DNA of 64,000 nucleotides from an uncultured Roseateles sp. (GTDB taxonomy: Bacteria; Pseudomonadota; Gammaproteobacteria; Burkholderiales; Burkholderiaceae_C), in contig NZ_CAMFJS010000021.1 of the NCBI RefSeq assembly GCF_945956965.1, positions 1 through 64,000 on the forward strand. The letters run 5' to 3'. This document shows, in pieces, positions 1-64,000 of the stretch; positions within the stretch are counted from its first letter, which is position 1; each line of letters opens with the position of its first letter. The translations under genes were made by a program, and so were the position numbers. The notes under the pieces are model-generated. The model was not told the DNA's origin and did no database searches. It saw only the letters and a program-made list of their open reading frames with translations.

Positions 1-88
1 CGTACACCATCGTGTACCCCAGGGCCACCAGGGCATACATGCTGCCCAGCACCAGACCATTGATGATCTGTTGCATAAAAGTTTCCAT
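1..88 (-). CDS. livH: Branched-chain amino acid ABC transporter permease, N-terminal fragment (LivH family)
   Basis: This is an inner-membrane permease of a branched-chain amino acid (or urea/amide) uptake transporter, cut by the left edge of the window. Only about 29 residues are present. The peptide METFMQQIINGLVLGSMYAL followed by VALGYTMVY is the conserved start of LivH-type permeases and the first membrane segment. The start ATG at 88 is preceded on the minus strand by AAGGAC, a good ribosome binding site. It lies divergent to the dctB-like gene. The rest of the liv operon would lie to the left, outside the window. The exact substrate cannot be told from this fragment. Confidence 0.85.
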   Translation of the reverse strand, partial: METFMQQIINGLVLGSMYALVALGYTMVY

Positions 89-401
89 GCTTGAGTCCTT
101 TGCTGCTTTTTTTCGGGAAGCGACAACACCAAGGTCGCGCTGATCTGCGTCAAAGGTTTGCAAGCCACATGCCAAAAATCGCGCAGCACGGGTAATCACT
201 GAGGCCACCCTATGTCGCTGCGGCAGCGTCAACAGCCCTGCTCCCGGCATTCGGGCGGAATTCGACACAGGGGCTCATTCGCGAGTGCGGAATACCGCCC
301 AAGCGCCACTTCAGACTGCTCTCAAACCCTGGCTGGCGCGACGCATTCGCACCCGCGCACTGCGCGACAGCGGCGCCAGCTTTAGGCACACTGGCGGGCT
401 A

Positions 402-2309
402 ATGCCCAAGCCCCACACACTTTCGACTGCCACCTCCGGCCAACGCTGGCGCAATCGGCTCAGCCATCCCAGCATCGTGGCCAGCCTCACCCTGGCCTTG
501 ATCGCGCTGGGTCTGAACATCGGCCACAGCCTGAGCGAGCGCGCTGGCATGGAGCAGCTCGCCGCCGTGGCCGCCGAGCGCCTGGAGCTTTACGCCGCCA
601 GCCTGGAGGCCCAGCTGGCCCGCTATGACTATCTGCCCAGCCTGATCGCGATCGACCAGGACTTGATGGCCGCACTGGCGCAACCCGGCGATGCCACCGC
701 ACGCCAGCGTGCCAGCCGCAAGCTCGCGCGCATCAATGTGCGCGCCGGCCTCGGCTTGATTTTCATTTGCGATGCGCAAGGCCGGGTGATCGCCTCCAGC
801 GACGACTACGCCAGCAGCCATGCCATCGCGCCCAAGCAAGAACCACCGGCCGAGACCTTGATGCGGCGCCTGGGCAAACAGCTTGGCGCCGGCAGCGGCC
901 AGTTCTTTGCCGCCAACGAAGCCAATGCCAGCACCGACTACCTGCTCAGCCAAAACCTGCAACGCGACGGTCGCGTGGTCGGCCAGGTGGTGGTGATGCT
1001 GAACCTGGCGCCCCTGGAAGCGACCTGGGTGGATCAGGGCATGCGCTCGCAAGGCGAGAAGCTGCTGGTGGTGGACAGCAATGATGTGGTGATCATGTCC
1101 TCGGTGCCGGCTTGGAAGTACCGCCTGCTCAACCGGGGCAGTGCCGAGCGCCATGCCGAACTGCTGGCCAGTGGGCGCTATGCCAGCCTCTTAGGCCCCG
1201 ATTTGGCCCTGGCCACCGAGGATTTGAACCAGCAAGACACCAGCTTGGTGCAAGTGCCCGCCATCGACGGCGATACCCGCCGCCGCCCGCTGCTGGCGCA
1301 AGAGCGCCCCATCGTGCCGCTGGCCCTGCGCCTGGTCACCTTGTCAGACCCCAGCGAGGTCTGGCGCCATGCGCGCTATGCGGCCTGGGGCGGTGCGGCG
1401 GTGGGCGCCAGCCTGGGCTTGTTGCTGCTGTACCTGGCCTATCGCCGGCGCGCCCTGGAACAACTCTTCCGCGCCAGCGAGGCCTTGAAGCAGGCGCACA
1501 GCGAGCTGGAACAACAAGTGGCCGAGCGCACCCAGGAATTGCGCCACAGCAATAGCGAGCTGAAGCACCAGATCAACCAGCGCCTGCAGGCCGAGGACGA
1601 ACTGATGCAAGCCGGCAAGCTGGCGGTACTGGGGCAGATGTCGGCGGGCATCTCACATGAGATCAACCAGCCGCTGACGGCCCTGCGCGCCCTCTCCCGC
1701 AACAGCCTGCTGCTGCTGGAAAAAGGCCGCAACAGCACGGTGGCCGAAAACCTGCGCGCCATCGACGCCATGGTGGAGCGCATGACCGCCATCACCCGCC
1801 AGCTCAAGAGCTTTGCCCGCAAGGCCGAGGCCGCGCAGGCGCCGGTCTCGCTGCTGGCGGCGATTCAGGGCGCGCGCACCCTGCTGCAGCACCGCATTCA
1901 GGCCGAGCAGGTGGCGCTGCAAATTGACGTTAGCGAACAGCTGCGGGTGAGCTGCGACGGCAACCGGCTGGAGCAGGTCTTGGTCAATCTGATCGGCAAT
2001 GCCATCGACGCCATGCAAACCAGCGCGAGCAAGACGCTGCGCATCTACACCGAGATGCATGAAGCCCGCCTGAGCCTGCTGATCAGCGACAGCGGCGCGG
2101 GCATGGCCGAGGACTTGCTGCCGCGCCTGTTTGAACCCTTCTTCACCACCAAGCCCGCCGGCCAAGGCTTAGGGCTGGGCCTGGTGATTTCATCGAAAAT
2201 CGTGCACGAATTTGGCGGCCAACTGCGCGCCCGCAACAACCCGCCCCCTGCCACCGGTATGACGTTTGAGTTTGATTTGGCCCTGAGCCCGAAAGAGTCC
2301 CATGTTTGA
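402..2309 (+). CDS. dctB: DctB-type sensor histidine kinase
   Basis: This is the membrane sensor kinase of a two-component pair that by family senses C4-dicarboxylates outside the cell and phosphorylates DctD. Reading from ATG 402 gives 635 residues. There is an N-terminal membrane segment, then about 270 periplasmic residues of double-Cache type, a second membrane segment (GAAVGASLGLLLLYLAY), a coiled coil and a HisKA box GISHEINQPLTALR with the phospho-accepting His near residue 419. The ATPase has NLIGNAIDAM, DSGAGM and GLGLGLVISSK. The ORF track starts at a GTG at 285, but ATG 402 precedes the usual short cytoplasmic tail. It overlaps dctD by 8 bp. The 313 bases between livH and this start hold no other gene that I can see. 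Confidence 0.85.
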   Translation: MPKPHTLSTATSGQRWRNRLSHPSIVASLTLALIALGLNIGHSLSERAGMEQLAAVAAERLELYAASLEAQLARYDYLPSLIAIDQDLMAALAQPGDATARQRASRKLARINVRAGLGLIFICDAQGRVIASSDDYASSHAIAPKQEPPAETLMRRLGKQLGAGSGQFFAANEANASTDYLLSQNLQRDGRVVGQVVVMLNLAPLEATWVDQGMRSQGEKLLVVDSNDVVIMSSVPAWKYRLLNRGSAERHAELLASGRYASLLGPDLALATEDLNQQDTSLVQVPAIDGDTRRRPLLAQERPIVPLALRLVTLSDPSEVWRHARYAAWGGAAVGASLGLLLLYLAYRRRALEQLFRASEALKQAHSELEQQVAERTQELRHSNSELKHQINQRLQAEDELMQAGKLAVLGQMSAGISHEINQPLTALRALSRNSLLLLEKGRNSTVAENLRAIDAMVERMTAITRQLKSFARKAEAAQAPVSLLAAIQGARTLLQHRIQAEQVALQIDVSEQLRVSCDGNRLEQVLVNLIGNAIDAMQTSASKTLRIYTEMHEARLSLLISDSGAGMAEDLLPRLFEPFFTTKPAGQGLGLGLVISSKIVHEFGGQLRARNNPPPATGMTFEFDLALSPKESHV

Positions 2310-3645
2310 GGGTTACAAGATTTTGTTCGTCGAAGACGACCCACCGGTGCGCGCCAGCCTGACCCAGACCCTGGAGCTGGAAGGCCTGGAGGTTTGCGCC
2401 TGCGCCTGCGCCGAAGAAGCCCTGCCCCATATCCAGGCCGGCGCGCAAATCGTGGTGGCCACCGATGTGCGCCTGCCCGGCATGAGCGGCCTCGGCCTGC
2501 TGGACCATGTGGTGGCGACCGACCCCGACATTCCCGTCGTGCTGGTCACCGCCCACGGCGATGTGGCCATGGCGGTGCAAGCCATGCGGGTGGGTGCCTA
2601 CGACTTCCTGGAAAAGCCCTTCGCGCCGGAGCGCTTCATCGACACCCTCAAACGCGCGCTGGACAAGCGCGTGCTGCGCGTGGCGGTAGATGAGCTGCGT
2701 GGCCAGCTGCAGCGGCGCAGCGGCGTGGAAGCGGTCTTGCTGGGCAACTCCAGCGCCATGCAGCAGGTGCGCGCCCAGGTGCTGAATCTGGCCGACACCT
2801 CGGCCGATGTGATGATTCTGGGTGAGACCGGCACTGGCAAAGAACTGGTGGCGCGCTGCCTGCACGACCAAAGCAGCCGGCGCGACCGCAACTTCGTCGC
2901 CATCAACTGCGGCGGCCTGCCCGAGGCCTTGTTCGAGAGCGAGTTGTTCGGCCATGAGCCCGGCGCCTACACCTCGGCCGGCAAACGCCGCATCGGCAAG
3001 ATCGAACATGCCAACGGCGGCACCTTGCTGCTGGACGAGATCGAAACCATGCCCATCGCCCTGCAGATCAAGCTGCTGCGGGTGCTGCAAGAACGGCGAG
3101 TCGAGCGCCTGGGCTCCAACGAAGAACTGCCCATCAATGTGCGGGTGATTGCCGCCACCAAGGCCGATCTGCGCGCCTTGAGCGAGCAAGGCAAATTCCG
3201 CGGCGACCTGTACTACCGCCTCAATGTGGCGACCCTGCAGCTGCCGCCCCTAAGCCAGCGGCGCGAGGATATCCCGCTGCTGTTCGAGCATTTCGTCGCC
3301 CAGGCTTGCGCCCGTTATGAGCGCCCGGCGCCGGAGCTGTCACCCCAGCGCCTGCGCGAATTGATGGCGCATGACTGGCCGGGCAATGTGCGCGAGGTGC
3401 GCAATGCGGCCGACCGTTTTGTGCTGGCCATCAGCAGCCAGGAAGGTGCGAGCAGCCAGCCTGAAGGCGAGCCCGGCCACACCCTGGCCCAGCAAATGGA
3501 CCATGTCGAAAAGGCCTTGATCGAACAGGCCTTGCGCAAATGCCAGGGCCGCATTCCCGCGGCGATGGAGTTGCTGGGCACGGCCAAAAAGACGCTTTAC
3601 GACAAGCTGCACCGGCACGGCATTGAGCTGGAAAAGTTCCGCTGA
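2302..3645 (+). CDS. dctD: DctD-type sigma-54 response regulator
   Basis: This is the partner regulator of the upstream kinase and an activator of sigma-54 RNA polymerase, by family for C4-dicarboxylate transport genes. It has 447 residues. A receiver domain has acidic residues VEDD and the phospho-acceptor Asp55 in ATDVRLPGM. The AAA+ domain has Walker A GETGTGKE and Walker B GGTLLLDEIE. A Fis-type helix-turn-helix lies at the C-terminus (QGRIPAAMELLGTAKKTLYDKL). The sigma-54 contact loop reads GAYTSA at residues 221-226 instead of the canonical GAFTGA. The start overlaps the kinase gene by 8 bp, so the two are translationally coupled. No dctA or dctPQM transporter gene is adjacent. Confidence 0.88.
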   Translation: MFEGYKILFVEDDPPVRASLTQTLELEGLEVCACACAEEALPHIQAGAQIVVATDVRLPGMSGLGLLDHVVATDPDIPVVLVTAHGDVAMAVQAMRVGAYDFLEKPFAPERFIDTLKRALDKRVLRVAVDELRGQLQRRSGVEAVLLGNSSAMQQVRAQVLNLADTSADVMILGETGTGKELVARCLHDQSSRRDRNFVAINCGGLPEALFESELFGHEPGAYTSAGKRRIGKIEHANGGTLLLDEIETMPIALQIKLLRVLQERRVERLGSNEELPINVRVIAATKADLRALSEQGKFRGDLYYRLNVATLQLPPLSQRREDIPLLFEHFVAQACARYERPAPELSPQRLRELMAHDWPGNVREVRNAADRFVLAISSQEGASSQPEGEPGHTLAQQMDHVEKALIEQALRKCQGRIPAAMELLGTAKKTLYDKLHRHGIELEKFR

Positions 3646-3674
3646 GCCGGGCTGCGGCGCAAGCTGGCGCCGGT

Positions 3675-4802
3675 TTAGCGATAGGCCGCGGGGTCGGCCG
3701 AGTCCGTGGGCTTTTGCACGAGGCGTCTAAAAGCCTCGCCCATGGGCAAATTCAGATTGATGCCGCGCGGCGGAATCGGCGACTGGAACCATTTGCGGTA
3801 CAGGGCCTGAATCTCGCCGCGCTGGTAGATGCCCGCGATGACACCGTCTACCAGGCTCTTGAACACCGCGTCATCACGCGGCAGGCCGATGGCATAGGGC
3901 TCGACCGAGAAGACCTCGTCCGAGATCACAAAGTCCTCCGGCCGCGCCGCGCTGATCTGCGACATACGCAGCAGCACATCGTCCATGGCATAGGCGGCAG
4001 CGCGGTCGGTCAGTAGCAAGCGAAAAGCGTCGTGGTCGTCTTGGCCCACCACAATGCGCATGCCCAGCTGCTGATTCAGATTGGCCTGATGCAGCAGCTG
4101 GATGCTGGTGGTGCCGATGGTGGAGGCCACCGCCAGGCCGCGCAAATCATCGAGCTTGCGCAGCGGTGCCACGCGTTTGGACATCAGCCGGGTCTGGGCC
4201 AGAAAGATCGTTAAGGAGAAGGACTGGGTCTTTTGCCGCTCCAGCGTGTTGGTGGTGATGCCGCACTCCAGATCCACCGTGCCATTGGCCACCAAGGGCA
4301 TGCGGGTGGCGGAGCTGACCGGCAAGTACTTGACCTCCAACTCGGGCAGGTCGAGGCGCTGCTTGATCGCTTCCACCATCTGCGTGCACAGATCAATCGA
4401 ATAGCCCATGGGCTTGAGCCGCGCATCCAGATAGGAGAACGGCGGCGAGGCGGCGCGGTAGCCCAGCACGATCAAACCGGTGTCGCGAATCTTGCGCAAG
4501 GTGTTGGAGCCCTCCCCACTGAGCAGCGCCGACGCCGGGCTGCCCGACACGGTGCTTGCAGCCACGCCGGGCGCGGCGCTCGGCGTCGCAGGCCCGGCCA
4601 TTGGGCTGGCACTGGCGGCCACGGGCGCGGGCGGGCTTGCGGCCAAGGCCAAATCGGCCGTCACCCACTGGGCCATCAGCCAGCCTGCCATCAGCCAGCC
4701 TGCCGGCCGCCAAGCCCGAAGACTCAGCCGCGCTGCGCTGATGCCGCCGGCATGAAGAAAGCGCAGGGCTTGGCGGTGTAGAGAGAGAGGTCTGTTAGTC
4801 AT
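3675..4802 (-). CDS. Periplasmic amino-acid-binding protein (GltI / SBP family 3)
   Basis: This is a solute-binding protein of the family-3 type that captures a polar amino acid (glutamate/aspartate in GltI) for an ABC importer. About 375 residues are read from ATG 4802; the track start at 4847 and a Met at 4814 are alternatives. An N-terminal signal or anchor segment is followed by an Ala/Pro/Ser-rich linker, then the binding lobe begins at NTLRKIRDTGLIVLGYR. DLECGITTNT and the KRVAPLRKLDDLRGLAV stretch match GltI proteins. A 15-bp tandem duplication in the signal region gives GWLMAGWLMAQW. No permease or ATPase gene is adjacent, so it is an orphan binding protein here. It converges on dctD with a 29-bp gap. 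Confidence 0.75.
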   Translation of the reverse strand: MTNRPLSLHRQALRFLHAGGISAARLSLRAWRPAGWLMAGWLMAQWVTADLALAASPPAPVAASASPMAGPATPSAAPGVAASTVSGSPASALLSGEGSNTLRKIRDTGLIVLGYRAASPPFSYLDARLKPMGYSIDLCTQMVEAIKQRLDLPELEVKYLPVSSATRMPLVANGTVDLECGITTNTLERQKTQSFSLTIFLAQTRLMSKRVAPLRKLDDLRGLAVASTIGTTSIQLLHQANLNQQLGMRIVVGQDDHDAFRLLLTDRAAAYAMDDVLLRMSQISAARPEDFVISDEVFSVEPYAIGLPRDDAVFKSLVDGVIAGIYQRGEIQALYRKWFQSPIPPRGINLNLPMGEAFRRLVQKPTDSADPAAYR

Positions 4803-4951
4803 GCGGCCGCACATTGTCGCCAGCCCGGCCGGGCGGACAAGCGGCAAAACCCCATTGCGTTTTACGCAATGCGCCGGCCTTCTTACTCAGGGACAATGCC
4901 GCTGAAATTTTTCTGTGCGGACTGGCCACCAAGCTATGGCAGCATGGGCGC

Positions 4952-5587
4952 ATGCCCCCATCAAGACCTGACCCCGACGACTTGCCGGCCATCATCCAGG
5001 CCCTGCCCGCACGCAGCCAAGCGCTCTATCGCTTGGCTGAGCAGCAATGGTGCCGGCAACAAGGGCTGCTGCTTTTCGCCTACGGCTCCCTGATCTGGAA
5101 GCCTGGCTTCGCCGCCGTGGAGCAGGGGCCAGCCCAGGTGCATGGCTTTCACCGCGCACTGCGCCTGCGCTCCTTGGTGAACCGCGGCAATGCGGCACAA
5201 CCGGGTCTGGTGCTCTGCCTCTTGCCCGGCGGCAGTTGCCGGGGCTTGTTCTACCGCGTGAGTCCGGCGCAGAGCGCGGCCGTGCTGTGCGAGTTGTGGG
5301 CCCGAGAAATGGTGGTGGGCTCCTACCAGCCGCGTTGGTTGAACTGCCTGAGCAGCAGCGGCCCACGCCGCGCACTCAGCTTCACGCTGGAGCGCCAAAG
5401 CCCGGGTTTGGTAGCCCCTTTGACCGACGCCGCCCTGCTGCAGATTTTCAAGGCCGCCCATGGCCGCTACGGCAGCACCCTGGACTATTTGCAACGCACG
5501 GTGCAGAGCTTGCAAGCCCACGGCATCCAAGACCGGGAACTGGAGCGACAGCTGCGCCTGGCAGCGCAAGAAGGCTTGCTCGGCTGA
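4952..5587 (+). CDS. ChaC-like gamma-glutamylcyclotransferase
   Basis: By family this enzyme cleaves glutathione in the cytoplasm to 5-oxoproline and Cys-Gly. The reading from ATG 4952 gives 211 residues, close to the usual ChaC length. The nucleotide-free binding motif FAYGSLIWKPGF is intact. The catalytic-glutamate region WAREMVVGSYQPRWL and the helix region GRYGSTLDYLQRTVQSL also match ChaC. The ORF track extends to 4814, but that N-terminus overlaps the divergent binding-protein gene and has no ChaC similarity, so I chose 4952. It is a stand-alone gene with no operon partner visible. The family call is firm; substrate specificity is inferred from ChaC. Confidence 0.82.
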   Translation: MPPSRPDPDDLPAIIQALPARSQALYRLAEQQWCRQQGLLLFAYGSLIWKPGFAAVEQGPAQVHGFHRALRLRSLVNRGNAAQPGLVLCLLPGGSCRGLFYRVSPAQSAAVLCELWAREMVVGSYQPRWLNCLSSSGPRRALSFTLERQSPGLVAPLTDAALLQIFKAAHGRYGSTLDYLQRTVQSLQAHGIQDRELERQLRLAAQEGLLG

Positions 5588-5612
5588 AGCCCGCCACGCC
5601 GGGCGCGAAGCC

Positions 5613-6293
5613 TCAGCTCATTTGGCCGCGCAGGCGATCGAGGTCTTCGACCGTGTCCACATCGACCAGCACACCGGGATCATCGATGTCCACAGCTTGT
5701 GAGGGATAGCGGGCCAAGATGCGCCGCGCGCCCTCGTCGCCCTGCAGATCAACCAATTCGGAATAGAGCTCTGCACTGAAGCCCACCGGATGGCCTTGGC
5801 GGCCCTTGTACTGTGCAAACGCCACCGGGTACTGCTCCAGCGCGGCGGCCACGGCCAGGATGCTGCTGGGGCGCAGCAAGGGCATATCGGCCGGCATGAT
5901 CAACCAGCCTTCCGCATCACCACTGGCGCGCACGCCAGCCGCGATCGAATAGCCCATGCCGACCGGGCTGGCCCGGCCTTGTTGATCCAGGTCGGGCAAA
6001 ACCACCAGATCCACCGAGGCCACCCAGCCCTGCACCAATTGCTGCAATTTGGGCGTGGTGACCACCACCAGCTGCAAGCCTGTGGCCATCGCATTGCGCA
6101 GGCTGCGAGACAAGACGGTGTCTCGCGACGCATCATCGATATCGGCCTGGCCCTGCGCATCATTGGCGGGCATGGGGGATTGCTCGGCATCGGTATCTGC
6201 GCCGAGCCGCTGCGCCAGCTTATGGCCCTGGCCGTGAAACCTGATGCCGCGCCCTGCCGCAAGCACGACCAGCGCCGGTCGCCGTTTAGTCAT
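5613..6293 (-). CDS. MocA/MobA-like nucleotidyltransferase
   Basis: This is a small NTP-transferase of the molybdenum-cofactor cytidylyl/guanylyl-transferase fold. It could transfer CMP or GMP to molybdopterin, but related proteins act on other acceptors. From ATG 6293 it has 226 residues. The nucleotide loop is [15 protein letters not shown], the metal-binding region is MPADMPLL, and the C-terminal [14 protein letters not shown] followed by DEGARRIL and [11 protein letters not shown] is typical. The loop is a few residues longer than the usual LAAGxSxRMGxxK. I preferred the Met at 6293 because the motif follows it directly; the track start at 6353 adds an unrelated arginine-rich tail. No xanthine dehydrogenase genes are nearby. 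Confidence 0.75.
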
Positions 6294-6492
6294 CCTGAAC
6301 CTTATGTTTATCCCCCGTGCGGCCCGATCAAATCGCCAGGCTCGCACTGCCAAGCAGCATGCCGCCCGGGTCGCCGACGTGGAACTGGGGCCAACACCTA
6401 AGGTGTTTTACGCACCGTCTGAGCCCAAGTCGCGTGCTGGGCGTCGCACAGGCGCCAGTGCAGCATCGGCCAAACGTCGCATACTAAGGCCT

Positions 6493-7128
6493 ATGAGCAA
6501 ACTTTCCGACCTCCGCAAAAGCTACGAACAAGGCGAACTCGATGAGGCCTTGAGCGCCGAGCAACCCTTGGCCCAATTCAAAACCTGGCTGGATCAGGCC
6601 CTGGCCAGCGAGATCCCCGAGCCCAATGCCATGACCCTGGCCACGGTCGGTGCGAACGGGCAGCCCTCCACCCGCATCGTGCTGATCAAGGGATTTGATG
6701 AGCGCGGCCTGGTCTGGTTCACCAATTACGACAGCCGCAAAGGCCAGGAGTTAGCCCACAGCCCGCTGGCCGCGTTGCAATTCCACTGGGTAGAGTTGGA
6801 GCGTGTGGTGCGCATCGAAGGCCGGGTTGAGCGCGTGGACGCCGCCGAGTCTGATGCTTACTACCGCTCGCGGCCGCTGGACTCCCGGCTGGGCGCCTGG
6901 GCCTCGCCGCAAAGCCAGGTGATCAGTTCACGGGCGGTTCTGGTGAGCAATGCCGCCAAAGCCGCCATGACCCACGGCCTCAACCCCGAGCGCCCACCGC
7001 ACTGGGGCGGCTACCGCTTGGTGCCGCAGCGCTGGGAGTTCTGGCAAGGCCGCCGCTCACGCCTGCATGACCGCCTGTGCTACCGCCAAGAAGGCGGCCA
7101 ATGGATCAAGGAGCGCTTGGCGCCTTGA
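6493..7128 (+). CDS. pdxH: Pyridoxamine/pyridoxine 5'-phosphate oxidase
   Basis: This FMN enzyme oxidises pyridoxine or pyridoxamine 5'-phosphate to pyridoxal 5'-phosphate, the last step and salvage step of vitamin B6 supply, in the cytoplasm. It is 211 residues from ATG 6493, which follows an AAGG sequence at good spacing. Diagnostic stretches are [46 protein letters not shown] and the C-terminal [18 protein letters not shown] then SRLHDRLCY. The track ORF starts at 6244, but those extra residues overlap the divergent nucleotidyltransferase and show no family match. It appears monocistronic. Confidence 0.95.
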
Positions 7129-7171
7129 TCCACGGCCATCACCTGCCGCGCTAAGTCCGGCCCTTTTCAGC

Positions 7172-9313
7172 TCAGAAGCGAACCTGCACCCCGGTGTGCA
7201 GCGAGCGGCCGGCCAGCGGGCTGAGTTCACGGATGGTCGCCACCGAGGTGGCGCTGTAGGCCAGCTTGTTGGTGATGTTGTCCAGCTTCAAATACCACAG
7301 CGCGTCGGACTGACCCAGCATGAACTGGCGCGCAATGCTGGCCTTGAGCAGGCCGTAACCCGCCGTGGGCGTGTCCAGACTCGGTACCCGGTCCTGGCGA
7401 GCCGACAAGCGCCATTCCAGGCGGCCGGACCACAGCCCGCTCTGTGCATCCAGGCCCAAGCTGGCGCGCAGGGGTGCCAAGCGCGGCAAGGCTTCGCGGG
7501 TGGCGCGGTTTTCACCGCGCACGCCGTCGAGCTGGGCCGACAAGCTCAGCACCGTGCCAGCGCCCGCAAAGGCCGACATGGCCGCCGGCAGGGTCCAGCG
7601 CCCTTCCAGCTCAAAACCCTTCAAGGTGGCCGGCACCGATTTGAAGGCGTAGACCGGCATGCCTTCGATCTCAGGCTCGCCGGTGGCGTCCAGCGCGATA
7701 TAGCTGGAGAAGCGGGTCTGGTAGACGTTCAAACGCAGCAAATGCTCGGCGGTCTTCCATTGCAGCCCCAGGTCCACACCCTTGGCTTTTTCCAGGCCCA
7801 GGCTGGCATCACCGCGCTCAAAAGCGCCGCTGGCCACATGCACGCCATTGGCATGCAGCTCGTAAAACATCGGCGCCCGCTCGGTGCTGTTGAGATTGGC
7901 GTTGAGGCTCAGGCCTTGCGCGATCTGGGGCAAGCGATAGCTGGCACTGAGCGAGGCGCTGCGCGGCTTGTAACGCTGCGTTGCGGCGGGGCCGAAACGC
8001 GGCTCGGCCCCGGCGGCGTCGCCCGCCGACTCAATCCGCACCGACTCCAGCCGGCCGCCGAGCGATAGGCTGAAAGGCCCGGACTCATATTGCTCAAGCA
8101 AAAAGACCGCCGCGTTCTCGGTAATGGAGCTGGGCACCAAGGCCTCGGCGCCCTCGGCACTGAAGTCTGACTTTTCCCACTGCACACCGACCATGCCGTG
8201 GACGGGGCCGAGCGCGCCATGCTGGGCTTCCAGCCGCAAATCATGGCCCACGCTTTTGAACACAGTTCCAACTTCGCCCGAACCTTCCACTTCCTTGTGC
8301 TCGTAATTGCTGCGGCTGAGTTGCCAGCTCAAGCGCTGCAACAAGGCCCCGGTGTCACCTTCGGCCGCGCGCCATTCACCGGCGGCGGCCAGGCGTTGGC
8401 GCTGCATCTTGATCTTGACGTCGGGCTCCACCGTCACGCCATAGTCATTGCGGTAGTCGTCCAGCGACACGCCCGCATAACCATTGCTGAAAACATAGGA
8501 GCCGCCCAAGGCGCCGCCGTGGCTATCCGCAGCAGAATTCCGCACCTGCTTGCTGAGGCCATCTTCGCTGCGGAATTCGGGCGTACGCTGGTCGCCAGCG
8601 CGGCGCGCGGCCAGATCGGCATGCCAGGCGAAGCCGCTCTGGCTTGTGCCTGTGCCACCGTCCAGCACCAGGGCGCCATTGCGTTCGGCCGCCGCGCCGC
8701 CCAGGCGCACTTCAGCCGCGCCACTCAAGCCCGCCTGGGCCTTGCGCGGAATGCGGTTGTCCAGGGTGTTGACCACGCCGCCAATGGCATTGCCGCCATA
8801 GAGCAAGGCCGCGGCACCGCGCAGCACTTCAATTCGGTCGACCACCAAAGGATCCAGGGGCACGGCATGGTCGAAGCTGAGACTGGAGGCATCGACCGAG
8901 CTGCCCGAGTTGCTGAGCATGCGCACCCGGTCGCCATCCAGGCCGCGAATGGTGGGCCGATTGCTATTGGGGCCGAAGTAGCTGGAGGCCACGCCGGGCA
9001 GACCGTCCAGGGTTTCTCCCAGGCTGGAAGCGCGGCGCAGGATCAGCGCGTCGCCCTGCAAGACATCGACCGCTTGGGTCAGTTCGCCCGCGCGCAAGGG
9101 GTTGCCAGTCAGCACCACGCGGTCGAGCTTTTCGGCCGCAGCGGCATTGCCGGCAGCACTCGCAGCAGCGGCAGTTGTCGGCACGCTGCCATTGGCAGCT
9201 GTTGGACCTTGCTGAGCCACAGCGGGTGCAGCCATGAAAGAAGACATACCGGCCAGGCAAAGCAGGCTGGCGCCGACGGCCAGGGGCCGACGCGCAAAAG
9301 TTTTTGTTCGCAT
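7172..9313 (-). CDS. TonB-dependent outer membrane receptor, ZnuD-like
   Basis: This is an outer-membrane beta-barrel receptor of 713 residues that would import a scarce ligand using TonB energy. A signal peptide ends near AAPAVAQQ. The plug domain follows (VVLTGNPLRAGELTQAVDVL, then LDGLPGVASSYFG, RPTIRGLDGDRVRML and RIEVLRGAAALLYGGNAIGG). The barrel ends with an aromatic C-terminal VRF. The RGLDGDRVRML/NSGSSVDASSLSFDHAVPLDP plug matches the ZnuD zinc-receptor group as I recall it. It is the last gene of a minus-strand operon with an ABC transporter and a DUF3299 protein, an arrangement linked to zinc uptake. The zinc assignment is inference from family and context; haem or another metal complex is possible. 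Confidence 0.8.
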   Translation of the reverse strand: MRTKTFARRPLAVGASLLCLAGMSSFMAAPAVAQQGPTAANGSVPTTAAAASAAGNAAAAEKLDRVVLTGNPLRAGELTQAVDVLQGDALILRRASSLGETLDGLPGVASSYFGPNSNRPTIRGLDGDRVRMLSNSGSSVDASSLSFDHAVPLDPLVVDRIEVLRGAAALLYGGNAIGGVVNTLDNRIPRKAQAGLSGAAEVRLGGAAAERNGALVLDGGTGTSQSGFAWHADLAARRAGDQRTPEFRSEDGLSKQVRNSAADSHGGALGGSYVFSNGYAGVSLDDYRNDYGVTVEPDVKIKMQRQRLAAAGEWRAAEGDTGALLQRLSWQLSRSNYEHKEVEGSGEVGTVFKSVGHDLRLEAQHGALGPVHGMVGVQWEKSDFSAEGAEALVPSSITENAAVFLLEQYESGPFSLSLGGRLESVRIESAGDAAGAEPRFGPAATQRYKPRSASLSASYRLPQIAQGLSLNANLNSTERAPMFYELHANGVHVASGAFERGDASLGLEKAKGVDLGLQWKTAEHLLRLNVYQTRFSSYIALDATGEPEIEGMPVYAFKSVPATLKGFELEGRWTLPAAMSAFAGAGTVLSLSAQLDGVRGENRATREALPRLAPLRASLGLDAQSGLWSGRLEWRLSARQDRVPSLDTPTAGYGLLKASIARQFMLGQSDALWYLKLDNITNKLAYSATSVATIRELSPLAGRSLHTGVQVRF

Positions 9314-9369
9314 AAATCACTCGTGAGCCAGCGCCGTGACATTGATCGGCGTGGCAAAGCATGAAACCG

Positions 9370-9391
9370 CCACTCACCCGCGGGTGAGTGG
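9370..9391. promoter_or_regulatory. Perfect 22-bp inverted repeat upstream of the receptor gene
   Basis: The arms CCACTCACCCG and CGGGTGAGTGG are exact reverse complements with no spacer. The repeat lies in the 89-bp gap between the small exported protein and the TonB receptor. It has no T-rich tail on either strand, so it is not a standard terminator. It could be a dimeric regulator site or an RNA hairpin that adjusts receptor expression within the operon. It does not resemble the AT-rich Zur box. Confidence 0.5.
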
Positions 9392-9402
9392 ACCGATAGG
9401 GT

Positions 9403-9792
9403 TCATGCAGAGTGAGGCGGGCCGCGCGCGCCGCGCTTCCAGAACGGCTGGGCCGCCGCACTGGCCGGCGCCTGCTGCAAAAAGCGCAAGGGGCTGAGTT
9501 CGGCCAAGACCACGGCCGCCGCAGCCTGAGGGAGATGATCTTGAGCGATATGGTCGAACACCGAGCAAACGCTGTCGCCCAATTGGTGGCCCCACAGCGT
9601 CAAGCCGGATGAAGCGACACGCCCCTCAATTTGCGACTGAACTTGGGCCAGCCCCGCAGGCGCGCTGCTGGCGTGAGCCACCCGGTGCCAGTGCCCCAGG
9701 CCTTGTGCGCAAAGCAGGCTCAGCGCGCACAGCAATGCCAGCCAGAAGCTGCTGGCTTGCCCATGTGGACGCTGAACGAGAGGCTGGCGCAT
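9403..9792 (-). CDS. Small exported protein with conserved His/Cys, unknown function
   Basis: This is a protein of about 129 residues read from ATG 9792, which follows GAGGATTTG overlapping the stop of the DUF3299 gene. An N-terminal hydrophobic segment (FWLALLCALSLLCAQGLGHW) suggests a signal peptide or anchor. Downstream it has HWHRVAHAS and GHQLGDSVCSVFDHIAQDHL, which carry several His, Asp and Cys residues that could bind metal. I do not recognise a family with certainty; it has the look of DUF2946-like small proteins found beside metal transporters. Its place between the DUF3299 gene and the receptor ties it to the same operon. A metal role is inference only. Confidence 0.6.
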   Translation of the reverse strand: MRQPLVQRPHGQASSFWLALLCALSLLCAQGLGHWHRVAHASSAPAGLAQVQSQIEGRVASSGLTLWGHQLGDSVCSVFDHIAQDHLPQAAAAVVLAELSPLRFLQQAPASAAAQPFWKRGARGPPHSA

Positions 9793-9799
9793 CAAATCC

Positions 9800-10357
9800 T
9801 CAGGGCTTGCTGACCAAAGCCTGACCCTCATTGACCCGGTAGAACAGGCCATAAGGGTCGTCATTCAACACCGCCAAAACGCCCTGCACCATCACCGGCT
9901 CCAGGCTGTAGCGCACCGGCTCCTTGGTGCGCACTTCGATCAGCCCTTCAGGACCGGCCGGCACGCAGAACGAGCACGATGTGGGCACCGATGACAGCAG
10001 GAAATGCTTTTGCTTGTCGCCAGGTTCCAGCGGCATCATGAAGCCCTGCACCTTGACCGTCTTCTTGTCCAGGGCCTGCACGGCGGCTGGAAAGATGGGG
10101 ATCAAGCGCGTCTTGTCGGCCTTGGTCGTGACGGACGACAGCAAAGTCCAGGTCAGCACACCCTCTTTTTCCTGCAAAGGTTTGAAGGGGCTGCGGGGAT
10201 CGTGATAGCCCGGGCCCTGGCCAATGACCGGCGCAGCTTGCGCAAAGGCCAAGTCGATCGGACTGATCGAGCCAATCAGGCCAAGAGCCAGCGTCGCGGC
10301 CACCAAGGCGGCGGCGCGAGGCAAGTGGGGGCGAGGACGGGGAGGGATTCTGTTCAT
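9800..10357 (-). CDS. DUF3299 periplasmic protein
   Basis: This is a secreted or lipid-free periplasmic protein of about 185 residues from ATG 10357 (ATG 10369 is also possible). A signal peptide is followed by the DUF3299 core: VKVQGFMMPLEPGDKQKHFLL, then SSVPTSCSFCVPAGPEGLIEV with a CxxC pair that could bind metal or be redox-active. DUF3299 proteins often sit beside MacB/Lol-type ABC transporters and zinc-regulated receptors. That is exactly the context here, with the permease stop 36-48 bp upstream. The biochemical role of the family is not established to my knowledge. Metal handling is inference from context. Confidence 0.75.
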   Translation of the reverse strand: MNRIPPRPRPHLPRAAALVAATLALGLIGSISPIDLAFAQAAPVIGQGPGYHDPRSPFKPLQEKEGVLTWTLLSSVTTKADKTRLIPIFPAAVQALDKKTVKVQGFMMPLEPGDKQKHFLLSSVPTSCSFCVPAGPEGLIEVRTKEPVRYSLEPVMVQGVLAVLNDDPYGLFYRVNEGQALVSKP

Positions 10358-10404
10358 CTCAGCCCGCATTGTGCCTGCGCTGCCGGGCGGCTGAGCAAAG
10401 TCAC

Positions 10405-11703
10405 TCAATGCGGCGCCTGCAATAGCTCGGTCACATCCAGGCGATAAGCGCGCCAAGCCGGCCAGGCCGCCGCCAACAAGGCCAAGCCCAGACCCAAGGC
10501 CGGCAGCATCAACTCGGTCCAGGAAAACCACCAGGCGCTGACCGCCAAGGACTGCTGCGCCGCCATCAAAACACCCAAAGCTGCCGCCAAACCGTGGCCC
10601 AGCCCCAAGCCCAGCAGACAGGCCAGGCCGCTCAAGCTCAGGGCCTCCAGCGCGATCAGACTCGCCACCCGGGCGGGGCTGGCGCCCAGCATGCGCATCA
10701 TGGCCAGATCACTTTGGCGCGCCCGCACCGCGTGCAAGAGCGCCACAAACACCGATAGCCCGGCGGAAATCAGCATGACCAGGCCAAAGCCGCGCAACAC
10801 CGCCTCACCTGCCCCCACCATGCGCTGCAAGCGGGCGGTCTCCAACGCGGGTGCGCTGGCTTGCAAGCCCGGCTGGGCATTGACCCAACGCGGCAGGCTG
10901 ATGGCGGCGAGCGGGCTACGGTAGCTCAGCAGCACCATGGTGATCTCGCGCGGTGGGGCGGGCGGCTGCGCTTGGCTGATGGGGGCGAGCTTGCCATGCG
11001 CCTGATGTGACTTTTCTTGGCGATGATCATCGTGATCTTCATTGCCGGCATGCGCGTCGCTCATCAGCGGGGCACTGGGCGCTTGATGCACGTCGTGGCT
11101 GATCCATACCGAGGCCAGATCCGTCAACACCAGCCGATCAATCGCCCCGCCCTGCGCGGCCAGCACGCCCACCACGGTGTAAAGCTGCTCACCATGCGCA
11201 TCGCCCTGCTCACCCAAGCCGTGGCTGCTGCTGAACTGCTGGCCCAGGGTCAGGCCAGTGCTCCGTGCCACTTCGGCCCCCAGAACGGCCTGCATGGGCT
11301 TGGCCCACAAGTGCCCTTCAGCCAAGCGAGCGCCACCGACCTCCAGGTATTGCGGGGTGGTGCCGACCAGCCTGAAGCCGCGAACGCTATCGCCGAGCGA
11401 CAGCGGCACAGCGCGCGCCACCAGGGGATGAGCCCGCAAGGTCTCTAGCGTTTCGAGCGGGATATTGCCGGTGGGCACATCCAGGTGAAAAACGCCTGCC
11501 AACATGATTTGCATCGGGCTGCCCTTGGCGCCCACCAACAAGTCAATGCCTTGCAGATCACGCCGCATGCCGGCGTCAAGCTGCTCGCTGACCACGAGCA
11601 CAAAGCTGATCGCGCCTAGCCCCAAGCTCAAGAGCAGCAGATTCAGCCCCGCCGTCAAAGGCTGCGACCACAGATAGGTCCAGGCCATGCGCCAAAGCCT
11701 CAT
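10405..11703 (-). CDS. FtsX/MacB-type ABC transporter permease with His-rich loop
   Basis: This is an inner-membrane permease of 432 residues. One membrane segment near the N-terminus (LNLLLLSLGLGAISFVLVVS) is followed by a large periplasmic MacB-PCD-like domain, and three membrane segments lie in the C-terminal FtsX domain (LVMLISAGLSVFVALLHAV, LIALEALSLSGLACLLGL, LPALGLGLALLAAAWPAW). Inside the periplasmic domain is an unusual His/Asp-rich stretch (HAGNEDHDDHRQEKSHQAHG) suited to binding zinc or a similar metal. The start overlaps the ATPase stop in an ATGA. Together with the ATPase it would be a mechanotransmission-type exporter or shuttle rather than a classic importer. Confidence 0.82.
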   Translation of the reverse strand: MRLWRMAWTYLWSQPLTAGLNLLLLSLGLGAISFVLVVSEQLDAGMRRDLQGIDLLVGAKGSPMQIMLAGVFHLDVPTGNIPLETLETLRAHPLVARAVPLSLGDSVRGFRLVGTTPQYLEVGGARLAEGHLWAKPMQAVLGAEVARSTGLTLGQQFSSSHGLGEQGDAHGEQLYTVVGVLAAQGGAIDRLVLTDLASVWISHDVHQAPSAPLMSDAHAGNEDHDDHRQEKSHQAHGKLAPISQAQPPAPPREITMVLLSYRSPLAAISLPRWVNAQPGLQASAPALETARLQRMVGAGEAVLRGFGLVMLISAGLSVFVALLHAVRARQSDLAMMRMLGASPARVASLIALEALSLSGLACLLGLGLGHGLAAALGVLMAAQQSLAVSAWWFSWTELMLPALGLGLALLAAAWPAWRAYRLDVTELLQAPH

Positions 11704-12389
11704 GCCGACGCTCCCAGGTCCAGGGTCTGAAAGCCGCCCGCCTCTTGGGCCTGCACCAGCAAGCGGGCGTCATGCGTGGCCACCAGCAAGGACGCGCCGG
11801 ACTCCGATGCCACCTGCATCAGCAAGGCCATCATCTGTGCAGCATGCTCGTCGTCCAAGCTCGCACTGGGCTCATCGGCCAACAAGATGCGCGGCCGGCG
11901 CACCAAGGCGCGTGACAGCGCCACGCGCTGAGCCTGCCCCACGCTCAGCTGATGGGGCTTGCGCCCACTCAAACCTTGCAGACCCAGGCGCTCAAGCAAG
12001 CCGGTGGCCCGCTCGGCATCCGGTGGCAGTCCGGCGCAGAGAAAGGGCAGCATGACGTTGTCCAACACCGTCAAGGCGCTGCTGAGGTGCAGACGCTGCG
12101 GCACAAAGCCCAGGCACTCACCGCGCCAGGCATCGCGGCGGCGCAGCGACAGGCTTTGCAGATCCGTGCCGGCGATCGAGACTTGGCCCCCGCTAGGGCT
12201 CAGCAATCCCGCCAGCAAGGCCAGCAAGGTCGATTTGCCACTGCCGGACTTGCCGCGCAGCAGCAGGTGCTCCCCGGCCAGCAACCGAATATCGGCAAAG
12301 CGCAACGTTTGCCCCGTGTCGGCAGCAGCGGCATGAGTTGCGGGCGGGTAGCGGTAGTGCAGGCCGTGGGTTTCAATCAAAGCGGTCAA
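11700..12389 (-). CDS. ABC transporter ATP-binding protein (LolD/MacB class)
   Basis: This is a cytoplasmic ATPase of 229 residues that powers the adjacent FtsX-type permease. Walker A is GKSGSGKST, the signature is LSVGQAQRVALSRAL (Val replacing the usual Gly of LSGGQ), Walker B is ILLADEPSASLDD, and the switch His lies in LLVATHD. It overlaps msrA upstream by 4 bp and the permease downstream by 4 bp, so the whole block from msrA to the receptor is likely one transcript. The LolD/MacB subclass is supported by the partner permease; the cargo is unknown, with zinc-related work suggested by the operon. Confidence 0.88.
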   Translation of the reverse strand: MTALIETHGLHYRYPPATHAAAADTGQTLRFADIRLLAGEHLLLRGKSGSGKSTLLALLAGLLSPSGGQVSIAGTDLQSLSLRRRDAWRGECLGFVPQRLHLSSALTVLDNVMLPFLCAGLPPDAERATGLLERLGLQGLSGRKPHQLSVGQAQRVALSRALVRRPRILLADEPSASLDDEHAAQMMALLMQVASESGASLLVATHDARLLVQAQEAGGFQTLDLGASA

Positions 12390-12940
12390 GCGCGCACCAG
12401 CCTGGCAAACGTGGCCTGAAATTTATCCACCTTAGGGGCCACCACAAAGGCGCAATAGCCTTGCTCGGGATTGCGGGCGAAGTAATGCTGGTGATAGGCC
12501 TCAGCCGCCCAGTAATTGCGCTCAGGCAGCAACTCAGTCACAACGCGCCCCTGATGCGCTTGCTGCGCCTGGTTAAGCACCTCACGCGCCAGCGCCTCTT
12601 GCTCAGCATCATGGAAATAGATGCCCGAGCGGTATTGGGTCCCCACATCGGCCCCTTGGCGATTCAAGCTGGTCGGGTCATGAATTGCGAAAAAGACTTC
12701 AAGCACTTCACGCAGGCTCAGTTGGCTGGGATCGAAATCCACCCGCACCACCTCGGCATAACCGGTATTGCCCGAGCAAACCTGCTCATAGCTGGGCCGG
12801 GGGCCTGCACCGTTGCAGTAGCCCGACTCGACCGCGTGGACACCACGCACTTGTTCATACACCGCCTCCAGGCACCAGAAGCATCCACCGCCCAGGGTGA
12901 TGCGCTCCAGAGTCGGCGTCGCCACATCAATACTGCTCAT
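12386..12940 (-). CDS. msrA: Peptide methionine (S)-S-oxide reductase
   Basis: This enzyme repairs oxidised methionine (S epimer) in proteins using thioredoxin. It has 184 residues. The catalytic motif GGGCFWCLEAVYEQV puts the active Cys at residue 20. The family stretches SGYCNGAGPRPSYEQVCSG, HAEVVRV-like YAEVVRVDFD, HDPTSLNRQGADVGTQYRSG and NYWAAEAYHQHY are all present. It lies 21 bp downstream of the DUF748 gene and overlaps the ABC ATPase gene by 4 bp, so it may be transcribed with both. A methionine repair enzyme at the head of a metal-uptake operon may be chance or may reflect shared stress control. Confidence 0.95.
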   Translation of the reverse strand: MSSIDVATPTLERITLGGGCFWCLEAVYEQVRGVHAVESGYCNGAGPRPSYEQVCSGNTGYAEVVRVDFDPSQLSLREVLEVFFAIHDPTSLNRQGADVGTQYRSGIYFHDAEQEALAREVLNQAQQAHQGRVVTELLPERNYWAAEAYHQHYFARNPEQGYCAFVVAPKVDKFQATFARLVRA

Positions 12941-12961
12941 AGGGTTTCCGTTTTCTTAGGC

Positions 12962-15900
12962 TTAGTTGCTGCCGAGTTTGAGCTCAACCATGGGCGTCCA
13001 AGCGCTATCACCGGCCGCGCCCGAATGCAGCTTGGGGGCTGCCACAAAAATGCGCTGGTTGGGCAAGCCCATGGCAATCAAGCTGTCGCGCACCGCCACA
13101 CCGCGCGCCAGGCTGAGCGCATGCGCGGTCTCTTCATTGACGGTGAAGCTGGGCAACAAGAGGCTGCGCATCTCCGAGGCAGAAATGTCTTTGGCAAAGC
13201 CCAGCATATTGCGGGGCTTATTGGGCAGCTTGGCCGCTTCATAAACCACCTTGAGCAATCGGCTTCGCTCGGCCTCGCTGAGCGTGAGCTCGGTCGCAGC
13301 CTGGGCATCAGCACCAGCGGTCTGGCGGCGCTGCAGTTCCAGGCGCTTTTGCGCCAGCAAAGCCGCATCCAGCTGCGCCTGCTGCATGGCGGCGCGCTCC
13401 AACTCAAGATCGGCCCAGCCGGTGATCGTCAAGGCCAGCGTCGGCTTGTCAGCCAAGGCCTTGGCAATTTTTTCCAGCGCACCGGGGTTCGTGGGCTGCG
13501 CACTGCCGAGCGCAAACTCAACTTGGCCATGCTCGCTGCCACCGACACCCGACAGCAGCGAGAACGGTGACGTCAGGGCCTTGCCAATCATGTTGACGAT
13601 CAGCTTGAACAGCACGCCGCCGACGCTGAATTGCGGATCGTTGAGCGAGCCTGAAATGGGCAATTCCACATCGATCACGCCATTGCTGTCCTTGAGCAGC
13701 GACACCGCCAGGCGCACCGGCAGCTTGGTCGCGTCCGGGCTGTTCACAGCGTCACCAAAAGTCAGTTGATTGAGAATCAGCTGATTGGTGGCTTGCAACT
13801 GACCATCGGGGTCGATCTTGTAGGCCACCTTGGTCGAGAGCTTGCCGCGCTCAATTTGGTAGCCGGCATATTTCTCGGCGTAGGGGGACATCGGCGCGAG
13901 TTCAATGTCCGTGGCCGAGGCCTTGATGTCCAACATCAAAGGCGAACCCAAGGGATTGAGCGCCCCATCAATCGCCAGCAAGCCGGTGCCAGCGACACGG
14001 CCGCGCAATTGCAGGGGTGCCATCTCGACACGGCCACTGCGCACGGCGCCCAAGCTGCCTTGCAGCTCGGTCAGCTGCGCGCTGTAATTCGGCCGAATGA
14101 AGCGGTCGGCAAAGTCCACCCGACCCTTGCTGAGCGTTGTCTGGCCCAGGCTGAGTTGAATCGGCAGATTTGCGCCCGGCGCGGCATTGGCGGCAACACC
14201 ACTGCCGGGGGCGGCAGACGCCGCCGGCGTTCCTGCCAAGGCAATGCCCGCATCGGATGCTGGTTTGGCCTTCGCGCCTGCCTCCGGCTCGGCGCGGATA
14301 TCGCTCAGATTGAGGCGCCCTTTTTCATTGATCAAGACACTGGCATAGAAGTCATTCAGGCGCAGCTCTTTGACCGACAACTCGGGCTTGCTGCCGGGCT
14401 TCATCTCAAAGCGAACGCCGTCCAGATTGAAGGCCTGCCAGGTCAACAAATCCGTGCCAGGCAAGCCCATCGCGGCTTGTTTGCGCCCTTGCTGCACACT
14501 CAAATCGGCCAGCAGCAGGTCACCGCTCACATTGACCTGCCAGTCTTTGGGCAACTGGCGCACGCTGAAATCCCCGCGCCAGCCTAAGTCCACACGCTGC
14601 AAGTTCAAGTCCAGAGCCGGGTCCATATAGGCGCTGAGCAGTTGCAAGGGCAAACGCTCAGCCCGCAACTTGCCATTGGCCACCAGCGGCGCCAGGGCCA
14701 CATTACCCTGCCAACTGAAGCTACCCGCCGAATGTGCCGCCCTTTGAGAGAGCCGGGACAGCGGTTTCTCAAGGCCGCCGGCAGGCTTGCTTTTGCCCCC
14801 AGCCACCGGCTTGGCACTGGCTTCGCCAGCCAAGGTGAAGCTCAGTTGAGCCGGGCTGCTGCCGCTGGCTTTGGGCCAGGCCAGCTTAGCCAAGCGCAGG
14901 TTCAGTTGCTGGGCACTCAGATTGGCCTGACCACCGGGCGCGGCTGCATCTTGCAAACGCACCGAACCCCGGTTGAGCTTCAATTCACGCAGGGTGACTT
15001 GCCAGTCGGGCCCCGGCTTAGCGGACGCGGCAGTTGCCGCAGCGGGAGCGACTGATGCGGCCACGCTTGCGCGCCCCCCGTCGTCTTCCCCGCCCAGCTT
15101 CAGAACCGGTCGCCCACGGGGCGCAGGCTTGCTCACGGCTTTGACCGGCTCAGCTTGCGGCAGCAAGGCTTGCCAGTTCCAGTCCTTGTTCTTGGCCCGC
15201 GCCAGCACCAGCCCCGGAGCATCCAGGCTCAGTTCACCCAATTGCAGGGTTTTGGCCCCATAGGCCATATCCAGGCGATCCAACTTGACGCTGTTCAGTC
15301 GCAGCAAAGGCTCGGCCGTCGGCGCCTTCGCCGCCACTAAGGCAAGCTGCTCAATTTGCAAATCTTGCACCCCCACTTGCAGCCGCGCCAAGGGGTCGGC
15401 ATCCAAAGGTTTGAGAAGACCTAAGCTCAAGCGGCCCGCCGCCGTGGCCGTCAATTGCATCGGCACTTGGGCCGCCCAATAGGGCTCAAACCATTGCAGG
15501 GCCAGCTGATCCCACTGTATATCCAGCTTGGCTTCGTCGGCACTCAGGCTGCCCTGCCCCTTCAAGCCGGCAGCCGGCACAGAAGACGCTGTCTTCTTGC
15601 CGCTTGGCTTGAGAGAGGCTACTGCGGGCTGGATCTGCATCTCGAAGCTCAGCGGCGTCTGCGCCTTCAGCGGCCATTGCACGGCGCCAAGCTCCAGCGC
15701 GATGGCTTGCGCTTGCAAACCCGCCTTGCCCGGCACCGAGGCATCACGCCAATTGACTTGCCCATCACCCAAGCTGAATTTGGCCAAGCTGATGGCCCAG
15801 GCCGGCGCGGCTGGAGCGGGCTGAGCCGTATTCGCTTGGTTTTGCTCTTGCACCGGCGCCCCAGGGGCTTGCGGCGCTGGCGTTGGCATGGGCAGCCAGA

Positions 15901-16924
15901 GCGTGCCCGCGGCATCGCGAGCCAAATTGAGGCGCAAGCCCTGCCAGTTCACCTCACCCAAAGCCAATTTCTGCTGGAAAGGCTGCACGGTCTGCAAGCC
16001 GACGCTCAGCTTTTGCCAGGCCAGCCAGGGCGTGTTGTTGGGCTGCTGCAGATCAAACTCGCTCAAACCCAGCCGGCCACTGACATCTACCTTGGGTGCT
16101 TGTTTAGGCGGCTGCTGAAAACGCACGGTGAGATCCGCATCCACCTTGCCGCCCGCCAGACGCAAGGGCAAACCGGCTGGCACATAGGGGATGTAAGGCT
16201 TCAGGTCTAAGCTGGCTAGCTTGAATCGCAGCGTGGCGTCGCGCTCAGTGGCGAAAGGCAGGGCTTCGACCTGGCTACCAAACTCAACCCCGTTCAACTG
16301 CCCCGAGATGGCGGGCTGAACCAGCACTTTCACATCGGCATCGCGGGTCGACAAAAAGGGCAAGCCAATTTGCAGATGCGCCAACTCATGCTTGCGCGCC
16401 ATGGGCCGGTCGTCAAACAAGACTTGCCCCTGGTCCAGCGTGATGTTGTAAAGCGCTAGCGCCGGTGGGGGGCCGGAAGACGGCTCGGCCGGTTTAGCAC
16501 TGAACTTGGCAATCAAGTCGTCCACATCGTAGGCGCCGGGCGCGGTGCGGCTCAGCCTGAGCACGGGCCGACTCAAAGCCACGGACTCAATCACGGGGAC
16601 GAAATGCCAAAAGGTTCGTGCCGACAACGCCACATTTGCCTGCGCCATCTCGAACAGCGGCGGATCCTGGTCCGAGCGGCCGGCAATGCGCAAATCTTTC
16701 AATTCCAGCGCCAAGCGCCAGGGCTGCACACTGACCTCGCCGATCGTGACGGTCCGGCCCAAGGCCTCGCTGGCCATTCTGACCCCAGTGGACTGAATGA
16801 CACGCGGCACAACGAATACCGCGGCAGCCATCAAGGCCAGCAAACTCAGAACAATGCCGGCAAGCCAGCGCAACCATCTCTTTTTCGGCGGGACGGCAAG
16901 GGGTGTGTTGGCAGATGTCGGCAC
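12962..16924 (-). CDS. Giant DUF748 / AsmA-like envelope protein
   Basis: This protein of 1320 residues has an N-terminal membrane anchor (WLAGIVLSLLALMAAAVFVV) and a very long periplasmic part of repeated beta-rich AsmA-like segments (LRIAGRSDQDPPLFEM, ALYNITLDQGQVLFDD, IQLSLGQTTLSKGRVDFADR). These belong to DUF748. AsmA-like proteins form long grooves thought to carry phospholipid between membranes. The C-terminus (LARGVAVRDSLIAMGLPNQR) resembles an OmpA-like tail. Ala/Pro/Lys-rich linkers separate the segments. The start at 16924 directly precedes a Lys/Arg-flanked anchor. It is likely cotranscribed with msrA. Lipid transport is inferred from the fold, not shown. Confidence 0.85.
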   Translation of the reverse strand: MPTSANTPLAVPPKKRWLRWLAGIVLSLLALMAAAVFVVPRVIQSTGVRMASEALGRTVTIGEVSVQPWRLALELKDLRIAGRSDQDPPLFEMAQANVALSARTFWHFVPVIESVALSRPVLRLSRTAPGAYDVDDLIAKFSAKPAEPSSGPPPALALYNITLDQGQVLFDDRPMARKHELAHLQIGLPFLSTRDADVKVLVQPAISGQLNGVEFGSQVEALPFATERDATLRFKLASLDLKPYIPYVPAGLPLRLAGGKVDADLTVRFQQPPKQAPKVDVSGRLGLSEFDLQQPNNTPWLAWQKLSVGLQTVQPFQQKLALGEVNWQGLRLNLARDAAGTLWLPMPTPAPQAPGAPVQEQNQANTAQPAPAAPAWAISLAKFSLGDGQVNWRDASVPGKAGLQAQAIALELGAVQWPLKAQTPLSFEMQIQPAVASLKPSGKKTASSVPAAGLKGQGSLSADEAKLDIQWDQLALQWFEPYWAAQVPMQLTATAAGRLSLGLLKPLDADPLARLQVGVQDLQIEQLALVAAKAPTAEPLLRLNSVKLDRLDMAYGAKTLQLGELSLDAPGLVLARAKNKDWNWQALLPQAEPVKAVSKPAPRGRPVLKLGGEDDGGRASVAASVAPAAATAASAKPGPDWQVTLRELKLNRGSVRLQDAAAPGGQANLSAQQLNLRLAKLAWPKASGSSPAQLSFTLAGEASAKPVAGGKSKPAGGLEKPLSRLSQRAAHSAGSFSWQGNVALAPLVANGKLRAERLPLQLLSAYMDPALDLNLQRVDLGWRGDFSVRQLPKDWQVNVSGDLLLADLSVQQGRKQAAMGLPGTDLLTWQAFNLDGVRFEMKPGSKPELSVKELRLNDFYASVLINEKGRLNLSDIRAEPEAGAKAKPASDAGIALAGTPAASAAPGSGVAANAAPGANLPIQLSLGQTTLSKGRVDFADRFIRPNYSAQLTELQGSLGAVRSGRVEMAPLQLRGRVAGTGLLAIDGALNPLGSPLMLDIKASATDIELAPMSPYAEKYAGYQIERGKLSTKVAYKIDPDGQLQATNQLILNQLTFGDAVNSPDATKLPVRLAVSLLKDSNGVIDVELPISGSLNDPQFSVGGVLFKLIVNMIGKALTSPFSLLSGVGGSEHGQVEFALGSAQPTNPGALEKIAKALADKPTLALTITGWADLELERAAMQQAQLDAALLAQKRLELQRRQTAGADAQAATELTLSEAERSRLLKVVYEAAKLPNKPRNMLGFAKDISASEMRSLLLPSFTVNEETAHALSLARGVAVRDSLIAMGLPNQRIFVAAPKLHSGAAGDSAWTPMVELKLGSN

Positions 16925-17125
16925 GTCAGTTTTGGTTTATCTAGGCAAGTGGACAGAGTATCTGTGACTGCATGGGCGCCCAACTTGGAATCAATGAAAA
17001 ATCAATTCACGATCAGGCACTAAGGTCGGACGCTGGCAACAGCGAACTGCGACATAGCCTGCTTGCACAAAGCTCAGCGGGAGAGGCGATGATGTCGACG
17101 CTCCTGCTCATGTTTGGATTTTGTC

Positions 17126-17929
17126 GTGAATCTGACCCAGCTCTACCCGGAATTGAAACCTTTTCTTGTGGCCGTCTTGCTGCCACCGGGGCCCTTTCTC
17201 CTCCTTAGCCTGGTGGGCGCTGCCTTGTTGCGCCGCCATCGAGGGTGGGGCCGCATAGTTTTAGGCCTGGGCACGCTCGGCATTTGGCTTAGTTGCACGG
17301 AAGGCTTCGCCCAATTCCTGGCGGAAACGCTGGTACACCCAACACCCGCCCTGAGCGCAGAGACATTGCAGACATTACAAGTGGCGTCGCGTGACGGAGA
17401 AAAGATCGCCGTATTGGTGCTTGGCGGCGGCGCGCGCAACCTTGTACCGGAATACCAGGGCCCGGCCCTGAAGCTCGTCAGCGAGGAACGACTACGTTAC
17501 GGCGTGTGGCTGGCCAGACAAGTCGACGCGCCCTTGGGTTTTTCTGGCGGCATCGGCTGGGGCGCCAGGCATCTCAGCATCTCAGAGGCTTCAGCGGCAA
17601 AAGCCAGCGCGCAAAACACCTACAAACTGCCTTTGCGCTGGGCCGAAGGCCAATCTCGCGATACCCATGAAAACGCCCAACTGAGCATGGCGATGCTGAA
17701 GGCCGATGGCATCCAAACCGTGGTGCTGGTCACGCACGATTTACACATGCCGCGTGCCATGCGGGCTTTTTCACAAGCCAAGCCAAGCCAGATGCGCTTG
17801 GTCGCGGCCCCCGTCGGCTACCGCCGCGACGGCCCCTTCGACTGGCAAGACTGGAGCCCGAGCGAAGAGGGGCTGCCCCGCGTACGCTACACCATTTACG
17901 AGTGGCTTGCGCAGCTATCCGGCAGATGA
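17126..17929 (+). CDS. ElyC/SanA/YdcF-family (DUF218) membrane protein
   Basis: This is an envelope protein of about 267 residues from GTG 17126, which has a GGA element about 8 bases upstream; the track uses TTG 17114. Two N-terminal membrane segments (FLVAVLLPPGPFLLLSLVGAALL and IVLGLGTLGIWLSC) precede a DUF218 domain: AVLVLGGGARN, GFSGGIGWG, ESQ-like SRDTHENAQLS, and VVLVTHDLHMPRAMRAF. ElyC, the E. coli relative, is needed for envelope integrity and undecaprenyl-phosphate metabolism at low temperature. The gene stands alone and is followed by a 14-bp tandem repeat. The family call is good; the exact role is inferred. Confidence 0.8.
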   Translation: MNLTQLYPELKPFLVAVLLPPGPFLLLSLVGAALLRRHRGWGRIVLGLGTLGIWLSCTEGFAQFLAETLVHPTPALSAETLQTLQVASRDGEKIAVLVLGGGARNLVPEYQGPALKLVSEERLRYGVWLARQVDAPLGFSGGIGWGARHLSISEASAAKASAQNTYKLPLRWAEGQSRDTHENAQLSMAMLKADGIQTVVLVTHDLHMPRAMRAFSQAKPSQMRLVAAPVGYRRDGPFDWQDWSPSEEGLPRVRYTIYEWLAQLSGR

Positions 17930-18020
17930 GATCAGGCCAATGAAGTCAGGCCAATGAAGTCAGGCCAATGAAGTCAGGCCAATGAAATCAAGCCATTGAG
18001 ATCAGGCCGCGGAGCTCAGG
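17930..18020. repeat. 14-bp tandem repeat after the DUF218 gene
   Basis: The unit GTCAGGCCAATGAA is repeated with about four near-perfect copies, then decays into ATCAAGCCATTGA and GATCAGGCCGCGGA variants, some six to seven units in all. It begins at the stop codon of the upstream gene. There are no unique spacers between units, so it is a simple minisatellite and not a CRISPR array. Apart from the terminator hairpin that follows, I see nothing else in the 280-bp gap up to ubiD. Confidence 0.85.
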
Positions 18021-18043
18021 CGGCAGAAGCCAAAATGCCAGCC

Positions 18044-18084
18044 AAGAAATAGAAACCCCTTTCAGTCCGGAGGCTGAAAGGGGT
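18044..18084 (-). terminator. Probable intrinsic terminator of ubiD
   Basis: An 11-bp perfect stem, ACCCCTTTCAG with CTGAAAGGGGT around an 8-base loop, lies about 125 bp past the ubiD stop. Read on the minus strand it is followed by TTTCTATTTCTT, a U-rich tail. On the plus strand no T tract follows, so it serves ubiD best. Confidence 0.7.
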
Positions 18085-18209
18085 CGGATGGCTGACGCCA
18101 TCGATGGAGCTCTATCGCGAATTACCGAAGGGCTCCTGGCGCGCAATGATTGCGCCAATGAAGATGCCTGAGATAGGCTCTACAACACTAGTTCACTGAT
18201 TGAGGCTGT

Positions 18210-19781
18210 TCAAGGAGAAGTTGCGCTTCCCTTGGAAAAAAGTTCATCAAACAAGGCATTGGCGCGCGTCTGAACCTCTGGCGTCATCACGATGGTTCGG
18301 CCCCACTCCCGGGTGGTTTCGCCAGGCCACTTATTCGTGGCGTCCAAGCCCATCTTGCCGCCCAAACCACTGACCGGCGAGGCGAAATCCAAGTAGTCAA
18401 TCGGCGTGCCTTCCACCAAAGTGCAGTCGCGCACCGGGTCCATGCGGGTGGTGATGGCCCACACCACCTCTTTCCAGTCACGCACATCCACATTTTCATC
18501 CACAACAACAATGAACTTGGTGTACATGAATTGGCGCAGATAGCTCCACAAGCCAAACATCAGCCGTTTGGCATGCCCCGGATAGGCCTTCTTGATGGAA
18601 ATCACCGCCATGCGGTAGCTGCAACCTTCCGGCGGCAGATAGAAATCAATGATTTCAGGAAACTGCTTTTGCAAGATAGGCACGAACACCTCATTCAAGG
18701 CCACGCCAAGAATGGCCGGCTCATCGGGCGGCTTGCCGGTGTAGGTGGAGTGGTAAATGGGTTGAGGCCTTTGTGTCAGGCGCTGAACCTCAAAGACCGG
18801 GAACCAGTCTTGCTCGTTGTAGTAACCGGTGTGGTCACCGTACGGACCCTCCAGCGCATGCAAATAGCCGCCCTTCTCTTTTAGAGGTACGCCGTCCTCG
18901 CTAACGCCCATAAAGCCGAGCGCGGCGGTGGGAATATGACCTTCCAGCACGATTTCGGCACTCGCAGGCACTTGAAGCATCTGGCCCGCCTCGCCAACAC
19001 CGCTATCCACCAACTCTGTTCGTGAACCGCGCAGCAGACCCGCAAACTGATATTCCGACAAACTGTCCGGCACCGGGGTGACGGCCCCCAAGATCGTGGC
19101 CGGATCGGCGCCCAAGGCCACTACGATCGGGAAAGGCTGGCCTGGATTGGCCAAAGCGAAGTCCCTGAAATCCAGGGCACCGCCACGATGGGCCAACCAG
19201 CGCATGATCAATTGCTTGCGACCAATCAACTGCTGGCGGTAGATACCCAGGTTCTGACGCTGGCGCGGTCGGGCGATGCTTTGTGGCCCGCGGGTGACCA
19301 CCAAGCCCCAAGTCAGCAAGGGCGCCACATCGCCGGGCCAGCAGGTTTGAATCGGCAGCCTCTTCAGATCCACATCGCTGCCTTCAAACACCTCCTCTTG
19401 GCATGGGGCGCTGCGCACTTTCTTGGGCTTCATGTCCCACAACGCCTTGGCCATGCTCATCAAACGACCAGCATCTTTAAGCCCGCGTGGCGGCTCGGGC
19501 TCTTTCAGACTCGCCAGCACATGGCCGACGTCACGCAGCTCTTGCAAGCTCTGAGCTCCCATGCCCAGAGCCACCCGTCGCGTCGTGCCAAACAAATTGG
19601 TCAGCGCGGGCGTTTGAAATCCCGTCGGCTGCTCGAACAGCAATGCCGGCCCTTCGGCGCGCAAAACGCGATCGCTCAAGGCCGTCATTTCCAAGACCGG
19701 CGAGACGGGCTGCTGAATCCGTCGGAGCTCCCCGAGGGTCTCCATTTGGCCAATAAAGTCACGCAGATCTCTGTACTTCAT
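18210..19781 (-). CDS. ubiD: UbiD-family 4-hydroxy-3-polyprenylbenzoate decarboxylase
   Basis: This enzyme uses prenylated FMN to decarboxylate 4-hydroxy-3-polyprenylbenzoate in ubiquinone biosynthesis. It has 523 residues, the usual length. Recognisable blocks are the N-terminal [76 protein letters not shown] and the C-terminal [17 protein letters not shown]. The cofactor-making partner UbiX is not in the window. The gene is divergent from the transglycosylase gene; the 264-bp gap contains an AT-rich stretch (TTATATAAAACT) near the ubiD start that may hold its promoter. Confidence 0.95.
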
Positions 19782-20045
19782 ATTGATTAGTTATATAAAA
19801 CTGGTCGTTTAAGCTTGACGGGTTATTTTTCATCCCTAGAATTTCCCGAAGATTGAAATTCAAGGGTTTACCCGCGCCCACCCCAAGGCTGCTTGGAAGG
19901 CGTCAACCGCTGCTGATGAATAGGTCGCCCGTCTCGTTTAGCTCTGGCCAAACGACATCGGCGGATCGACCGATTATCACTTTCATGTCTCGGACCGAGA
20001 GCGCTCGTCGCCAAGCCTGAGCATGACTGAGAACAAAGGAGTTGC

Positions 20046-20909
20046 ATGACAGCGCGCCATGATCTTTTATCCCTTGCCCGCGGCACCCGTGCCACCTTGT
20101 CCCTCTTCGTCAAGGACATCGGCCAAGGGCTTTTGGTTGTTAGCCACAACAGCTTGGCCCTCTTGGGCTTGGCCGTTGTTGCCTTGGGTTTGGTTTTCGT
20201 CAGCCAAGCCGATTTGCGTCAGGATTTGGAAGGCCAGGCCCTGGGCTGGTTGAATGCCCGTGAAGAGGCCCGCGCCCAGGCTGACGGCAACACCTTGTTC
20301 GCCGTCTCCGAGCCCAATGCCGTGGACCGCGCCACAGCCGCGGACCCAAAGGACTTGCCGCGTCAGCAAGCCGCCGTGGCCATGTGGCTGTCACGGCGCT
20401 ACAAAGTCGCGCCGGAGCCCATCAGCCGCTTGGTACAAGAGACCTGGACCATCAGCCGCAAGGCCCAGTTGGAGCCCACGCTTATTCTGGCCATCATGGC
20501 GGTTGAATCCAGCTTCAACCCCTTTGCGCAAAGCCCGGTCGGCGCACAAGGCCTGATGCAGGTGATGACGCACGTGCACAACGACAAATACGAAGCCTTT
20601 GGCGGCAACTTGGCTGCATTTGACCCAATCACTAATTTGCGCGTCGGCGTGCAGGTGCTCAAAGAGTGCATTCAGCGTGCTGGCAGCCTCGATGAAGGCT
20701 TGCGCTACTACGTGGGAGCCGCCAATCTGCCTGACGACACGGGCTATGCGGCCAAGGTCATGGAACTGCACGAACAGATGAAAAGCGTGGCGACTGGCCG
20801 CCCCATTCAAGCCAAGCCCATCCGCGAGACCGGACCCATGGCCAGCGCCACGCCGTTGGCCTCCGCCGATACTGGCGTGACAGCCTCAAAAGTGGCGTTG
20901 GTGCAATAA
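20046..20909 (+). CDS. Membrane-anchored lytic transglycosylase (SLT domain)
   Basis: This murein-cleaving enzyme of 287 residues makes 1,6-anhydro ends in peptidoglycan. One N-terminal membrane segment (LALLGLAVVALGLVFVS) is followed by a stalk and an SLT domain: LILAIMAVESSFNPFAQSPV with the catalytic Glu in AVES, then GAQGLMQVMTHVH, FDPITNLRVGVQVLKE and a YYVGAANLPDD segment. The tail is Thr/Ala-rich and low in complexity. The ATG at 20046 follows AAAGGAG closely. It stands just upstream of the ZTP riboswitch and glyA, but nothing suggests a shared function. Confidence 0.88.
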   Translation: MTARHDLLSLARGTRATLSLFVKDIGQGLLVVSHNSLALLGLAVVALGLVFVSQADLRQDLEGQALGWLNAREEARAQADGNTLFAVSEPNAVDRATAADPKDLPRQQAAVAMWLSRRYKVAPEPISRLVQETWTISRKAQLEPTLILAIMAVESSFNPFAQSPVGAQGLMQVMTHVHNDKYEAFGGNLAAFDPITNLRVGVQVLKECIQRAGSLDEGLRYYVGAANLPDDTGYAAKVMELHEQMKSVATGRPIQAKPIRETGPMASATPLASADTGVTASKVALVQ

Positions 20910-20949
20910 GGCCTATCCTTGACCGGTGCGCCCAGAGGCTACACTGAGG

Positions 20950-21080
20950 GCTTCGCGCGACTGGCGATCAGGATCATGACGCCCTGCTACAGGGTGATGG
21001 TTTGAGGTGGTGGACCACCGGGGAGCGCGAACGGTTCATGGATTTGGTCCTGAACTGAATTTGCCGTTCGCCTGGGCCGT
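20950..21080 (+). ncRNA. ZTP (pfl-motif) riboswitch upstream of glyA
   Basis: The conserved pieces of the pfl RNA occur in order: GACTGGCG near 20959, then GGTGGACCACCGGGGAGCG near 21010, and CGCCTGGGC near 21069. The first stem pairs TTCGCGC (20952-20958) with GCGCGAA (21025-21031). A second stem pairs GAACGG with CCGTTC just before CGCCTGGGC. By family this RNA binds ZMP/ZTP, the purine intermediate that builds up when 10-formyl-tetrahydrofolate is low, and raises expression of one-carbon genes such as glyA. The insertion between the first stem and the GGTGGACCACC hairpin is longer than in compact examples. Confidence 0.88.
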
Positions 21081-21090
21081 CCTGCATGAA

Positions 21091-21113
21091 GACCTCGGAT
21101 GATGAGGTTTTTA
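21091..21113 (+). terminator. Short terminator hairpin, expression platform of the ZTP riboswitch
   Basis: GACCTC pairs with GAGGTT around the loop GGATGAT, and TTTTT follows at once. It begins 14 bases after CCTGGGC and ends 37 bases before the glyA start. This is the layout of a transcription-terminating riboswitch platform. The stem is only 6 bp with one G-U pair, so it may be a weak switch. Confidence 0.65.
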
Positions 21114-21149
21114 TCTGCAGCGACTCCACTTCTACCGCAAGCCACCATC

Positions 21150-22400
21150 ATGTTTGACCGCAGCACCTCCACACTTGCCCTCGTTGACCCCGACCTGTGG
21201 GCCGCCGTTCAGAACGAGAACAAGCGCCAAGAAGACCATATTGAACTGATTGCGTCTGAAAACTACACCTCGCCCGCCGTGATGCAGGCCCAGGGTAGCC
21301 AACTGACCAATAAGTACGCCGAAGGCTATCCCGGCAAGCGTTACTACGGCGGCTGCGAATACGTGGACGTGGTGGAACAACTGGCCATCGACCGCCTGAA
21401 GGAACTCTTCGGCGCGAACTACGCCAATGTGCAGCCCAATTCCGGCTCACAAGCCAACCAAGGCGTGTTCTTCGCCCTGCTGCAGCCCGGCGACACCATC
21501 ATGGGCATGAGCCTGGCCGAAGGCGGTCACCTGACCCACGGCATGGCCCTGAATATGAGCGGCAAGTGGTTCAACGTCATCTCTTACGGACTGAATGCCA
21601 AGGAAGAGATCGACTACGACGCCATGGAAGCCCTGGCTCGTGAAAAGAAGCCCAAGCTGATCATCGCTGGCGCTTCGGCCTACAGCCTGCGCATCGACTT
21701 CGAACGCTTTGGCAAGATCGCCAAGGAAATCGGCGCCTATTTCATGGTGGACATGGCGCATTACGCCGGTCTGATCGCCGCTGGCGTCTACCCCAACCCG
21801 GTGCCGCACGCCGATGTGGTGACCTCCACCACCCACAAGAGCCTGCGCGGCCCCCGTGGCGGCATCATCTTGTGCAATGACGAAGCCATTGCCAAGAAGA
21901 TCAACTCTGCCATCTTCCCCGGCATTCAAGGCGGCCCGTTGATGCATGTCATCGCAGGCAAGGCTGTGGCCTTCAAGGAAGCGCTGACGCCTGAGTTCAA
22001 GGCCTATCAGGCCCAAGTGGTCAAAAACGCCAAGGTTCTGGCGGAGACGCTGATCGAGCGCGGCTTGCGCATCGTCTCGGGCGGGACTGAAAGCCACGTC
22101 ATGCTGGTGGACCTGCGCCCTAAGAACCTGACCGGCAAGGAAGCCGAGGCCATCTTGGGTGCCGCCCACATGACTTGCAATAAGAACGGCATCCCCAACG
22201 ACCCGCAAAAGCCGATGGTGACCAGCGGTATCCGCCTGGGCACGCCCGCGATGACGACCCGCGGCTTCAAGGAAGAACAGGTTCGCATTACCGCCCACCT
22301 GATTGCCGACGTGTTGGACAAGCCGCACGACGAAGCCAATCTGGAAGCCGTGCGCGTCAAGGTTGCCGCGCTGACGCGCGACTTCCCGGTCTACCGCTAA
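21150..22400 (+). CDS. glyA: Serine hydroxymethyltransferase
   Basis: This cytoplasmic PLP enzyme interconverts serine and glycine and charges tetrahydrofolate with a one-carbon unit. From ATG 21150 it has 416 residues. The N-terminus [17 protein letters not shown] followed by [13 protein letters not shown] is canonical. The PLP lysine lies in [16 protein letters not shown]. The track start at 21099 falls inside the riboswitch terminator and adds residues with no match, so it is rejected. No strong Shine-Dalgarno is visible before 21150. It is controlled by the ZTP riboswitch upstream, and nrdR follows after 21 bp. Confidence 0.97.
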
Positions 22401-22421
22401 GCAGCAAAGGCCAGCCCGTCG

Positions 22422-22865
22422 ATGCGTTGTCCCTTTTGCAGTCATGGCGAAACCCAGGTCTCTGAGACCCGCGAATCGGATGAAGGCGATGTTGTACGAC
22501 GCCGGCGGCGCTGCCTCGGCTGTGACAAGCGCTTCACCACCTACGAGCGGGCCGAAATCGCCTTGCCCGTGGTGGTCAAAAAAGACGGCACCCGTGCCGA
22601 CTTCGATGTCAAAAAGTTGCGAGCCTCCATGCAACTGGCCCTGCGCAAGCGGCCCGTGAGCATTGAGCAGATCGATGCCGCCCTGGCACAGATCGAAGAA
22701 ACCCTGTTGACCAGCGGCGCCCGGGAATTGCCATCCACCCGACTAGGCGAGTTGGTGATGAGGGAGTTGAAGCGCATCGACAAAGTCGCCTATGTGCGCT
22801 TCGCCTCGGTTTACCGCAGCTTCGAAGACGTGGATGAGTTTCGCAAGCTGATCCGGGACATCTAA
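22422..22865 (+). CDS. nrdR: Transcriptional repressor NrdR
   Basis: This ATP/dATP-responsive repressor of ribonucleotide reductase genes has 147 residues. The N-terminal zinc ribbon has CPFC and CLGC pairs with [10 protein letters not shown] after it. An ATP-cone domain follows ([58 protein letters not shown]). It lies 21 bp after glyA, the common beta-proteobacterial order, and is probably cotranscribed. A GC-rich palindromic region follows it. Confidence 0.97.
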
Positions 22866-22930
22866 GCCCAGGCGCGTCAGGCCCATGCCACTTGGTCTGC
22901 TTTCGATAAATCGAAGTCGCCACCTCAACA

Positions 22931-22972
22931 AGCCCCCCACTTTTGGGGGTCCCCCTCCCCCCTTCGGTGGGA
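22931..22972. repeat. GC-rich palindromic element between nrdR and the pilin cluster
   Basis: GCCCCCCACTTTTGGGGG forms a 5-bp C/G stem with an ACTTTT loop, and it is followed by a second C-run and CTTCGGTGGG. There is no T tract on either strand, so a simple intrinsic terminator is unlikely. Similar C/G-run palindromes may occur elsewhere in such genomes as dispersed elements. It may end the glyA-nrdR transcript. Confidence 0.45.
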
Positions 22973-23034
22973 CAGAAAGCGCCATTCCCGACGCCTAAAT
23001 TGTGTTCATGCCAATGAACATTTAGGAGTCCATC

Positions 23035-23571
23035 ATGGCCAATACCAAACACGCATCCCGCGGCATCAGCCTGGTCGAGGTCTGCGTTGGGCTGTGCATG
23101 AGCGGCATCTTGACCGCACAAGCAGTGCCTGCCTTTGAGCGCATGCAGCAACGACAGCGTTTGCAGCTTTCAGCGCAAGCCCTGATGACGGACATCCAGC
23201 AAGCACGCAGCGAGGCGGTACAAAGCGGCCAAACCGTGTATTTGCGTTTCAGCCAAAGCGCACAGGGCAGCTGCTACATCATGCACACCGGCACGTCTGG
23301 CCAATGCCGTTGCGACGATGGCGGCGTGGCCGCGTGCACCACCAAAGCGCAAATGATCAAACTGCAATGGCTGCCTGCCAGTCAAAAAGTTGCAATCAAC
23401 GCCAATGTTCAGCAACTCAGCTTCCAGGCGCGCCAGGGTACTGTTGCCTCCACCGGCAGTGTGGATGTTCAGATTGCCTCGGGCGAAAGCATTCGCCATG
23501 TGGTGAGCATTGCCGGGCGCGTTAGAAGCTGCAGCCCACAAGGCGCCATGGCTCAATTCACCACTTGCTAG
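23035..23571 (+). CDS. fimT: FimT/GspH-type minor pilin
   Basis: This is a minor type IV pilin of 178 residues. The prepilin leader ends in RGISLVEV, where the peptidase would cut after Gly and Glu5 is present. The N-terminal helix continues CVGLCMSGILTAQAVPAF and is unusual in having two Cys residues within the hydrophobic part. The globular part resembles FimT/GspH, with DIQQARSEAVQSGQTVYL and a C-terminal GRVRSCSPQG. Four or more Cys in the body could form disulfides. It opens a block of six pilin-like genes; a 194-bp gap separates it from the next, so they may have separate promoters. Confidence 0.82.
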   Translation: MANTKHASRGISLVEVCVGLCMSGILTAQAVPAFERMQQRQRLQLSAQALMTDIQQARSEAVQSGQTVYLRFSQSAQGSCYIMHTGTSGQCRCDDGGVAACTTKAQMIKLQWLPASQKVAINANVQQLSFQARQGTVASTGSVDVQIASGESIRHVVSIAGRVRSCSPQGAMAQFTTC

Positions 23572-23765
23572 CGGCGCCCCGGCACTGATGGCTCAACGAT
23601 ACATCGACGCGGCGCCTTCGATGAAATCTGCGGCTTGGCGAAGAATTACCAATCCGACGCCATAAAGGTCACCCAATAGCGTGTGATTCGACAAACGCGC
23701 CAGATTGAGCGACAAGCGGTAAACCACCTACACCCGTCGCCACACTCGCTTCCCATAATCAAATC

Positions 23766-24269
23766 ATGCCAAGCAGCCGACGCCATTTCAGCGATGCGTT
23801 CGACTCGCAGTTCCTGCGAGCAGGCTTCAGCTTGGTTGAGGTGATGATCACGCTGGTCATCGTTGCCGTCCTGGCCCTGGTCGCCCTACCCGCTTTCCAA
23901 AAACAGATTGCAAAAGGCAGGCGCGCCGACGCGATCGGTGCTTTGTCGACCATTGTTCAGGCGCAGGAGCGCCTGCGCAGCAACCGGGGTAGTTATGCCT
24001 CGACGATGGAGGATGCCGAACTCGCAAAACTGGCCTTCACAAACAACTTGACACCCAAGAGGCACTACCAGCTCAGCCTTGTTGGGCTTGGCAATCCGCC
24101 GGACTTCACCTTTGGGTTCATTGCCCGGGCGGCCGTAAGCAGCGATTCGCCTCAGACTTACGACAGCGACTGCGCCACCATGTTCATCCAGCTCCGCGGA
24201 GGCAATATGACCTATGGTGCGACCGACAGCGCGGGCAGCGACAGCAGCCGAAAATGTTGGCCACGCTGA
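23766..24269 (+). CDS. pilE: PilE-like minor type IV pilin
   Basis: This is a type IV pilin of 167 residues. The leader MPSSRRHF... ends in AGFSLVEV with Glu5, and the hydrophobic helix is MITLVIVAVLALVALPAF. It continues QKQIAKGRRADAIGALSTIV and QAQERLRSNRGSYAS, the pattern of PilE/PilA-type minor pilins. Two Cys residues near the C-terminus (SDCATMF and RKCWPR) form the typical disulfide loop. It overlaps the next gene by 16 bp. It may be a minor subunit rather than the major pilin given its place among minor pilins. Confidence 0.82.
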   Translation: MPSSRRHFSDAFDSQFLRAGFSLVEVMITLVIVAVLALVALPAFQKQIAKGRRADAIGALSTIVQAQERLRSNRGSYASTMEDAELAKLAFTNNLTPKRHYQLSLVGLGNPPDFTFGFIARAAVSSDSPQTYDSDCATMFIQLRGGNMTYGATDSAGSDSSRKCWPR

Positions 24270-24835
24270 AACGCAACGCCCTATCCGGCTTGACCTTGGT
24301 CGAGTTGATGATTGTTATTGCCATCTTGGGCATTGTGTTGGCCGTGGCCACCCCCTCCTTCATTGATCTGCTGAACAGGCGCCGCGTGCAGTTGGTCGCC
24401 ACCAACATCAGCAATGACCTGGCATTCGCGCGGGCTGAATCGGGCTTGCGCCCGGACAACGTCATCGTCTATTTCAAGAAGACGCTCACCATGAGTTGCT
24501 ACACCATTGCCTATGGCAAAGGGCAATTCGGGAGCTGCGACTGCACTCAAGCACCGGGCTCAGCCTGCAATCCAGCCTTGACAAGCATTCGAGAGCTGAA
24601 GACAGAGCAGGTGCTGGATAGTTCGGGCGTCATATTTGTCGCCACAGGAGACTGGCCGGCCTGGGCCGCCAATCGCTTCGCCTTTGTCGCCCCACAGATG
24701 TTGCCGACCTATAGCAACGTCGCCATCACCGTGACGGGAACTGGTGGCAGCAAGATGCGGGTACAGCTCAATGGAATGGGGCGCGTCCAGATGTGCAGCC
24801 CGAACGGAAGCTTCAGCGGGGTGCCCCAATGCTGA
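24254..24835 (+). CDS. FimT/GspH-type minor pilin, second copy
   Basis: This is a pilin-like protein of 193 residues. The leader ends at LSGLTLVELMIVIAILGIVL with Glu5. The body shows the FimT/GspH pattern: ISNDLAFARAESGLRPDNVIVY and a C-terminal GRVQMCSPNGSF, as in the first copy. Cys-rich stretches (MSCYTIAYG, SCDCTQ, SACNPAL) suggest several disulfides. It overlaps the preceding and following genes by 16 and 7 bp, so all are cotranscribed. Two GspH-like proteins in one minor-pilin block suggest a tip complex of varied composition. Confidence 0.82.
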   Translation: MLATLKRNALSGLTLVELMIVIAILGIVLAVATPSFIDLLNRRRVQLVATNISNDLAFARAESGLRPDNVIVYFKKTLTMSCYTIAYGKGQFGSCDCTQAPGSACNPALTSIRELKTEQVLDSSGVIFVATGDWPAWAANRFAFVAPQMLPTYSNVAITVTGTGGSKMRVQLNGMGRVQMCSPNGSFSGVPQC

Positions 24836-25563
24836 GCCAAGGCCTGCCCACAAGGGGCCGCGCACATGATCAGCGAGGCCTAAGCCTGATAGAAATGATG
24901 GTGGGCATCACGGTCGGCATGATCGTGGTGGCAGGCGCCAGCGTCATGCTCACCCAACAACTGGCTGAGCACCGCCGTTTGGTGCTAGAAACCCAGATTC
25001 AGCAGGATCTACGCGCCGCCTCTGACTTGATTTTGAGAGAGTTGCGTCGCGGAGGCGCCCATGCTGTCGCCGAGCGCTTGGTCTGGGCACCCGGGGCCGG
25101 CATCGCCGCCCCCATCGGCAACGACTATGCCAAACAAACGGCGGTGACCGCAACGCAGAACCAAGTCACCTACAGCTACTCTAGCCATGACGACCGCGCG
25201 GGCCCCAACCCGCTCAACCCTGAAGACAATTTATCCGCCAATAACGAACGCTTCGGTTTTCGGGTCAGCAATCAAACGCTGCAGTTCATGCTGGGCAATG
25301 GCAATTGGCAACCGCTGACCGACCCACAAACGCTGCTGATTACCAATTTCACGATTCAGCAGCAGAGTCAAAGCGTCTCGCTCATCGACAGCTGCGAAAA
25401 CTCGACTTGCCCGCCGGGCAGCGCTACCTGCCCTCCCATGATGGTGGTCAAGCGCTTTGACGTCAGCTTGACCGGCAAAGCAGCTCACGACGACCAAGTG
25501 CAGCGCACGCTCAAGGTCAGCAGCCGCATGCGCAACGACGAGATCACCGGAGCTTGCCCATGA
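24829..25563 (+). CDS. pilW: PilW-like minor pilin
   Basis: This is a minor pilin of 244 residues from ATG 24829, overlapping the previous stop. The prepilin site is QRGLSLIEMMVGITVGMIVV. The body has the PilW pattern with QQDLRAASDLILRELRRGG, and a C-terminal MRNDEITGACP. By family PilW helps start pilus assembly with PilV and PilX. The track start at 24793 lies inside the upstream gene and lacks similarity. It overlaps pilX by 4 bp. Confidence 0.84.
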   Translation: MLSQGLPTRGRAHDQRGLSLIEMMVGITVGMIVVAGASVMLTQQLAEHRRLVLETQIQQDLRAASDLILRELRRGGAHAVAERLVWAPGAGIAAPIGNDYAKQTAVTATQNQVTYSYSSHDDRAGPNPLNPEDNLSANNERFGFRVSNQTLQFMLGNGNWQPLTDPQTLLITNFTIQQQSQSVSLIDSCENSTCPPGSATCPPMMVVKRFDVSLTGKAAHDDQVQRTLKVSSRMRNDEITGACP

Positions 25564-26882
25564 GGTGCCCGGCCTCAGTCGCGAACGCATGGGCGACCCG
25601 TTCAGCGAAGTCAGGGCAAGCTGGCGCAGCGACCCTGGTGGTGGTCATGGTGCTGTTTCTGATCATGGCCATGATGGCGGCCTTTGGCAGCCGCAATCTG
25701 ATCTTCGAGCAGCGCGTGGCCAGCAATTACTACCGCGCCGGTGTGGCGCTGGAGGTGGCCGAAGCCGGCATTGAATGGGGGCTAGCCCAGCTCAACGGCC
25801 TCAATATCGATACCGCCTGCATGCCCAACGGCGCGGGACCGAGCACCTTCAGGCGTCGCTACCTCACGATCGACCCGACAAACCGAAACATCACACCGGT
25901 CTATGCACCGACCGCGACAACGGACTGCGTTCGCAACAATGCCCTGGGTTGGGTTTGCCAATGCCCAGCAGGGCCGCTGCCAGCCCGGCTGCCACTACCA
26001 AGCGGAAATCAGATGCAGCCCCGGTTTGCGCTCGGCTTTCACCCCATCGCGACGCCGGTCGACCGGCCCGGCGTGGTGCGCCTCTACAGCCAAGGCTGCA
26101 CCGACAGTGGCACCGCCAATTGCACGATCAATAGCCAGTTCGCCCGCGAAGCTTCACTGGGCATGTCCAACGTCACCGCTGACATCGCCCTGGTCAGCGC
26201 GCTAAAAACGCCGCCGGTGACGCCGCTGGTGGTCAGCGGCCCATTAGACCTTGGCGCCAATGGCATCGGCCTTCACAACAGTGAGCCTCGCAACAGCGGC
26301 CTGCTCTTAACTACCGGTGCAGCTCTACCCAACTTCACAGGCGTCGCCGGAGACCGCCTCGAAAGCCTGCCTGGCACACCAGGCATCCAGGCCATGTTGG
26401 GCAATGACCCAGGCTTGAACAATGCCAGCGCAACCCAGGTCTTCAAGCAGTATTTCGGCATGGGCATGGCCAGTTATCGCGACCAACCGGCCATGCGCAT
26501 GATGAGTTGCCCGCAGGGCGACTGCGGCGCCGTTCTGCTCGCCGCCTATAACAGCGGCGCGCGTCTTGCTTGGGTAGACGGGCCTTTGACCATCAGCAGC
26601 AATATCACCCTCGGCACCGCCACCAGCCCCATGCTCATCGTGGCCAACGGGGCCGTCACGCTGAATGGCCCCATGCAGTTGACCGGCCTGCTTTTCAGCA
26701 ATGGGGATCTGAACTGGGACAACAGCAGCGGCATGCCCGCCCTGCTGACGGGCGCGCTGATCGTGGCGGGCCGTATGTCGGTCAACGGCACGGTTGATCT
26801 TTGGTACCAGGCCGCTGTGATGGATGAATTAAGCAATCGCGCGGGCAGTTTTGTTCGCATCCCAGGCGGCTGGTGGAACTGA
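25560..26882 (+). CDS. pilX: PilX-like minor pilin with long C-terminal extension
   Basis: This is an unusually long pilin-like protein of 440 residues from ATG 25560. The start of the helix, AGAATLVVVMVLFLIMAMM, lacks Glu5 as in PilX, and RNLIFEQRVASNYYRAGVAL then AEAGIEWGLAQLN is PilX-typical. PilX of Pseudomonas is roughly 200 residues or less. The rest, including TLGTATSPMLIVANGAVTLNG and LLFSNGDLNWDNSSG, has short repeated turns that suggest a beta-helix or sandwich. It may carry an adhesive role, taking the place of an absent pilY1. The end WYQAAVMDELSNRAGSFVR is close to exported polysaccharide-lyase-like folds only by eye. It is 1 bp from pilV. Confidence 0.8.
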   Translation: MRCPASVANAWATRSAKSGQAGAATLVVVMVLFLIMAMMAAFGSRNLIFEQRVASNYYRAGVALEVAEAGIEWGLAQLNGLNIDTACMPNGAGPSTFRRRYLTIDPTNRNITPVYAPTATTDCVRNNALGWVCQCPAGPLPARLPLPSGNQMQPRFALGFHPIATPVDRPGVVRLYSQGCTDSGTANCTINSQFAREASLGMSNVTADIALVSALKTPPVTPLVVSGPLDLGANGIGLHNSEPRNSGLLLTTGAALPNFTGVAGDRLESLPGTPGIQAMLGNDPGLNNASATQVFKQYFGMGMASYRDQPAMRMMSCPQGDCGAVLLAAYNSGARLAWVDGPLTISSNITLGTATSPMLIVANGAVTLNGPMQLTGLLFSNGDLNWDNSSGMPALLTGALIVAGRMSVNGTVDLWYQAAVMDELSNRAGSFVRIPGGWWN

Positions 26883-26883
26883 G

Positions 26884-28107
26884 ATGAACAAGGTCGCGCC
26901 TCATTCCGCTCCTGACCGAAAGTTAGCGAACAGCGAAATGCGGGGCGTTGCCTTGTTGGAAGCCCTGGTGGCGCTACTCATCATGGCCTTTGGCATGTTG
27001 GCGCTGGCGGGCCTGCAAAGCAATCTGCGCCAAAGCGCTGATCTGGCCAAACAGCGCGGTGAAGCGGTTCGCCTGGGTCAGCAGGAAATGGAGCGGCTGC
27101 GCAGCTTCAGCCAGGTGTCCTCACCCAACCCGCCCAATGCGCTGGTGCGCGCCTATGAGGACATCACCGAACCACCGAACGGCATCGCCGGAACTTTCAG
27201 CGCAGACACCAACACCAGCTTCACCGTCTCTCGCCAAGTGACTGACATTGCCGAGCCGCCCCAAAAAGCGCTGCGCATCAACGTCAGTTGGACAGACCGC
27301 ACAGAAGGTCAGCAATTCATCACCCTCGACAGCATCCTCTCCCGCACCGACCCCATACTCAGTGGCGGCTTGAGCTTGAGCAGCAAGGCGCCAAGTTCTC
27401 GTCGGCCCAGCAATCGGGACGGCAATATTCCGACCCCAGCCAAAGACCTGGGCAATGGCAGCAGCGCCTTCAAACCGCTGCCTGGGGGCGAAGTGGTGTG
27501 GGTATTCAACAATCTGACCGGCGTCATCACCGGCATCTGCAATATCCCCGCCAAGCCAATGGCCGATTTGGTCGCGGCGGATGTGGACTCATGCAAGAGC
27601 AACACCCTAGGCTATTTGCTCAGTGGCTTCGTCAGCTTTTCCGATGCCTCGCCCAGTGACCCTGGCAAACCGCAAGGCTTGGCCCTGCCGATGGATTTGA
27701 GCCTGGCCTTGACCCAATCCAGCGCACTGACACCCAGCTACCAGTGCTTCAACAACGCCCCCATCACCTCACCCTCAACCCAAACCTTCGTCGCGTATTA
27801 CTGCATCGTCTACCCGAATGCCGATACACCGCCGATCTGGTCGGGCCAACTCACACTCACCGATATCCCATTGACCGGCATTGGCGCGCGCACCATCTGC
27901 CGCTACAGCGCTGACTACGACGGCAATGGCAGCATCGGCAATGCCGAGCACCCCTTGGTCTACACCAAGGTCTCAGCTTCGCTCTCGCGCCAGAACTTTC
28001 TAGTGATTCCCGGCACCGAGACTTGCCCCGTGGGCCACGGCATTGACGCCAGCCAGGGCTTCTTCAGCAATACCGCCACCGTCCGGCATCAGCCCAACGG
28101 CATCTAG
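26884..28107 (+). CDS. pilV: PilV-like minor pilin
   Basis: This minor pilin of 407 residues starts at ATG 26884, with GAG just before. The prepilin site is MRGVALLEALVALLIMAFGMLAL with Glu5, and the helix continues AGLQSNLRQSADLAKQRGEA. The family stretch GEAVRLGQQEMERLRSF identifies PilV. It is longer than the usual 150-200 residues; the C-terminal half (ICNIPAKPMADLVAADVDSC, YQCFNNAPI, FVAYYCIVYPN) is Cys-containing and of unknown fold. It ends the minor-pilin block. No pilY1 follows; the next gene is rdgC. Confidence 0.82.
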   Translation: MNKVAPHSAPDRKLANSEMRGVALLEALVALLIMAFGMLALAGLQSNLRQSADLAKQRGEAVRLGQQEMERLRSFSQVSSPNPPNALVRAYEDITEPPNGIAGTFSADTNTSFTVSRQVTDIAEPPQKALRINVSWTDRTEGQQFITLDSILSRTDPILSGGLSLSSKAPSSRRPSNRDGNIPTPAKDLGNGSSAFKPLPGGEVVWVFNNLTGVITGICNIPAKPMADLVAADVDSCKSNTLGYLLSGFVSFSDASPSDPGKPQGLALPMDLSLALTQSSALTPSYQCFNNAPITSPSTQTFVAYYCIVYPNADTPPIWSGQLTLTDIPLTGIGARTICRYSADYDGNGSIGNAEHPLVYTKVSASLSRQNFLVIPGTETCPVGHGIDASQGFFSNTATVRHQPNGI

Positions 28108-28244
28108 GCGCATTGCACAAAGCCGTGCGAATGGCGTCCAGCTGAACTTTTGCGCTTTTCTTGTCGGAACGAGTTGCCGCGCCACTCACCCTTTTGGCCG
28201 GCCATCCCTAAGCAACCCACCAGACCCTGAGACAATCCTCCTTT

Positions 28245-28272
28245 TGCCCGTCGGCCGAGCCGGCGGGCATTT
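28245..28272 (+). terminator. Strong hairpin between the pilV-type gene and rdgC
   Basis: TGCCCGTCGGC pairs with GCCGGCGGGCA (10 Watson-Crick pairs plus one T-G wobble) around a three-base CGA loop, and TTT follows. It lies 138 bp after pilV and about 31 bp before rdgC. It probably terminates the pilin transcript, though the T tract is short; a role in the rdgC leader is possible. Confidence 0.55.
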
Positions 28273-28302
28273 CCGCACTACCGGCGTACAAGGATTGCAG
28301 CA

Positions 28303-29328
28303 GTGTTCAAGAACCTGATGGTTTACCGCATCGGCCCCAATTGGCAGGCCACCGTGGCACAGATTGAAGAAGCGCTTGAGAAGCAGATTTTCGTGGAATG
28401 TGGCGCCACGCAAGCCCAATCCATGGGCTGGACCCCGCCGCGCGGCATCCCCCACGCCCCCCTGGTCGAAGACGTTGGCGGCCACTGGATCTTGAAGCTG
28501 ATGCTGGAGCAGCGTGTGCTGCCCAGCTCGGTGGTAAAGCGCCGTGTCGATGAGATGGCGGCCCGGGTGGAACAGGAAACCGGCCGCAAGCCCGGCAAAA
28601 AGGTCAGCAAAGAATTGAAAGAGCAAGCCACGCTCGAGTTGCTGCCCATGGCCTTCACCAAGCAGTCCAGCATCCGCGTCTGGATCGCCCCGGCCCAGCA
28701 ACTGCTGATGATCGATGCCGGCAGTGCCAGCCGTGCCGAGGAAGTGGTCACCCTGCTGATCAAGGAACTCGCCGGTCTGAATCTGCACTTGATTCAAACC
28801 GCCGAGTCGCCCGCCGTGTGCATGGCCGCCTGGCTGATGGACGGCGTGCCGCCCGAAGGCTTCACCATCGACCGCGAGTGCGAACTCAAGAGTGCGGACG
28901 AGATGAAGTCCGTGGTGCGCTATGCCCGCCACTCCCTGGACATTGACGAGGTGCGCCAGCACCTGGCCGGCGGCAAGGCACCCACCCGCCTGGCCATGAG
29001 CTGGAGGGACCGGGTGTCCTTCATGCTCACCGACACCATGCAGATCAAAAAGATCAGCTTCTTGGATGTGGTGTTTGAAGGCCGCGAGTCCGCTGACAAG
29101 GACGAGGCCTTTGACGCCGACGCGGCCATTGCCACCGGCGAGCTGTGCAAGCTGATCCCCGAGCTGATCGACGGCCTGGGCGGCGAGCATGACTTCCTGG
29201 CGGCTGGCGCCGCGTTGGCCGCCCTGCCGCCCTCCTTGAGCGCTGAGCCAAGCGGTGAGCCAGCGAGCGAAACGCCTGCAGCGACAGCTTCCGCCACCAC
29301 CACGCTCGAAACCGCCCCCTGGGATTGA
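28303..29328 (+). CDS. rdgC: Recombination-associated protein RdgC
   Basis: This ring-shaped DNA-binding protein by family modulates RecA and nucleoid organisation. It has 341 residues from GTG 28303, which follows AAGGA. The N-terminus MFKNLMVYRIGPNW and the blocks GWTPPRGIPHAPLVEDVGG, ILKLMLEQRVLPSSVVKRRV, VEQETGRKPGKKVSKELKEQ and FTKQSSIRVWIAPAQQLLMI are all RdgC. The C-terminus carries an extra Ser/Thr/Ala-rich tail of roughly 40 residues beyond the usual 300. The stop lies 4 bp before ribD. Confidence 0.95.
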   Translation: MFKNLMVYRIGPNWQATVAQIEEALEKQIFVECGATQAQSMGWTPPRGIPHAPLVEDVGGHWILKLMLEQRVLPSSVVKRRVDEMAARVEQETGRKPGKKVSKELKEQATLELLPMAFTKQSSIRVWIAPAQQLLMIDAGSASRAEEVVTLLIKELAGLNLHLIQTAESPAVCMAAWLMDGVPPEGFTIDRECELKSADEMKSVVRYARHSLDIDEVRQHLAGGKAPTRLAMSWRDRVSFMLTDTMQIKKISFLDVVFEGRESADKDEAFDADAAIATGELCKLIPELIDGLGGEHDFLAAGAALAALPPSLSAEPSGEPASETPAATASATTTLETAPWD

Positions 29329-29332
29329 TGCC

Positions 29333-30499
29333 ATGAGCGCGCCCCAGCACCACCATCATCACCAAAGCGCACTCAGCGCCATGCAGCACGCCCTGTCCCT
29401 GGCCGAGCAGGCCGTGGGCCTGACGGAGCCCAACCCACGGGTGGGGTGCGTCATCGTCGATGCGCAGGGACTGGTGCTGGGCACTGGCCACACCCAAGCC
29501 GCCGGCCAGGCGCATGCCGAGGTGATGGCGCTGCGCGATGCGCAGGCGCGCGGTGCGGATGTGCGCGGTGCCACCGCCTACGTCACACTGGAACCTTGCT
29601 CGCATCAAGGTCGCACAGGCCCCTGCTGCGACGCCCTGATCCAGGCCGGCCTGGCCAAGGTGGTGGCCGCCATCGGCGACCCCAACCCCCAAGTGGCAGG
29701 CCAAGGCATGGCCCGCCTGGCGGCCGCCGGTGTGCAGACCGAGCTGGGTTTGCTGGCGGAACAAGCCCGCGAGCTCAATATCGGCTTCTTCTCCCGCATG
29801 CAGCGCGGCAGACCCTTTGTGCGCCTGAAGATCGCCGCCTCGCTGGACGGCCAAACCGCCCTGGCCAATGGCCAAAGCCAATGGATCACCGGCCTGCCCG
29901 CACGCACCGACGGCCATGCCTGGCGCAAGCGCGCCGGCGCGGTGCTGAGCGGCATCGGCACCGTACGCGAGGACGACCCGCGCCTGGACGTGCGACTGGT
30001 GCCCTGCGCGATGCAGCCGCTGCGTGTGGTGATCGACTCGCGCCTGGAAATGTCGCCCGGCGCCAAGCTGCTGAGTGAGCCCGGCGGGCCGGTGCTGATT
30101 TTTTGCGCACTGGAAGAAGCCCAATTGAATGGCGATGGCCCGGCAGCAGCCTCGGCCGCTGCCTTGCGCGCGGCCGGTGCCAAGCTGCAAAGCATCGGCA
30201 ATGGACAAGGCAAGGTGGACTTGAGCGCGGCCCTGCATGAACTGGGCCGTCGCGGCATCAATGAGTTGCATATCGAGGCGGGCGAAAAACTCAACGGCTC
30301 GCTGCTACGCGCCGGTTTGGTGGACGAATTGCTGGTTTACCTGGCGCCCAAGCTGCTGGGCCGCGGCCGCGGCATGGCGGATTTGGGTGGGCTCACCCAG
30401 CTGCAAGACGCATTGAATTGGCAGTGGTTGGACTGCGTGCCGGTGGGCGATGACCTGCGCCTGCGGGCGCGCCGCGCGCCGACCGAAGCCAAACTCTAG
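29333..30499 (+). CDS. ribD: Bifunctional riboflavin deaminase/reductase
   Basis: This cytoplasmic two-domain enzyme carries out the second and third steps of riboflavin synthesis: deamination of the pyrimidine product and NADPH reduction. From ATG 29333 it has 388 residues. The deaminase has GQAHAEVMAL and the zinc ligands in EPCSHQGRTGPCCDALI. The reductase starts near FVRLKIAASLDGQTAL and includes GIGTVREDDPRLDVRL and ELHIEAGEKLNGSLL. An N-terminal QHHHHHQS stretch is native. The track start at 29255 lies inside rdgC. ribB follows after 43 bp with no ribE between. Confidence 0.95.
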   Translation: MSAPQHHHHHQSALSAMQHALSLAEQAVGLTEPNPRVGCVIVDAQGLVLGTGHTQAAGQAHAEVMALRDAQARGADVRGATAYVTLEPCSHQGRTGPCCDALIQAGLAKVVAAIGDPNPQVAGQGMARLAAAGVQTELGLLAEQARELNIGFFSRMQRGRPFVRLKIAASLDGQTALANGQSQWITGLPARTDGHAWRKRAGAVLSGIGTVREDDPRLDVRLVPCAMQPLRVVIDSRLEMSPGAKLLSEPGGPVLIFCALEEAQLNGDGPAAASAAALRAAGAKLQSIGNGQGKVDLSAALHELGRRGINELHIEAGEKLNGSLLRAGLVDELLVYLAPKLLGRGRGMADLGGLTQLQDALNWQWLDCVPVGDDLRLRARRAPTEAKL

Positions 30500-30542
30500 G
30501 CCCTACGCCAGCAAGGCGGCCGAGGCCGCCTACAATCGGGGG

Positions 30543-31685
30543 ATGCCCATGTCATCTGCCCCCCACGCCCCGGTCACCAGCACCGCCATCGCCCCCGTCC
30601 ATGAGCTCGTTGCCGAGCTCGCCGCTGGCCGCATGGTCATTCTGGTTGACGAAGAAGACCGCGAGAACGAGGGCGACCTGGTTCTGGCCGCCGACCATGT
30701 CACCCCCGAAGCCATCAATTTCATGGCCAAATTCGGGCGCGGCCTGATCTGCCTGACCTTGACCCGCGAACGCTGCGAAAAGCTCAATCTGCCGCCCATG
30801 GCCACCCGCAATGGCACCAAGCATGCCACGGCCTTCACGGTCTCGATTGAAGCCGCCACCGGCGTCACCACCGGCATCTCCGCCGCTGACCGTGCCCGCA
30901 CCGTGCAAGCCGCCGTGGCACGCGATGCCCAGGCCCGTGATCTGGTGCAACCGGGTCACATCTTCCCCCTGCAGGCCCAAGACGGCGGCGTGCTGATGCG
31001 CGCGGGTCATACCGAAGCCGGCTGCGACCTGTCCAAAATGGCCGGCTTGACGCCCTCCGCCGTGATCTGCGAGATCATGAAGGACGACGGCACCATGGCC
31101 CGCCTGCCGGACCTGATCGAATTCGCCAAAGAACACGGCCTGAAGATCGGCACCATTGCCGACCTGATCGAACACCGCAGCCGCAATGAAAGCCTGGTGC
31201 AACGCGTCGGTCAGCGCAAACTGCAAACCGCCCAGGGCGAGTTCGACTGCACCATTTACCAAGACCGCACCGGTGGCACCCACTTGGCGCTGAGCCACGG
31301 CCAGTGGCAAGCCGGCGACGATGTGCTGGTGCGCGTGCACGAGCCCCTGTCGGTGCTGGACCTGCTGGACGTCAGCGCCACCGGTCATGCCTGGCCCCTG
31401 CCCGCTGCGCTGGCTGAGTTGCAAAACGCCCCCTGCGGCGTGGCCGTGCTGCTGAACTGTGGCGAAGACGCCGCCGGCCTGCTGCAACGCCTGCAGCCCG
31501 AACAGCCAAACGCCGCACCGGCCGCCAAGATCATGGACCTGCGCACCTACGGTGTGGGCGCGCAAATCCTGCGTGACCTGGGCGTGCAACGCATGCGCCT
31601 GCTGGGCAACCCACGCCGCATGCCCAGCATGACCGGCTATGGCCTGGAAGTCACCGGCTTTGTGGCCGCAGGCGAACGCGCCTGA
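30543..31685 (+). CDS. ribB: 3,4-dihydroxy-2-butanone 4-phosphate synthase with degenerate RibA-like domain (RibBX)
   Basis: The N-terminal half makes dihydroxybutanone phosphate from ribulose 5-phosphate for riboflavin synthesis: [57 protein letters not shown]. The C-terminal half has the GTP cyclohydrolase II fold ([39 protein letters not shown]), but the zinc site is gone. Where active RibA has VRVHSECLTGD and RCDCG, this protein reads [13 protein letters not shown]. From ATG 30543 (ATG 30549 is also possible) it has 380 residues. It therefore fits the RibBX class, which does not make the cyclohydrolase product. A separate ribA should exist elsewhere. Confidence 0.9.
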
Positions 31686-31713
31686 TCGACCTAAACTAAA
31701 GAACACACAGCAT

Positions 31714-32184
31714 ATGCAAGCATCAGACAAGGGACAGGCCAGCAGCGCTTCGCTCAACGGCGAAGACCTGCGCATTGGCATTGTTCAAGCCCGCTTCAAC
31801 AACGAAATCACCAGCCGTCTGGCCCAAGCCTGTCTGGAAGAGCTGGCTGCTTTGGGCGTGGCTGAACACCATATCCGCCACGTCACCGTGCCCGGCGCAC
31901 TGGAAGTGCCCATCGCCCTGCAAGCCATGGCCGACAGCGAGGACTACGACGCCTTGGTCGCCCTGGGCTGCATCATTCGCGGTGAGACCTATCACTTCGA
32001 GTTGGTGGCCAACGAAAGTGGCGCCGCCGTCACGCGCATTGCGCTGGACAATGCCACGCCGATCGCCAACGCGATCCTGACGGTGGAAAACGAAGAACAA
32101 GCCTGGGCGCGAGCCGAGGAAAAAGGCCGTGATGCGGCGCGCGTAGCGGTCGAGATGGCCAATTTGATGGAAGAACTTCAGTGA
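31714..32184 (+). CDS. ribH: 6,7-dimethyl-8-ribityllumazine synthase
   Basis: This enzyme condenses the pyrimidine and dihydroxybutanone phosphate to lumazine, the penultimate step of riboflavin synthesis. It has 156 residues. [49 protein letters not shown] and [18 protein letters not shown] are diagnostic. The start ATG 31714 is preferred over the track start at 31639 because the family alignment begins a few residues later. It overlaps nusB by 4 bp. Confidence 0.96.
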
Positions 32185-32687
32185 GCACAAACGACAGCGC
32201 CCCGGCAAAAAAGCCCGCAGCAGGCAAGACTCCCGCCAAGCGTGCCCAACCCAAATCGGCCCGCCGGCGCTCGCGCGAAGCCGCCCTGCAAGGCCTCTAC
32301 CAGTGGCTGATCACGGGTGATGACGTCGCCACCATCGACGCCCATATGCGCGAGCAAGAAGACTTCGGCAAGGCCGACCGCGCCCACTTCGATGCCTTGC
32401 TCAACGGCTGCATCCTGGAAGCCGTGGATCTGGACGCCGTGCTGGCCAAGCATGTGGACCGCAAGACCACCGAGCTCTCGCCGATTGAACACGGCGTGCT
32501 GATGATTGGTGCTTACGAGCTCAAGCATTGCCTGGACATCCCCTACCGCGTCGCCATCAACGAAGCGGTCGAACTGGCCAAGGCCTTCGGCGGCACCGAT
32601 GGTCACAAGTACGTCAACGGCGTGCTGGACCGCGCTGCCGGTGATCTGCGCCCGACCGAAGTCGCCGCGCGGGCCAACAAGGGCTGA
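32181..32687 (+). CDS. nusB: Transcription antitermination protein NusB
   Basis: NusB joins NusE to hold RNA polymerase on rRNA leader boxes. It has 168 residues from GTG 32181, whose GTGA overlaps the ribH stop. A basic, Ala/Lys/Pro-rich N-terminal extension precedes the helical core ([67 protein letters not shown]). Position directly after ribH is the standard arrangement. Confidence 0.95.
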
Positions 32688-32746
32688 TCAACCGATCAAG
32701 TCTACTGAAGCCGACTCAGCCGACCCCGCCCGACGACTAGCGCCGA

Positions 32747-33940
32747 ATGAAGCTCGCCGCCCGGCTCGATCACATCGAGCCCTTTTACGTCATGGAATGT
32801 GCCAAGGCCGCCAGCGAGATCGCGCGCGGGCCTTTGTGCGACCCGGCCCAGGGTGGCCGGCCCATGATTTACCTGAACATCGGCGAGCCAGACTTCGGCG
32901 CCGCACCGGCGGTGCAAGCCGCGGCGCAGGCCTGCATCAGCCAAGGCCTGACCCAGTACACCGCGGCCACCGGCTTGCCGGCTTTGCGTGAGGCCCTATC
33001 GGCCTGGTACCAGCAGCACTTCGGGCTGAGCATAGCGCCCGAACGCATCGTCATCACGGCCGGCGCCTCGGCCGCCTTGCAACTGGCCTGCCTGGCCTTG
33101 TTCGAGCGCGGCGATGAAGTGCTGATGCCCGACCCTTGCTACCCCTGCAACCGCCATTTTGTGGCCGCAGCGGATGCCCGCGCCGTGCTGTTGCCCACCG
33201 GACCCGAACAACGCTTTCAACCCAGCAGCGCGCAAGTCAGCGCCGCCTGGGGGCCGCAAACCCGCGGCGTGGTGCTGGCTTCGCCCAGCAACCCCACCGG
33301 CACCTCCATCGAGCCGGCCGAGTTGCGCGCCATCGTTGAGACGGTGCGTGCCCACGGCGGCGTCAGCATCGTGGACGAGATCTATCTGGGCCTGAGCTAT
33401 GACCCGCGCTTTGCCGGCTCGTCCCTGGCGCTGGGCGAGGATGTGATCTCGGTCAACAGCTTTTCCAAATACTTCGGCATGACCGGCTGGCGCCTGGGCT
33501 GGCTGGTGCTGCCGCCGGATTTGGTGGCGCCGATCGAGAAGCTGGCGCAAAACCTCTTCATCTGCCCCTCCACCATCGCCCAGCACGCCGCATTGGCGGC
33601 GTTTGAGCCTGCATCCATCGCCGAATTCGAGCGCCGCCGCCAACTGCTGCGCGAACGCCGCGACTACATCGTGCCGGCCCTGCAAGCCCTGGGCTTCAAA
33701 GTGCCGGTCGTGCCCGATGGCGCCTTCTATGTGTGGATGGACTGCAGCGATCTGCACCCCAATGCCTGGGATTTCGCCTTTGAGCTGATGCACAGCGCGC
33801 AGATTGCCCTCACCCCGGGGCGCGACTTTGGCCGCATCGGCGCTGAGCGCTGGCTGCGCCTGTCCTTCGCCAGCAGCCTGGAAGATTTGCAAGCCACCGT
33901 GGCGCGCCTGAGCGAAGTGCTGCGCCCCCGCCGCCCATGA
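32747..33940 (+). CDS. Class I/II PLP-dependent aminotransferase
   Basis: This cytoplasmic aminotransferase of 397 residues has YLNIGEPDFGAAPAV, GLTQYTAATGLPALREAL, NPTGTSIEPAEL and the PLP-lysine region VNSFSKYFGMTGWRLGW. It belongs to the AspC-like/AlaC-like class, but the substrate cannot be read from the sequence. A 59-bp gap separates it from nusB, and its stop overlaps ybgC by 4 bp. It is therefore transcribed into the tol genes. A link to cell-wall or amino-acid supply is possible but not supported by more than position. Confidence 0.88.
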   Translation: MKLAARLDHIEPFYVMECAKAASEIARGPLCDPAQGGRPMIYLNIGEPDFGAAPAVQAAAQACISQGLTQYTAATGLPALREALSAWYQQHFGLSIAPERIVITAGASAALQLACLALFERGDEVLMPDPCYPCNRHFVAAADARAVLLPTGPEQRFQPSSAQVSAAWGPQTRGVVLASPSNPTGTSIEPAELRAIVETVRAHGGVSIVDEIYLGLSYDPRFAGSSLALGEDVISVNSFSKYFGMTGWRLGWLVLPPDLVAPIEKLAQNLFICPSTIAQHAALAAFEPASIAEFERRRQLLRERRDYIVPALQALGFKVPVVPDGAFYVWMDCSDLHPNAWDFAFELMHSAQIALTPGRDFGRIGAERWLRLSFASSLEDLQATVARLSEVLRPRRP

Positions 33941-34371
33941 CGACCGCGTACAAGCATTCCATCAGAATTTATTGGGAAGACACGGACGCCGGCGGCGTCG
34001 TGTTTTACGCCAACTACCTGAAGTTTTTCGAGCGTGCCCGCACCGAATGGCTGCGCGCCCTAGGCTTCGAGCAAGAAGCCATGCGCCATGCAGAAGGCGC
34101 CATGTTCATCGTCAGCAGCACGCAGGTGCGCTACTTGCGCCCCGCGCGCCTGGATGACTGGCTGACCATCACGGTCGAGATTCGTGAGCTGGGCCGTGCC
34201 AGCATGGTGCTGTTCCAGCAGGCCTGGCGCGATGACACGCTGCTGAGCGAAGGCGAGATTCGCATTGGCTGCGTGGCCAGCGACATTGTGGCCAGCAAGG
34301 GCGAAAGCCAAGACTTCAAACCCACCCGTATTCCTGCCGCCTTGTTTGCGGCGCTTGTCGAGCAAAAATGA
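33937..34371 (+). CDS. ybgC: Tol-Pal associated acyl-CoA thioesterase YbgC
   Basis: This is a small hot-dog fold thioesterase of 144 residues. The motif YWEDTDAGGVVFYANYLKFF carries the catalytic Asp, and FERARTEWLRALGFEQ continues the signature. YbgC is the standard first gene of tol-pal clusters and may act on lipid precursors at the membrane. ATG 33937 overlaps the aminotransferase stop, and its own stop overlaps tolQ in ATGA. Confidence 0.93.
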   Translation: MTTAYKHSIRIYWEDTDAGGVVFYANYLKFFERARTEWLRALGFEQEAMRHAEGAMFIVSSTQVRYLRPARLDDWLTITVEIRELGRASMVLFQQAWRDDTLLSEGEIRIGCVASDIVASKGESQDFKPTRIPAALFAALVEQK

Positions 34372-35069
34372 ACCAAGACCTTTCCATTGTTGCCCTGATC
34401 CTGCATGCCAGCCTGGCCGTCCAGTTGGTCATCACCGCGCTCTTGCTGATGTCCCTGGCCAGCTGGAGCGTGATCTTCAGCAAGCTGATTTCGATCAACC
34501 GCATCAACAAGGGCAACGAGGATTTCGAGCAGGAATTCTGGTCCGGCAAAAACCTCAACGAGCTCTACAGCGGCGTCTCCAACCGTACCGATGGCGCGCC
34601 GCTGGAGCGCATCTTCGCCTCCGGCATGCGCGAATTCTTGAAGCTGCGTGAGCGCCGTGTGACCGAGCCCAATGCCTTGCTGGACGGAGCCCGCCGCGCC
34701 ATGCGCGCGAGCTTCCAGCGTGAACTCGATGCGATGGAAAGCAATCTCTCCTTCCTGGCCTCGGTGGGCTCGGTCTCGCCCTATGTGGGCTTGTTCGGCA
34801 CCATCTGGGGCATCATGCACGCCTTCGTGGGCCTGTCCAATCTGACCCAGGTGACCCTGGCCACAGTGGCGCCCGGCATTGCCGAAGCCCTGGTGGCCAC
34901 GGCCATTGGCCTGTTCGCCGCTATTCCCGCCGTGCTGGCTTACAACCGCTTCGCGCGCCAGATCGACCGCAGCGCCATCACGCTGGAATCCTTCATCGAA
35001 GAGTTCAGCAATATCTTGCAGCGCAACGCCAGCCAGCCCCCGGCCGGCGCCGCCAGCCACAGCCGCTAA
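34368..35069 (+). CDS. tolQ: Tol-Pal system protein TolQ
   Basis: This inner-membrane proton-channel subunit of the Tol-Pal machine maintains outer-membrane constriction in division. It has 233 residues with three membrane segments: LQLVITALLLMSLASWSVIF near the N-terminus, then FLASVGSVSPYVGLFGTIWGIM and a third covering VAPGIAEALVATAIGLFAAIPAVL. These match TolQ/ExbB. Co-location with TolR and TolA identifies it as TolQ and not ExbB. Confidence 0.95.
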   Translation: MNQDLSIVALILHASLAVQLVITALLLMSLASWSVIFSKLISINRINKGNEDFEQEFWSGKNLNELYSGVSNRTDGAPLERIFASGMREFLKLRERRVTEPNALLDGARRAMRASFQRELDAMESNLSFLASVGSVSPYVGLFGTIWGIMHAFVGLSNLTQVTLATVAPGIAEALVATAIGLFAAIPAVLAYNRFARQIDRSAITLESFIEEFSNILQRNASQPPAGAASHSR

Positions 35070-35072
35070 GCC

Positions 35073-35519
35073 ATGGCCGCCATCAGCTCGCGCGGCTCGC
35101 GCCGCCGCCGCACCATCAATGAAATCAATATGGTGCCCTTCATCGATGTGATGTTGGTGCTGCTGATCATCTTCATGGTCAGCGCCCCGCTCATCACCAC
35201 AGGCTTGGTGGACTTGCCCAGCGTGGGCAAGAGCCGCGCCCAGCCCGAGCATGTGATTCATGTGATCGTCGGTTCTGACGAGAAGCTCAAGCTCAAGCTC
35301 GACAAGGAAGAGGCCGAAGGCATCAAGCTCAACCACCTGGCCGACCGCGTCAAGAGCGCGCAAGCCGGTGAGGCCAGCACGCCCGTGGTGATCTCGGCCG
35401 ACAAGAGCGTCAAGTACGAAGCCGTGGTCAAGGTCATGGACGTGTTGCAAACCGCAGGTATCCAGCGCGTCGGCTTGGCTGTGCGCAGCGGTGCTAGCAG
35501 CGACAGCAAGGCGCCCTGA
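35073..35519 (+). CDS. tolR: Tol-Pal system protein TolR
   Basis: This is a 148-residue protein with one membrane segment that contains the proton-carrying Asp (MVPFIDVMLVLLIIFMVS), plus a periplasmic domain (LADRVKSAQAGEASTPVVIS, ADKSVKYEAVVKVMDVLQ). It works with TolQ to energise TolA. A basic N-terminal tail (SRGSRRRRTINEIN) lies in the cytoplasm. It follows tolQ by 3 bp and precedes tolA by 7 bp. Confidence 0.95.
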   Translation: MAAISSRGSRRRRTINEINMVPFIDVMLVLLIIFMVSAPLITTGLVDLPSVGKSRAQPEHVIHVIVGSDEKLKLKLDKEEAEGIKLNHLADRVKSAQAGEASTPVVISADKSVKYEAVVKVMDVLQTAGIQRVGLAVRSGASSDSKAP

Positions 35520-35526
35520 CCCGTAG

Positions 35527-36471
35527 ATGACTGCCGCGATGAACGCCTTCTCGCTTCCCGTCCAAGACCCTTTGCGCCCGCCCGCAGCACCCGGCCTGGG
35601 GCGCGGCTTCGGCTTTGCCGTGATCGCCCATGCCGCCTTGCTGGCGGCCTTGAGCGCTGGCGTGTCCTGGCACAGCGAAAGCACGCCGGCCTTTGAGGCC
35701 GAGCTGTGGTCTGCCGTGCCGCAGGCCGCCGCACCGAAGGAGCAGCTGCCGCCCGAGCCCGAGCCTGAGGCCGAGCCCATCAAGCCGCCGCCCAAGCCCG
35801 TGGTGGCACCTCCTCCGCCTCCGCCCGATTTGCAAGCCGAGCGCGATGCCGAGATCGCCATCGCCAAGGCCAAAGAGAAAAAGAAGAAGGACGAGTTGGA
35901 GGCCAAGCGCCTGGCCGAACTCGAAGCCCAACGCAAGAAGGACAAGGAACGCGAAAAGGCGGAGCGCGAGCGACTGGAAAAGCTGGAGAAACTGGCCAAG
36001 CAAGAAAAGCTTGAGAAACAGGAAAAGCAGGCCAAGCTCGCCAAAGAAGCCAAGGAGGCTGAGGCCAAGAAGCTCAAGGAAAACGCCGCCGCGACAGCCA
36101 AGGCCGAGGCGCAGCGCCAGGAAAACCTGCGCCGCATTCAAGGCCTGGCCGGTGCCAGCGGCGCGCCGGACTCGCGCGGCACGGCCTTGCAATCCAGCGG
36201 CCCCTCGGCCAATTACGCGGGCCGCATCAAGGCCCGCATCCGCCCCAACATCATCTATCCCGAGACCGGCGTGGCCAACCCCATCGCCGAGGTGGAAGTG
36301 CGCACCGCACCGGACGGCAACATCATCGCCCGCAAGCTGCTCAAACCCAGCGGCGACAACGATTGGGACAATGCCGTGCTGCGCGCCATCGACAAGACCG
36401 AGACCCTGCCACGCGATACCGACGGCCGAGTGCCTTCGGTCTTGGTGATCAGCTTCAAGCCGCGGGAGTAA
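35527..36471 (+). CDS. tolA: Tol-Pal system protein TolA
   Basis: TolA spans the periplasm and links the inner-membrane motor to Pal and TolB. It has 314 residues. One membrane segment near the N-terminus (FAVIAHAALLAALSAGVSW) is followed by a Pro-rich stretch, then a long Lys/Glu/Ala coiled coil (KAKEKKKKDELEAKRLAEL and similar). The C-terminal TonB/TolA domain ends in PSVLVISFKPRE. tolB and pal, which usually follow, are absent: a convergent DoxX gene lies 26 bp away, with a GGCGCGG/CCGCGCC stem that may end both transcripts. Confidence 0.92.
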   Translation: MTAAMNAFSLPVQDPLRPPAAPGLGRGFGFAVIAHAALLAALSAGVSWHSESTPAFEAELWSAVPQAAAPKEQLPPEPEPEAEPIKPPPKPVVAPPPPPPDLQAERDAEIAIAKAKEKKKKDELEAKRLAELEAQRKKDKEREKAERERLEKLEKLAKQEKLEKQEKQAKLAKEAKEAEAKKLKENAAATAKAEAQRQENLRRIQGLAGASGAPDSRGTALQSSGPSANYAGRIKARIRPNIIYPETGVANPIAEVEVRTAPDGNIIARKLLKPSGDNDWDNAVLRAIDKTETLPRDTDGRVPSVLVISFKPRE

Positions 36472-36497
36472 GGCGGCGCGGCTTGAGGCCCGGTGGC

Positions 36498-36998
36498 TTA
36501 ACCGCGCCGGTCCAGCCAGGCATCCAAGGACCAACGCCCCGCGCCCCACAGCGCCACCAGCAGCAAGAGCACGCCCCAGAGCTGATGGCCGGCCAATGCG
36601 GCCGGGGCCAGATCACTCAAACTCAGCACCGCCATAAAGTTGACGATGGTGAGGCCCAGCGCCGCAAAGCGCCCGCCCAGTCCCAAGACCAGCAAGACCG
36701 GCAAAGCCAGCTCCCCCGCGGTCCCCAGATAAGCCGCCAGCTCAGGCGGCAACAGCGGCACGTGGTATTCGTCTTCAAACAAGGCCAAGGTGCTGGACCA
36801 GTCTCGCAACTTGGACAAGCCGGAGAGGAAGAACACCTGGGCCACGTAGCAACGCGCCAACAGCAGGGACAGTGACTGCGCTTGGCTCAAAAGCTGGCGC
36901 ATCCAAGCTGGCAGCGGCGGGCCAGCCGCATCGCTGAGTTGCGAGCCCAAGCCAGGATCGCGGCACAAGCGCAAGAAAGCGAATGCGATGGTTTTCAT
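36498..36998 (-). CDS. DoxX-family membrane protein of the bufferin/gig-type operon
   Basis: This four-helix DoxX protein of 166 residues has SLLLARCYVAQVFFLSGLSK, then three more hydrophobic segments (LALPVLLVLGLGGRF, LTIVNFMAVLSLSDL, HQLWGVLLLLVALWGAG). DoxX-like proteins are the fourth member of gig/bufferin operons (GigT, BufD), where they are thought to support metal or redox handling at the membrane. It is the last gene of the operon, with a GAGGAC ribosome site in the 10-bp gap after the DUF2063 gene. The name is by context; the family alone is very diverse. Confidence 0.82.
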   Translation of the reverse strand: MKTIAFAFLRLCRDPGLGSQLSDAAGPPLPAWMRQLLSQAQSLSLLLARCYVAQVFFLSGLSKLRDWSSTLALFEDEYHVPLLPPELAAYLGTAGELALPVLLVLGLGGRFAALGLTIVNFMAVLSLSDLAPAALAGHQLWGVLLLLVALWGAGRWSLDAWLDRRG

Positions 36999-37008
36999 TC
37001 AATCGTCC

Positions 37009-37800
37009 TCAAAGGTTTGAATCGCTCTGTGATGGCGAAGTCGGGCCGGGCGCATCCGCTTGGACGGGCGCCAGTGTTTCGACCGCATGTAGCCACCCTC
37101 GCTGCAAAGCTTGTTGAAGCCAAGCGCCAAAATCAAAGTCCGGCGCCGCAGCCAAGGCTTCTTGCAAGGCACGGTCGAGGTCGAGCCCTTGCAGCATGGC
37201 GCCCATCAATGCGGCATCGCCAGCTCCCAAAATCTGTTGCTCGGCGCGCCAGCCTTCTCGCCACACCAGCAATGGCTGGCGGGGCAGGTCCACATTCAGG
37301 CCACAGGCCTGCGGCAACAAGTGCAAGAGGCTCAGTCCCGGCCGCAGCCGCAAGCGCATCAACTCCGGCGACTGGCTTTGCAGCAAATTCAATGAATCCA
37401 CATCCAATCGGCTGTCCGCAGCCCGCTCAGCCACATGCCGGGCCCAGCCCAGGCGAGCCAGATCGCACAGCCAGGCTTCCACGCCGGGCTGAGCCGCCAA
37501 GAATTCAGGCAAGGCCTGACCCCAGGCCCCCAAATCGCCCTGGCTGGGTGGGCTGGCGCGCCAAAAAGCCCAGGCCAGGGAGTCGAATGACGCCCGCCCC
37601 AGTTCAGTCAAGAGCAGCGGATGGACGGCGGCCAAGGAACGCGCCGCCAAAGCTTGGGCATTGCGCCGATACGCTTGAAGGCCGTCCGCCACGCCAAGGC
37701 CAGGCAGAGCACGCCAAGCGGTCCCTGCCAATAGCACTTGCGCTATCGCCGAGTTGCCGGCCTGAATCGCAGCCAGCAAGGCTTGCTGAGCGGCGATCAT
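37009..37800 (-). CDS. DUF2063 (BufC/GigB-like) partner of the MNIO enzyme
   Basis: This is a 263-residue protein. The N-terminal domain ([55 protein letters not shown]) is the DUF2063 fold once annotated as DNA-binding. In MNIO operons it acts as the partner that helps present the precursor to the DUF692 enzyme. The start at 37800 overlaps the bufB stop in ATGA. The track start at 37884 lies inside that gene. DNA binding is not supported by the context. Confidence 0.84.
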
Positions 37801-38669
37801 GCGGGCCAGGCCTCGCTCATGAGGCGCTGAGCCTCGGCCGCCTCGTCCAGCAGCACCGCGAGCTCGGGCACATCGTTGTCCCACTCGATCAGGCTGAGCT
37901 GCGGCCCAAAGCGCCGAATGGCATGGCGATACACCTGCCAGACCTCCGGACTGGCGCGGCTACCGTGGTCGTCAATCACGATGCCGGGCAGCTCGGCGTG
38001 GCCTGCCAGATGGATCTCACCCACCAAGCCCGGGAGTAGAGCATCAACCCAGGCGCAGGCGGCATCTGCGGCGGCCGCTTTGTCCAAGCCCGCATTGCGG
38101 GCGTTGACAACCAAATTGTTCACATCCAGAAGCAGACCGCAGCCGCTGCGCTGGCAGAGCTGATTGAAGAACTCGGGCTCGGCCAAGGTGTCATTGCCCC
38201 AGGCCAGATAGGCGCTGAGGTTTTCGACCAGGAGCTGGCATTGCAGGCGTTCTTGCACCTGCTGCACATGCCGGCACATGAGCGCCAGGCTTTCGTCGTT
38301 GAAAGCAATCGGCAGCAGATCGCTGCCATGCACAAAGCCAGGCCCCTTCTGGCTGGCGGGCACACGGGCGAAGCTGGCATGCTCCGACACCCGCAGCGGT
38401 TCAACGCGATCCACCAGATCTGCAAGTTGGTCCAGATGAGCACCGTCCAGCCCGCAAGCCGAACCGAGCGACAAACCCACCCCATGCAGGCTGATGGGGT
38501 AATGCTCGCGCGCCCCCATCAGCACCGCCATGGCAGCACCGCCGCGGGCAAAGAAGTTCTCGGAATGAAGCTCCAGGAAGCGCAGCGGCGGGCGCTGCGC
38601 CATCAGGCACTCGTAATGCGGCTGGCGCCAGCCGATGCCCACCGATGAGGAAGTTTCCCGCAGCTTCAT
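37797..38669 (-). CDS. MNIO-family (DUF692) multinuclear iron oxygenase, BufB/GigA-like
   Basis: MNIO enzymes use two or three iron atoms to modify cysteines in RiPP precursors. This 290-residue protein starts [12 protein letters not shown] and has the metal-ligand blocks [63 protein letters not shown] and EWDNDVPEL. These match DUF692 (TIM barrel with His/Asp/Glu ligands). Position directly after the DUF2282 precursor and before DUF2063 is the bufferin order. The product would be modified Cys residues that bind copper. The reaction on this precursor is inferred. Confidence 0.93.
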
Positions 38670-38676
38670 CTCATGC

Positions 38677-38967
38677 TCACTTCTTGGCGGCCTTCATCTT
38701 GGCCTTGGCCTCTTCGGCGCTCATGCCGCCCAGGCTCTTGCACTGGCCTTTGGGCACATAGTTCCATTCCTCAGCGGCGTCACCCGCCTTGGACTGGCCG
38801 GCGCAAGAATGGCTGCCGCTCAGGTTGGCGCAGTCGTTCTGCCCGGCTTTGGCAATGCCGTAGCACTTCTCGCGGGCGACTTTGTCGTCAGCTGCGGCGG
38901 CTTGAGCGACCAAGCCAAGAGACAGGGCGCCCGCCAGGGCCGAAGAAACAAGCAGGGAAGTTTTCAT
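38677..38967 (-). CDS. DUF2282 secreted Cys-containing precursor (bufferin/GigP-like)
   Basis: This is a 96-residue protein with a Sec signal peptide ([21 protein letters not shown]) and a short mature part with four Cys at residues 35, 46, 55 and 76. The stretches [23 protein letters not shown] and [12 protein letters not shown] are the DUF2282 pattern. Proteins of this family are substrates of MNIO enzymes; the modified periplasmic product chelates copper in bufferins. The Lys/Ala-rich tail ([13 protein letters not shown]) is likely helical. The start ATG 38967 replaces the track's 39030, which lies before the signal. It is the first gene of its operon. Confidence 0.9.
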
Positions 38968-39101
38968 GATCAGTCCTCGTAGGTTTAGACGGGGTAAAGC
39001 GTCTGTGAATTCAAGCCAACAGCGAATCACTCGCTCCCTTGGGTCGCACCAACCCCCGTCCTACTTACACTGCGCACAAGAAAAATTTTGGAGAGCCCCG
39101 C
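38968..39101. promoter_or_regulatory. Divergent promoter region between the RiPP operon and the ECF sigma gene
   Basis: These 134 bp separate two divergent operons and must carry both promoters. On the minus strand TTGAATTCAC and, further on, CCGTCTAAAC precede the precursor gene; on the plus strand GCACCAACC and CCTACTTACA precede the sigma gene. None is clear enough to assign. Ribosome sites GAGGACTGATC and GGAGAGCCCCGC are visible. Confidence 0.5.
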
Positions 39102-39662
39102 ATGACCGACATGGCCCACCGCCTGCAAGCCCTGCGCCCCCAGCTGCTGAAGTACGCCCAGCTACAGCTGCGCAATGCCGCCTGGGCAGAAGACGCGGTC
39201 TCCGAGACCTTGCTGGCCGCGCTGGAAAAGCCGCAGAGCTTTGCTGGCCAGTCGCAGCTCAAGACCTGGCTGATCGGTGTGCTCAAACACAAGCTAGTGG
39301 ACCAGATCCGCCGCAATAGCAAAGAAATGTCCACCACCGCCGAAGACGGGCAAGACCTGGACGACGACCTGTTCCGCCCCGACGGCCATTGGCGAGAGTC
39401 CCCACAAGACTGGGGTGACCCCGAACACTGCCTGCGCCAGATTGACTTCATGCGCGTGCTCGAAGCTTGCGTAGAACATCTGCCCGGCCAGCAAGGCCGC
39501 CTCTTCATGATGCGGGAATGGCTGGAACTCGACAGCGAAGAAATCTGTAAGGCGCTGGGCATCAGCTCGACCAATCTCTGGGTCATGTTGCACCGTGCGC
39601 GTTTGCGCCTGCGCGAATGCCTGCAACTGAACTGGTTCGACGCCCAAGGATCCCAAGCATGA
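39102..39662 (+). CDS. ECF-type RNA polymerase sigma factor (RpoQ-like)
   Basis: This is a 186-residue group-IV sigma factor. Region 2 covers LLKYAQLQLRNAAWAEDAVSET, LAALEKPQSF, LKTWLIGVLKHKLVDQIRR, and region 4 covers QGRLFMMREWLELDSEEICK, ALGISSTNLWVMLHRARLRL. It belongs to the subgroup that precedes a small zinc-finger anti-sigma protein. Its position facing a DUF2282-MNIO operon recalls the rpoQ-gig region of Cupriavidus. ATG 39102 follows GGAGAG; the track start 39039 adds no domain. The likely target is the divergent operon, which is an inference. Confidence 0.92.
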   Translation: MTDMAHRLQALRPQLLKYAQLQLRNAAWAEDAVSETLLAALEKPQSFAGQSQLKTWLIGVLKHKLVDQIRRNSKEMSTTAEDGQDLDDDLFRPDGHWRESPQDWGDPEHCLRQIDFMRVLEACVEHLPGQQGRLFMMREWLELDSEEICKALGISSTNLWVMLHRARLRLRECLQLNWFDAQGSQA

Positions 39663-39853
39663 GCAAGCCCATGCGCAACTGCCGCGAAATCACCGCCCTG
39701 GTGTTGCAGGCCGAAGACCGTCAACTGGGCTTGGGCGAGCGCCTGAGCGTGCGCCTGCACATGCTGATCTGCAAGGCTTGCCCGCGCTTTCTCCAGCAAG
39801 TCAAGCTGATGCGCAAAGCCAGCGCCCGCTGGCGCAGCTATAGCGAAGAGTAG
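39659..39853 (+). CDS. Small zinc-finger anti-sigma factor
   Basis: This is a 64-residue protein that overlaps the sigma gene in ATGA. It carries the zinc-binding anti-sigma motif: Cys8, then His34, Cys38 and Cys41 in HMLICKACPRF (HxxxCxxC). It has no membrane segment, so it would be a cytoplasmic thiol- or metal-sensitive anti-sigma. Release of the sigma on oxidation or metal binding is expected by family. The track start at 39617 is rejected, as it lies in the sigma gene. Confidence 0.88.
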   Translation: MSKPMRNCREITALVLQAEDRQLGLGERLSVRLHMLICKACPRFLQQVKLMRKASARWRSYSEE

Positions 39854-39975
39854 GCCCGCAGTTTGTGGCAATTCCGAGCTTCAGCCCCAGTGCTGCCCAG
39901 TAGCATCCACCTCACGTGCAGAGTGCGCGTGGTTTCCCCTGCCCGCCCTGCCTGATAAGCCCCCTGGAGATTTGA

Positions 39976-42516
39976 ATGCGCGATTTGTCTGCCCCGCTAG
40001 CCTGGCCAAATGGCAAGCCAGAGTCTGGTGAGGCCACCGCCGCCCAATCCGCCGACAAGCACAGCTTTGTCTGGCCCATGCCGCCCTATGCGGCATATCC
40101 GCTGGCCACGCCGCAGACCTCGGCCGAGCCCTGCGAGGTGCTGGGCACCAATGGCAGCCGCAGCCCTGGCCATTTGATTCTGCTGGCCCCGTCAGAGCGG
40201 GTGGCGCAAATCATGGTGCCGCCGGCCCGCCATGCGATTCCGCTGAAGTTCCCGCAGTTCCGCGTGCTCAAGCTGCTGCGCCCGGTGCAAGTGCCGCCGC
40301 GCGATGACACCCTGGCCTTGGACCAGCGCCCGCGCAGCCCGTTCAAGCTGCGCTTTGTGGGCGGCGGCGAGCTCAAGGGGCGGACCATCGGCCATGTGCA
40401 AAATGAGCTGGGCCTTTTCCTATTCCCCCCGCTGAGCGATAGCGACGACTCGGTGCTGCGCGTCTTCATCCCCAACGAGTCGCTGGACAAATTCGAAGTC
40501 GGCGAGCGCATCGGCGATGTGCTCTTGAAGGAAAACCTCGCCACCGCCGCGCAGATCAACGAAGCCGCCTTCGCTCAGCAGGAAATGCGCTCGCGCCGGG
40601 TGGGCGACATCCTGGTGGCCGAGCGCATCGTCAGCGCCGAACAGCTGATGCTGGCCATTGAACAGCAGGCCCGCATGCCCATGGTGCGCATCGGCGAAGC
40701 CTTGCTGGCCCTGGAGCTGATCACCGAAGAGCAGCTGGAATATGCGCTGGAGCTGCAGCGCGAAGACCGTTCGGTGCCGCTGGGTGAGTTGCTGGTGCGC
40801 CGCGGCATCGTCAGCCGCCAGGCCTTGCAATCGGCCCTGGCACGCAAGATGGGCTATCCGATCGTGGACGTGGACGCCTTCGCCATAGAGGCCGATGCCG
40901 TCAAGACCCTGCCCTTTGCCGTGGCCAAGCGCCTGGAAGTGCTACCCCTGCTGATCCGCGATGGCCGCCTGATTGTGGCCATGGAGGACCCGACCCGGCG
41001 CGAGGCGCTGGACGAGGTGGAGTTCATCTCCCAGCTCAAGGTCACCCCAACGCTGACCAAGCTGGGCACCCTGGCCTCGGCCATCCCCAATACCTACGAG
41101 CGCTACGGCAGCGACAACGTCAGCCGCAGCGACTTGATGCCCAATGTGCAAGGCCTGGACTTCTCGCTCGACCGGGCCGATCAGCTGATCGAGACCCTGG
41201 AGCGCGAGGTCAATGGGCGCGAAGGGCGTGATGGCCGCGATGACGACACGCCGATCGAGCAAAGCGACAACTCGCTGGTGCGGCTGATCAACACCATGAT
41301 CATCGACGCCAGCACCCAAGGCGTGTCCGACATCCACATCGAGACCTATCCAGGCAAGGAAAAGCTCAAGATCCGCTTCCGCCGCGACGGCGTGCTCAAG
41401 CCCTATCTGGAGCTGCCCAATACCTACCGTAACGCCATGATCGCCCGCATCAAGATCATGTGCGAGCTGGACATCTCCGAGCGCCGCAAGCCGCAAGACG
41501 GCAAGATCAATTTCGCGCGTTTCTCACCCCAGCACCGCCTGGAGCTGCGCGTGGCCACCATCCCCACCAATAACGGGCTGGAAGATGTGGTGATGCGTTT
41601 GCTGGCCTCCTCCAAGCCGCTGCCGCTGGAAAAGCTGGGCCTGACCGCGCGCAATCTCGAAGAACTCAAGAAAGCCGTCGCCCGCCCCTACGGCATGGTG
41701 CTGTGCGTGGGCCCCACGGGCTCCGGAAAAACCACCACCCTGCACTCGGCGATGAGCTATATCAACACGCCCGAACGCAAGATCTGGACCGCCGAAGACC
41801 CGGTGGAAATCACCCAGGCCGGCCTGCGCCAGGTGCAGGTCAACCCCAAGATCGACTGGACTTTCGCCAAGGCCTTGCGGGCCTTTTTGCGCGCCGACCC
41901 GGACGTGATCATGGTGGGCGAAATCCGCGATGAAGAAACCGGCGAAATCGCGGTTGAAGCCTCGCTGACCGGCCACTTGGTGATGTCCACCCTGCACACC
42001 AATAGCGCGGCCGAGACCATCACCCGCTTGTTGGACATGGGCATGGACCCCTTCAACTTTGCCGACTCGCTGCTGGCCGTGCTGGCCCAGCGCCTGGTGC
42101 GGCGCTTGTGCACCAGCTGCCGCACTTCGCAGCCAATGACCCAGGCCGAGCTGGACGAAATCCTGGACGACTATCTGAAAATCTATCCGGCCGAAGCCCG
42201 CCCGCCCCGCCAAACCGTGCTGGACGAATGGACCAAGGCCTACGGCCAGAACGGCCAGAACGGCCAGATCCTGCGCTACCACAGCCCCGGTTGCCCGGTG
42301 TGCGAGAACAGCGGCTTCAAGAGCCGCGCCGGCCTGCACGAGTTGCTGGTGGTCTCCAAGACCTTGCGGCGCCAGATCCAGACCGGCGCGCGTGCCGAGG
42401 AGCTGCTGCAGACCGCCTTGATGGAGGGCATGCTGTCCTTGCGCCAAGACGGTATTCTCAAAGTCTTGCAAGGCATCACCACCATGGGCGAAGTCCGCGC
42501 CACCAGCAACGCCTAG
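39976..42516 (+). CDS. GspE/PilB-family pilus ATPase with doubled MshEN region
   Basis: This cytoplasmic secretion ATPase has 846 residues, about 270 more than the next one. An N-terminal part of about 175 residues includes FKLRFVGGGELKGRTIGHVQ and LRVFIPNESLDKFEVGE, a domain I cannot name securely. Four consecutive MshEN motifs follow at residues near 178, 207, 237 and 267 (RIGDVLLKENLATAAQI, RVGDILVAERIVSAEQL, RIGEALLALELITEEQL, PLGELLVRRGIVSRQAL). Then come the ATPase with GPTGSGKTTT and DPDVIMVGEIRD and two Cys pairs (CTSC, CPVC). It starts the MSHA locus, 19 bp before mshE, and may be its paired sensor ATPase. Confidence 0.88.
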   Translation: MRDLSAPLAWPNGKPESGEATAAQSADKHSFVWPMPPYAAYPLATPQTSAEPCEVLGTNGSRSPGHLILLAPSERVAQIMVPPARHAIPLKFPQFRVLKLLRPVQVPPRDDTLALDQRPRSPFKLRFVGGGELKGRTIGHVQNELGLFLFPPLSDSDDSVLRVFIPNESLDKFEVGERIGDVLLKENLATAAQINEAAFAQQEMRSRRVGDILVAERIVSAEQLMLAIEQQARMPMVRIGEALLALELITEEQLEYALELQREDRSVPLGELLVRRGIVSRQALQSALARKMGYPIVDVDAFAIEADAVKTLPFAVAKRLEVLPLLIRDGRLIVAMEDPTRREALDEVEFISQLKVTPTLTKLGTLASAIPNTYERYGSDNVSRSDLMPNVQGLDFSLDRADQLIETLEREVNGREGRDGRDDDTPIEQSDNSLVRLINTMIIDASTQGVSDIHIETYPGKEKLKIRFRRDGVLKPYLELPNTYRNAMIARIKIMCELDISERRKPQDGKINFARFSPQHRLELRVATIPTNNGLEDVVMRLLASSKPLPLEKLGLTARNLEELKKAVARPYGMVLCVGPTGSGKTTTLHSAMSYINTPERKIWTAEDPVEITQAGLRQVQVNPKIDWTFAKALRAFLRADPDVIMVGEIRDEETGEIAVEASLTGHLVMSTLHTNSAAETITRLLDMGMDPFNFADSLLAVLAQRLVRRLCTSCRTSQPMTQAELDEILDDYLKIYPAEARPPRQTVLDEWTKAYGQNGQNGQILRYHSPGCPVCENSGFKSRAGLHELLVVSKTLRRQIQTGARAEELLQTALMEGMLSLRQDGILKVLQGITTMGEVRATSNA

Positions 42517-42535
42517 TCGACTCAAGAAAAACGAT

Positions 42536-44278
42536 ATGGACGCCGATCTGAACCCCAGCCCCGACAACAGCGGCGCCGCCGCGCCGCCAAAAAAGGTCAG
42601 ACTCGGCGATGTGCTGGTGCAGCAGCAGCTGATCTCCGAGCAGCAACTCAGCCAGGCGCTCGAATTGCAGCGCGCCAGCGGCAAAAAGCTGGGCCGTTTG
42701 CTGATCGATGCCGGCCTCATCACCGAAGAGGCCCTGGCCCATGTGTTGGCGCGGCAGTTGCGCATTCCCTTCGTCAACCTCAAGACCTTCCCGCTCAAGA
42801 CCGAGCTGGTGCGCCTGCTGTCAGAAACACCGGCGCGGCGCTTCCGCGCCATCGTGCTGGAAGATCGCGGCGAGGCCTTGCTGGTGGCCATGGCCGATCC
42901 GCTGGACTTGTTTGCTTACGACGAGCTGAGCCGCGTGCTCAAACGCCGCATCAGCATGGCGGTGGTGGCCGAGAGCCAGTTGCCCACCGCTTTTGACCGC
43001 CATTACCGCCGCAGCGAGGAAATCAGCGGCCTGGCCAAGGCGCTGGAAAAAGACATCGGCGACGCGGTCGACTTCGGCGCCTTGCAGGCCAGCGTGGGCC
43101 AGGAAGGCGCGCCCGTGGTGCGCCTGCTGCAAAGCGTGTTTGAAGACGCCACCCAAGCCGGCGCCTCGGATGTGCACATCGAGCCGCAGGAAGGCGAACT
43201 GCTGATCCGCACCCGCATTGACGGCGTGCTGCAAACCCAAACCCAGGCCGATAAGCGCATTGCCGCCGCCTTGTCGCAGCGGCTCAAGCTGATGGCCGGC
43301 CTGGACATTTCCGAGAAGCGCCTGCCGCAAGACGGCCGCTTCACCCTGCGCCTGCGCGACAAGACGATTGATGTGCGCCTGTCCACCCTGCCCGGCCAGT
43401 ACGGCGAGTCGGTGGTGATGCGTTTGCTGGGTCAGGGCGCGGCCATTCGCCGCCTGGGCCAGATCGAGATGCCCGCCGATATGCTGGCGCGTTTTCGCGA
43501 GATCCTGGGCCAGCAATCGGGCATGGTGCTGGTCACCGGCCCCACTGGCTCGGGCAAGACCACCACGCTTTACGCGGCCCTCAGCGAGCTCAATGCCGAG
43601 CAAAGCAAAATCATCACCGTGGAAGACCCGGTGGAATACCGCCTGCCCGGCCTGACCCAGGTGCAGGTGAACGAGAAGATCGAGCTGGACTTCGCCCGCG
43701 TGCTGCGCGCCACCTTGCGCCAGGACCCGGATGTGATTCTGGTCGGTGAAATGCGCGACCCGCAGACGGTGGAGATCGGCCTGCGTGCGGCCATCACCGG
43801 CCATATGGTGCTGTCCACCTTGCACACGCGCGACGCCATGAGCACGCCGTTTCGCCTGCTCGATATGGGCGCGCCGCCCTTCATGGTGGCCACCTCGCTG
43901 CAGGCGGTGATCGCCCAGCGCCTCTTGCGCGCTGTGTGTGAGCATTGCGCCGAAGACCATAGCCCAAATGCGCAAGAAGCCGCCTGGCTGGCGGCAGTGG
44001 CCGGCGCCGAGGCCGCCAGCATCAAGCCCCGTAAAGGCGTGGGCTGCTCGCAATGCAATGGCACGGGCTATGCCGGGCGCCGCGGCATTTACGAAATGCT
44101 GGAAATGAATGCCGATATGGCCGTGGCCGTGCAGCGCGGCGACGCCGCCGGCTTCATGCAAGCGGCCCGCCTGAGCCTTAAAGGCAAGACCCTGGCCGAC
44201 CGCGCCCTGGCCCTGGTCAAGGCGGGCAAGACCTCGCTGAGTGAGGCCATGCGCATCTCTTTTGACAACGACGACTGA
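42536..44278 (+). CDS. mshE: MSHA pilus assembly ATPase MshE
   Basis: This hexameric motor ATPase of 580 residues drives polymerisation of MSHA pilins. The N-terminal MshEN domain, which binds c-di-GMP in Vibrio MshE, has two motifs (RLGDVLVQQQLISEQQL and KLGRLLIDAGLITEEAL). The catalytic part has GPTGSGKTTTLYAAL, the Walker B region DPDVILVGEMRD, and zinc Cys pairs CEHC and CSQC. It overlaps mshG by 1 bp. c-di-GMP control is expected by homology but the binding arginines were not tested against a structure. Confidence 0.93.
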   Translation: MDADLNPSPDNSGAAAPPKKVRLGDVLVQQQLISEQQLSQALELQRASGKKLGRLLIDAGLITEEALAHVLARQLRIPFVNLKTFPLKTELVRLLSETPARRFRAIVLEDRGEALLVAMADPLDLFAYDELSRVLKRRISMAVVAESQLPTAFDRHYRRSEEISGLAKALEKDIGDAVDFGALQASVGQEGAPVVRLLQSVFEDATQAGASDVHIEPQEGELLIRTRIDGVLQTQTQADKRIAAALSQRLKLMAGLDISEKRLPQDGRFTLRLRDKTIDVRLSTLPGQYGESVVMRLLGQGAAIRRLGQIEMPADMLARFREILGQQSGMVLVTGPTGSGKTTTLYAALSELNAEQSKIITVEDPVEYRLPGLTQVQVNEKIELDFARVLRATLRQDPDVILVGEMRDPQTVEIGLRAAITGHMVLSTLHTRDAMSTPFRLLDMGAPPFMVATSLQAVIAQRLLRAVCEHCAEDHSPNAQEAAWLAAVAGAEAASIKPRKGVGCSQCNGTGYAGRRGIYEMLEMNADMAVAVQRGDAAGFMQAARLSLKGKTLADRALALVKAGKTSLSEAMRISFDNDD

Positions 44279-45522
44279 TGCAAGCCTTTGCCTGGCGAGG
44301 ACGCAATAACCGCGGCGAATTGCTCGATGGCGTGATCGACGCCACCGACGCCGATGCCGTCGCCGCACAGCTGATGGCCGGCGGCGTCATCCCCGTCAGC
44401 ATTGCCCTCAATGGCGGCAGCGGCCCCAACGTCGGCGCACCCCAGCAGAACTGGCTGCAAATGCTGCAGAACCGGCCGGTCAGCACCGAGGACTGCCTGG
44501 TCATGACCCGCCAGCTCTACACCTTGCAAAAAGCCGGCGTGCCTATCTTGCGCTCGCTCGCGGGTCTTGAGGCCTCGACCGCGCAGCCGGCCATGATAGC
44601 CCTGCTGCAAGACCTGCGCGCCAGCCTGGACCAGGGCCGCGAACTGGCCACGGCCATGGGCCGGCACCCCAAGGTCTTCAGCCCTTTTTACATCGCCATG
44701 GTGCGGGTGGGCGAGATGACCGGCAAGCTGACCGAGGTGCTGCTGCGCCTGTCCCAGCATCTGGAGTTTGAGCTCGATATCCGCGCCCGCATCAAGCAAG
44801 CCCTGCGCTATCCGGTGATGGTGCTGGTCGCGATGGCGATTGCCATCATCGTCATCAATATCTTCGTTCTGCCCACCTTCGCGGCGGTGTTTGCCGGCTT
44901 CAAGGCCGAGCTGCCGTTGATGACCAAGCTGCTGCTGGGCTTTTCCGCCTGGACCCTGCGCTGGTGGCCCATGGTGATTGCGGGCACGGTCGGCTTGGTG
45001 ATGCTGATCCGCAGCTATCTGGCCACGCCGGGCGGGCGCTACCGCTGGGACCGCCGCAAGCTGCGCCTGCCGATTGCCGGCGAAATTGTGCTCAAGGCCA
45101 CACTGGCCCGCTTTGCCCGCAGCTTTGCTCTGGCCTACAGCTCGGGCGTGCCCATCAGCCAGGCCATGACGGTGGTGGCGCAGACGGTGGAGAACGCCTA
45201 CATCGGCAGCCGCATCGAGCAAATGCGTGACGGCGTGGAACGCGGTGAAAGCATCTCACGCTGCGCCGCTGCCTCCGGCGTCTTCACCCCCATCGTCTTG
45301 CAAATGATTGCCGTGGGCGAAGAGACCGGTGAGCTCGACGGGCTGATGATGGAAATCGCCGGCATGTACGAGCGCGAAACCGACTACAGCATCAAAGGCC
45401 TCTCGGCCTCCATCGAGCCCGTTTTGCTGCTCATCATCGGCGTGCTGGTGTTGATCCTGGCGCTGGGCGTGTTTCTGCCGCTGTGGAACCTGGGCCAGGC
45501 GGCCATGGGCCGTGGCGGCTGA
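44278..45522 (+). CDS. mshG: MSHA platform protein MshG (GspF/PilC family)
   Basis: This inner-membrane platform protein of 414 residues recruits pilins at the base of the pilus. It starts MQAFAWRGRNNRGELLDGVI and has two homologous T2SSF domains (ARGF-like RQLYTLQKAGVPILRSLAGL and RFARSFALAYSSGVPISQAM). Membrane segments are VMVLVAMAIAIIVINIFVLPT, WPMVIAGTVGLVMLI and PVLLLIIGVLVLILALGVFL. It follows mshE with a 1-bp overlap. mshF and mshB, seen after mshG in Vibrio, are absent. Confidence 0.93.
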   Translation: MQAFAWRGRNNRGELLDGVIDATDADAVAAQLMAGGVIPVSIALNGGSGPNVGAPQQNWLQMLQNRPVSTEDCLVMTRQLYTLQKAGVPILRSLAGLEASTAQPAMIALLQDLRASLDQGRELATAMGRHPKVFSPFYIAMVRVGEMTGKLTEVLLRLSQHLEFELDIRARIKQALRYPVMVLVAMAIAIIVINIFVLPTFAAVFAGFKAELPLMTKLLLGFSAWTLRWWPMVIAGTVGLVMLIRSYLATPGGRYRWDRRKLRLPIAGEIVLKATLARFARSFALAYSSGVPISQAMTVVAQTVENAYIGSRIEQMRDGVERGESISRCAAASGVFTPIVLQMIAVGEETGELDGLMMEIAGMYERETDYSIKGLSASIEPVLLLIIGVLVLILALGVFLPLWNLGQAAMGRGG

Positions 45523-45753
45523 GATCAAGGAGCAGGGCGTGATGGACTGCACGCCCTTGTGCGACACGCAGAAGATTAACTTGGCAAAAGTCTGCAATTT
45601 CTCAAACAAGGCCGGCGCCGCCCGATATAGAGTGTGAGACAGAGCTTGGGTGTTGCCTGCTGGTGCTGAGTATTGAGGGCACGAGAGGCATTCACTGCAT
45701 CAAAGGCATTGACGATTTTTCCGACTTTCCGACTCCCCAACCGAAGGACAACT

Positions 45754-46158
45754 ATGAAAAAGCAAGCCGGCTTTACCTTGATCGAACTCGTCATGGTCAT
45801 CGTGATCTTGGGCATCCTGGCCGCCGTGGCTCTGCCCAAGTTTGTCGATCTGAAGACCGATGCCAAACAGGCTGCCGTGGCCGGTGTGGCCGGTGCCCTG
45901 AGCAGCGCCTCGGCCGTCAACTACGCCGCCCGCAAGGTCAAAGGCACGGTGGCCAGCGCCACCAACACCACGGTCCCCATCACCAAGTGCAACGATGTGG
46001 CCAATGCCCTGCAAGGTGGCATGCCAACGACCGTGATCTTCACGCCCGCCACCGCCGCGAGCGCCGTGGCTGCGGACACGTCCGTCTCCTCCTGCGCCGT
46101 GCAGGACTCGGCCGACGCCACCATCACCGCAACCTTCACCGCCATCGGCATCCTCTGA
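45754..46158 (+). CDS. mshA: MSHA major pilin
   Basis: This is a type IVb-like pilin of 134 residues. The short leader MKKQAGFTLIEL is followed by the hydrophobic helix VMVIVILGILAAVALPKFVD, with the cleavage site after Gly6. Two Cys (TKCNDVAN and SSCAVQD) give the disulfide loop. It has a strong GAAGGACAACT ribosome site and is preceded by a 231-bp gap with room for its own promoter. It is the only pilin in this locus with a free-standing upstream region, which suits a highly expressed major subunit. Confidence 0.9.
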   Translation: MKKQAGFTLIELVMVIVILGILAAVALPKFVDLKTDAKQAAVAGVAGALSSASAVNYAARKVKGTVASATNTTVPITKCNDVANALQGGMPTTVIFTPATAASAVAADTSVSSCAVQDSADATITATFTAIGIL

Positions 46159-46170
46159 GCGGCCAGTGGC

Positions 46171-46710
46171 ATGCGCGGCCCTGCCTCACATGCCCTCGCT
46201 GCGCTGAGCGCCTCTGGCGCACGCCCTGCACCCGCCCGCCCTCGCCTTTGCGAACGGCGGGCGTGTTCATTCAGGAGCCAGGGTTTCACGCTGATTGAGT
46301 TGGTGGTCGTGATGGTGATGATCGCCGCGCTATCGGTCTTCGCCCTGCCGCGCCTGCTCGACACCGAGATGTGGCGCTTGCGTGCCTTTTCGGATGATTT
46401 GCAAAGTCAGATGCAAGCGATGCTGCGCCTGTCCCTGGTGCAACGCCGCCCCATCATTGCCAGCATCAGCGGCAGCGGCGTGAGCTTCGTTTATGCCGCC
46501 GGGCCTTCGCTAGGCAGCATCAGTTGCCCGGCCACGTCCAGCCCCTGCATTGCGGAGAGCGCGGTCCGGACCATCACCTTCAACAGCGCCAACAGCGGCA
46601 GCAGCATCACCTCCACCGCTGCGGCCATGCCCGTCACGGTCAGCGTCGGCGGCTTCAGCCAGGCTTTTGTGCTGGAGAACGAGACCGGCCTGTTCTACGC
46701 CAGCCCATGA
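46171..46710 (+). CDS. mshC: MSHA minor pilin MshC
   Basis: This is a minor pilin of 179 residues. A long basic leader (about 37 residues, ERRACSFRSQG) precedes the site QGFTLIELVVVMVMIAALSV, with Glu5. The body includes LPRLLDTEMWRLRAFSDDLQ and SISCPATSSPCIAES. The position directly after the major pilin, with a 12-bp gap, fits mshC. The leader is unusually long and an internal start is not obvious. It overlaps mshD by 4 bp. Confidence 0.84.
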   Translation: MRGPASHALAALSASGARPAPARPRLCERRACSFRSQGFTLIELVVVMVMIAALSVFALPRLLDTEMWRLRAFSDDLQSQMQAMLRLSLVQRRPIIASISGSGVSFVYAAGPSLGSISCPATSSPCIAESAVRTITFNSANSGSSITSTAAAMPVTVSVGGFSQAFVLENETGLFYASP

Positions 46711-47306
46711 TGAGCACGCGCGCACCAACCGCCCTACGCCTCACGAGCCCCCCCAGGGCCACACGCCAGCGCGGCTTGTCCATGATCGAGCTGATCATGT
46801 TCATCGTCGTCATCGGCGCCGCCTTGGCTGGCGTCTTGAAGATTTTTGTGCAGGCCGGCGCCAGCAGTGCCGACCCACAAATGCAGCGCCAGGCCTTGGC
46901 GATTGCCGAGTCACTGATGGAAGAGGTGCAACTGCAGGCCTTCACTTTTTGCGACCCCGACGACGCCAATCTGGAAACGGCAAGCAGCAGCGCCGGCTGC
47001 GCCAGCCAGGTGGAAAACCTGGGCCCCGAGGCCGGTGAAACCCGCTTCAGCACGCCGCAGTTCGACAACGTCAATGACTACAAGGGCTATGCCATGAACG
47101 CCGGCATCGTCGACATCAATAACGTCCCGGTGCCAGGTCTTGCCGGCTACAGCGCCAGTATCGATGTGGCCAATGCGGCGCTGGGCAACATCAGCCTGGC
47201 CAGCGGCGATGCGCTGCTGATCACCGTCACCGTCATTGGCCCGGGCGGCACGCAAGTTGTGCTCAGCGGCTACCGCAGCCGGCATTCACCCAATGCGGCG
47301 CTCTAA
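46707..47306 (+). CDS. mshD: MSHA minor pilin MshD
   Basis: This is a minor pilin of about 199 residues from ATG 46707, whose ATGA overlaps the mshC stop (ATG 46710 is the alternative). The site is QRGLSMIELIMFIVVIGAAL with Glu5. MshD-like features are QRQALAIAESLMEEVQLQAF and a single periplasmic globular domain. The track start at 46524 reads out of frame through mshC and is rejected. It overlaps mshO by 14 bp. Confidence 0.85.
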   Translation: MMSTRAPTALRLTSPPRATRQRGLSMIELIMFIVVIGAALAGVLKIFVQAGASSADPQMQRQALAIAESLMEEVQLQAFTFCDPDDANLETASSSAGCASQVENLGPEAGETRFSTPQFDNVNDYKGYAMNAGIVDINNVPVPGLAGYSASIDVANAALGNISLASGDALLITVTVIGPGGTQVVLSGYRSRHSPNAAL

Positions 47307-48165
47307 GATTTTTTCCGCACGCGCCAGCGCCCGTCGCCAGGCCGGCTTCACCTTGATCGAGGCGGTCATCGTCATCGTTCTGACGGGCATTCTGGCCACC
47401 ATCGTCAGCGTTTTCATCGTCTCGCCGGTGCAAAGCTATCTGGCCACCGCCGCCCGCACCCAACTGGTCGACCAAGCCGACACCGCCATGCGCCGCATCG
47501 CGCGTGACCTGGCCTTGGCCCTGCCTAATAGCGCCCGCGTCACAGCCAACGGCCTGAGCCTGGAGCTGATTCCCACCACTGGCGCGGCGCGTTACGCCAC
47601 CCAAGGCGCCAACCCGCTGCAATTCGGTGTGCTGGACACCAGCTTCGATCTGGTCGGCCCGGGCCTGAGCCTGGCCAGCGGCCAACAACTGGTGTTCTAC
47701 AACCTCGGCCCCGATGTGCCCGACGCCAATGCCTATGCCGACAACTCATCGGCCGCCGCTCAGGCCAGCTCGAACCGGCGCAGCGCCAGCAATGGTGCCG
47801 GTGTCGCCACCAGCATCAACATGAATTCGCTGGCCGCGCTGCCGGTAGGCCTGTTCGCCGAGCCTTACCGGGTTTACGCCGTCAGCGCCCCCGTCACCTA
47901 CCGCTGCGACGTCAGCGCCGGCGTGCAAACGCTGAGGCGCTACCAGAACTACGGCTTTCAACTCAACCAGCCGGACCCGCCTAGCGGCGGCAGCAGCACC
48001 GTGCTGGCCACCGGCGTCAGCGCCTGCAATTTCAGCTATGCACCGGCCGCCGTGGCGGCACGGGCCGCGCTGGTCACGCTCAAACTGACGCTCAGCGCCG
48101 ACACTCGCTCTGGCACCGAGTCCGTTTCGCTCTACCATGCGATTCACATTGACAACCTGCCCTGA
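47293..48165 (+). CDS. mshO: MSHA minor pilin MshO
   Basis: This is a minor pilin of 290 residues. The site is RQAGFTLIEAVIVIVLTGIL with Glu5, and the family stretch is QLVDQADTAMRRIARDLALA followed by LPNSARVTANG. It includes RCDVSAGVQTLRRYQNYGFQ. MshO is typically larger than the other MSHA pilins. It overlaps mshP by 29 bp if mshP starts at 48137. Confidence 0.84.
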   Translation: MRRSKIFSARASARRQAGFTLIEAVIVIVLTGILATIVSVFIVSPVQSYLATAARTQLVDQADTAMRRIARDLALALPNSARVTANGLSLELIPTTGAARYATQGANPLQFGVLDTSFDLVGPGLSLASGQQLVFYNLGPDVPDANAYADNSSAAAQASSNRRSASNGAGVATSINMNSLAALPVGLFAEPYRVYAVSAPVTYRCDVSAGVQTLRRYQNYGFQLNQPDPPSGGSSTVLATGVSACNFSYAPAAVAARAALVTLKLTLSADTRSGTESVSLYHAIHIDNLP

Positions 48166-48598
48166 GCTGCGGCCTTTGATGCGAGGATTCACGCTGATTT
48201 CCATGCTCTTCATCCTGGTGGTGCTGGCCGCGCTGGGCGCGGCCATGGCCAGGTTCAGCATGCGCCAGCAACTCGGCAGCAGTAGCGAACTGGCAGCGGC
48301 CAAAGCCATGCAGGCCGCCAATGCCGGGCTGGAATGGGCAAACTTTCAAGTGCTTCGTCCTGCGGCGGCGCCCGCTTGTTTCGGCGCCACGAATATCGCC
48401 TTGACCGGCAATCTGAGTGACTTTGTGGTCAGCATCAGTTGCAGCCTGAGCAGCGGCAGCGACGCCGGCAACACCCTGAGCTTCTACCAAGTCACCGCCA
48501 CCGCCTGCAACGCCCCCAGCGCCGGCGCCTGCCCCAGCACGGCGGCCCTCAACCCCAGCTATGTCGAGCGGCAATTGACACGCCGCTTGGTGCGCTGA
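48137..48598 (+). CDS. mshP: MSHA biogenesis protein MshP
   Basis: This is a pilin-like protein of 153 residues. The site region is MRGFTLISMLFILVVLAALG and lacks the Glu5 found in the other pilins, as in tip subunits of the GspK type. It ends YVERQLTRRLVR. ATG 48137 gives a 14-residue leader; ATG 48179 would start at MRGF and is also possible. The gap to mshQ is only 7 bp. Confidence 0.8.
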   Translation: MRFTLTTCPELRPLMRGFTLISMLFILVVLAALGAAMARFSMRQQLGSSSELAAAKAMQAANAGLEWANFQVLRPAAAPACFGATNIALTGNLSDFVVSISCSLSSGSDAGNTLSFYQVTATACNAPSAGACPSTAALNPSYVERQLTRRLVR

Positions 48599-48605
48599 GC
48601 CCGCC

Positions 48606-51600
48606 ATGTTGATCTTGCACAGGCTGAGGCTCCTCTTGCGCTGGCGCGCTTTTTTCCTGGCACTCGCACTCTGCCTGGGCCTGCCTGGCGTTCAAGCCGC
48701 GGCCTATAACTTCCCAGGCAATCTGCCGCCTGGCTGCAGCGCCTCCGGCAGCAACTACACCTGTGGCTCACTCGCCCTGAGCACCGGCGACAGCATCAGC
48801 ATCAGCGCGCCCAAGCCCGCCAATATCCGCTTCACCGGCACACTCGATATCAGCAATAGCGCCACCATCAACGCGGGCGGCGTCGCCAGCGATCTCAATC
48901 TGACGGTGAACGGCGCCCTGACCATGGCCTACCAGACCGTCATCATGGGCAATGTCACAGCAGGCTCGCTGAGCACCGTTGACAACGGGCTGGTGATTGG
49001 CGGCAGTGTCACCGCCACCAGTGGCAGCATTCAGCTGCAAGACTGCGCCTCCATCGGCGGCACGATCAGCAGTGGCACGGGCAGTATTGCCGTGGGGCAG
49101 TTCTGCGTAGTCAACGGCGGCATCAGCAGCACCAGTGGCAGCATCACAACCGGCATGAACAGCCAGATCAAAGGCAATTTGAGCAGCGCCGGTGCCATCA
49201 GTGTGGGCCAGGCCTCCATCATCAGCGGCACGGTGAACAGCAGCGGCAGCACGGTGGATCTGGCCTACCAGGCCCAGGTCAGCGGCAGCATCAGCGGCGC
49301 GGGCAAAGTCACCCTGGGCCAAGCCGCCATCATTGGTGGCGACGTGAGTGCTGGTGGCACGAGCGCCATCAGCCTGGACTACCAAACCCAGGTCAAAGGC
49401 AATCTCAGCACCACTGGCCCCATCACGGTGAGCCAGCAAGCGGTGGTAGGCGGCAAGATCACCGGCGGCACCGGCGCCATCAACTTCGGCTACGGCGCCA
49501 AGGTCAGCGGCGATGTCACCAGCAGCAGCGGCACCATCTTTTTCGAGCAAGCCAGCATCGCCCAGGCCTGCGTGCGCTCCACCGCCTCGGCCAGCATCAC
49601 CCTGGGCTATACGGCGGCCATCAACAGCGTGTGCTGCGGCGCCAGTTGCGGCAATGCCTGCGTGATCAACAACACCGGCGGCGCCATGCCGCCCGCCTGC
49701 TTGCCCACGCCCATCGCGGACTATCACTTTGACGAATGCAGCTTCAAAGGCACGTCCGGCGAAGTCAGCGACAGCCGCGGCAACTACCCTGCCACCACGG
49801 TGAACGGCACCAGCAGCAGCGGCACTGCGCCAACGCTGCTGGACCGCTATGCCGACCTGTCGGGCAGCACCGGCCTTCGCTACATCAGTCCCAATACCGC
49901 CATCCCGATCCCAAGCAGTTGGAGTGTGAGTGCCTGGATGAAAACGCCGCTGTCCACCGGAGGCAGCCAGTACCACATCCTCGCAGCCGTCAATGGCGGC
50001 GGTGATCTGTTCTATATGGATGACAAGAACGGCTTTTTGTGGGGTGCTTATGTGCCCGGCAGCATCGTCAACGGCACGTTCAAGTTCAGCACCCTCGCTG
50101 CGGGTTGGCACCACATCGGCCTCATCGGCAGTGGCGGAAAGACCTCGCTCTACGTGGACGGCGTGTTCAAGGAAACCATCAATCAACAGGCCAAAGGCAA
50201 TCTGGCCTTCATCGGCGCCTCTTGGGATATCGACGCCGGTACCCGGGAAGGTTTGAACACGCAACTGGACGAATTCATGGTGTTTGATAGCGCCATCTCG
50301 GCCGCCAATATCAGCACCATCTACAACAACCAAAAAGCGGGCAAGAACTACGACGGCAGCGCCCGCACACCCAGCAACTGCACCCCGGCGATAGGCAGCT
50401 TTGTGGTGAGTAGTACCAGCTCGGCGTCGACCTGCTCGCCGCAGACTTTCAGCGTCACGGCCAGAGACGCCACCGGCGCCACGCTGAGCGGCTATACCGG
50501 CACCATCAGTTTGAGCACCTCCACCGGCCAGGGCGACTTCTCCATCGGCAGCGGGCCGGCCCCCAGCGGCACCTTCACACCGGGTGCGGCCAACAGTGGC
50601 CGGGCGAGCTACACCTTTGCCGCAGGTGACGCCGGTGTGGTCAATCTGCGCTTGAGCCACAGCTTGGCGCAGAACCTGGTCATCACCGTGCAAGACAGCA
50701 GCATTGCCGCCGCCGTGGGCAGCTCCGGCAGCATTCAGTACCGCGACAACGCCTTTGTCTGGAGCGAGGACTTGGGCAGCCAGATTTACGGCAGCAATGT
50801 CATCGTGGCCGGCCGCAATCATGATCTGCAAGTCGCACTCTGGAAAAAAGATGCCGCCACCGGCAACTGCGCCATCGCCACCGACTACAGCGGCAGCCGT
50901 AACCTCAAGCTTTGGCGCACCGACAGCGGAGGCCCTTGGACAGCGCCCAGCATCATCAGCCCCGCGCTCAGCGTTCCCGCTGCCCGGCCTGCCGCCAACA
51001 ACCTCATCGGCCTGAGCTTTAGTGCCGGCGTCGCCAAGCTGGACCTGGCCAGCACCGACATCGGCAAGTTCAGCCTCAATCTCGACGACGACAGCTTGCT
51101 CTACGCCGCAAGCACCATCAGCGGCAGTCTGGGCTATTTGACCCTGCGCCCCTTTGCCATTGCCGTCACCGGGCTGACCTTGGGCGGCGTCAGCAACCCA
51201 GGCGGAAGCTTGTTCAGCGACCCCAAGTTCGGCGCTGCAGGCGCCACCTTCAGCGCCACCATCGGCGGCTATCTGTGGAGCGCTGCCGGTGACAGCACGA
51301 ACCGCGGCAGTATCGATGCCAGCGCCTCCCTGGCCCAGGTCACGGCGGGCGGCTTGGCGCCAAGCTTTAACAGTCCCATCACCCTGCGCCCCGTGGCGGG
51401 CAGCCAGACCCCCAGCTCCGGCGTGCTGGGCGTGCTCAGCAATGCCAGCGCCACCAACCCCGTCATCAGCGGCTTCAAAGGCGGCACGGTGACGGTGAAT
51501 GACCTCAAGTACAGCGAGGTGGGCAGCTTTCTGCTGAACACCACCGGCGTGCTCAGCAATTTCCTGGGCACAGCCGGGATCAACCTCAATTCCACCGTCT

Positions 51601-52616
51601 TCGTGGGCTCGGTGCAGAACAACCGCATCGGCCGTTTTGTACCGGCCGGCTTTGTGGCCAGCAACACCATCCTCAGTGACCGCCTGGCCGCCGCCTGCTC
51701 ACCCATCTCCACCTTCACCTATCTTGGCGAGACCTTCAAGCTCGGCTTCACCCTGACCGCCCAGAATGTGCAGGGCGGCACCACGCAGAACTACACCGGT
51801 GCCTTTGCCAAGCTGAATCTGGCCGCGGCCAATGCGCTCGACCCTGCCGGCATTCAGGGCACAACGCCCTTCAAGATCGGTGCTCGGCTCAGCGCCAACA
51901 GCAGCGGCACCTGGAATCTGGGCCAATCCACCGACGCGCAGCTCAGCGCCACCGTCTCACGCCTGAGCACACCCGACGGCCCTTTCCCCGGCAGCAGCTT
52001 CGGCATCGCCCCGGTGGACAGCGACGGCGTGGGCATGATGAGCTTCAACCTCGACACCGACAGCCCACCCAATGGCAATGACCGCGCGGCGCTGCGCTCG
52101 GTGTTGGCGCCCTTGACGGCAGTGCCGGTGAATCTGCGCTTTGGCCAGCTGCGTTTGCAAAACGCCATTGGCTCGCAGAACCGCGACCTCAGCATGCGCG
52201 TGCTCGCGCAATACTGGGACGGCAGCAACTTTGTAACTAACACCTTGGACAGCTGTACTTCCATCGATTCCAAAGCGCTGAATTACGGAAACTACCGCAA
52301 GACCTTGAATGCCAGCGATGGCCTCTCGCCTGTCAAAACCTACAAACTGCTCAGCGGCGTCAGCAGCCTGAGCTTGAGCAAACCCGGTGGGGGCCGCAGC
52401 GGCAGCATGGATGTGGCCTTGAGCTTGAGCACCGTGAGCGACCAGAGCTGCTTGCAGAGCTGGACACCCGGTGTAGCAGCGACATTGGCAGCCGGTTTGG
52501 CTTATCTGCAAGGGCCTTGGTGCGCGGGTACGTACAGCAAGGACCCGTCGGCGCGGGCCACCTTTGGCCTCTACCGCGGCTCAGACAATGTGGTGTATCA
52601 GCGCGAAAACTATTGA
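48606..52616 (+). CDS. mshQ: MSHA biogenesis protein MshQ, giant adhesin-like protein
   Basis: This is a 1336-residue exported protein. After a Sec signal (FFLALALCLGLPGVQA) comes a repeat region of about 11 units near residues 95-321 with bactofilin-like rhythm, then a Cys-rich joint (VCCGASCGNACV). A LamG-like domain follows at about 369-590 (IADYHFDECSF, WSVSAWMKTPLS, GWHHIGLIGSGGKTSLYVDG). A long C-terminal part with Ig-like and MshQ-type DUF6701 sequence (LRLSHSLAQNLVITVQ, FVPAGFVASNTILS) ends the protein. It is presumably a surface adhesin linked to the pilus; the ligand is not predictable. Confidence 0.88.
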   Translation: MLILHRLRLLLRWRAFFLALALCLGLPGVQAAAYNFPGNLPPGCSASGSNYTCGSLALSTGDSISISAPKPANIRFTGTLDISNSATINAGGVASDLNLTVNGALTMAYQTVIMGNVTAGSLSTVDNGLVIGGSVTATSGSIQLQDCASIGGTISSGTGSIAVGQFCVVNGGISSTSGSITTGMNSQIKGNLSSAGAISVGQASIISGTVNSSGSTVDLAYQAQVSGSISGAGKVTLGQAAIIGGDVSAGGTSAISLDYQTQVKGNLSTTGPITVSQQAVVGGKITGGTGAINFGYGAKVSGDVTSSSGTIFFEQASIAQACVRSTASASITLGYTAAINSVCCGASCGNACVINNTGGAMPPACLPTPIADYHFDECSFKGTSGEVSDSRGNYPATTVNGTSSSGTAPTLLDRYADLSGSTGLRYISPNTAIPIPSSWSVSAWMKTPLSTGGSQYHILAAVNGGGDLFYMDDKNGFLWGAYVPGSIVNGTFKFSTLAAGWHHIGLIGSGGKTSLYVDGVFKETINQQAKGNLAFIGASWDIDAGTREGLNTQLDEFMVFDSAISAANISTIYNNQKAGKNYDGSARTPSNCTPAIGSFVVSSTSSASTCSPQTFSVTARDATGATLSGYTGTISLSTSTGQGDFSIGSGPAPSGTFTPGAANSGRASYTFAAGDAGVVNLRLSHSLAQNLVITVQDSSIAAAVGSSGSIQYRDNAFVWSEDLGSQIYGSNVIVAGRNHDLQVALWKKDAATGNCAIATDYSGSRNLKLWRTDSGGPWTAPSIISPALSVPAARPAANNLIGLSFSAGVAKLDLASTDIGKFSLNLDDDSLLYAASTISGSLGYLTLRPFAIAVTGLTLGGVSNPGGSLFSDPKFGAAGATFSATIGGYLWSAAGDSTNRGSIDASASLAQVTAGGLAPSFNSPITLRPVAGSQTPSSGVLGVLSNASATNPVISGFKGGTVTVNDLKYSEVGSFLLNTTGVLSNFLGTAGINLNSTVFVGSVQNNRIGRFVPAGFVASNTILSDRLAAACSPISTFTYLGETFKLGFTLTAQNVQGGTTQNYTGAFAKLNLAAANALDPAGIQGTTPFKIGARLSANSSGTWNLGQSTDAQLSATVSRLSTPDGPFPGSSFGIAPVDSDGVGMMSFNLDTDSPPNGNDRAALRSVLAPLTAVPVNLRFGQLRLQNAIGSQNRDLSMRVLAQYWDGSNFVTNTLDSCTSIDSKALNYGNYRKTLNASDGLSPVKTYKLLSGVSSLSLSKPGGGRSGSMDVALSLSTVSDQSCLQSWTPGVAATLAAGLAYLQGPWCAGTYSKDPSARATFGLYRGSDNVVYQRENY
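48890..49570 (+). repeat. Bactofilin-like beta-helix repeats in MshQ
   Basis: Eleven or so degenerate units of 18-21 residues share the pattern xxAxIxGxV followed by a Ser/Thr/Gly turn: for example QASIISGTVNSSGSTVDL, YQAQVSGSISGAGKVTL, QAAIIGGDVSAGG, YQTQVKGNLSTTGPITV. The alternation of Gln/Tyr-type starts suggests a two-unit period. Such patterns build beta-solenoids. The repeat is in the protein; the DNA repeats are diverged. Confidence 0.75.
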
Positions 52617-52666
52617 TGACGTATTGACGACGGGATGACTTGTTTTCACGGATCGGAAGCTAGCAG

Positions 52667-53701
52667 ATGAGATGGCCTTGGGGCAAACAACGCAATACCT
52701 TACGCCTGAGCGTGCGCTGCCACGACGGGCTATTTGCCTATGTGTTGACCGATCAGGCCCAGGCCCCAGACAAGCCGCTTGAGGTGCTGCAATGGGGCGT
52801 CTTGCGCGATCTGCCCGATGAGCCGGAGGCGCGCGCCAAAGCCATTCGCAGCCTGGGCCTGCATGCGGGCGAGGTGCTGGCCCTGCTGGAGCCCAGCCAA
52901 TACCAGATCCTCAAGGTGGACACCCCCAATGTGCCCGCGAGTGAGTTGAAATCAGCCGCGCGCTGGCTGATCAAAGAGTTGGTCGAGGTGCATCTGGATG
53001 ACCTGACCCTCGACGTCATGCATGTGGGCGGCGATGTGCAACGCACCCAGCGCCAGTTGTTTGTGGTGGCGGCCCGCAATGCGGCGATCACAGAGCTCAG
53101 CCAAACCTGCCAGTCTGCAGACCTGAGCCTGAACGTAGTGGACAGCTGGGAATGCGCCCTGCGCAATGTGCAAACCGTGCAGGCCCGCGCCGACGCCATC
53201 CCGGAGCGCGCCACCGCCGCCCTGCTGATGCAGGCCGAGCAATGCCTGCTGACCATCAGCGTGGGCGGCGAGCTGTTCTTCACCCGTCGGCTGGACGGCG
53301 ACCCGCGCCTCACGGCCCGCGCCACCGGCCACCTGACGCCCAAGCCGTTGGAAGAAGCCCCGCTGGGCTTTGAGTACACGCCCGGCACCAGCCTCTCGGG
53401 CTTGGGCATGGGCATGGGAGAAGACAGCGAGGAGTCGGTGCTGATCATCGAGCTGCAACGCTCCATCGACCTGTGGGAACGCTCCTGGCCCGAGTTGCCG
53501 CTGGCCCGCCTCTATCTGCTGACGGCCGAGCATGGCGATCAACTGGCCAGCTTGATGCAGCGTGAACTCGGCCTGCGCACCCTGGCCATACAGCTGCCGG
53601 CGCTGTTCAAAGGCATTGCCGCTGATGCCGACCTGGCCCAACTCAGCGAATGCCTGCCCTTGCTGGGGGCTGCCCTGCGCCAAGAAACCCGCGCACTCTG
53701 A
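52667..53701 (+). CDS. mshI: MSHA biogenesis protein MshI (PilM-like)
   Basis: This is a 344-residue cytoplasmic protein of the actin-like PilM/GspL fold that joins the pilus base to the platform. It starts MRWPWGKQRNTLRLSVRCHD and includes LKVDTPNVPASELKSAARWL, IKELVEVHLDDLTLDVMHVG and an ELQRSIDLWERSWPEL segment. These match MshI. It starts 50 bp after mshQ and probably opens a second transcript segment mshI to mshL, or reads through. ATG 52667 is preceded by AGCAG only. Confidence 0.84.
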   Translation: MRWPWGKQRNTLRLSVRCHDGLFAYVLTDQAQAPDKPLEVLQWGVLRDLPDEPEARAKAIRSLGLHAGEVLALLEPSQYQILKVDTPNVPASELKSAARWLIKELVEVHLDDLTLDVMHVGGDVQRTQRQLFVVAARNAAITELSQTCQSADLSLNVVDSWECALRNVQTVQARADAIPERATAALLMQAEQCLLTISVGGELFFTRRLDGDPRLTARATGHLTPKPLEEAPLGFEYTPGTSLSGLGMGMGEDSEESVLIIELQRSIDLWERSWPELPLARLYLLTAEHGDQLASLMQRELGLRTLAIQLPALFKGIAADADLAQLSECLPLLGAALRQETRAL

Positions 53702-53730
53702 GGCCCAGGACAACACCACCCGACCCCGCC

Positions 53731-54471
53731 ATGGCCCAGCAAATCAATCTACTCACCCCCATTCTGCTTGCGCCGAAACGCTATTTCTCGGCCCTGACCA
53801 TGGTGCAGGCCATGGCCATGCTGCTGGCGGCCACGCTGGCCCTGTGCCTGTGGCTGAACCTGCAAGCCCAGCAGTCCAAGCGCGACTTTGCCCAAGCCCA
53901 GGCCCGCGCCGCCCTTGAGTTGCAAACCCTGACGCAAGCCCTGGCTGCCTTGCCGCCGCCGGTGGACCCCAAGCAATTGGCCCAACAGATTCAACAGTTG
54001 GAACTCTCCAACCATGCGCAGTTCCTGACCCTCAACATCCTCAATGGCGGCTTGGCGGCAGAAGGCTATCGGCATTCCGATCTGCTCAAGTCCCTGGCAC
54101 AGACCGTGCCGTCCAGCGTCTGGCTGGCTTCACTGCGCTGGACGCCGGGGCAGCTGGAGCTCAATGGCGCGACCCTGGACCCAGTGGCCCTGCGCACCTG
54201 GCTGGAACGCCTGGCCGGGCAGCCCCTCCTGGCTGGCTTGCAACTGGGCTCGGTGAAAGTTGAGAAATGGGGGGCCGATGGGCCGCCAAGCGCCGATGGC
54301 AATGACCCCGGCACTGCCGCCGCACCGGCTGCCTGGCTGAGCCCCTCCACCCCAAAGCCGCGACTCGGTTTGGCGGTATGGTCCTTCCGCGTGGTCAGCG
54401 CCTTGCCCGTACAGGCCAACAAGCTGGGCGCTCCCGGCGCCACCGAGCTCAAAGCGGGCAGCACACCATGA
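53731..54471 (+). CDS. PilN-like MSHA biogenesis protein
   Basis: This is a bitopic inner-membrane protein of 246 residues. The N-terminal MAQQINLLTPILLAPKRYFS is the PilN-type cytoplasmic peptide that docks into the PilM-like partner. One membrane segment (MLLAATLALCLWLNL) and a coiled coil (KQLAQQIQQLELSNHA) follow, then a periplasmic ferredoxin-like fold. It sits between mshI and mshJ, the place of mshI2 or PilN. The track start at 53650 lies inside mshI. It overlaps mshJ by 4 bp. Confidence 0.82.
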   Translation: MAQQINLLTPILLAPKRYFSALTMVQAMAMLLAATLALCLWLNLQAQQSKRDFAQAQARAALELQTLTQALAALPPPVDPKQLAQQIQQLELSNHAQFLTLNILNGGLAAEGYRHSDLLKSLAQTVPSSVWLASLRWTPGQLELNGATLDPVALRTWLERLAGQPLLAGLQLGSVKVEKWGADGPPSADGNDPGTAAAPAAWLSPSTPKPRLGLAVWSFRVVSALPVQANKLGAPGATELKAGSTP

Positions 54472-55283
54472 TGGCAGGCAACAAAACCCTGAAGCGCTGG
54501 CAGAGCACTTGGCAAAGCTGGGCCAAGCGCATCGACGCGCTCAGCCTGCGCGAACGCGCCTTCATTTTTCTATGCCTGGCCGCCATCTTGATTGCCCTGG
54601 CCGACAGCTTGGTGCTCACCCCCCTTAAGCTCGAAGCGCAGACGCAGGCCAAGGCCCAGCTCAAGCAAAACCAGGACCTCAAGTTGCTGCGGGATCAGTT
54701 CAGCGCAGCAGCCGCACCGCTGGCCGCCAGCGGTGCCGCAGGCAGCCAGGATGAAAGCAGCCAACTCAAGGCCAGGTTGGCCGCCGCCCAGCAACAGCAG
54801 GCACAGCTGCGACTCGCCGTAGATGCCGGCTTCAAGAACCTGCTGCAAAGCCAGGCGCCACTGAGTCAGACAGGCAAGGCCGGGAGCCAGCAGCAGCCAC
54901 CCCAGCAACTGGCTGAGCTCTTGGCCACCCTGCTCAAGCAACACCCTGGCCTGAGCTTGCTCAAGCTGGCCAGCCTGCCCGAAGGCCAAGGCCCCGCTCA
55001 GTTCGCCAGCAACGGCAGCAAGAACAACAGCGCGGCTGCGGCCCCAACCGCGGCCAATGCCGCCAGCGCCCCCGGCCCCGAGAGTTTGGCGATCCCTTTG
55101 ACTTGGCAGGGACTGGAATTGCAAATCACCGGCGAATATCTGGATCAAATGCGCTATCTGCGCCAGCTTGAATTGGCCCTGCCCCGCCTGCACTGGGGCG
55201 AGATGCGCCTGTGGTCGCAGGGGGACGGCAAGCCGGTGCTCCTGCAGGTGCAAGTGTTTCTCCCCAAGGCTCGCGCATCATGA
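54468..55283 (+). CDS. mshJ: MSHA biogenesis protein MshJ (PilO-like)
   Basis: This is a 271-residue inner-membrane protein. It has a short cytoplasmic part, one membrane segment (RAFIFLCLAAILIALADSLV), a long coiled coil rich in Gln/Lys/Ala, and a C-terminal PilO-type domain (LAIPLTWQGLELQITGEYLD, then RYLRQLELALPRLHWGEMRL). PilO-like proteins dimerise with PilN-like ones. The ATG 54468 overlaps the preceding stop in ATGA. It overlaps mshK by 4 bp. Confidence 0.85.
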   Translation: MMAGNKTLKRWQSTWQSWAKRIDALSLRERAFIFLCLAAILIALADSLVLTPLKLEAQTQAKAQLKQNQDLKLLRDQFSAAAAPLAASGAAGSQDESSQLKARLAAAQQQQAQLRLAVDAGFKNLLQSQAPLSQTGKAGSQQQPPQQLAELLATLLKQHPGLSLLKLASLPEGQGPAQFASNGSKNNSAAAAPTAANAASAPGPESLAIPLTWQGLELQITGEYLDQMRYLRQLELALPRLHWGEMRLWSQGDGKPVLLQVQVFLPKARAS

Positions 55284-55843
55284 GCATGAAGCCCAAGACC
55301 AACACCAAGGCCAGCATCTGGCTGAGCCTGATCGGCATGCTCAGCGGCCAAGCCATCGTGCCGACACAGGCATTGGCACAAGCCAAGGCGGTGCCGGCGG
55401 CATCAGCCTCAGCTACCGCCCCCAGCAGCCGCGACGACTTGCGCGACCCCAGCGCCTGGCCGGCAGAGCTGCGCAGCCCAGCACCTGGCTCGGCAGACAC
55501 CGGCAGCGATGACGACGGCAAGCGGGCGGTGCAGCACATCACCATCCGCGAGGGCAAAGCCTTTGTCGTGGCCGGCGGCCGCTTGCTGCCGGTGGGCGCC
55601 AAGCTGGGTGATGCCACCATCGTGCGGATTGATAGCCAGGCCGTCTGGCTGCGCGATGGCCGCGGCACCCGCCGCGAAGCCATCTATCCCGGCATTGATA
55701 AGCACGCCGCCGTGGACCCGGTGCCGGGCAGTGCCGCCCCGCGCGCGCCCAAGCCAGCCGCCAAGCCTCGCCCAAGAACACCCAGCCCCAGCGCCACCAT
55801 GAATTCGACGACACCCAGCGCCAACCTCCAGGAGAAACCATGA
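55280..55843 (+). CDS. mshK: MSHA biogenesis protein MshK (PilP-like)
   Basis: This is a 187-residue periplasmic protein with a signal peptide (SIWLSLIGMLSGQAIVPTQA). The core is MshK-like: LRDPSAWPAELRSPAP, ITIREGKAFVVAGGRLLPVG, AKLGDATIVRIDSQAVWLRD, matching PilP-type secretin-linking domains. The C-terminus is Pro/Ala/Lys-rich and disordered. It overlaps mshL by 4 bp. Its role is to connect inner-membrane parts to the secretin. Confidence 0.83.
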   Translation: MSMKPKTNTKASIWLSLIGMLSGQAIVPTQALAQAKAVPAASASATAPSSRDDLRDPSAWPAELRSPAPGSADTGSDDDGKRAVQHITIREGKAFVVAGGRLLPVGAKLGDATIVRIDSQAVWLRDGRGTRREAIYPGIDKHAAVDPVPGSAAPRAPKPAAKPRPRTPSPSATMNSTTPSANLQEKP

Positions 55844-57726
55844 AGCTCAGGCGCCATCACTCAACTAGCCCCCGCCTTGCCAGCGCCTTCGCCCCCAGCA
55901 TGGCGCTCACGGCACTGCTGGCCCTGCTCTTGGGCGGCTGCGCCGACAAGCCTTTGCAACTGGCACAGCCCCGCACCGAATTGCGCGATGAACTCGACGC
56001 GGCCAATGCCGCCAACAAGGCCAATGCCGCCCGAGCCGCTGCGGCCGCCAGTGCCAACGCAGCAGCAGCCGCCGCAATACCCGCACCCGCGCCGGTGCCC
56101 GCCGCCCCGCCCGAGCCGCGCTTCGATCTGGTCGTCAACGGCGCGCCGGTGCGCGATGTCTTTCTCTCGCTCGTCACCGACACCCGTTACAGCATGCTGG
56201 TGCACCCGTCGGTGAACGGCTCGCTGTCGGTCACGCTCAAAGGCGTCACCGTGCGCGAAGCATTGGAGTCGCTGCGCGAGGTCTACGGCTACGACTTCAA
56301 GTTTGATGGCCGCCGCATCACCGTCTTCCCGCCCGCCATGCAGACTCGCATCTTCACGGTCAACTATCTGCAGCAGCAGCGTGTGGGCCGCAGCGAGTTG
56401 CGCGTCAGCTCAGGCGCCGGGCAGAGCAGCAGCTCGGGCGGCACAGGCACCACCACAGGCAGCAACGGCAGCAGCGCGAGTAGCAACAACGCTGCCGGCC
56501 TGCCTCAGCAGCAGGAAAGCTCCCACGTCGCCACCAGCACCAAGAACGACTTCTGGGCCGACACCACCGCCGCCTTGCGTTCTCTGATCGGCACCGAGGG
56601 CGGCCGCAATGTGATCGCCAGCCCGCAGGCCGGCACCATTGCTGTTCGTGCCATGCCGGACGAAATGCGCGCCGTCGAAACCTTTTTGCGCAGCACCAAA
56701 CTGGCGGTGGAACGCCAGGTGATGCTGGAAGCCAAGATCGTGGAAGTGGAATTGCGCGAGGGCTTCCAGAGCGGCATCGACTGGTCGGTGCTGGGCAAGA
56801 ACGGCTCTATCGGCCAGACCAGCATCAGCCCCAGCATTCCGACCGGCGTGAACACCATCGTCAATCCGCTGGTCAGCAATAGCAATGGCTTGCCGGTGAT
56901 GTCCACCGCCATTCCCAATCCCAACTGGCCCGATCTGGTGCCCATGCTGTCCCCCGGCGGTGGCGCCTTCGGCATGGCCTTGTCGCGGGGCAACTTCCAG
57001 GGCTTGCTGAGTTTTCTGGAAAGCCACGGGGACACCCAAATCCTCTCCAGCCCGCGCGTGGCCACGCTGAACAATCAAAAGGCGGTGCTCAAGGTCGGTT
57101 CGGATGACTACTACGTCACCGGCATCTCGGGCGGCAACAACACGAACACCAATAACAACACCAACACCAATAACAACACGCCCACCGTTCCCACGCTGAC
57201 GCTCACGCCCTTCTTCTCCGGCATCGCGCTCGATGTCACGCCGCAGATCGACGAAGAGAACATGATCACCCTGCACATCCACCCGGCGGTGACCTCGGTG
57301 ACCGAAAAGGTCAAGCAGATTGATCTGGGCACGCTGGGCAACTTCCGCCTGCCGCTGGCCTCCAACAGCATGAATGAAACCGACACGGTGGTGCGCATCC
57401 CCGACGGTTACATCGTGGCCATCGGCGGCCTGATGCAGATGGAATCCAACCGCAAGGGCTCGGGCCTGCCCGGTGCCGACAGCAATCCCGTCACCGGCAC
57501 CCTGTTCGGCAACCGCGCCAATAGCGGCCGCAAGCGGGAGTTGATTGTGCTGATCAAGCCCAGCATCATCCGCAGCGCGGAAGACTGGGAACAGCACAAC
57601 CGCGCCGCGTCAATGGCGCTGTCGGACATGGACGAAAAAGCGCGGCGGGTGATTACCGTCAATGGCAGCCGCAACAGCAGTCCTGAGAGTACCGGCGATC
57701 AAACAGCGCCGGCCAAAAAGCACTGA
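55840..57726 (+). CDS. mshL: MSHA secretin MshL
   Basis: This outer-membrane secretin of 628 residues is a lipoprotein, with the lipobox LLLGGCADK. An Ala-rich linker is followed by a TonB-box/STN domain (FDLVVNGAPVRDVFLSLVTD), N-domains and the secretin core (LEAKIVEVELREGFQSGIDW, LLSFLESHGDTQILSSPRVA, TLNNQKAVLKVGSDDYYVTG, GIALDVTPQIDEENMITLHI). It has two low-complexity stretches, one Ser/Gly-rich near residues 190-220 and one Asn/Thr-rich near 430. It is the last gene of the locus; mshM and mshN do not follow. Confidence 0.92.
   Translation: MKLRRHHSTSPRLASAFAPSMALTALLALLLGGCADKPLQLAQPRTELRDELDAANAANKANAARAAAAASANAAAAAAIPAPAPVPAAPPEPRFDLVVNGAPVRDVFLSLVTDTRYSMLVHPSVNGSLSVTLKGVTVREALESLREVYGYDFKFDGRRITVFPPAMQTRIFTVNYLQQQRVGRSELRVSSGAGQSSSSGGTGTTTGSNGSSASSNNAAGLPQQQESSHVATSTKNDFWADTTAALRSLIGTEGGRNVIASPQAGTIAVRAMPDEMRAVETFLRSTKLAVERQVMLEAKIVEVELREGFQSGIDWSVLGKNGSIGQTSISPSIPTGVNTIVNPLVSNSNGLPVMSTAIPNPNWPDLVPMLSPGGGAFGMALSRGNFQGLLSFLESHGDTQILSSPRVATLNNQKAVLKVGSDDYYVTGISGGNNTNTNNNTNTNNNTPTVPTLTLTPFFSGIALDVTPQIDEENMITLHIHPAVTSVTEKVKQIDLGTLGNFRLPLASNSMNETDTVVRIPDGYIVAIGGLMQMESNRKGSGLPGADSNPVTGTLFGNRANSGRKRELIVLIKPSIIRSAEDWEQHNRAASMALSDMDEKARRVITVNGSRNSSPESTGDQTAPAKKH
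57131..57185 (+). repeat. Asn/Thr-rich low-complexity repeat inside mshL
   Basis: AACACCAATAACAAC-type units repeat and encode NNTNTNNNTNTNNNT. The stretch interrupts the secretin core between DDYYVTG and TLTLTPFFSGIA. It probably forms a surface loop. Such simple repeats can change length between strains. Confidence 0.8.
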
Positions 57727-57750
57727 GAAGGAGTGGCCACCCTGGCCGCT

Positions 57751-57798
57751 GAGGCCACTGAGGCCACTGAGGCCACTTTGGCCGCATTCTTCGCGGCC
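57751..57798. repeat. 9-bp triplicate and terminal hairpin between mshL and tupA
   Basis: GAGGCCACT occurs three times in tandem (57751-57777). It is followed at 57780-57798 by GGCCGC and GCGGCC around a 7-base loop. The hairpin lies between convergent genes and may stop both transcripts, though it has no T tract. Confidence 0.7.
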
Positions 57799-57804
57799 TC
57801 CACC

Positions 57805-58629
57805 TCAACGCGCCGCTGTCGGGAAGAAAAGCTGCTCACCCGCAATCTTGTAGCTGGCAATCTGCGCCTGCCCCTTGGCTGAGACCAGCCAATCGGCCAA
57901 GGCTTGCGCCTCCTTGAGCTTGATGTGCGGGTGCTTGGCGGGGTTGACCACGATCACGCCGTAGGGGTTGTAGAGCCGCGCATCGCCCTCCACCAAAACA
58001 GCCAAATCACCGCGGTTCTTGGTGAAGGCAGCCCAGGTGCCACGATCCGCCAGCACATGGGCGTTCAAGGCCGCCGCCATATTCAAGGCCGGGCCCATGC
58101 CGCAGCCGCACTGCCGATAGCGCTGCGCCAGGCTTTGTACCGGATCCACATTGATGGCCTGCCACAGGCGCAGCTCGGCCGCATGAGTGCCGCTTTTGTC
58201 GCCGCGCGAGACAAAGCTCTGCGCGCTGGCGCCGGGCAACTTGGCCAGGGCTTGCAGCACATCGCGGCCACGCAGACCCGCGGGGTCGCTGGCCGGGCCG
58301 ATCAGCACAAAATCATTCGCCATCACCGGCATGCGCTTGAGGCCAAAGCCCTCGGCCACAAACTTCTCCTCAGCCGCCACATCGTGGACCAGCACCACAT
58401 CGGCATCCCCGCGCCGCGCCAGGTCCAAGGCCTGACCCGTGCCCAGGGCCACCACCTTGACCTGGATGCCGGTGTCGGCGGTGAAGCGCGGCAGCAAATG
58501 GGCGAACAAGCCCGACTGCTCGGTGGAGGTGGTGGAGGCGAGCACGATGGACTCTGCCGCAGACACCAAGCCGCTCCCCGCCAGCAGCAGGCTGCCCAAA
58601 ACCGTGGTCAAAAAAAGTTTGCGCTTCAA
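57805..58629 (-). CDS. tupA: Tungstate ABC transporter substrate-binding protein TupA
   Basis: This periplasmic oxyanion-binding protein has 274 residues. A signal peptide ends near GLVSAAES, and the ligand motif ASTTSTEQSGLF is the TupA signature; ALGTGQALDLARRGDADVVL and FVSRGDKSGTHAAELRLW are also typical. The start is TTG at 58629, which overlaps the tupC stop as TTGA and has no clear ATG alternative. Tungstate is preferred over molybdate by family. It is the last gene of the operon. Confidence 0.9.
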   Translation of the reverse strand: MKRKLFLTTVLGSLLLAGSGLVSAAESIVLASTTSTEQSGLFAHLLPRFTADTGIQVKVVALGTGQALDLARRGDADVVLVHDVAAEEKFVAEGFGLKRMPVMANDFVLIGPASDPAGLRGRDVLQALAKLPGASAQSFVSRGDKSGTHAAELRLWQAINVDPVQSLAQRYRQCGCGMGPALNMAAALNAHVLADRGTWAAFTKNRGDLAVLVEGDARLYNPYGVIVVNPAKHPHIKLKEAQALADWLVSAKGQAQIASYKIAGEQLFFPTAAR

Positions 58630-59330
58630 AACATCTCCCCTCGCAGAAACTGATCGGCCGCCGCAGGCAGCGGCGCGCCAAAAAACTGCGCCACCGGCGC
58701 ATCGGCCAAGACCTGCCCTTCATGAAGATACAGCACCCGGGTCGCCAAGCGCTTGGCCTGGCCGAGATTGTGGGTGCTCATCACCATGCTGAGGCCCTCG
58801 GCCGCAAAGCCTTCGATGACGCGCTCCACCTCGCGCCGTGCGCCTGGGTCCAGATGCGCCGTGGGCTCATCCAAAAACAGCAAGTCCGCTTGCAATGCCC
58901 AGGCCCGCGCCAGTGCCAGGCGTTGGCGCTGGCCGCCGGACAAGCTGCAGGCATCACGCCCGGCCAATGCTTGCAAGCCCACGCGCTGCAAGGCGGCATG
59001 CGCCCGCTCAGCCCGCTCCTCGGCGGCCACGCCCGCCAGCCACAAGGCCAGGCGCAGATTGCGCTGCACCGACAAACGCAAGAAAAAAGGCTGCTGAAAC
59101 ACCATGGCCTGGCGCGGCAGCCGGCCCAGGCCCGGCAGCTGATGCAAGACTCGCCCCTCAGCAGGCAAAAGCCCGTGCAGCAGGCGCAGCAAGCTGGTCT
59201 TGCCCGCCCCGTTCGCGCCGATCAGCGCCAGCCGCTCCCCAGCATGCAGGCGCAGCTGGCAAGGTGCGAGCACCTGCCGCCCGCCCAGGCTCAGGCCGGG
59301 ATGATTGAGTTCCAACAAGAGCGCGCTCAT
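58626..59330 (-). CDS. tupC: Tungstate ABC transporter ATP-binding protein TupC
   Basis: This ATPase has 234 residues from ATG 59330. Walker A is GANGAGKTS, the signature is LSGGQRQRLALARAW, Walker B is LLFLDEPTAHLDP and the switch is MSTHN. It overlaps tupB upstream by 4 bp and tupA downstream by 4 bp. The track ORF runs on to 59894, but that part is tupB out of frame and is rejected. Confidence 0.9.
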   Translation of the reverse strand: MSALLLELNHPGLSLGGRQVLAPCQLRLHAGERLALIGANGAGKTSLLRLLHGLLPAEGRVLHQLPGLGRLPRQAMVFQQPFFLRLSVQRNLRLALWLAGVAAEERAERAHAALQRVGLQALAGRDACSLSGGQRQRLALARAWALQADLLFLDEPTAHLDPGARREVERVIEGFAAEGLSMVMSTHNLGQAKRLATRVLYLHEGQVLADAPVAQFFGAPLPAAADQFLRGEMF

Positions 59331-60031
59331 GTGGCAACTCCCCGCGCTTGGGCCTTGAGCAAGAGTGCGCTGAACCCGTTGAGCAGACCCACCACCACGA
59401 GCAAGGTCAAGCCCAAAGCAATGGCCCGAGGCAGATCGCCCTTGCTGGTTTCCAGCGCGATCGAGGTGGTCATGACCCGGGTGAAGCCCTCGATATTGCC
59501 GCCCACCACCATCACCGCGCCCACTTCCGAGATGGCGCGTCCAAAAGCGCTCAGCAACACCACCAGCAGCGCACTGCGCTGATGCCAGACCAGCAGCAGC
59601 GCGGCCTGCGAAGCGCTGGCGCCCAGCGAGCGCAGCTGCTCGCCACCCTCCTCCATGGCTTCGGCCAAGCGAGACCGGGCTAAAGCCGCCACCACAGGCA
59701 GGATCAGCACCGCCTGCGCCAGCACCATGGCCCAAGGCGTGAACAACAAACCCCAATGCCCCAAGGGCCCGGAGCGCGATAGCAGCAAGTACACCATCAA
59801 GCCCACCAGCACCGAGGGCAGCGCCAGCCCGGTGTTGAGCAACAAAACCCAGGCTTGGCGCCAGCGCGAGGCCTGCGGCAAGGCCGCCAGCCATGCCGCC
59901 AGCGGCAAGCCCAGCAGCGTGGCCAAGACGCAGGCGCTGCCGCTGACCAGCAAGCTCAGCGCCAACACGCGCAGCAGCGGGCCATCGGCCTGGGCCAACA
60001 AACTCAGCGCCTGAGCCAGGGTGTCAAGCAT
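59327..60031 (-). CDS. tupB: Tungstate ABC transporter permease TupB
   Basis: This is a 234-residue inner-membrane permease with five or six membrane segments (VLALSLLVSGSACVLATLLG, LALPSVLVGLMVYLLL, MVLAQAVLILPVVAAL). The EAA loop reads EQLRSLGASASQAALLLVWHQ, and GRAISEVGAVMVVGGNIEGF is a TupB/ModB-type stretch. It overlaps eamA upstream by 8 bp and tupC by 4 bp. Confidence 0.9.
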   Translation of the reverse strand: MLDTLAQALSLLAQADGPLLRVLALSLLVSGSACVLATLLGLPLAAWLAALPQASRWRQAWVLLLNTGLALPSVLVGLMVYLLLSRSGPLGHWGLLFTPWAMVLAQAVLILPVVAALARSRLAEAMEEGGEQLRSLGASASQAALLLVWHQRSALLVVLLSAFGRAISEVGAVMVVGGNIEGFTRVMTTSIALETSKGDLPRAIALGLTLLVVVGLLNGFSALLLKAQARGVAT

Positions 60032-60899
60032 GGCTGCGTGGCTTGATCAGGCCCAAGGCCAAGGCCGTGCCCAACAAGACGATGGCGCAGCCCGCCGCCA
60101 TGTGCAGGGTGAACAACTCACCCAGGAACAAGAAGCCCCACAGCACTGCAAAAACAGGGATCAAAAAGGTCACGGCAATCGTGTTGGTGGGGCCGATGCG
60201 GCTCATCAAGCGGAAATACAGCAAATAGGCCAAGGCCGAGCACAGCAGGCCCAACATCAACACGCCCAGCCAGGCCTTGGCACTGGGCTGAGTCTCTGGC
60301 CAGTAAAACAGCGCGGGCAAGGCCAGCAGCAACGCCGCGAACACCTGGCTGCCGGTGGCGACCGTCAGGGGCTGGAGTTGCACCGTGTAACGCTTGCTGA
60401 AGTTAGCAGCCAGGCCGTAGCAGAAGGTGGCCAGCAGGCAAGCCGCCAAGGCCCAGCCGCTGCCGCCGGGCTTGAAGGTGGCCTTGTCCCAGGCCAGAAA
60501 CAAGACACCCGCGAAACCCAGAGCCAGGCCCAGCACACGCCAGCCACTCAGGCCCTGACGCAGCCAAGCCCAGGCGATCAGCGCCCCCCACAGCGGGGTG
60601 GTGGCATTGAGGATGCTGGACAGGCCCGCCGTGATCGACAGCGCCGCAAAGCTGAAGAGGGCAAAGGGAATGGCGCTGTTCAGCAGGCCGACCACCAGCA
60701 GCGGCTTCCACGCACGCCGCAATTCCCCCAGGCCCTGACGCGCCGCCAAGAGCGGCAGCAAGGCCAGGCTGGCCACCGACACCCGCAAGGCCGCCATCAC
60801 CAGCGGCCCAAACTCATGGGCGCCCAAACGCATGAACAAGAAAGAGGCGCCCCAAATGGCGGCCAAGGTCAATAACTCAAACAGATCAAGGGATTTCAT
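60024..60899 (-). CDS. EamA/DMT-family drug/metabolite transporter
   Basis: This 10-helix inner-membrane carrier of 291 residues from ATG 60899 has two EamA halves: LLTLAAIWGASFLFMRLG and GLSSILNATTPLWGALIAW in the first, and ALAACLLATFCYGLAANFSK and TNTIAVTFLIPVFAVLWGFL in the second. The cargo is unknown; many members export amino acids or metabolites. It overlaps tupB by 8 bp at its 3' end and so leads the tungstate operon. The upstream track start 60944 adds a few residues only. Confidence 0.87.
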   Translation of the reverse strand: MKSLDLFELLTLAAIWGASFLFMRLGAHEFGPLVMAALRVSVASLALLPLLAARQGLGELRRAWKPLLVVGLLNSAIPFALFSFAALSITAGLSSILNATTPLWGALIAWAWLRQGLSGWRVLGLALGFAGVLFLAWDKATFKPGGSGWALAACLLATFCYGLAANFSKRYTVQLQPLTVATGSQVFAALLLALPALFYWPETQPSAKAWLGVLMLGLLCSALAYLLYFRLMSRIGPTNTIAVTFLIPVFAVLWGFLFLGELFTLHMAAGCAIVLLGTALALGLIKPRSHA

Positions 60900-61092
60900 C
60901 GCTGCGGCTCGGAGAACGGAGGCGAAGCATACTGCCGCGCGCAAGCCGGGCGCTTCGGCGACACGGACTGCTTCCCGGCGGCCAGTGACGAGGTCGCGTC
61001 GGTGCGCTGGGTTCTAGCCTGGGATGCGCTTCGCGTGAGCCTTCCCCCTGCTCGCGCCAGGCACCGTTGAGAACTCAGGTTATTCTTTCTGA

Positions 61093-61950
61093 ATGAGACT
61101 TCCAGCCCGCCGCCCCATGCTCGCCTTCTTTCTGCTTGTCGCCGCGCTGCTGGCCTGGCTACCCCAGCTCGATGGTCTCGCCAAGGAGCAGGTGGATGCG
61201 GGCTTGAAGCGCGCCTTGATCAGCTTCGCCACGGCACGCACGCTCAATGGTGTGGTGTCCACGCTGCAAGAAACCACCCTGTCGTTTCAGCCCATGGGCG
61301 TGGGTCTCACCACAGCGCCTGGCCAGGTCTTGGACCCAATCAATGATTTGATTGAGCAGTTCTCGGGCCTCATGCTGGGCGCCACGGTGTCCTTCGGGAT
61401 TCAAAAAGCCCTGCTGGCTATTGGTGCGCACAGCCTGGTCAAAAGCTTGGTCAGCCTGGCGCTGCTGGCCGCGGCAGTGGTCGTCGCTCTGCGCTGGCCA
61501 CTGCCGCGGCTTGCCCGCGTGTTCTTGATTGCTTTGCTGCTCACGCGCTTCGCCGTGCCCCTGACGGTGCTGGGCAGCGATGCCGTGTTCAATACCTTTT
61601 TGAAAGACGACTATCAGTCCAGCCAGCAAGGGCTGGAACTCTCTGCAGGAGCCCTGCAGGGGCAAGGCCGCGCCGCCGAGTTACAGGCGGGCACAGGGCA
61701 AGAGCGCTCCATGCTGGACAAACTGAAGCAGGCGGCCACGCTGCCCGATGTTCGCGCCTTTGTTGAGCGAATCAAGCAGACCGCCGAACAAGCCGTCCAA
61801 CATCTGATTCAACTGATCGTGGTGTTTCTGCTTCAAACCCTGCTCGTGCCCCTGCTGCTGCTTTGGCTGATGGGCGCTGCCGCCCGCGCCGTGCTTGGCT
61901 CGGCGGCCAGTGCCGCATGGGCGCCGGCCAGGCAAGCTGACACGCGCTAA
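61093..61950 (+). CDS. Membrane protein of unknown function
   Basis: This is a 285-residue protein I do not recognise. It begins with a membrane segment (LAFFLLVAALLAWLP), has further hydrophobic stretches (SLVSLALLAAAVVVALRW, VFLIALLLTRFAVPLTVLG) and another near the C-terminus (LIVVFLLQTLLVPLLLLWLMG). Between them is a hydrophilic, Gln/Ala-rich helix region (DKLKQAATLPDVRAFVERIK). The overall profile suggests four membrane segments with a helical periplasmic or cytoplasmic loop. The neighbours give no help: a divergent eamA gene lies upstream and a binding-protein gene downstream. Confidence 0.7.
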   Translation: MRLPARRPMLAFFLLVAALLAWLPQLDGLAKEQVDAGLKRALISFATARTLNGVVSTLQETTLSFQPMGVGLTTAPGQVLDPINDLIEQFSGLMLGATVSFGIQKALLAIGAHSLVKSLVSLALLAAAVVVALRWPLPRLARVFLIALLLTRFAVPLTVLGSDAVFNTFLKDDYQSSQQGLELSAGALQGQGRAAELQAGTGQERSMLDKLKQAATLPDVRAFVERIKQTAEQAVQHLIQLIVVFLLQTLLVPLLLLWLMGAAARAVLGSAASAAWAPARQADTR

Positions 61951-62125
61951 TGCCCCGCATTAAGCGCCTCTGCCAAGTGATCAGCCAGGGCATCGCGACC
62001 GGTTCATGAGCATCGCGGACTGAGGCTTGGCTGCGGCCAGAGTCCTCGGCAAGATTTGGCGCACAAGGCATTCCATCGTCCGGCCCCTCAAGGCGGCGCC
62101 GAGCTGAGTCTGTTAAATTGGCCCG

Positions 62126-62917
62126 GTGGCTACTCTCTCCTCTCCCTTGCTGATGCGCCGCCATGTCGGGAGGCTGCTAGCCGCGTTTTTTCTGCTGTTC
62201 GCCGCGGCATTACCTTCGGCCCGGGCTGCGGAATTCAAGGTTGACCTGATCCAGCTCGACCCCTGGGCCAAACCCAATCCCGACGCAGCACTCAGGGCCA
62301 AGACGCCGCTGATCGGCATCATCGTGGACATGCTGCACGAGTTTGAGCGCCGCAGCGGCCACACCACCCTCAAATCCTTAACGCCCTACGCCCGGGTCGA
62401 GCGTGATTTGCAGCAAGGGGATATCGACTTCTCCATCATGGCCTGGAGCGACACGCGCAGCAGCTATGCCAGGCGAGGCACGGCCCTGGTGCCGCTGGAG
62501 TTTGGCGTGATCGCACGCCAAGGGATTTCGATCAAACGTTACGACGATCTCAAAAACATCGTGACCGCCGCACCTCGCGGCCTGAAGGTGGACCCGCGCT
62601 TCGACAGTGACCCGGGCGTGCCCAAGGAGTTGGTGCGGGACTACACCCAAGCCATCCGCATCGCGGTGGCTGACCGCAAAGCCAAGGCCGTGGCCGGCGG
62701 ACTGGCCAGCTTGAATCATCTGATCCAGCAGTTTGGCTTGGCCGCGGACTTCGGTGATGTACTGGTGCTCAACACCAGTGACCTGACGGTGGTGTTCTCT
62801 AAACAATCCAAGCTGCTGGCATCCGAGGCGCAGGTCAATGCCGTTTTCAAAACCATGGTGGACGACGGCACGAGCAAACGGATTTTCGAGCGCTGGATGT
62901 TCCCGCCCACGCCCTAA
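62126..62917 (+). CDS. Periplasmic solute-binding protein, family 3-like
   Basis: This is a 263-residue exported protein from GTG 62126; ATG 62153 is the alternative and would begin the signal peptide directly (MRRHVGRLLAAFFLLFAAAL). The mature part has the SBP-3 pattern: DMLHEFERRSGHTTLKSL, TPYARVERDLQQGDIDFSIM, DLKNIVTAAPRGLKVD and FKTMVDDGTSKRIFERWMF. The substrate is unknown. No ABC genes are adjacent, so it may serve as a sensor or an orphan binding protein. Confidence 0.78.
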   Translation: MATLSSPLLMRRHVGRLLAAFFLLFAAALPSARAAEFKVDLIQLDPWAKPNPDAALRAKTPLIGIIVDMLHEFERRSGHTTLKSLTPYARVERDLQQGDIDFSIMAWSDTRSSYARRGTALVPLEFGVIARQGISIKRYDDLKNIVTAAPRGLKVDPRFDSDPGVPKELVRDYTQAIRIAVADRKAKAVAGGLASLNHLIQQFGLAADFGDVLVLNTSDLTVVFSKQSKLLASEAQVNAVFKTMVDDGTSKRIFERWMFPPTP

Positions 62918-63007
62918 TCACAGCGCCCTCCGCCACATCGCTTGCGCCTGCATTGGGGAGTGCTCAACACCAACGCTCCAGAAGTGAGGGCGGAGGAAGA
63001 CCCCGCC

Positions 63008-64000
63008 CTAGCGTTTGGCTTGCAGCGTCGCCGCCCGCCACAGATGCAGCACCGCATAGCTGCGATAGGGGCGAAAGGCTTCGGCGCGCTCCGTGTAGGC
63101 GGCCGGGCTCAGCAGTTCGGGCTGGCCCTGGCTGAGCTGGCGCAGCAGCACCACGTCCTTGGGCGGAAAGGCGTCCGCCCATGACCAGCCGCGCATCAAG
63201 ATGTAATGCGCCGTCCAGGGACCAATGCCGCTGATGCCCTGCAACTCAAGCAGCGCGTGCTTGAGTTGAGCGGCTTGCGTGGCTTGTTCTGCTGGCTCGT
63301 CAGGATGCGCCTCAGCCCCTCGCCATGGCTGCAAGGTTTGCTGGGCATAGGCCAGCTGATCCCAGCGGCGCGCCAGGCTCAGCAGGCAGTCGGCGCGGCG
63401 CCGGATGATGCCCAGCTCGGCGATCTGAGCAGGCGCCAGCGCGGCCACATCGCTGACCCGAGGAAAGAGGCGCAAGGGCGTGGCCAAACCCGCAGGCCCT
63501 GACTCATTCAGTGGCCGCCCGAAGGCCTGCACAAAACGCTGCGCCAAGGTGCGCGCGGCTGCCACGGTGATTTGTTGCCCCAGCACCGCGCGCACAGCCA
63601 GCTCGAAGCGATCCAAGCAAGCCGGCAAACGGAGGCCCGGCTGCCCCGCGGCCAAGGCGCCCAGCCCGTCCGAGATGGCTTGCGGATCAGCATCCAGATC
63701 CAGCCAACTCCGCACCAGGGGCAGCAGTGTGGCGATGGTCGCTGGCTGCGCGCTCAAGGCCGTAGAGAAGTTCAGCGCCACGGCGGAGCGCTCGGGCAGA
63801 AACTGCAGGTCCAACCAGCCTTCAAACCCCTGCCCCTGGGCGTTCACCCCCTGCACGCTGCGGGTGATGCGCAGCTGGGCCTGGTCGACTTGCTCAATGC
63901 CGGCAATGGCGCGGTCGGCCAAAAACTGCAGCAAGGCCTCGATGTGATACGGCGCTTGGTAGGGCAGAAGAATGGCAGCGTCGTCGGGTATCTGGGTGCT
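63008..64000 (-). CDS. alkA: DNA-3-methyladenine glycosylase AlkA, 5' end outside the window
   Basis: This base-excision repair enzyme removes alkylated bases. The visible 331 codons include the N-terminal LPYQAPYHIEALLQFLADRA that begins past the track start, so the true start lies beyond position 64000. The HhH-GPD core has ELQGISGIGPWTAHYILMRG followed by WADAFPPKDVVLLRQL, with the catalytic Asp in PKDVV. The N-terminal part (LPERSAVALNFSTALSAQ) is AlkA_N. It may be a fusion with an Ada domain upstream, which the window does not show. The reading frame is open to the window edge. Confidence 0.9.
   Translation of the reverse strand, partial: STQIPDDAAILLPYQAPYHIEALLQFLADRAIAGIEQVDQAQLRITRSVQGVNAQGQGFEGWLDLQFLPERSAVALNFSTALSAQPATIATLLPLVRSWLDLDADPQAISDGLGALAAGQPGLRLPACLDRFELAVRAVLGQQITVAAARTLAQRFVQAFGRPLNESGPAGLATPLRLFPRVSDVAALAPAQIAELGIIRRRADCLLSLARRWDQLAYAQQTLQPWRGAEAHPDEPAEQATQAAQLKHALLELQGISGIGPWTAHYILMRGWSWADAFPPKDVVLLRQLSQGQPELLSPAAYTERAEAFRPYRSYAVLHLWRAATLQAKR

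Follow-up and report, generated by a model that had tools for sequence, protein, structure and literature searches.

The long-N PilB/GspE-type assembly ATPase described here (846 residues, 39976..42516 on the plus strand of the window, the whole 64,000-nucleotide stretch of uncultured Roseateles sp. DNA that was analysed) carries four consecutive 24-residue MshEN motifs, and this array is real, conserved and more general than an earlier note on the same DNA saw. Our leading interpretation, held with about as much belief as doubt, is that such ATPases form a separate long-N class with a small beta-barrel, two MshEN_N units and one MshEN_C, which would work like MshE and would offer c-di-GMP one competent site and one weakened or altered site.

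The motif starts are residues 178, 208, 238 and 268 (40507, 40597, 40687 and 40777), a constant pitch of exactly 30. On the plus strand, motif 1 covers residues 178-201 (40507..40578, RIGDVLLKENLATAAQINEAAFAQ), motif 2 residues 208-231 (40597..40668, RVGDILVAERIVSAEQLMLAIEQQ), motif 3 residues 238-261 (40687..40758, RIGEALLALELITEEQLEYALELQ) and motif 4 residues 268-291 (40777..40848, PLGELLVRRGIVSRQALQSALARK), the last with Pro for Arg1 and Lys for Gln24. The earlier note had already read four consecutive motifs spaced by about 30 at this place, with starts near 178, 207, 237 and 267. A 24-column PSSM, for which canonical two-motif ATPases other than the long-N ATPase supplied 21 training motifs, scored motifs 1-4 at 22.2, 38.0, 37.0 and 23.7 bits, against -6.0 for the next best window of the protein and a maximum of 13.0 bits over 2000 protein shuffles. 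Motifs 1+2 (42.4 bits) and motifs 3+4 (51.9 bits) each exceed the cut-off of 38 of NCBIfam NF053729, a 53-residue model of the c-di-GMP motif pair, so that both pairs are recognized as units of two 24-residue motifs. Motifs 1+2 alone also match residues 7-67 of Vibrio cholerae MshE (5HTL) colinearly (E 2.8e-6). The MshE of the same locus (42536..44278, plus strand) has the usual two motifs, as previously noted; they score 52 and 52 bits, both being among the 21 training motifs.

The order within the protein is beta-barrel, four motifs, MshEN_C and motor. The motor is a T2SSE ATPase domain (residues 429-840, 41260..42495, plus strand; PF00437, E 2.5e-121) in which Walker A, Walker B and the tetracysteine are legible, and which places the protein among the PilB/GspE-type assembly ATPases. 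Pfam MshEN (PF05157), in practice a model of the C-terminal subdomain, matches only once, at residues 292-372 (40849..41091, plus strand). The subdomain is thus present behind pair 3+4 and absent behind pair 1+2, and the N-terminal region is (MshEN_N)x2 + MshEN_C, or about one and a half sensor domains, rather than the two whole MshEN domains that had been proposed. The single MshEN_C limits the claim of two whole domains, and not that of two sites, because MshEN_N of MshE still binds c-di-GMP in isolation (PMC5013675). The same paper mentions in passing (MshEN_N)2 architectures, which likewise have two MshEN_N units (Wang et al. 2016). V. cholerae MshE (5HTL; PMC5013675) shares with the long-N ATPase the 24-residue motif and, in the second half of the array, the order motif-motif-MshEN_C-ATPase, whereas the long-N ATPase has twice the motif number, a pitch of 30 instead of 29, an extra N-terminal barrel, Pro and Lys in its final motif, and an ATPase domain that does not fall into the clade of the MshE from this locus. 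The barrel (approximately residues 121-176, 40336..40503, plus strand) was delineated by AF2, Foldseek and Pfam; it is all-beta and Sm/SH3-like in the models and resembles Hfq/Sm-type barrels in Foldseek at non-significant E-values (0.05 and worse); of 90 aligned sequences, 35 have a weak DUF6982 match here (E up to 0.01). None of those 90 sequences gave a Pfam PilZ match at E 0.01, and PilZ was rejected as its identity. An Sm/SH3-like barrel ahead of the motif array (40336-40503) is conserved across the order.

Homologues of the motif region at E up to 1e-60 occur in 109 of 301 sampled genomes of the family. Relatives with a name belong to Roseateles, Paucibacter, Pelomonas, Mitsuaria, Rhizobacter, Methylibium, Aquabacterium, Piscinibacter and others, and more distant ones are spread over the order. 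In the ATPase-domain tree, 23 long-N sequences form one clade (100/100) apart from MshE and the other sampled ATPases, one long-N sequence (L020) places outside it, and a second clade (100/98) holds long-array ATPases from genomes outside the class. The long-N ATPase does not group with MshE, the MshE of the locus falling among the other ATPases, and it stays below the cut-offs for PilB (TIGR02538; 537.9 vs 675.65 bits), GspE (TIGR02533; 474.7 vs 630.25 bits) and TfpB (NF053534; 400.7 vs 850 bits). Like Acinetobacter TfpB, a second motor for pilus extension (PMC8213720), the long-N ATPase is PilB-like yet distinct from PilB and shares its genome with a PilB; with a score of 400.7 against 850 the long-N ATPase is not TfpB, and the comparison is by analogy only.

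In MshE, the ligand is contacted by Arg1, Leu2, Gly3, Leu17, Leu21 and Gln24 of each motif, and the effect of mutating these residues has been described (PMC5013675); position 1 may be Lys or Leu as well (PMC11731258). At positions 1/2/3/17/21/24, motif 1 reads R I G I A Q, motif 2 R V G L I Q, motif 3 R I G L L Q and motif 4 P L G L L K. Pair 1+2 therefore retains every Arg, Gly and Gln contact, with several Leu replaced by Ile, Ala or Val, and in pair 3+4 motif 3 is intact (Leu2 to Ile) and motif 4 carries Pro1 and Lys24. Conservation was assessed in 114 sequences at least 45% identical to the motif region, the window sequence included, and all 114 have the four motifs. Gly3 of motifs 1-4 and Gln24 of motifs 1-3 are invariant, as are Pro1 and Lys24 of motif 4 (114/114); Leu21 of motif 1 is Ala or Val in most close relatives. 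The earlier note had regarded loss of the contact residues from most copies as evidence against its proposal, and they are instead retained in most copies across the 114 sequences, so that on the side of sequence this objection falls away. This retention also bears on the improbable reading in which the array serves as a structural spacer or for docking to the platform and has lost c-di-GMP binding, as in XpsE or PilF GSPII-A. Non-binding MshEN homologues are known (PMC5013675, PMC12002112) and motifs 1 and 4 depart from the consensus, but Gly3 and Gln24, ligand contacts in MshE, are kept in motifs 1-3 across the 114 sequences, and conservation within every motif is highest at the contact positions (ligand versus other positions in 90 aligned sequences: 3.29 vs 2.28, 3.61 vs 2.68, 4.02 vs 2.72 and 3.95 vs 2.98 bits for motifs 1-4). 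With 60 GGDEF-domain matches in its own genome, c-di-GMP is likely made by and available in the host.

If the canonical pairing is assumed, the residues predict pockets of unequal quality. In pair 1+2, the first guanine pocket (Arg178, Ile194, Ala198 and Val209) would be thinner than that of MshE and the second appears sound, while the first predicted pocket of pair 3+4 looks perfect and its second would have Pro in place of Arg and Lys in place of the phosphate-binding Gln. The closest precedent is Thermus thermophilus PilF, which likewise holds several MshEN-type units in one assembly ATPase (PMC11731258, PMC12002112), although PilF repeats whole GSPII domains including their C subdomains and the long-N ATPase repeats MshEN_N only, with one MshEN_C. 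Two c-di-GMP per monomer were measured for PilF, and its authors argue against extensive cooperativity (PMC11731258); twelve ligands per hexamer, the number put forward in the earlier note, thus already follow from published data. PilF GSPII-C has three consecutive motifs and binds the ligand with a motif II that is headed by Pro and has an intact Gln (PMC11731258). GSPII-A does not bind; its motifs have non-Gln last residues, motif I contains His, and motif II has Ser first and Arg last, with further deviations (PMC12002112). The positions of Pro1 and Lys24 in motif 4 are also lost in this non-binding domain. Taken together, GSPII-A and GSPII-C make a robust predicted site beside a weak or altered one more likely than two of equal quality.

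The view of two fully functional sites per subunit and twelve per hexamer is therefore one that we doubt, without dismissing it. It draws on the conservation of all four motifs with their contact Gly and aliphatic positions, on ligand binding by GSPII-C despite its Pro-headed motif II, and on GSPII-B Q190E and Q218E, for which structure titles denote c-di-GMP-bound crystal structures, so that binding does not strictly require Gln24 to be intact in both motifs. On the other side, Pro1 and Lys24 occur together in motif 4 with no exception in 114 sequences; GSPII-A, whose motif II has Ser and Arg there and which deviates further, is a non-binder; and motif 1 has Ala or Val at position 21 in most close relatives. 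The sequences thus support the four genuine motifs of the earlier note, but not two equivalent c-di-GMP sites.

Our preferred scheme of one competent and one weakened or altered site depends on the pairing register, for which 1+2 / 3+4 is favoured over a central pair: the pair model accepts each of the two pairs, motifs 1+2 are colinear with MshE, and motifs 3+4 with MshEN_C are canonical. The predicted long-N structure aligns with the MshE-c-di-GMP structure 5HTL over approximately 144 columns (Foldseek, TM 0.74 by target length), and these columns are motifs 3+4 plus MshEN_C, as judged from length and sequence alignments. Behind motif 2, the residues xxMPMV recall the way in which MshEN_C begins after a motif II; this is suggestive only, and would fit duplication of MshEN followed by loss of the first C subdomain. 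A shifted register, in which the working site is the central pair 2+3 and motifs 1 and 4 are structural flanks, is a live rival, although we rate it a long shot. Motifs 2 and 3 are individually the best-scoring (38 and 37 bits) and are not a canonical pair; both retain Arg/Lys1, Gly3, aliphatic residues at 2/17/21 and Gln24, the linker between them is the most conserved of the three, and the deviations lie in motifs 1 and 4. In AF2 models from two runs (34 and 90 sequences), motifs 1-2 were of low confidence both times (worst pLDDT about 53-66), and helix 2 of motif 1 was continuous with helix 1 of motif 2, a modelled fusion that bears little resemblance to a closed MshEN_N bundle. Arrays with an odd motif number, such as Thermus GSPII-C, also count against pairwise units. 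However, the hits of motifs 2+3 to NF053729 come only in two separate pieces, whereas motifs 1+2 follow the canonical order of MshE; motifs 3+4 together with MshEN_C show the canonical MshEN layout, and xxMPMV behind motif 2 looks like an MshEN_C start.

With the 1+2 / 3+4 register, the input region would comprise the small beta-barrel and two successive MshEN_N four-helix units, both linked to the motor by the single MshEN_C. By analogy with MshE and PilF, c-di-GMP would be held between the two motifs of one unit, and its binding would change how the N-terminal region packs against the motor and thereby switch pilus assembly. Our best guess is that motifs 1+2, which we infer to fold as such a unit, form the competent site, one per subunit, and that motifs 3+4, adjoining MshEN_C and with the second Arg and Gln replaced by Pro and Lys, form the weakened or altered one.

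Array length varies among assembly ATPases, with two copies in canonical ATPases, three to four in many, and six in one set of genomes from family f78. Six consecutive motifs at a pitch of 29-30 were found in L164, L166, L167, L168, L169, L170 and L172, from another class of the same phylum; their motifs 2 and 4 are headed by Pro or another non-Arg residue and their odd motifs by Arg or Lys. Seven motif-like repeats occur in two relatives from one genus of the family, L175 (1007 aa) and L176 (996 aa), arranged as four motifs, a linker of approximately 43-59 residues, three more motifs (the fifth weak) and MshEN_C. In the six-motif and 4+3 proteins, too, the final motif ahead of MshEN_C has Lys as its last residue. 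A more speculative proposal, which we consider unlikely as a whole, is that MshEN_N is an extensible repeat (2 to 7 copies) in a distinct, conserved group of assembly ATPases that read c-di-GMP, where array position, e.g. the central pair, would set the site, the last motif ending in Lys would be a fixed coupling joint to the motor, and the stand-alone gene would supply a c-di-GMP-gated second motor for pili encoded elsewhere.

The mshE gene starts 19 bp downstream of the long-N gene, which is plausibly cotranscribed with the MSHA genes here. Window positions 42536-57726 hold an MSHA-type operon with mshE, mshG, pilins, mshO/P/Q-like genes, mshI and mshL, named from position and sequence; the window ORF lists showed no obvious ORF for MshM or MshN. 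In other genomes the same gene lies between unrelated genes, often stand-alone without MSHA genes. MshL (E up to 1e-100) was found in 40 of the 109 family genomes with a long-N ATPase and in 21 family genomes without one, an enrichment (odds ratio 4.7) that ignores the kinship of genomes. Neighbourhoods and co-occurrence together reject an obligate partnership, and the ATPase is statistically associated with MSHA while standing outside the MSHA core. The description as first pilus ATPase of an MSHA locus is accordingly right for its position here but does not extend to the family, where most genomes with the protein lack MshL at 1e-100. Crude ORF calling found no conserved partner gene in the neighbourhoods of stand-alone copies, and searches of PHROGs and plasmids gave no finding. 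Upstream, positions 36498-39662 hold putative DoxX, DUF2063-like, DUF692, DUF2282 and sigma-factor genes that resemble a bufferin operon, and several of them adjoin the ATPase gene in many relatives, even without MSHA genes. A second prepilin-like gene set, PilW/PilX/PilV-like by its N-termini, lies far from the MSHA operon (24793-28107). The genome also encodes a true PilB. The motif scan found no recognizable motifs in the three other MshEN-matching ATPases identified in this genome, so that, within this set, only the long-N ATPase and MshE are clearly motors of the c-di-GMP type.

Because two ligands per subunit were already known from PilF, the surprise is moderate. A caution for annotation is that PF05157 detects only the C subdomain here, and so conceals the motif number. 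The duplicated MshEN_N, the systematic Pro/Lys last motif and the natural series of array lengths make this class well suited for telling ligand binding apart from motor coupling.
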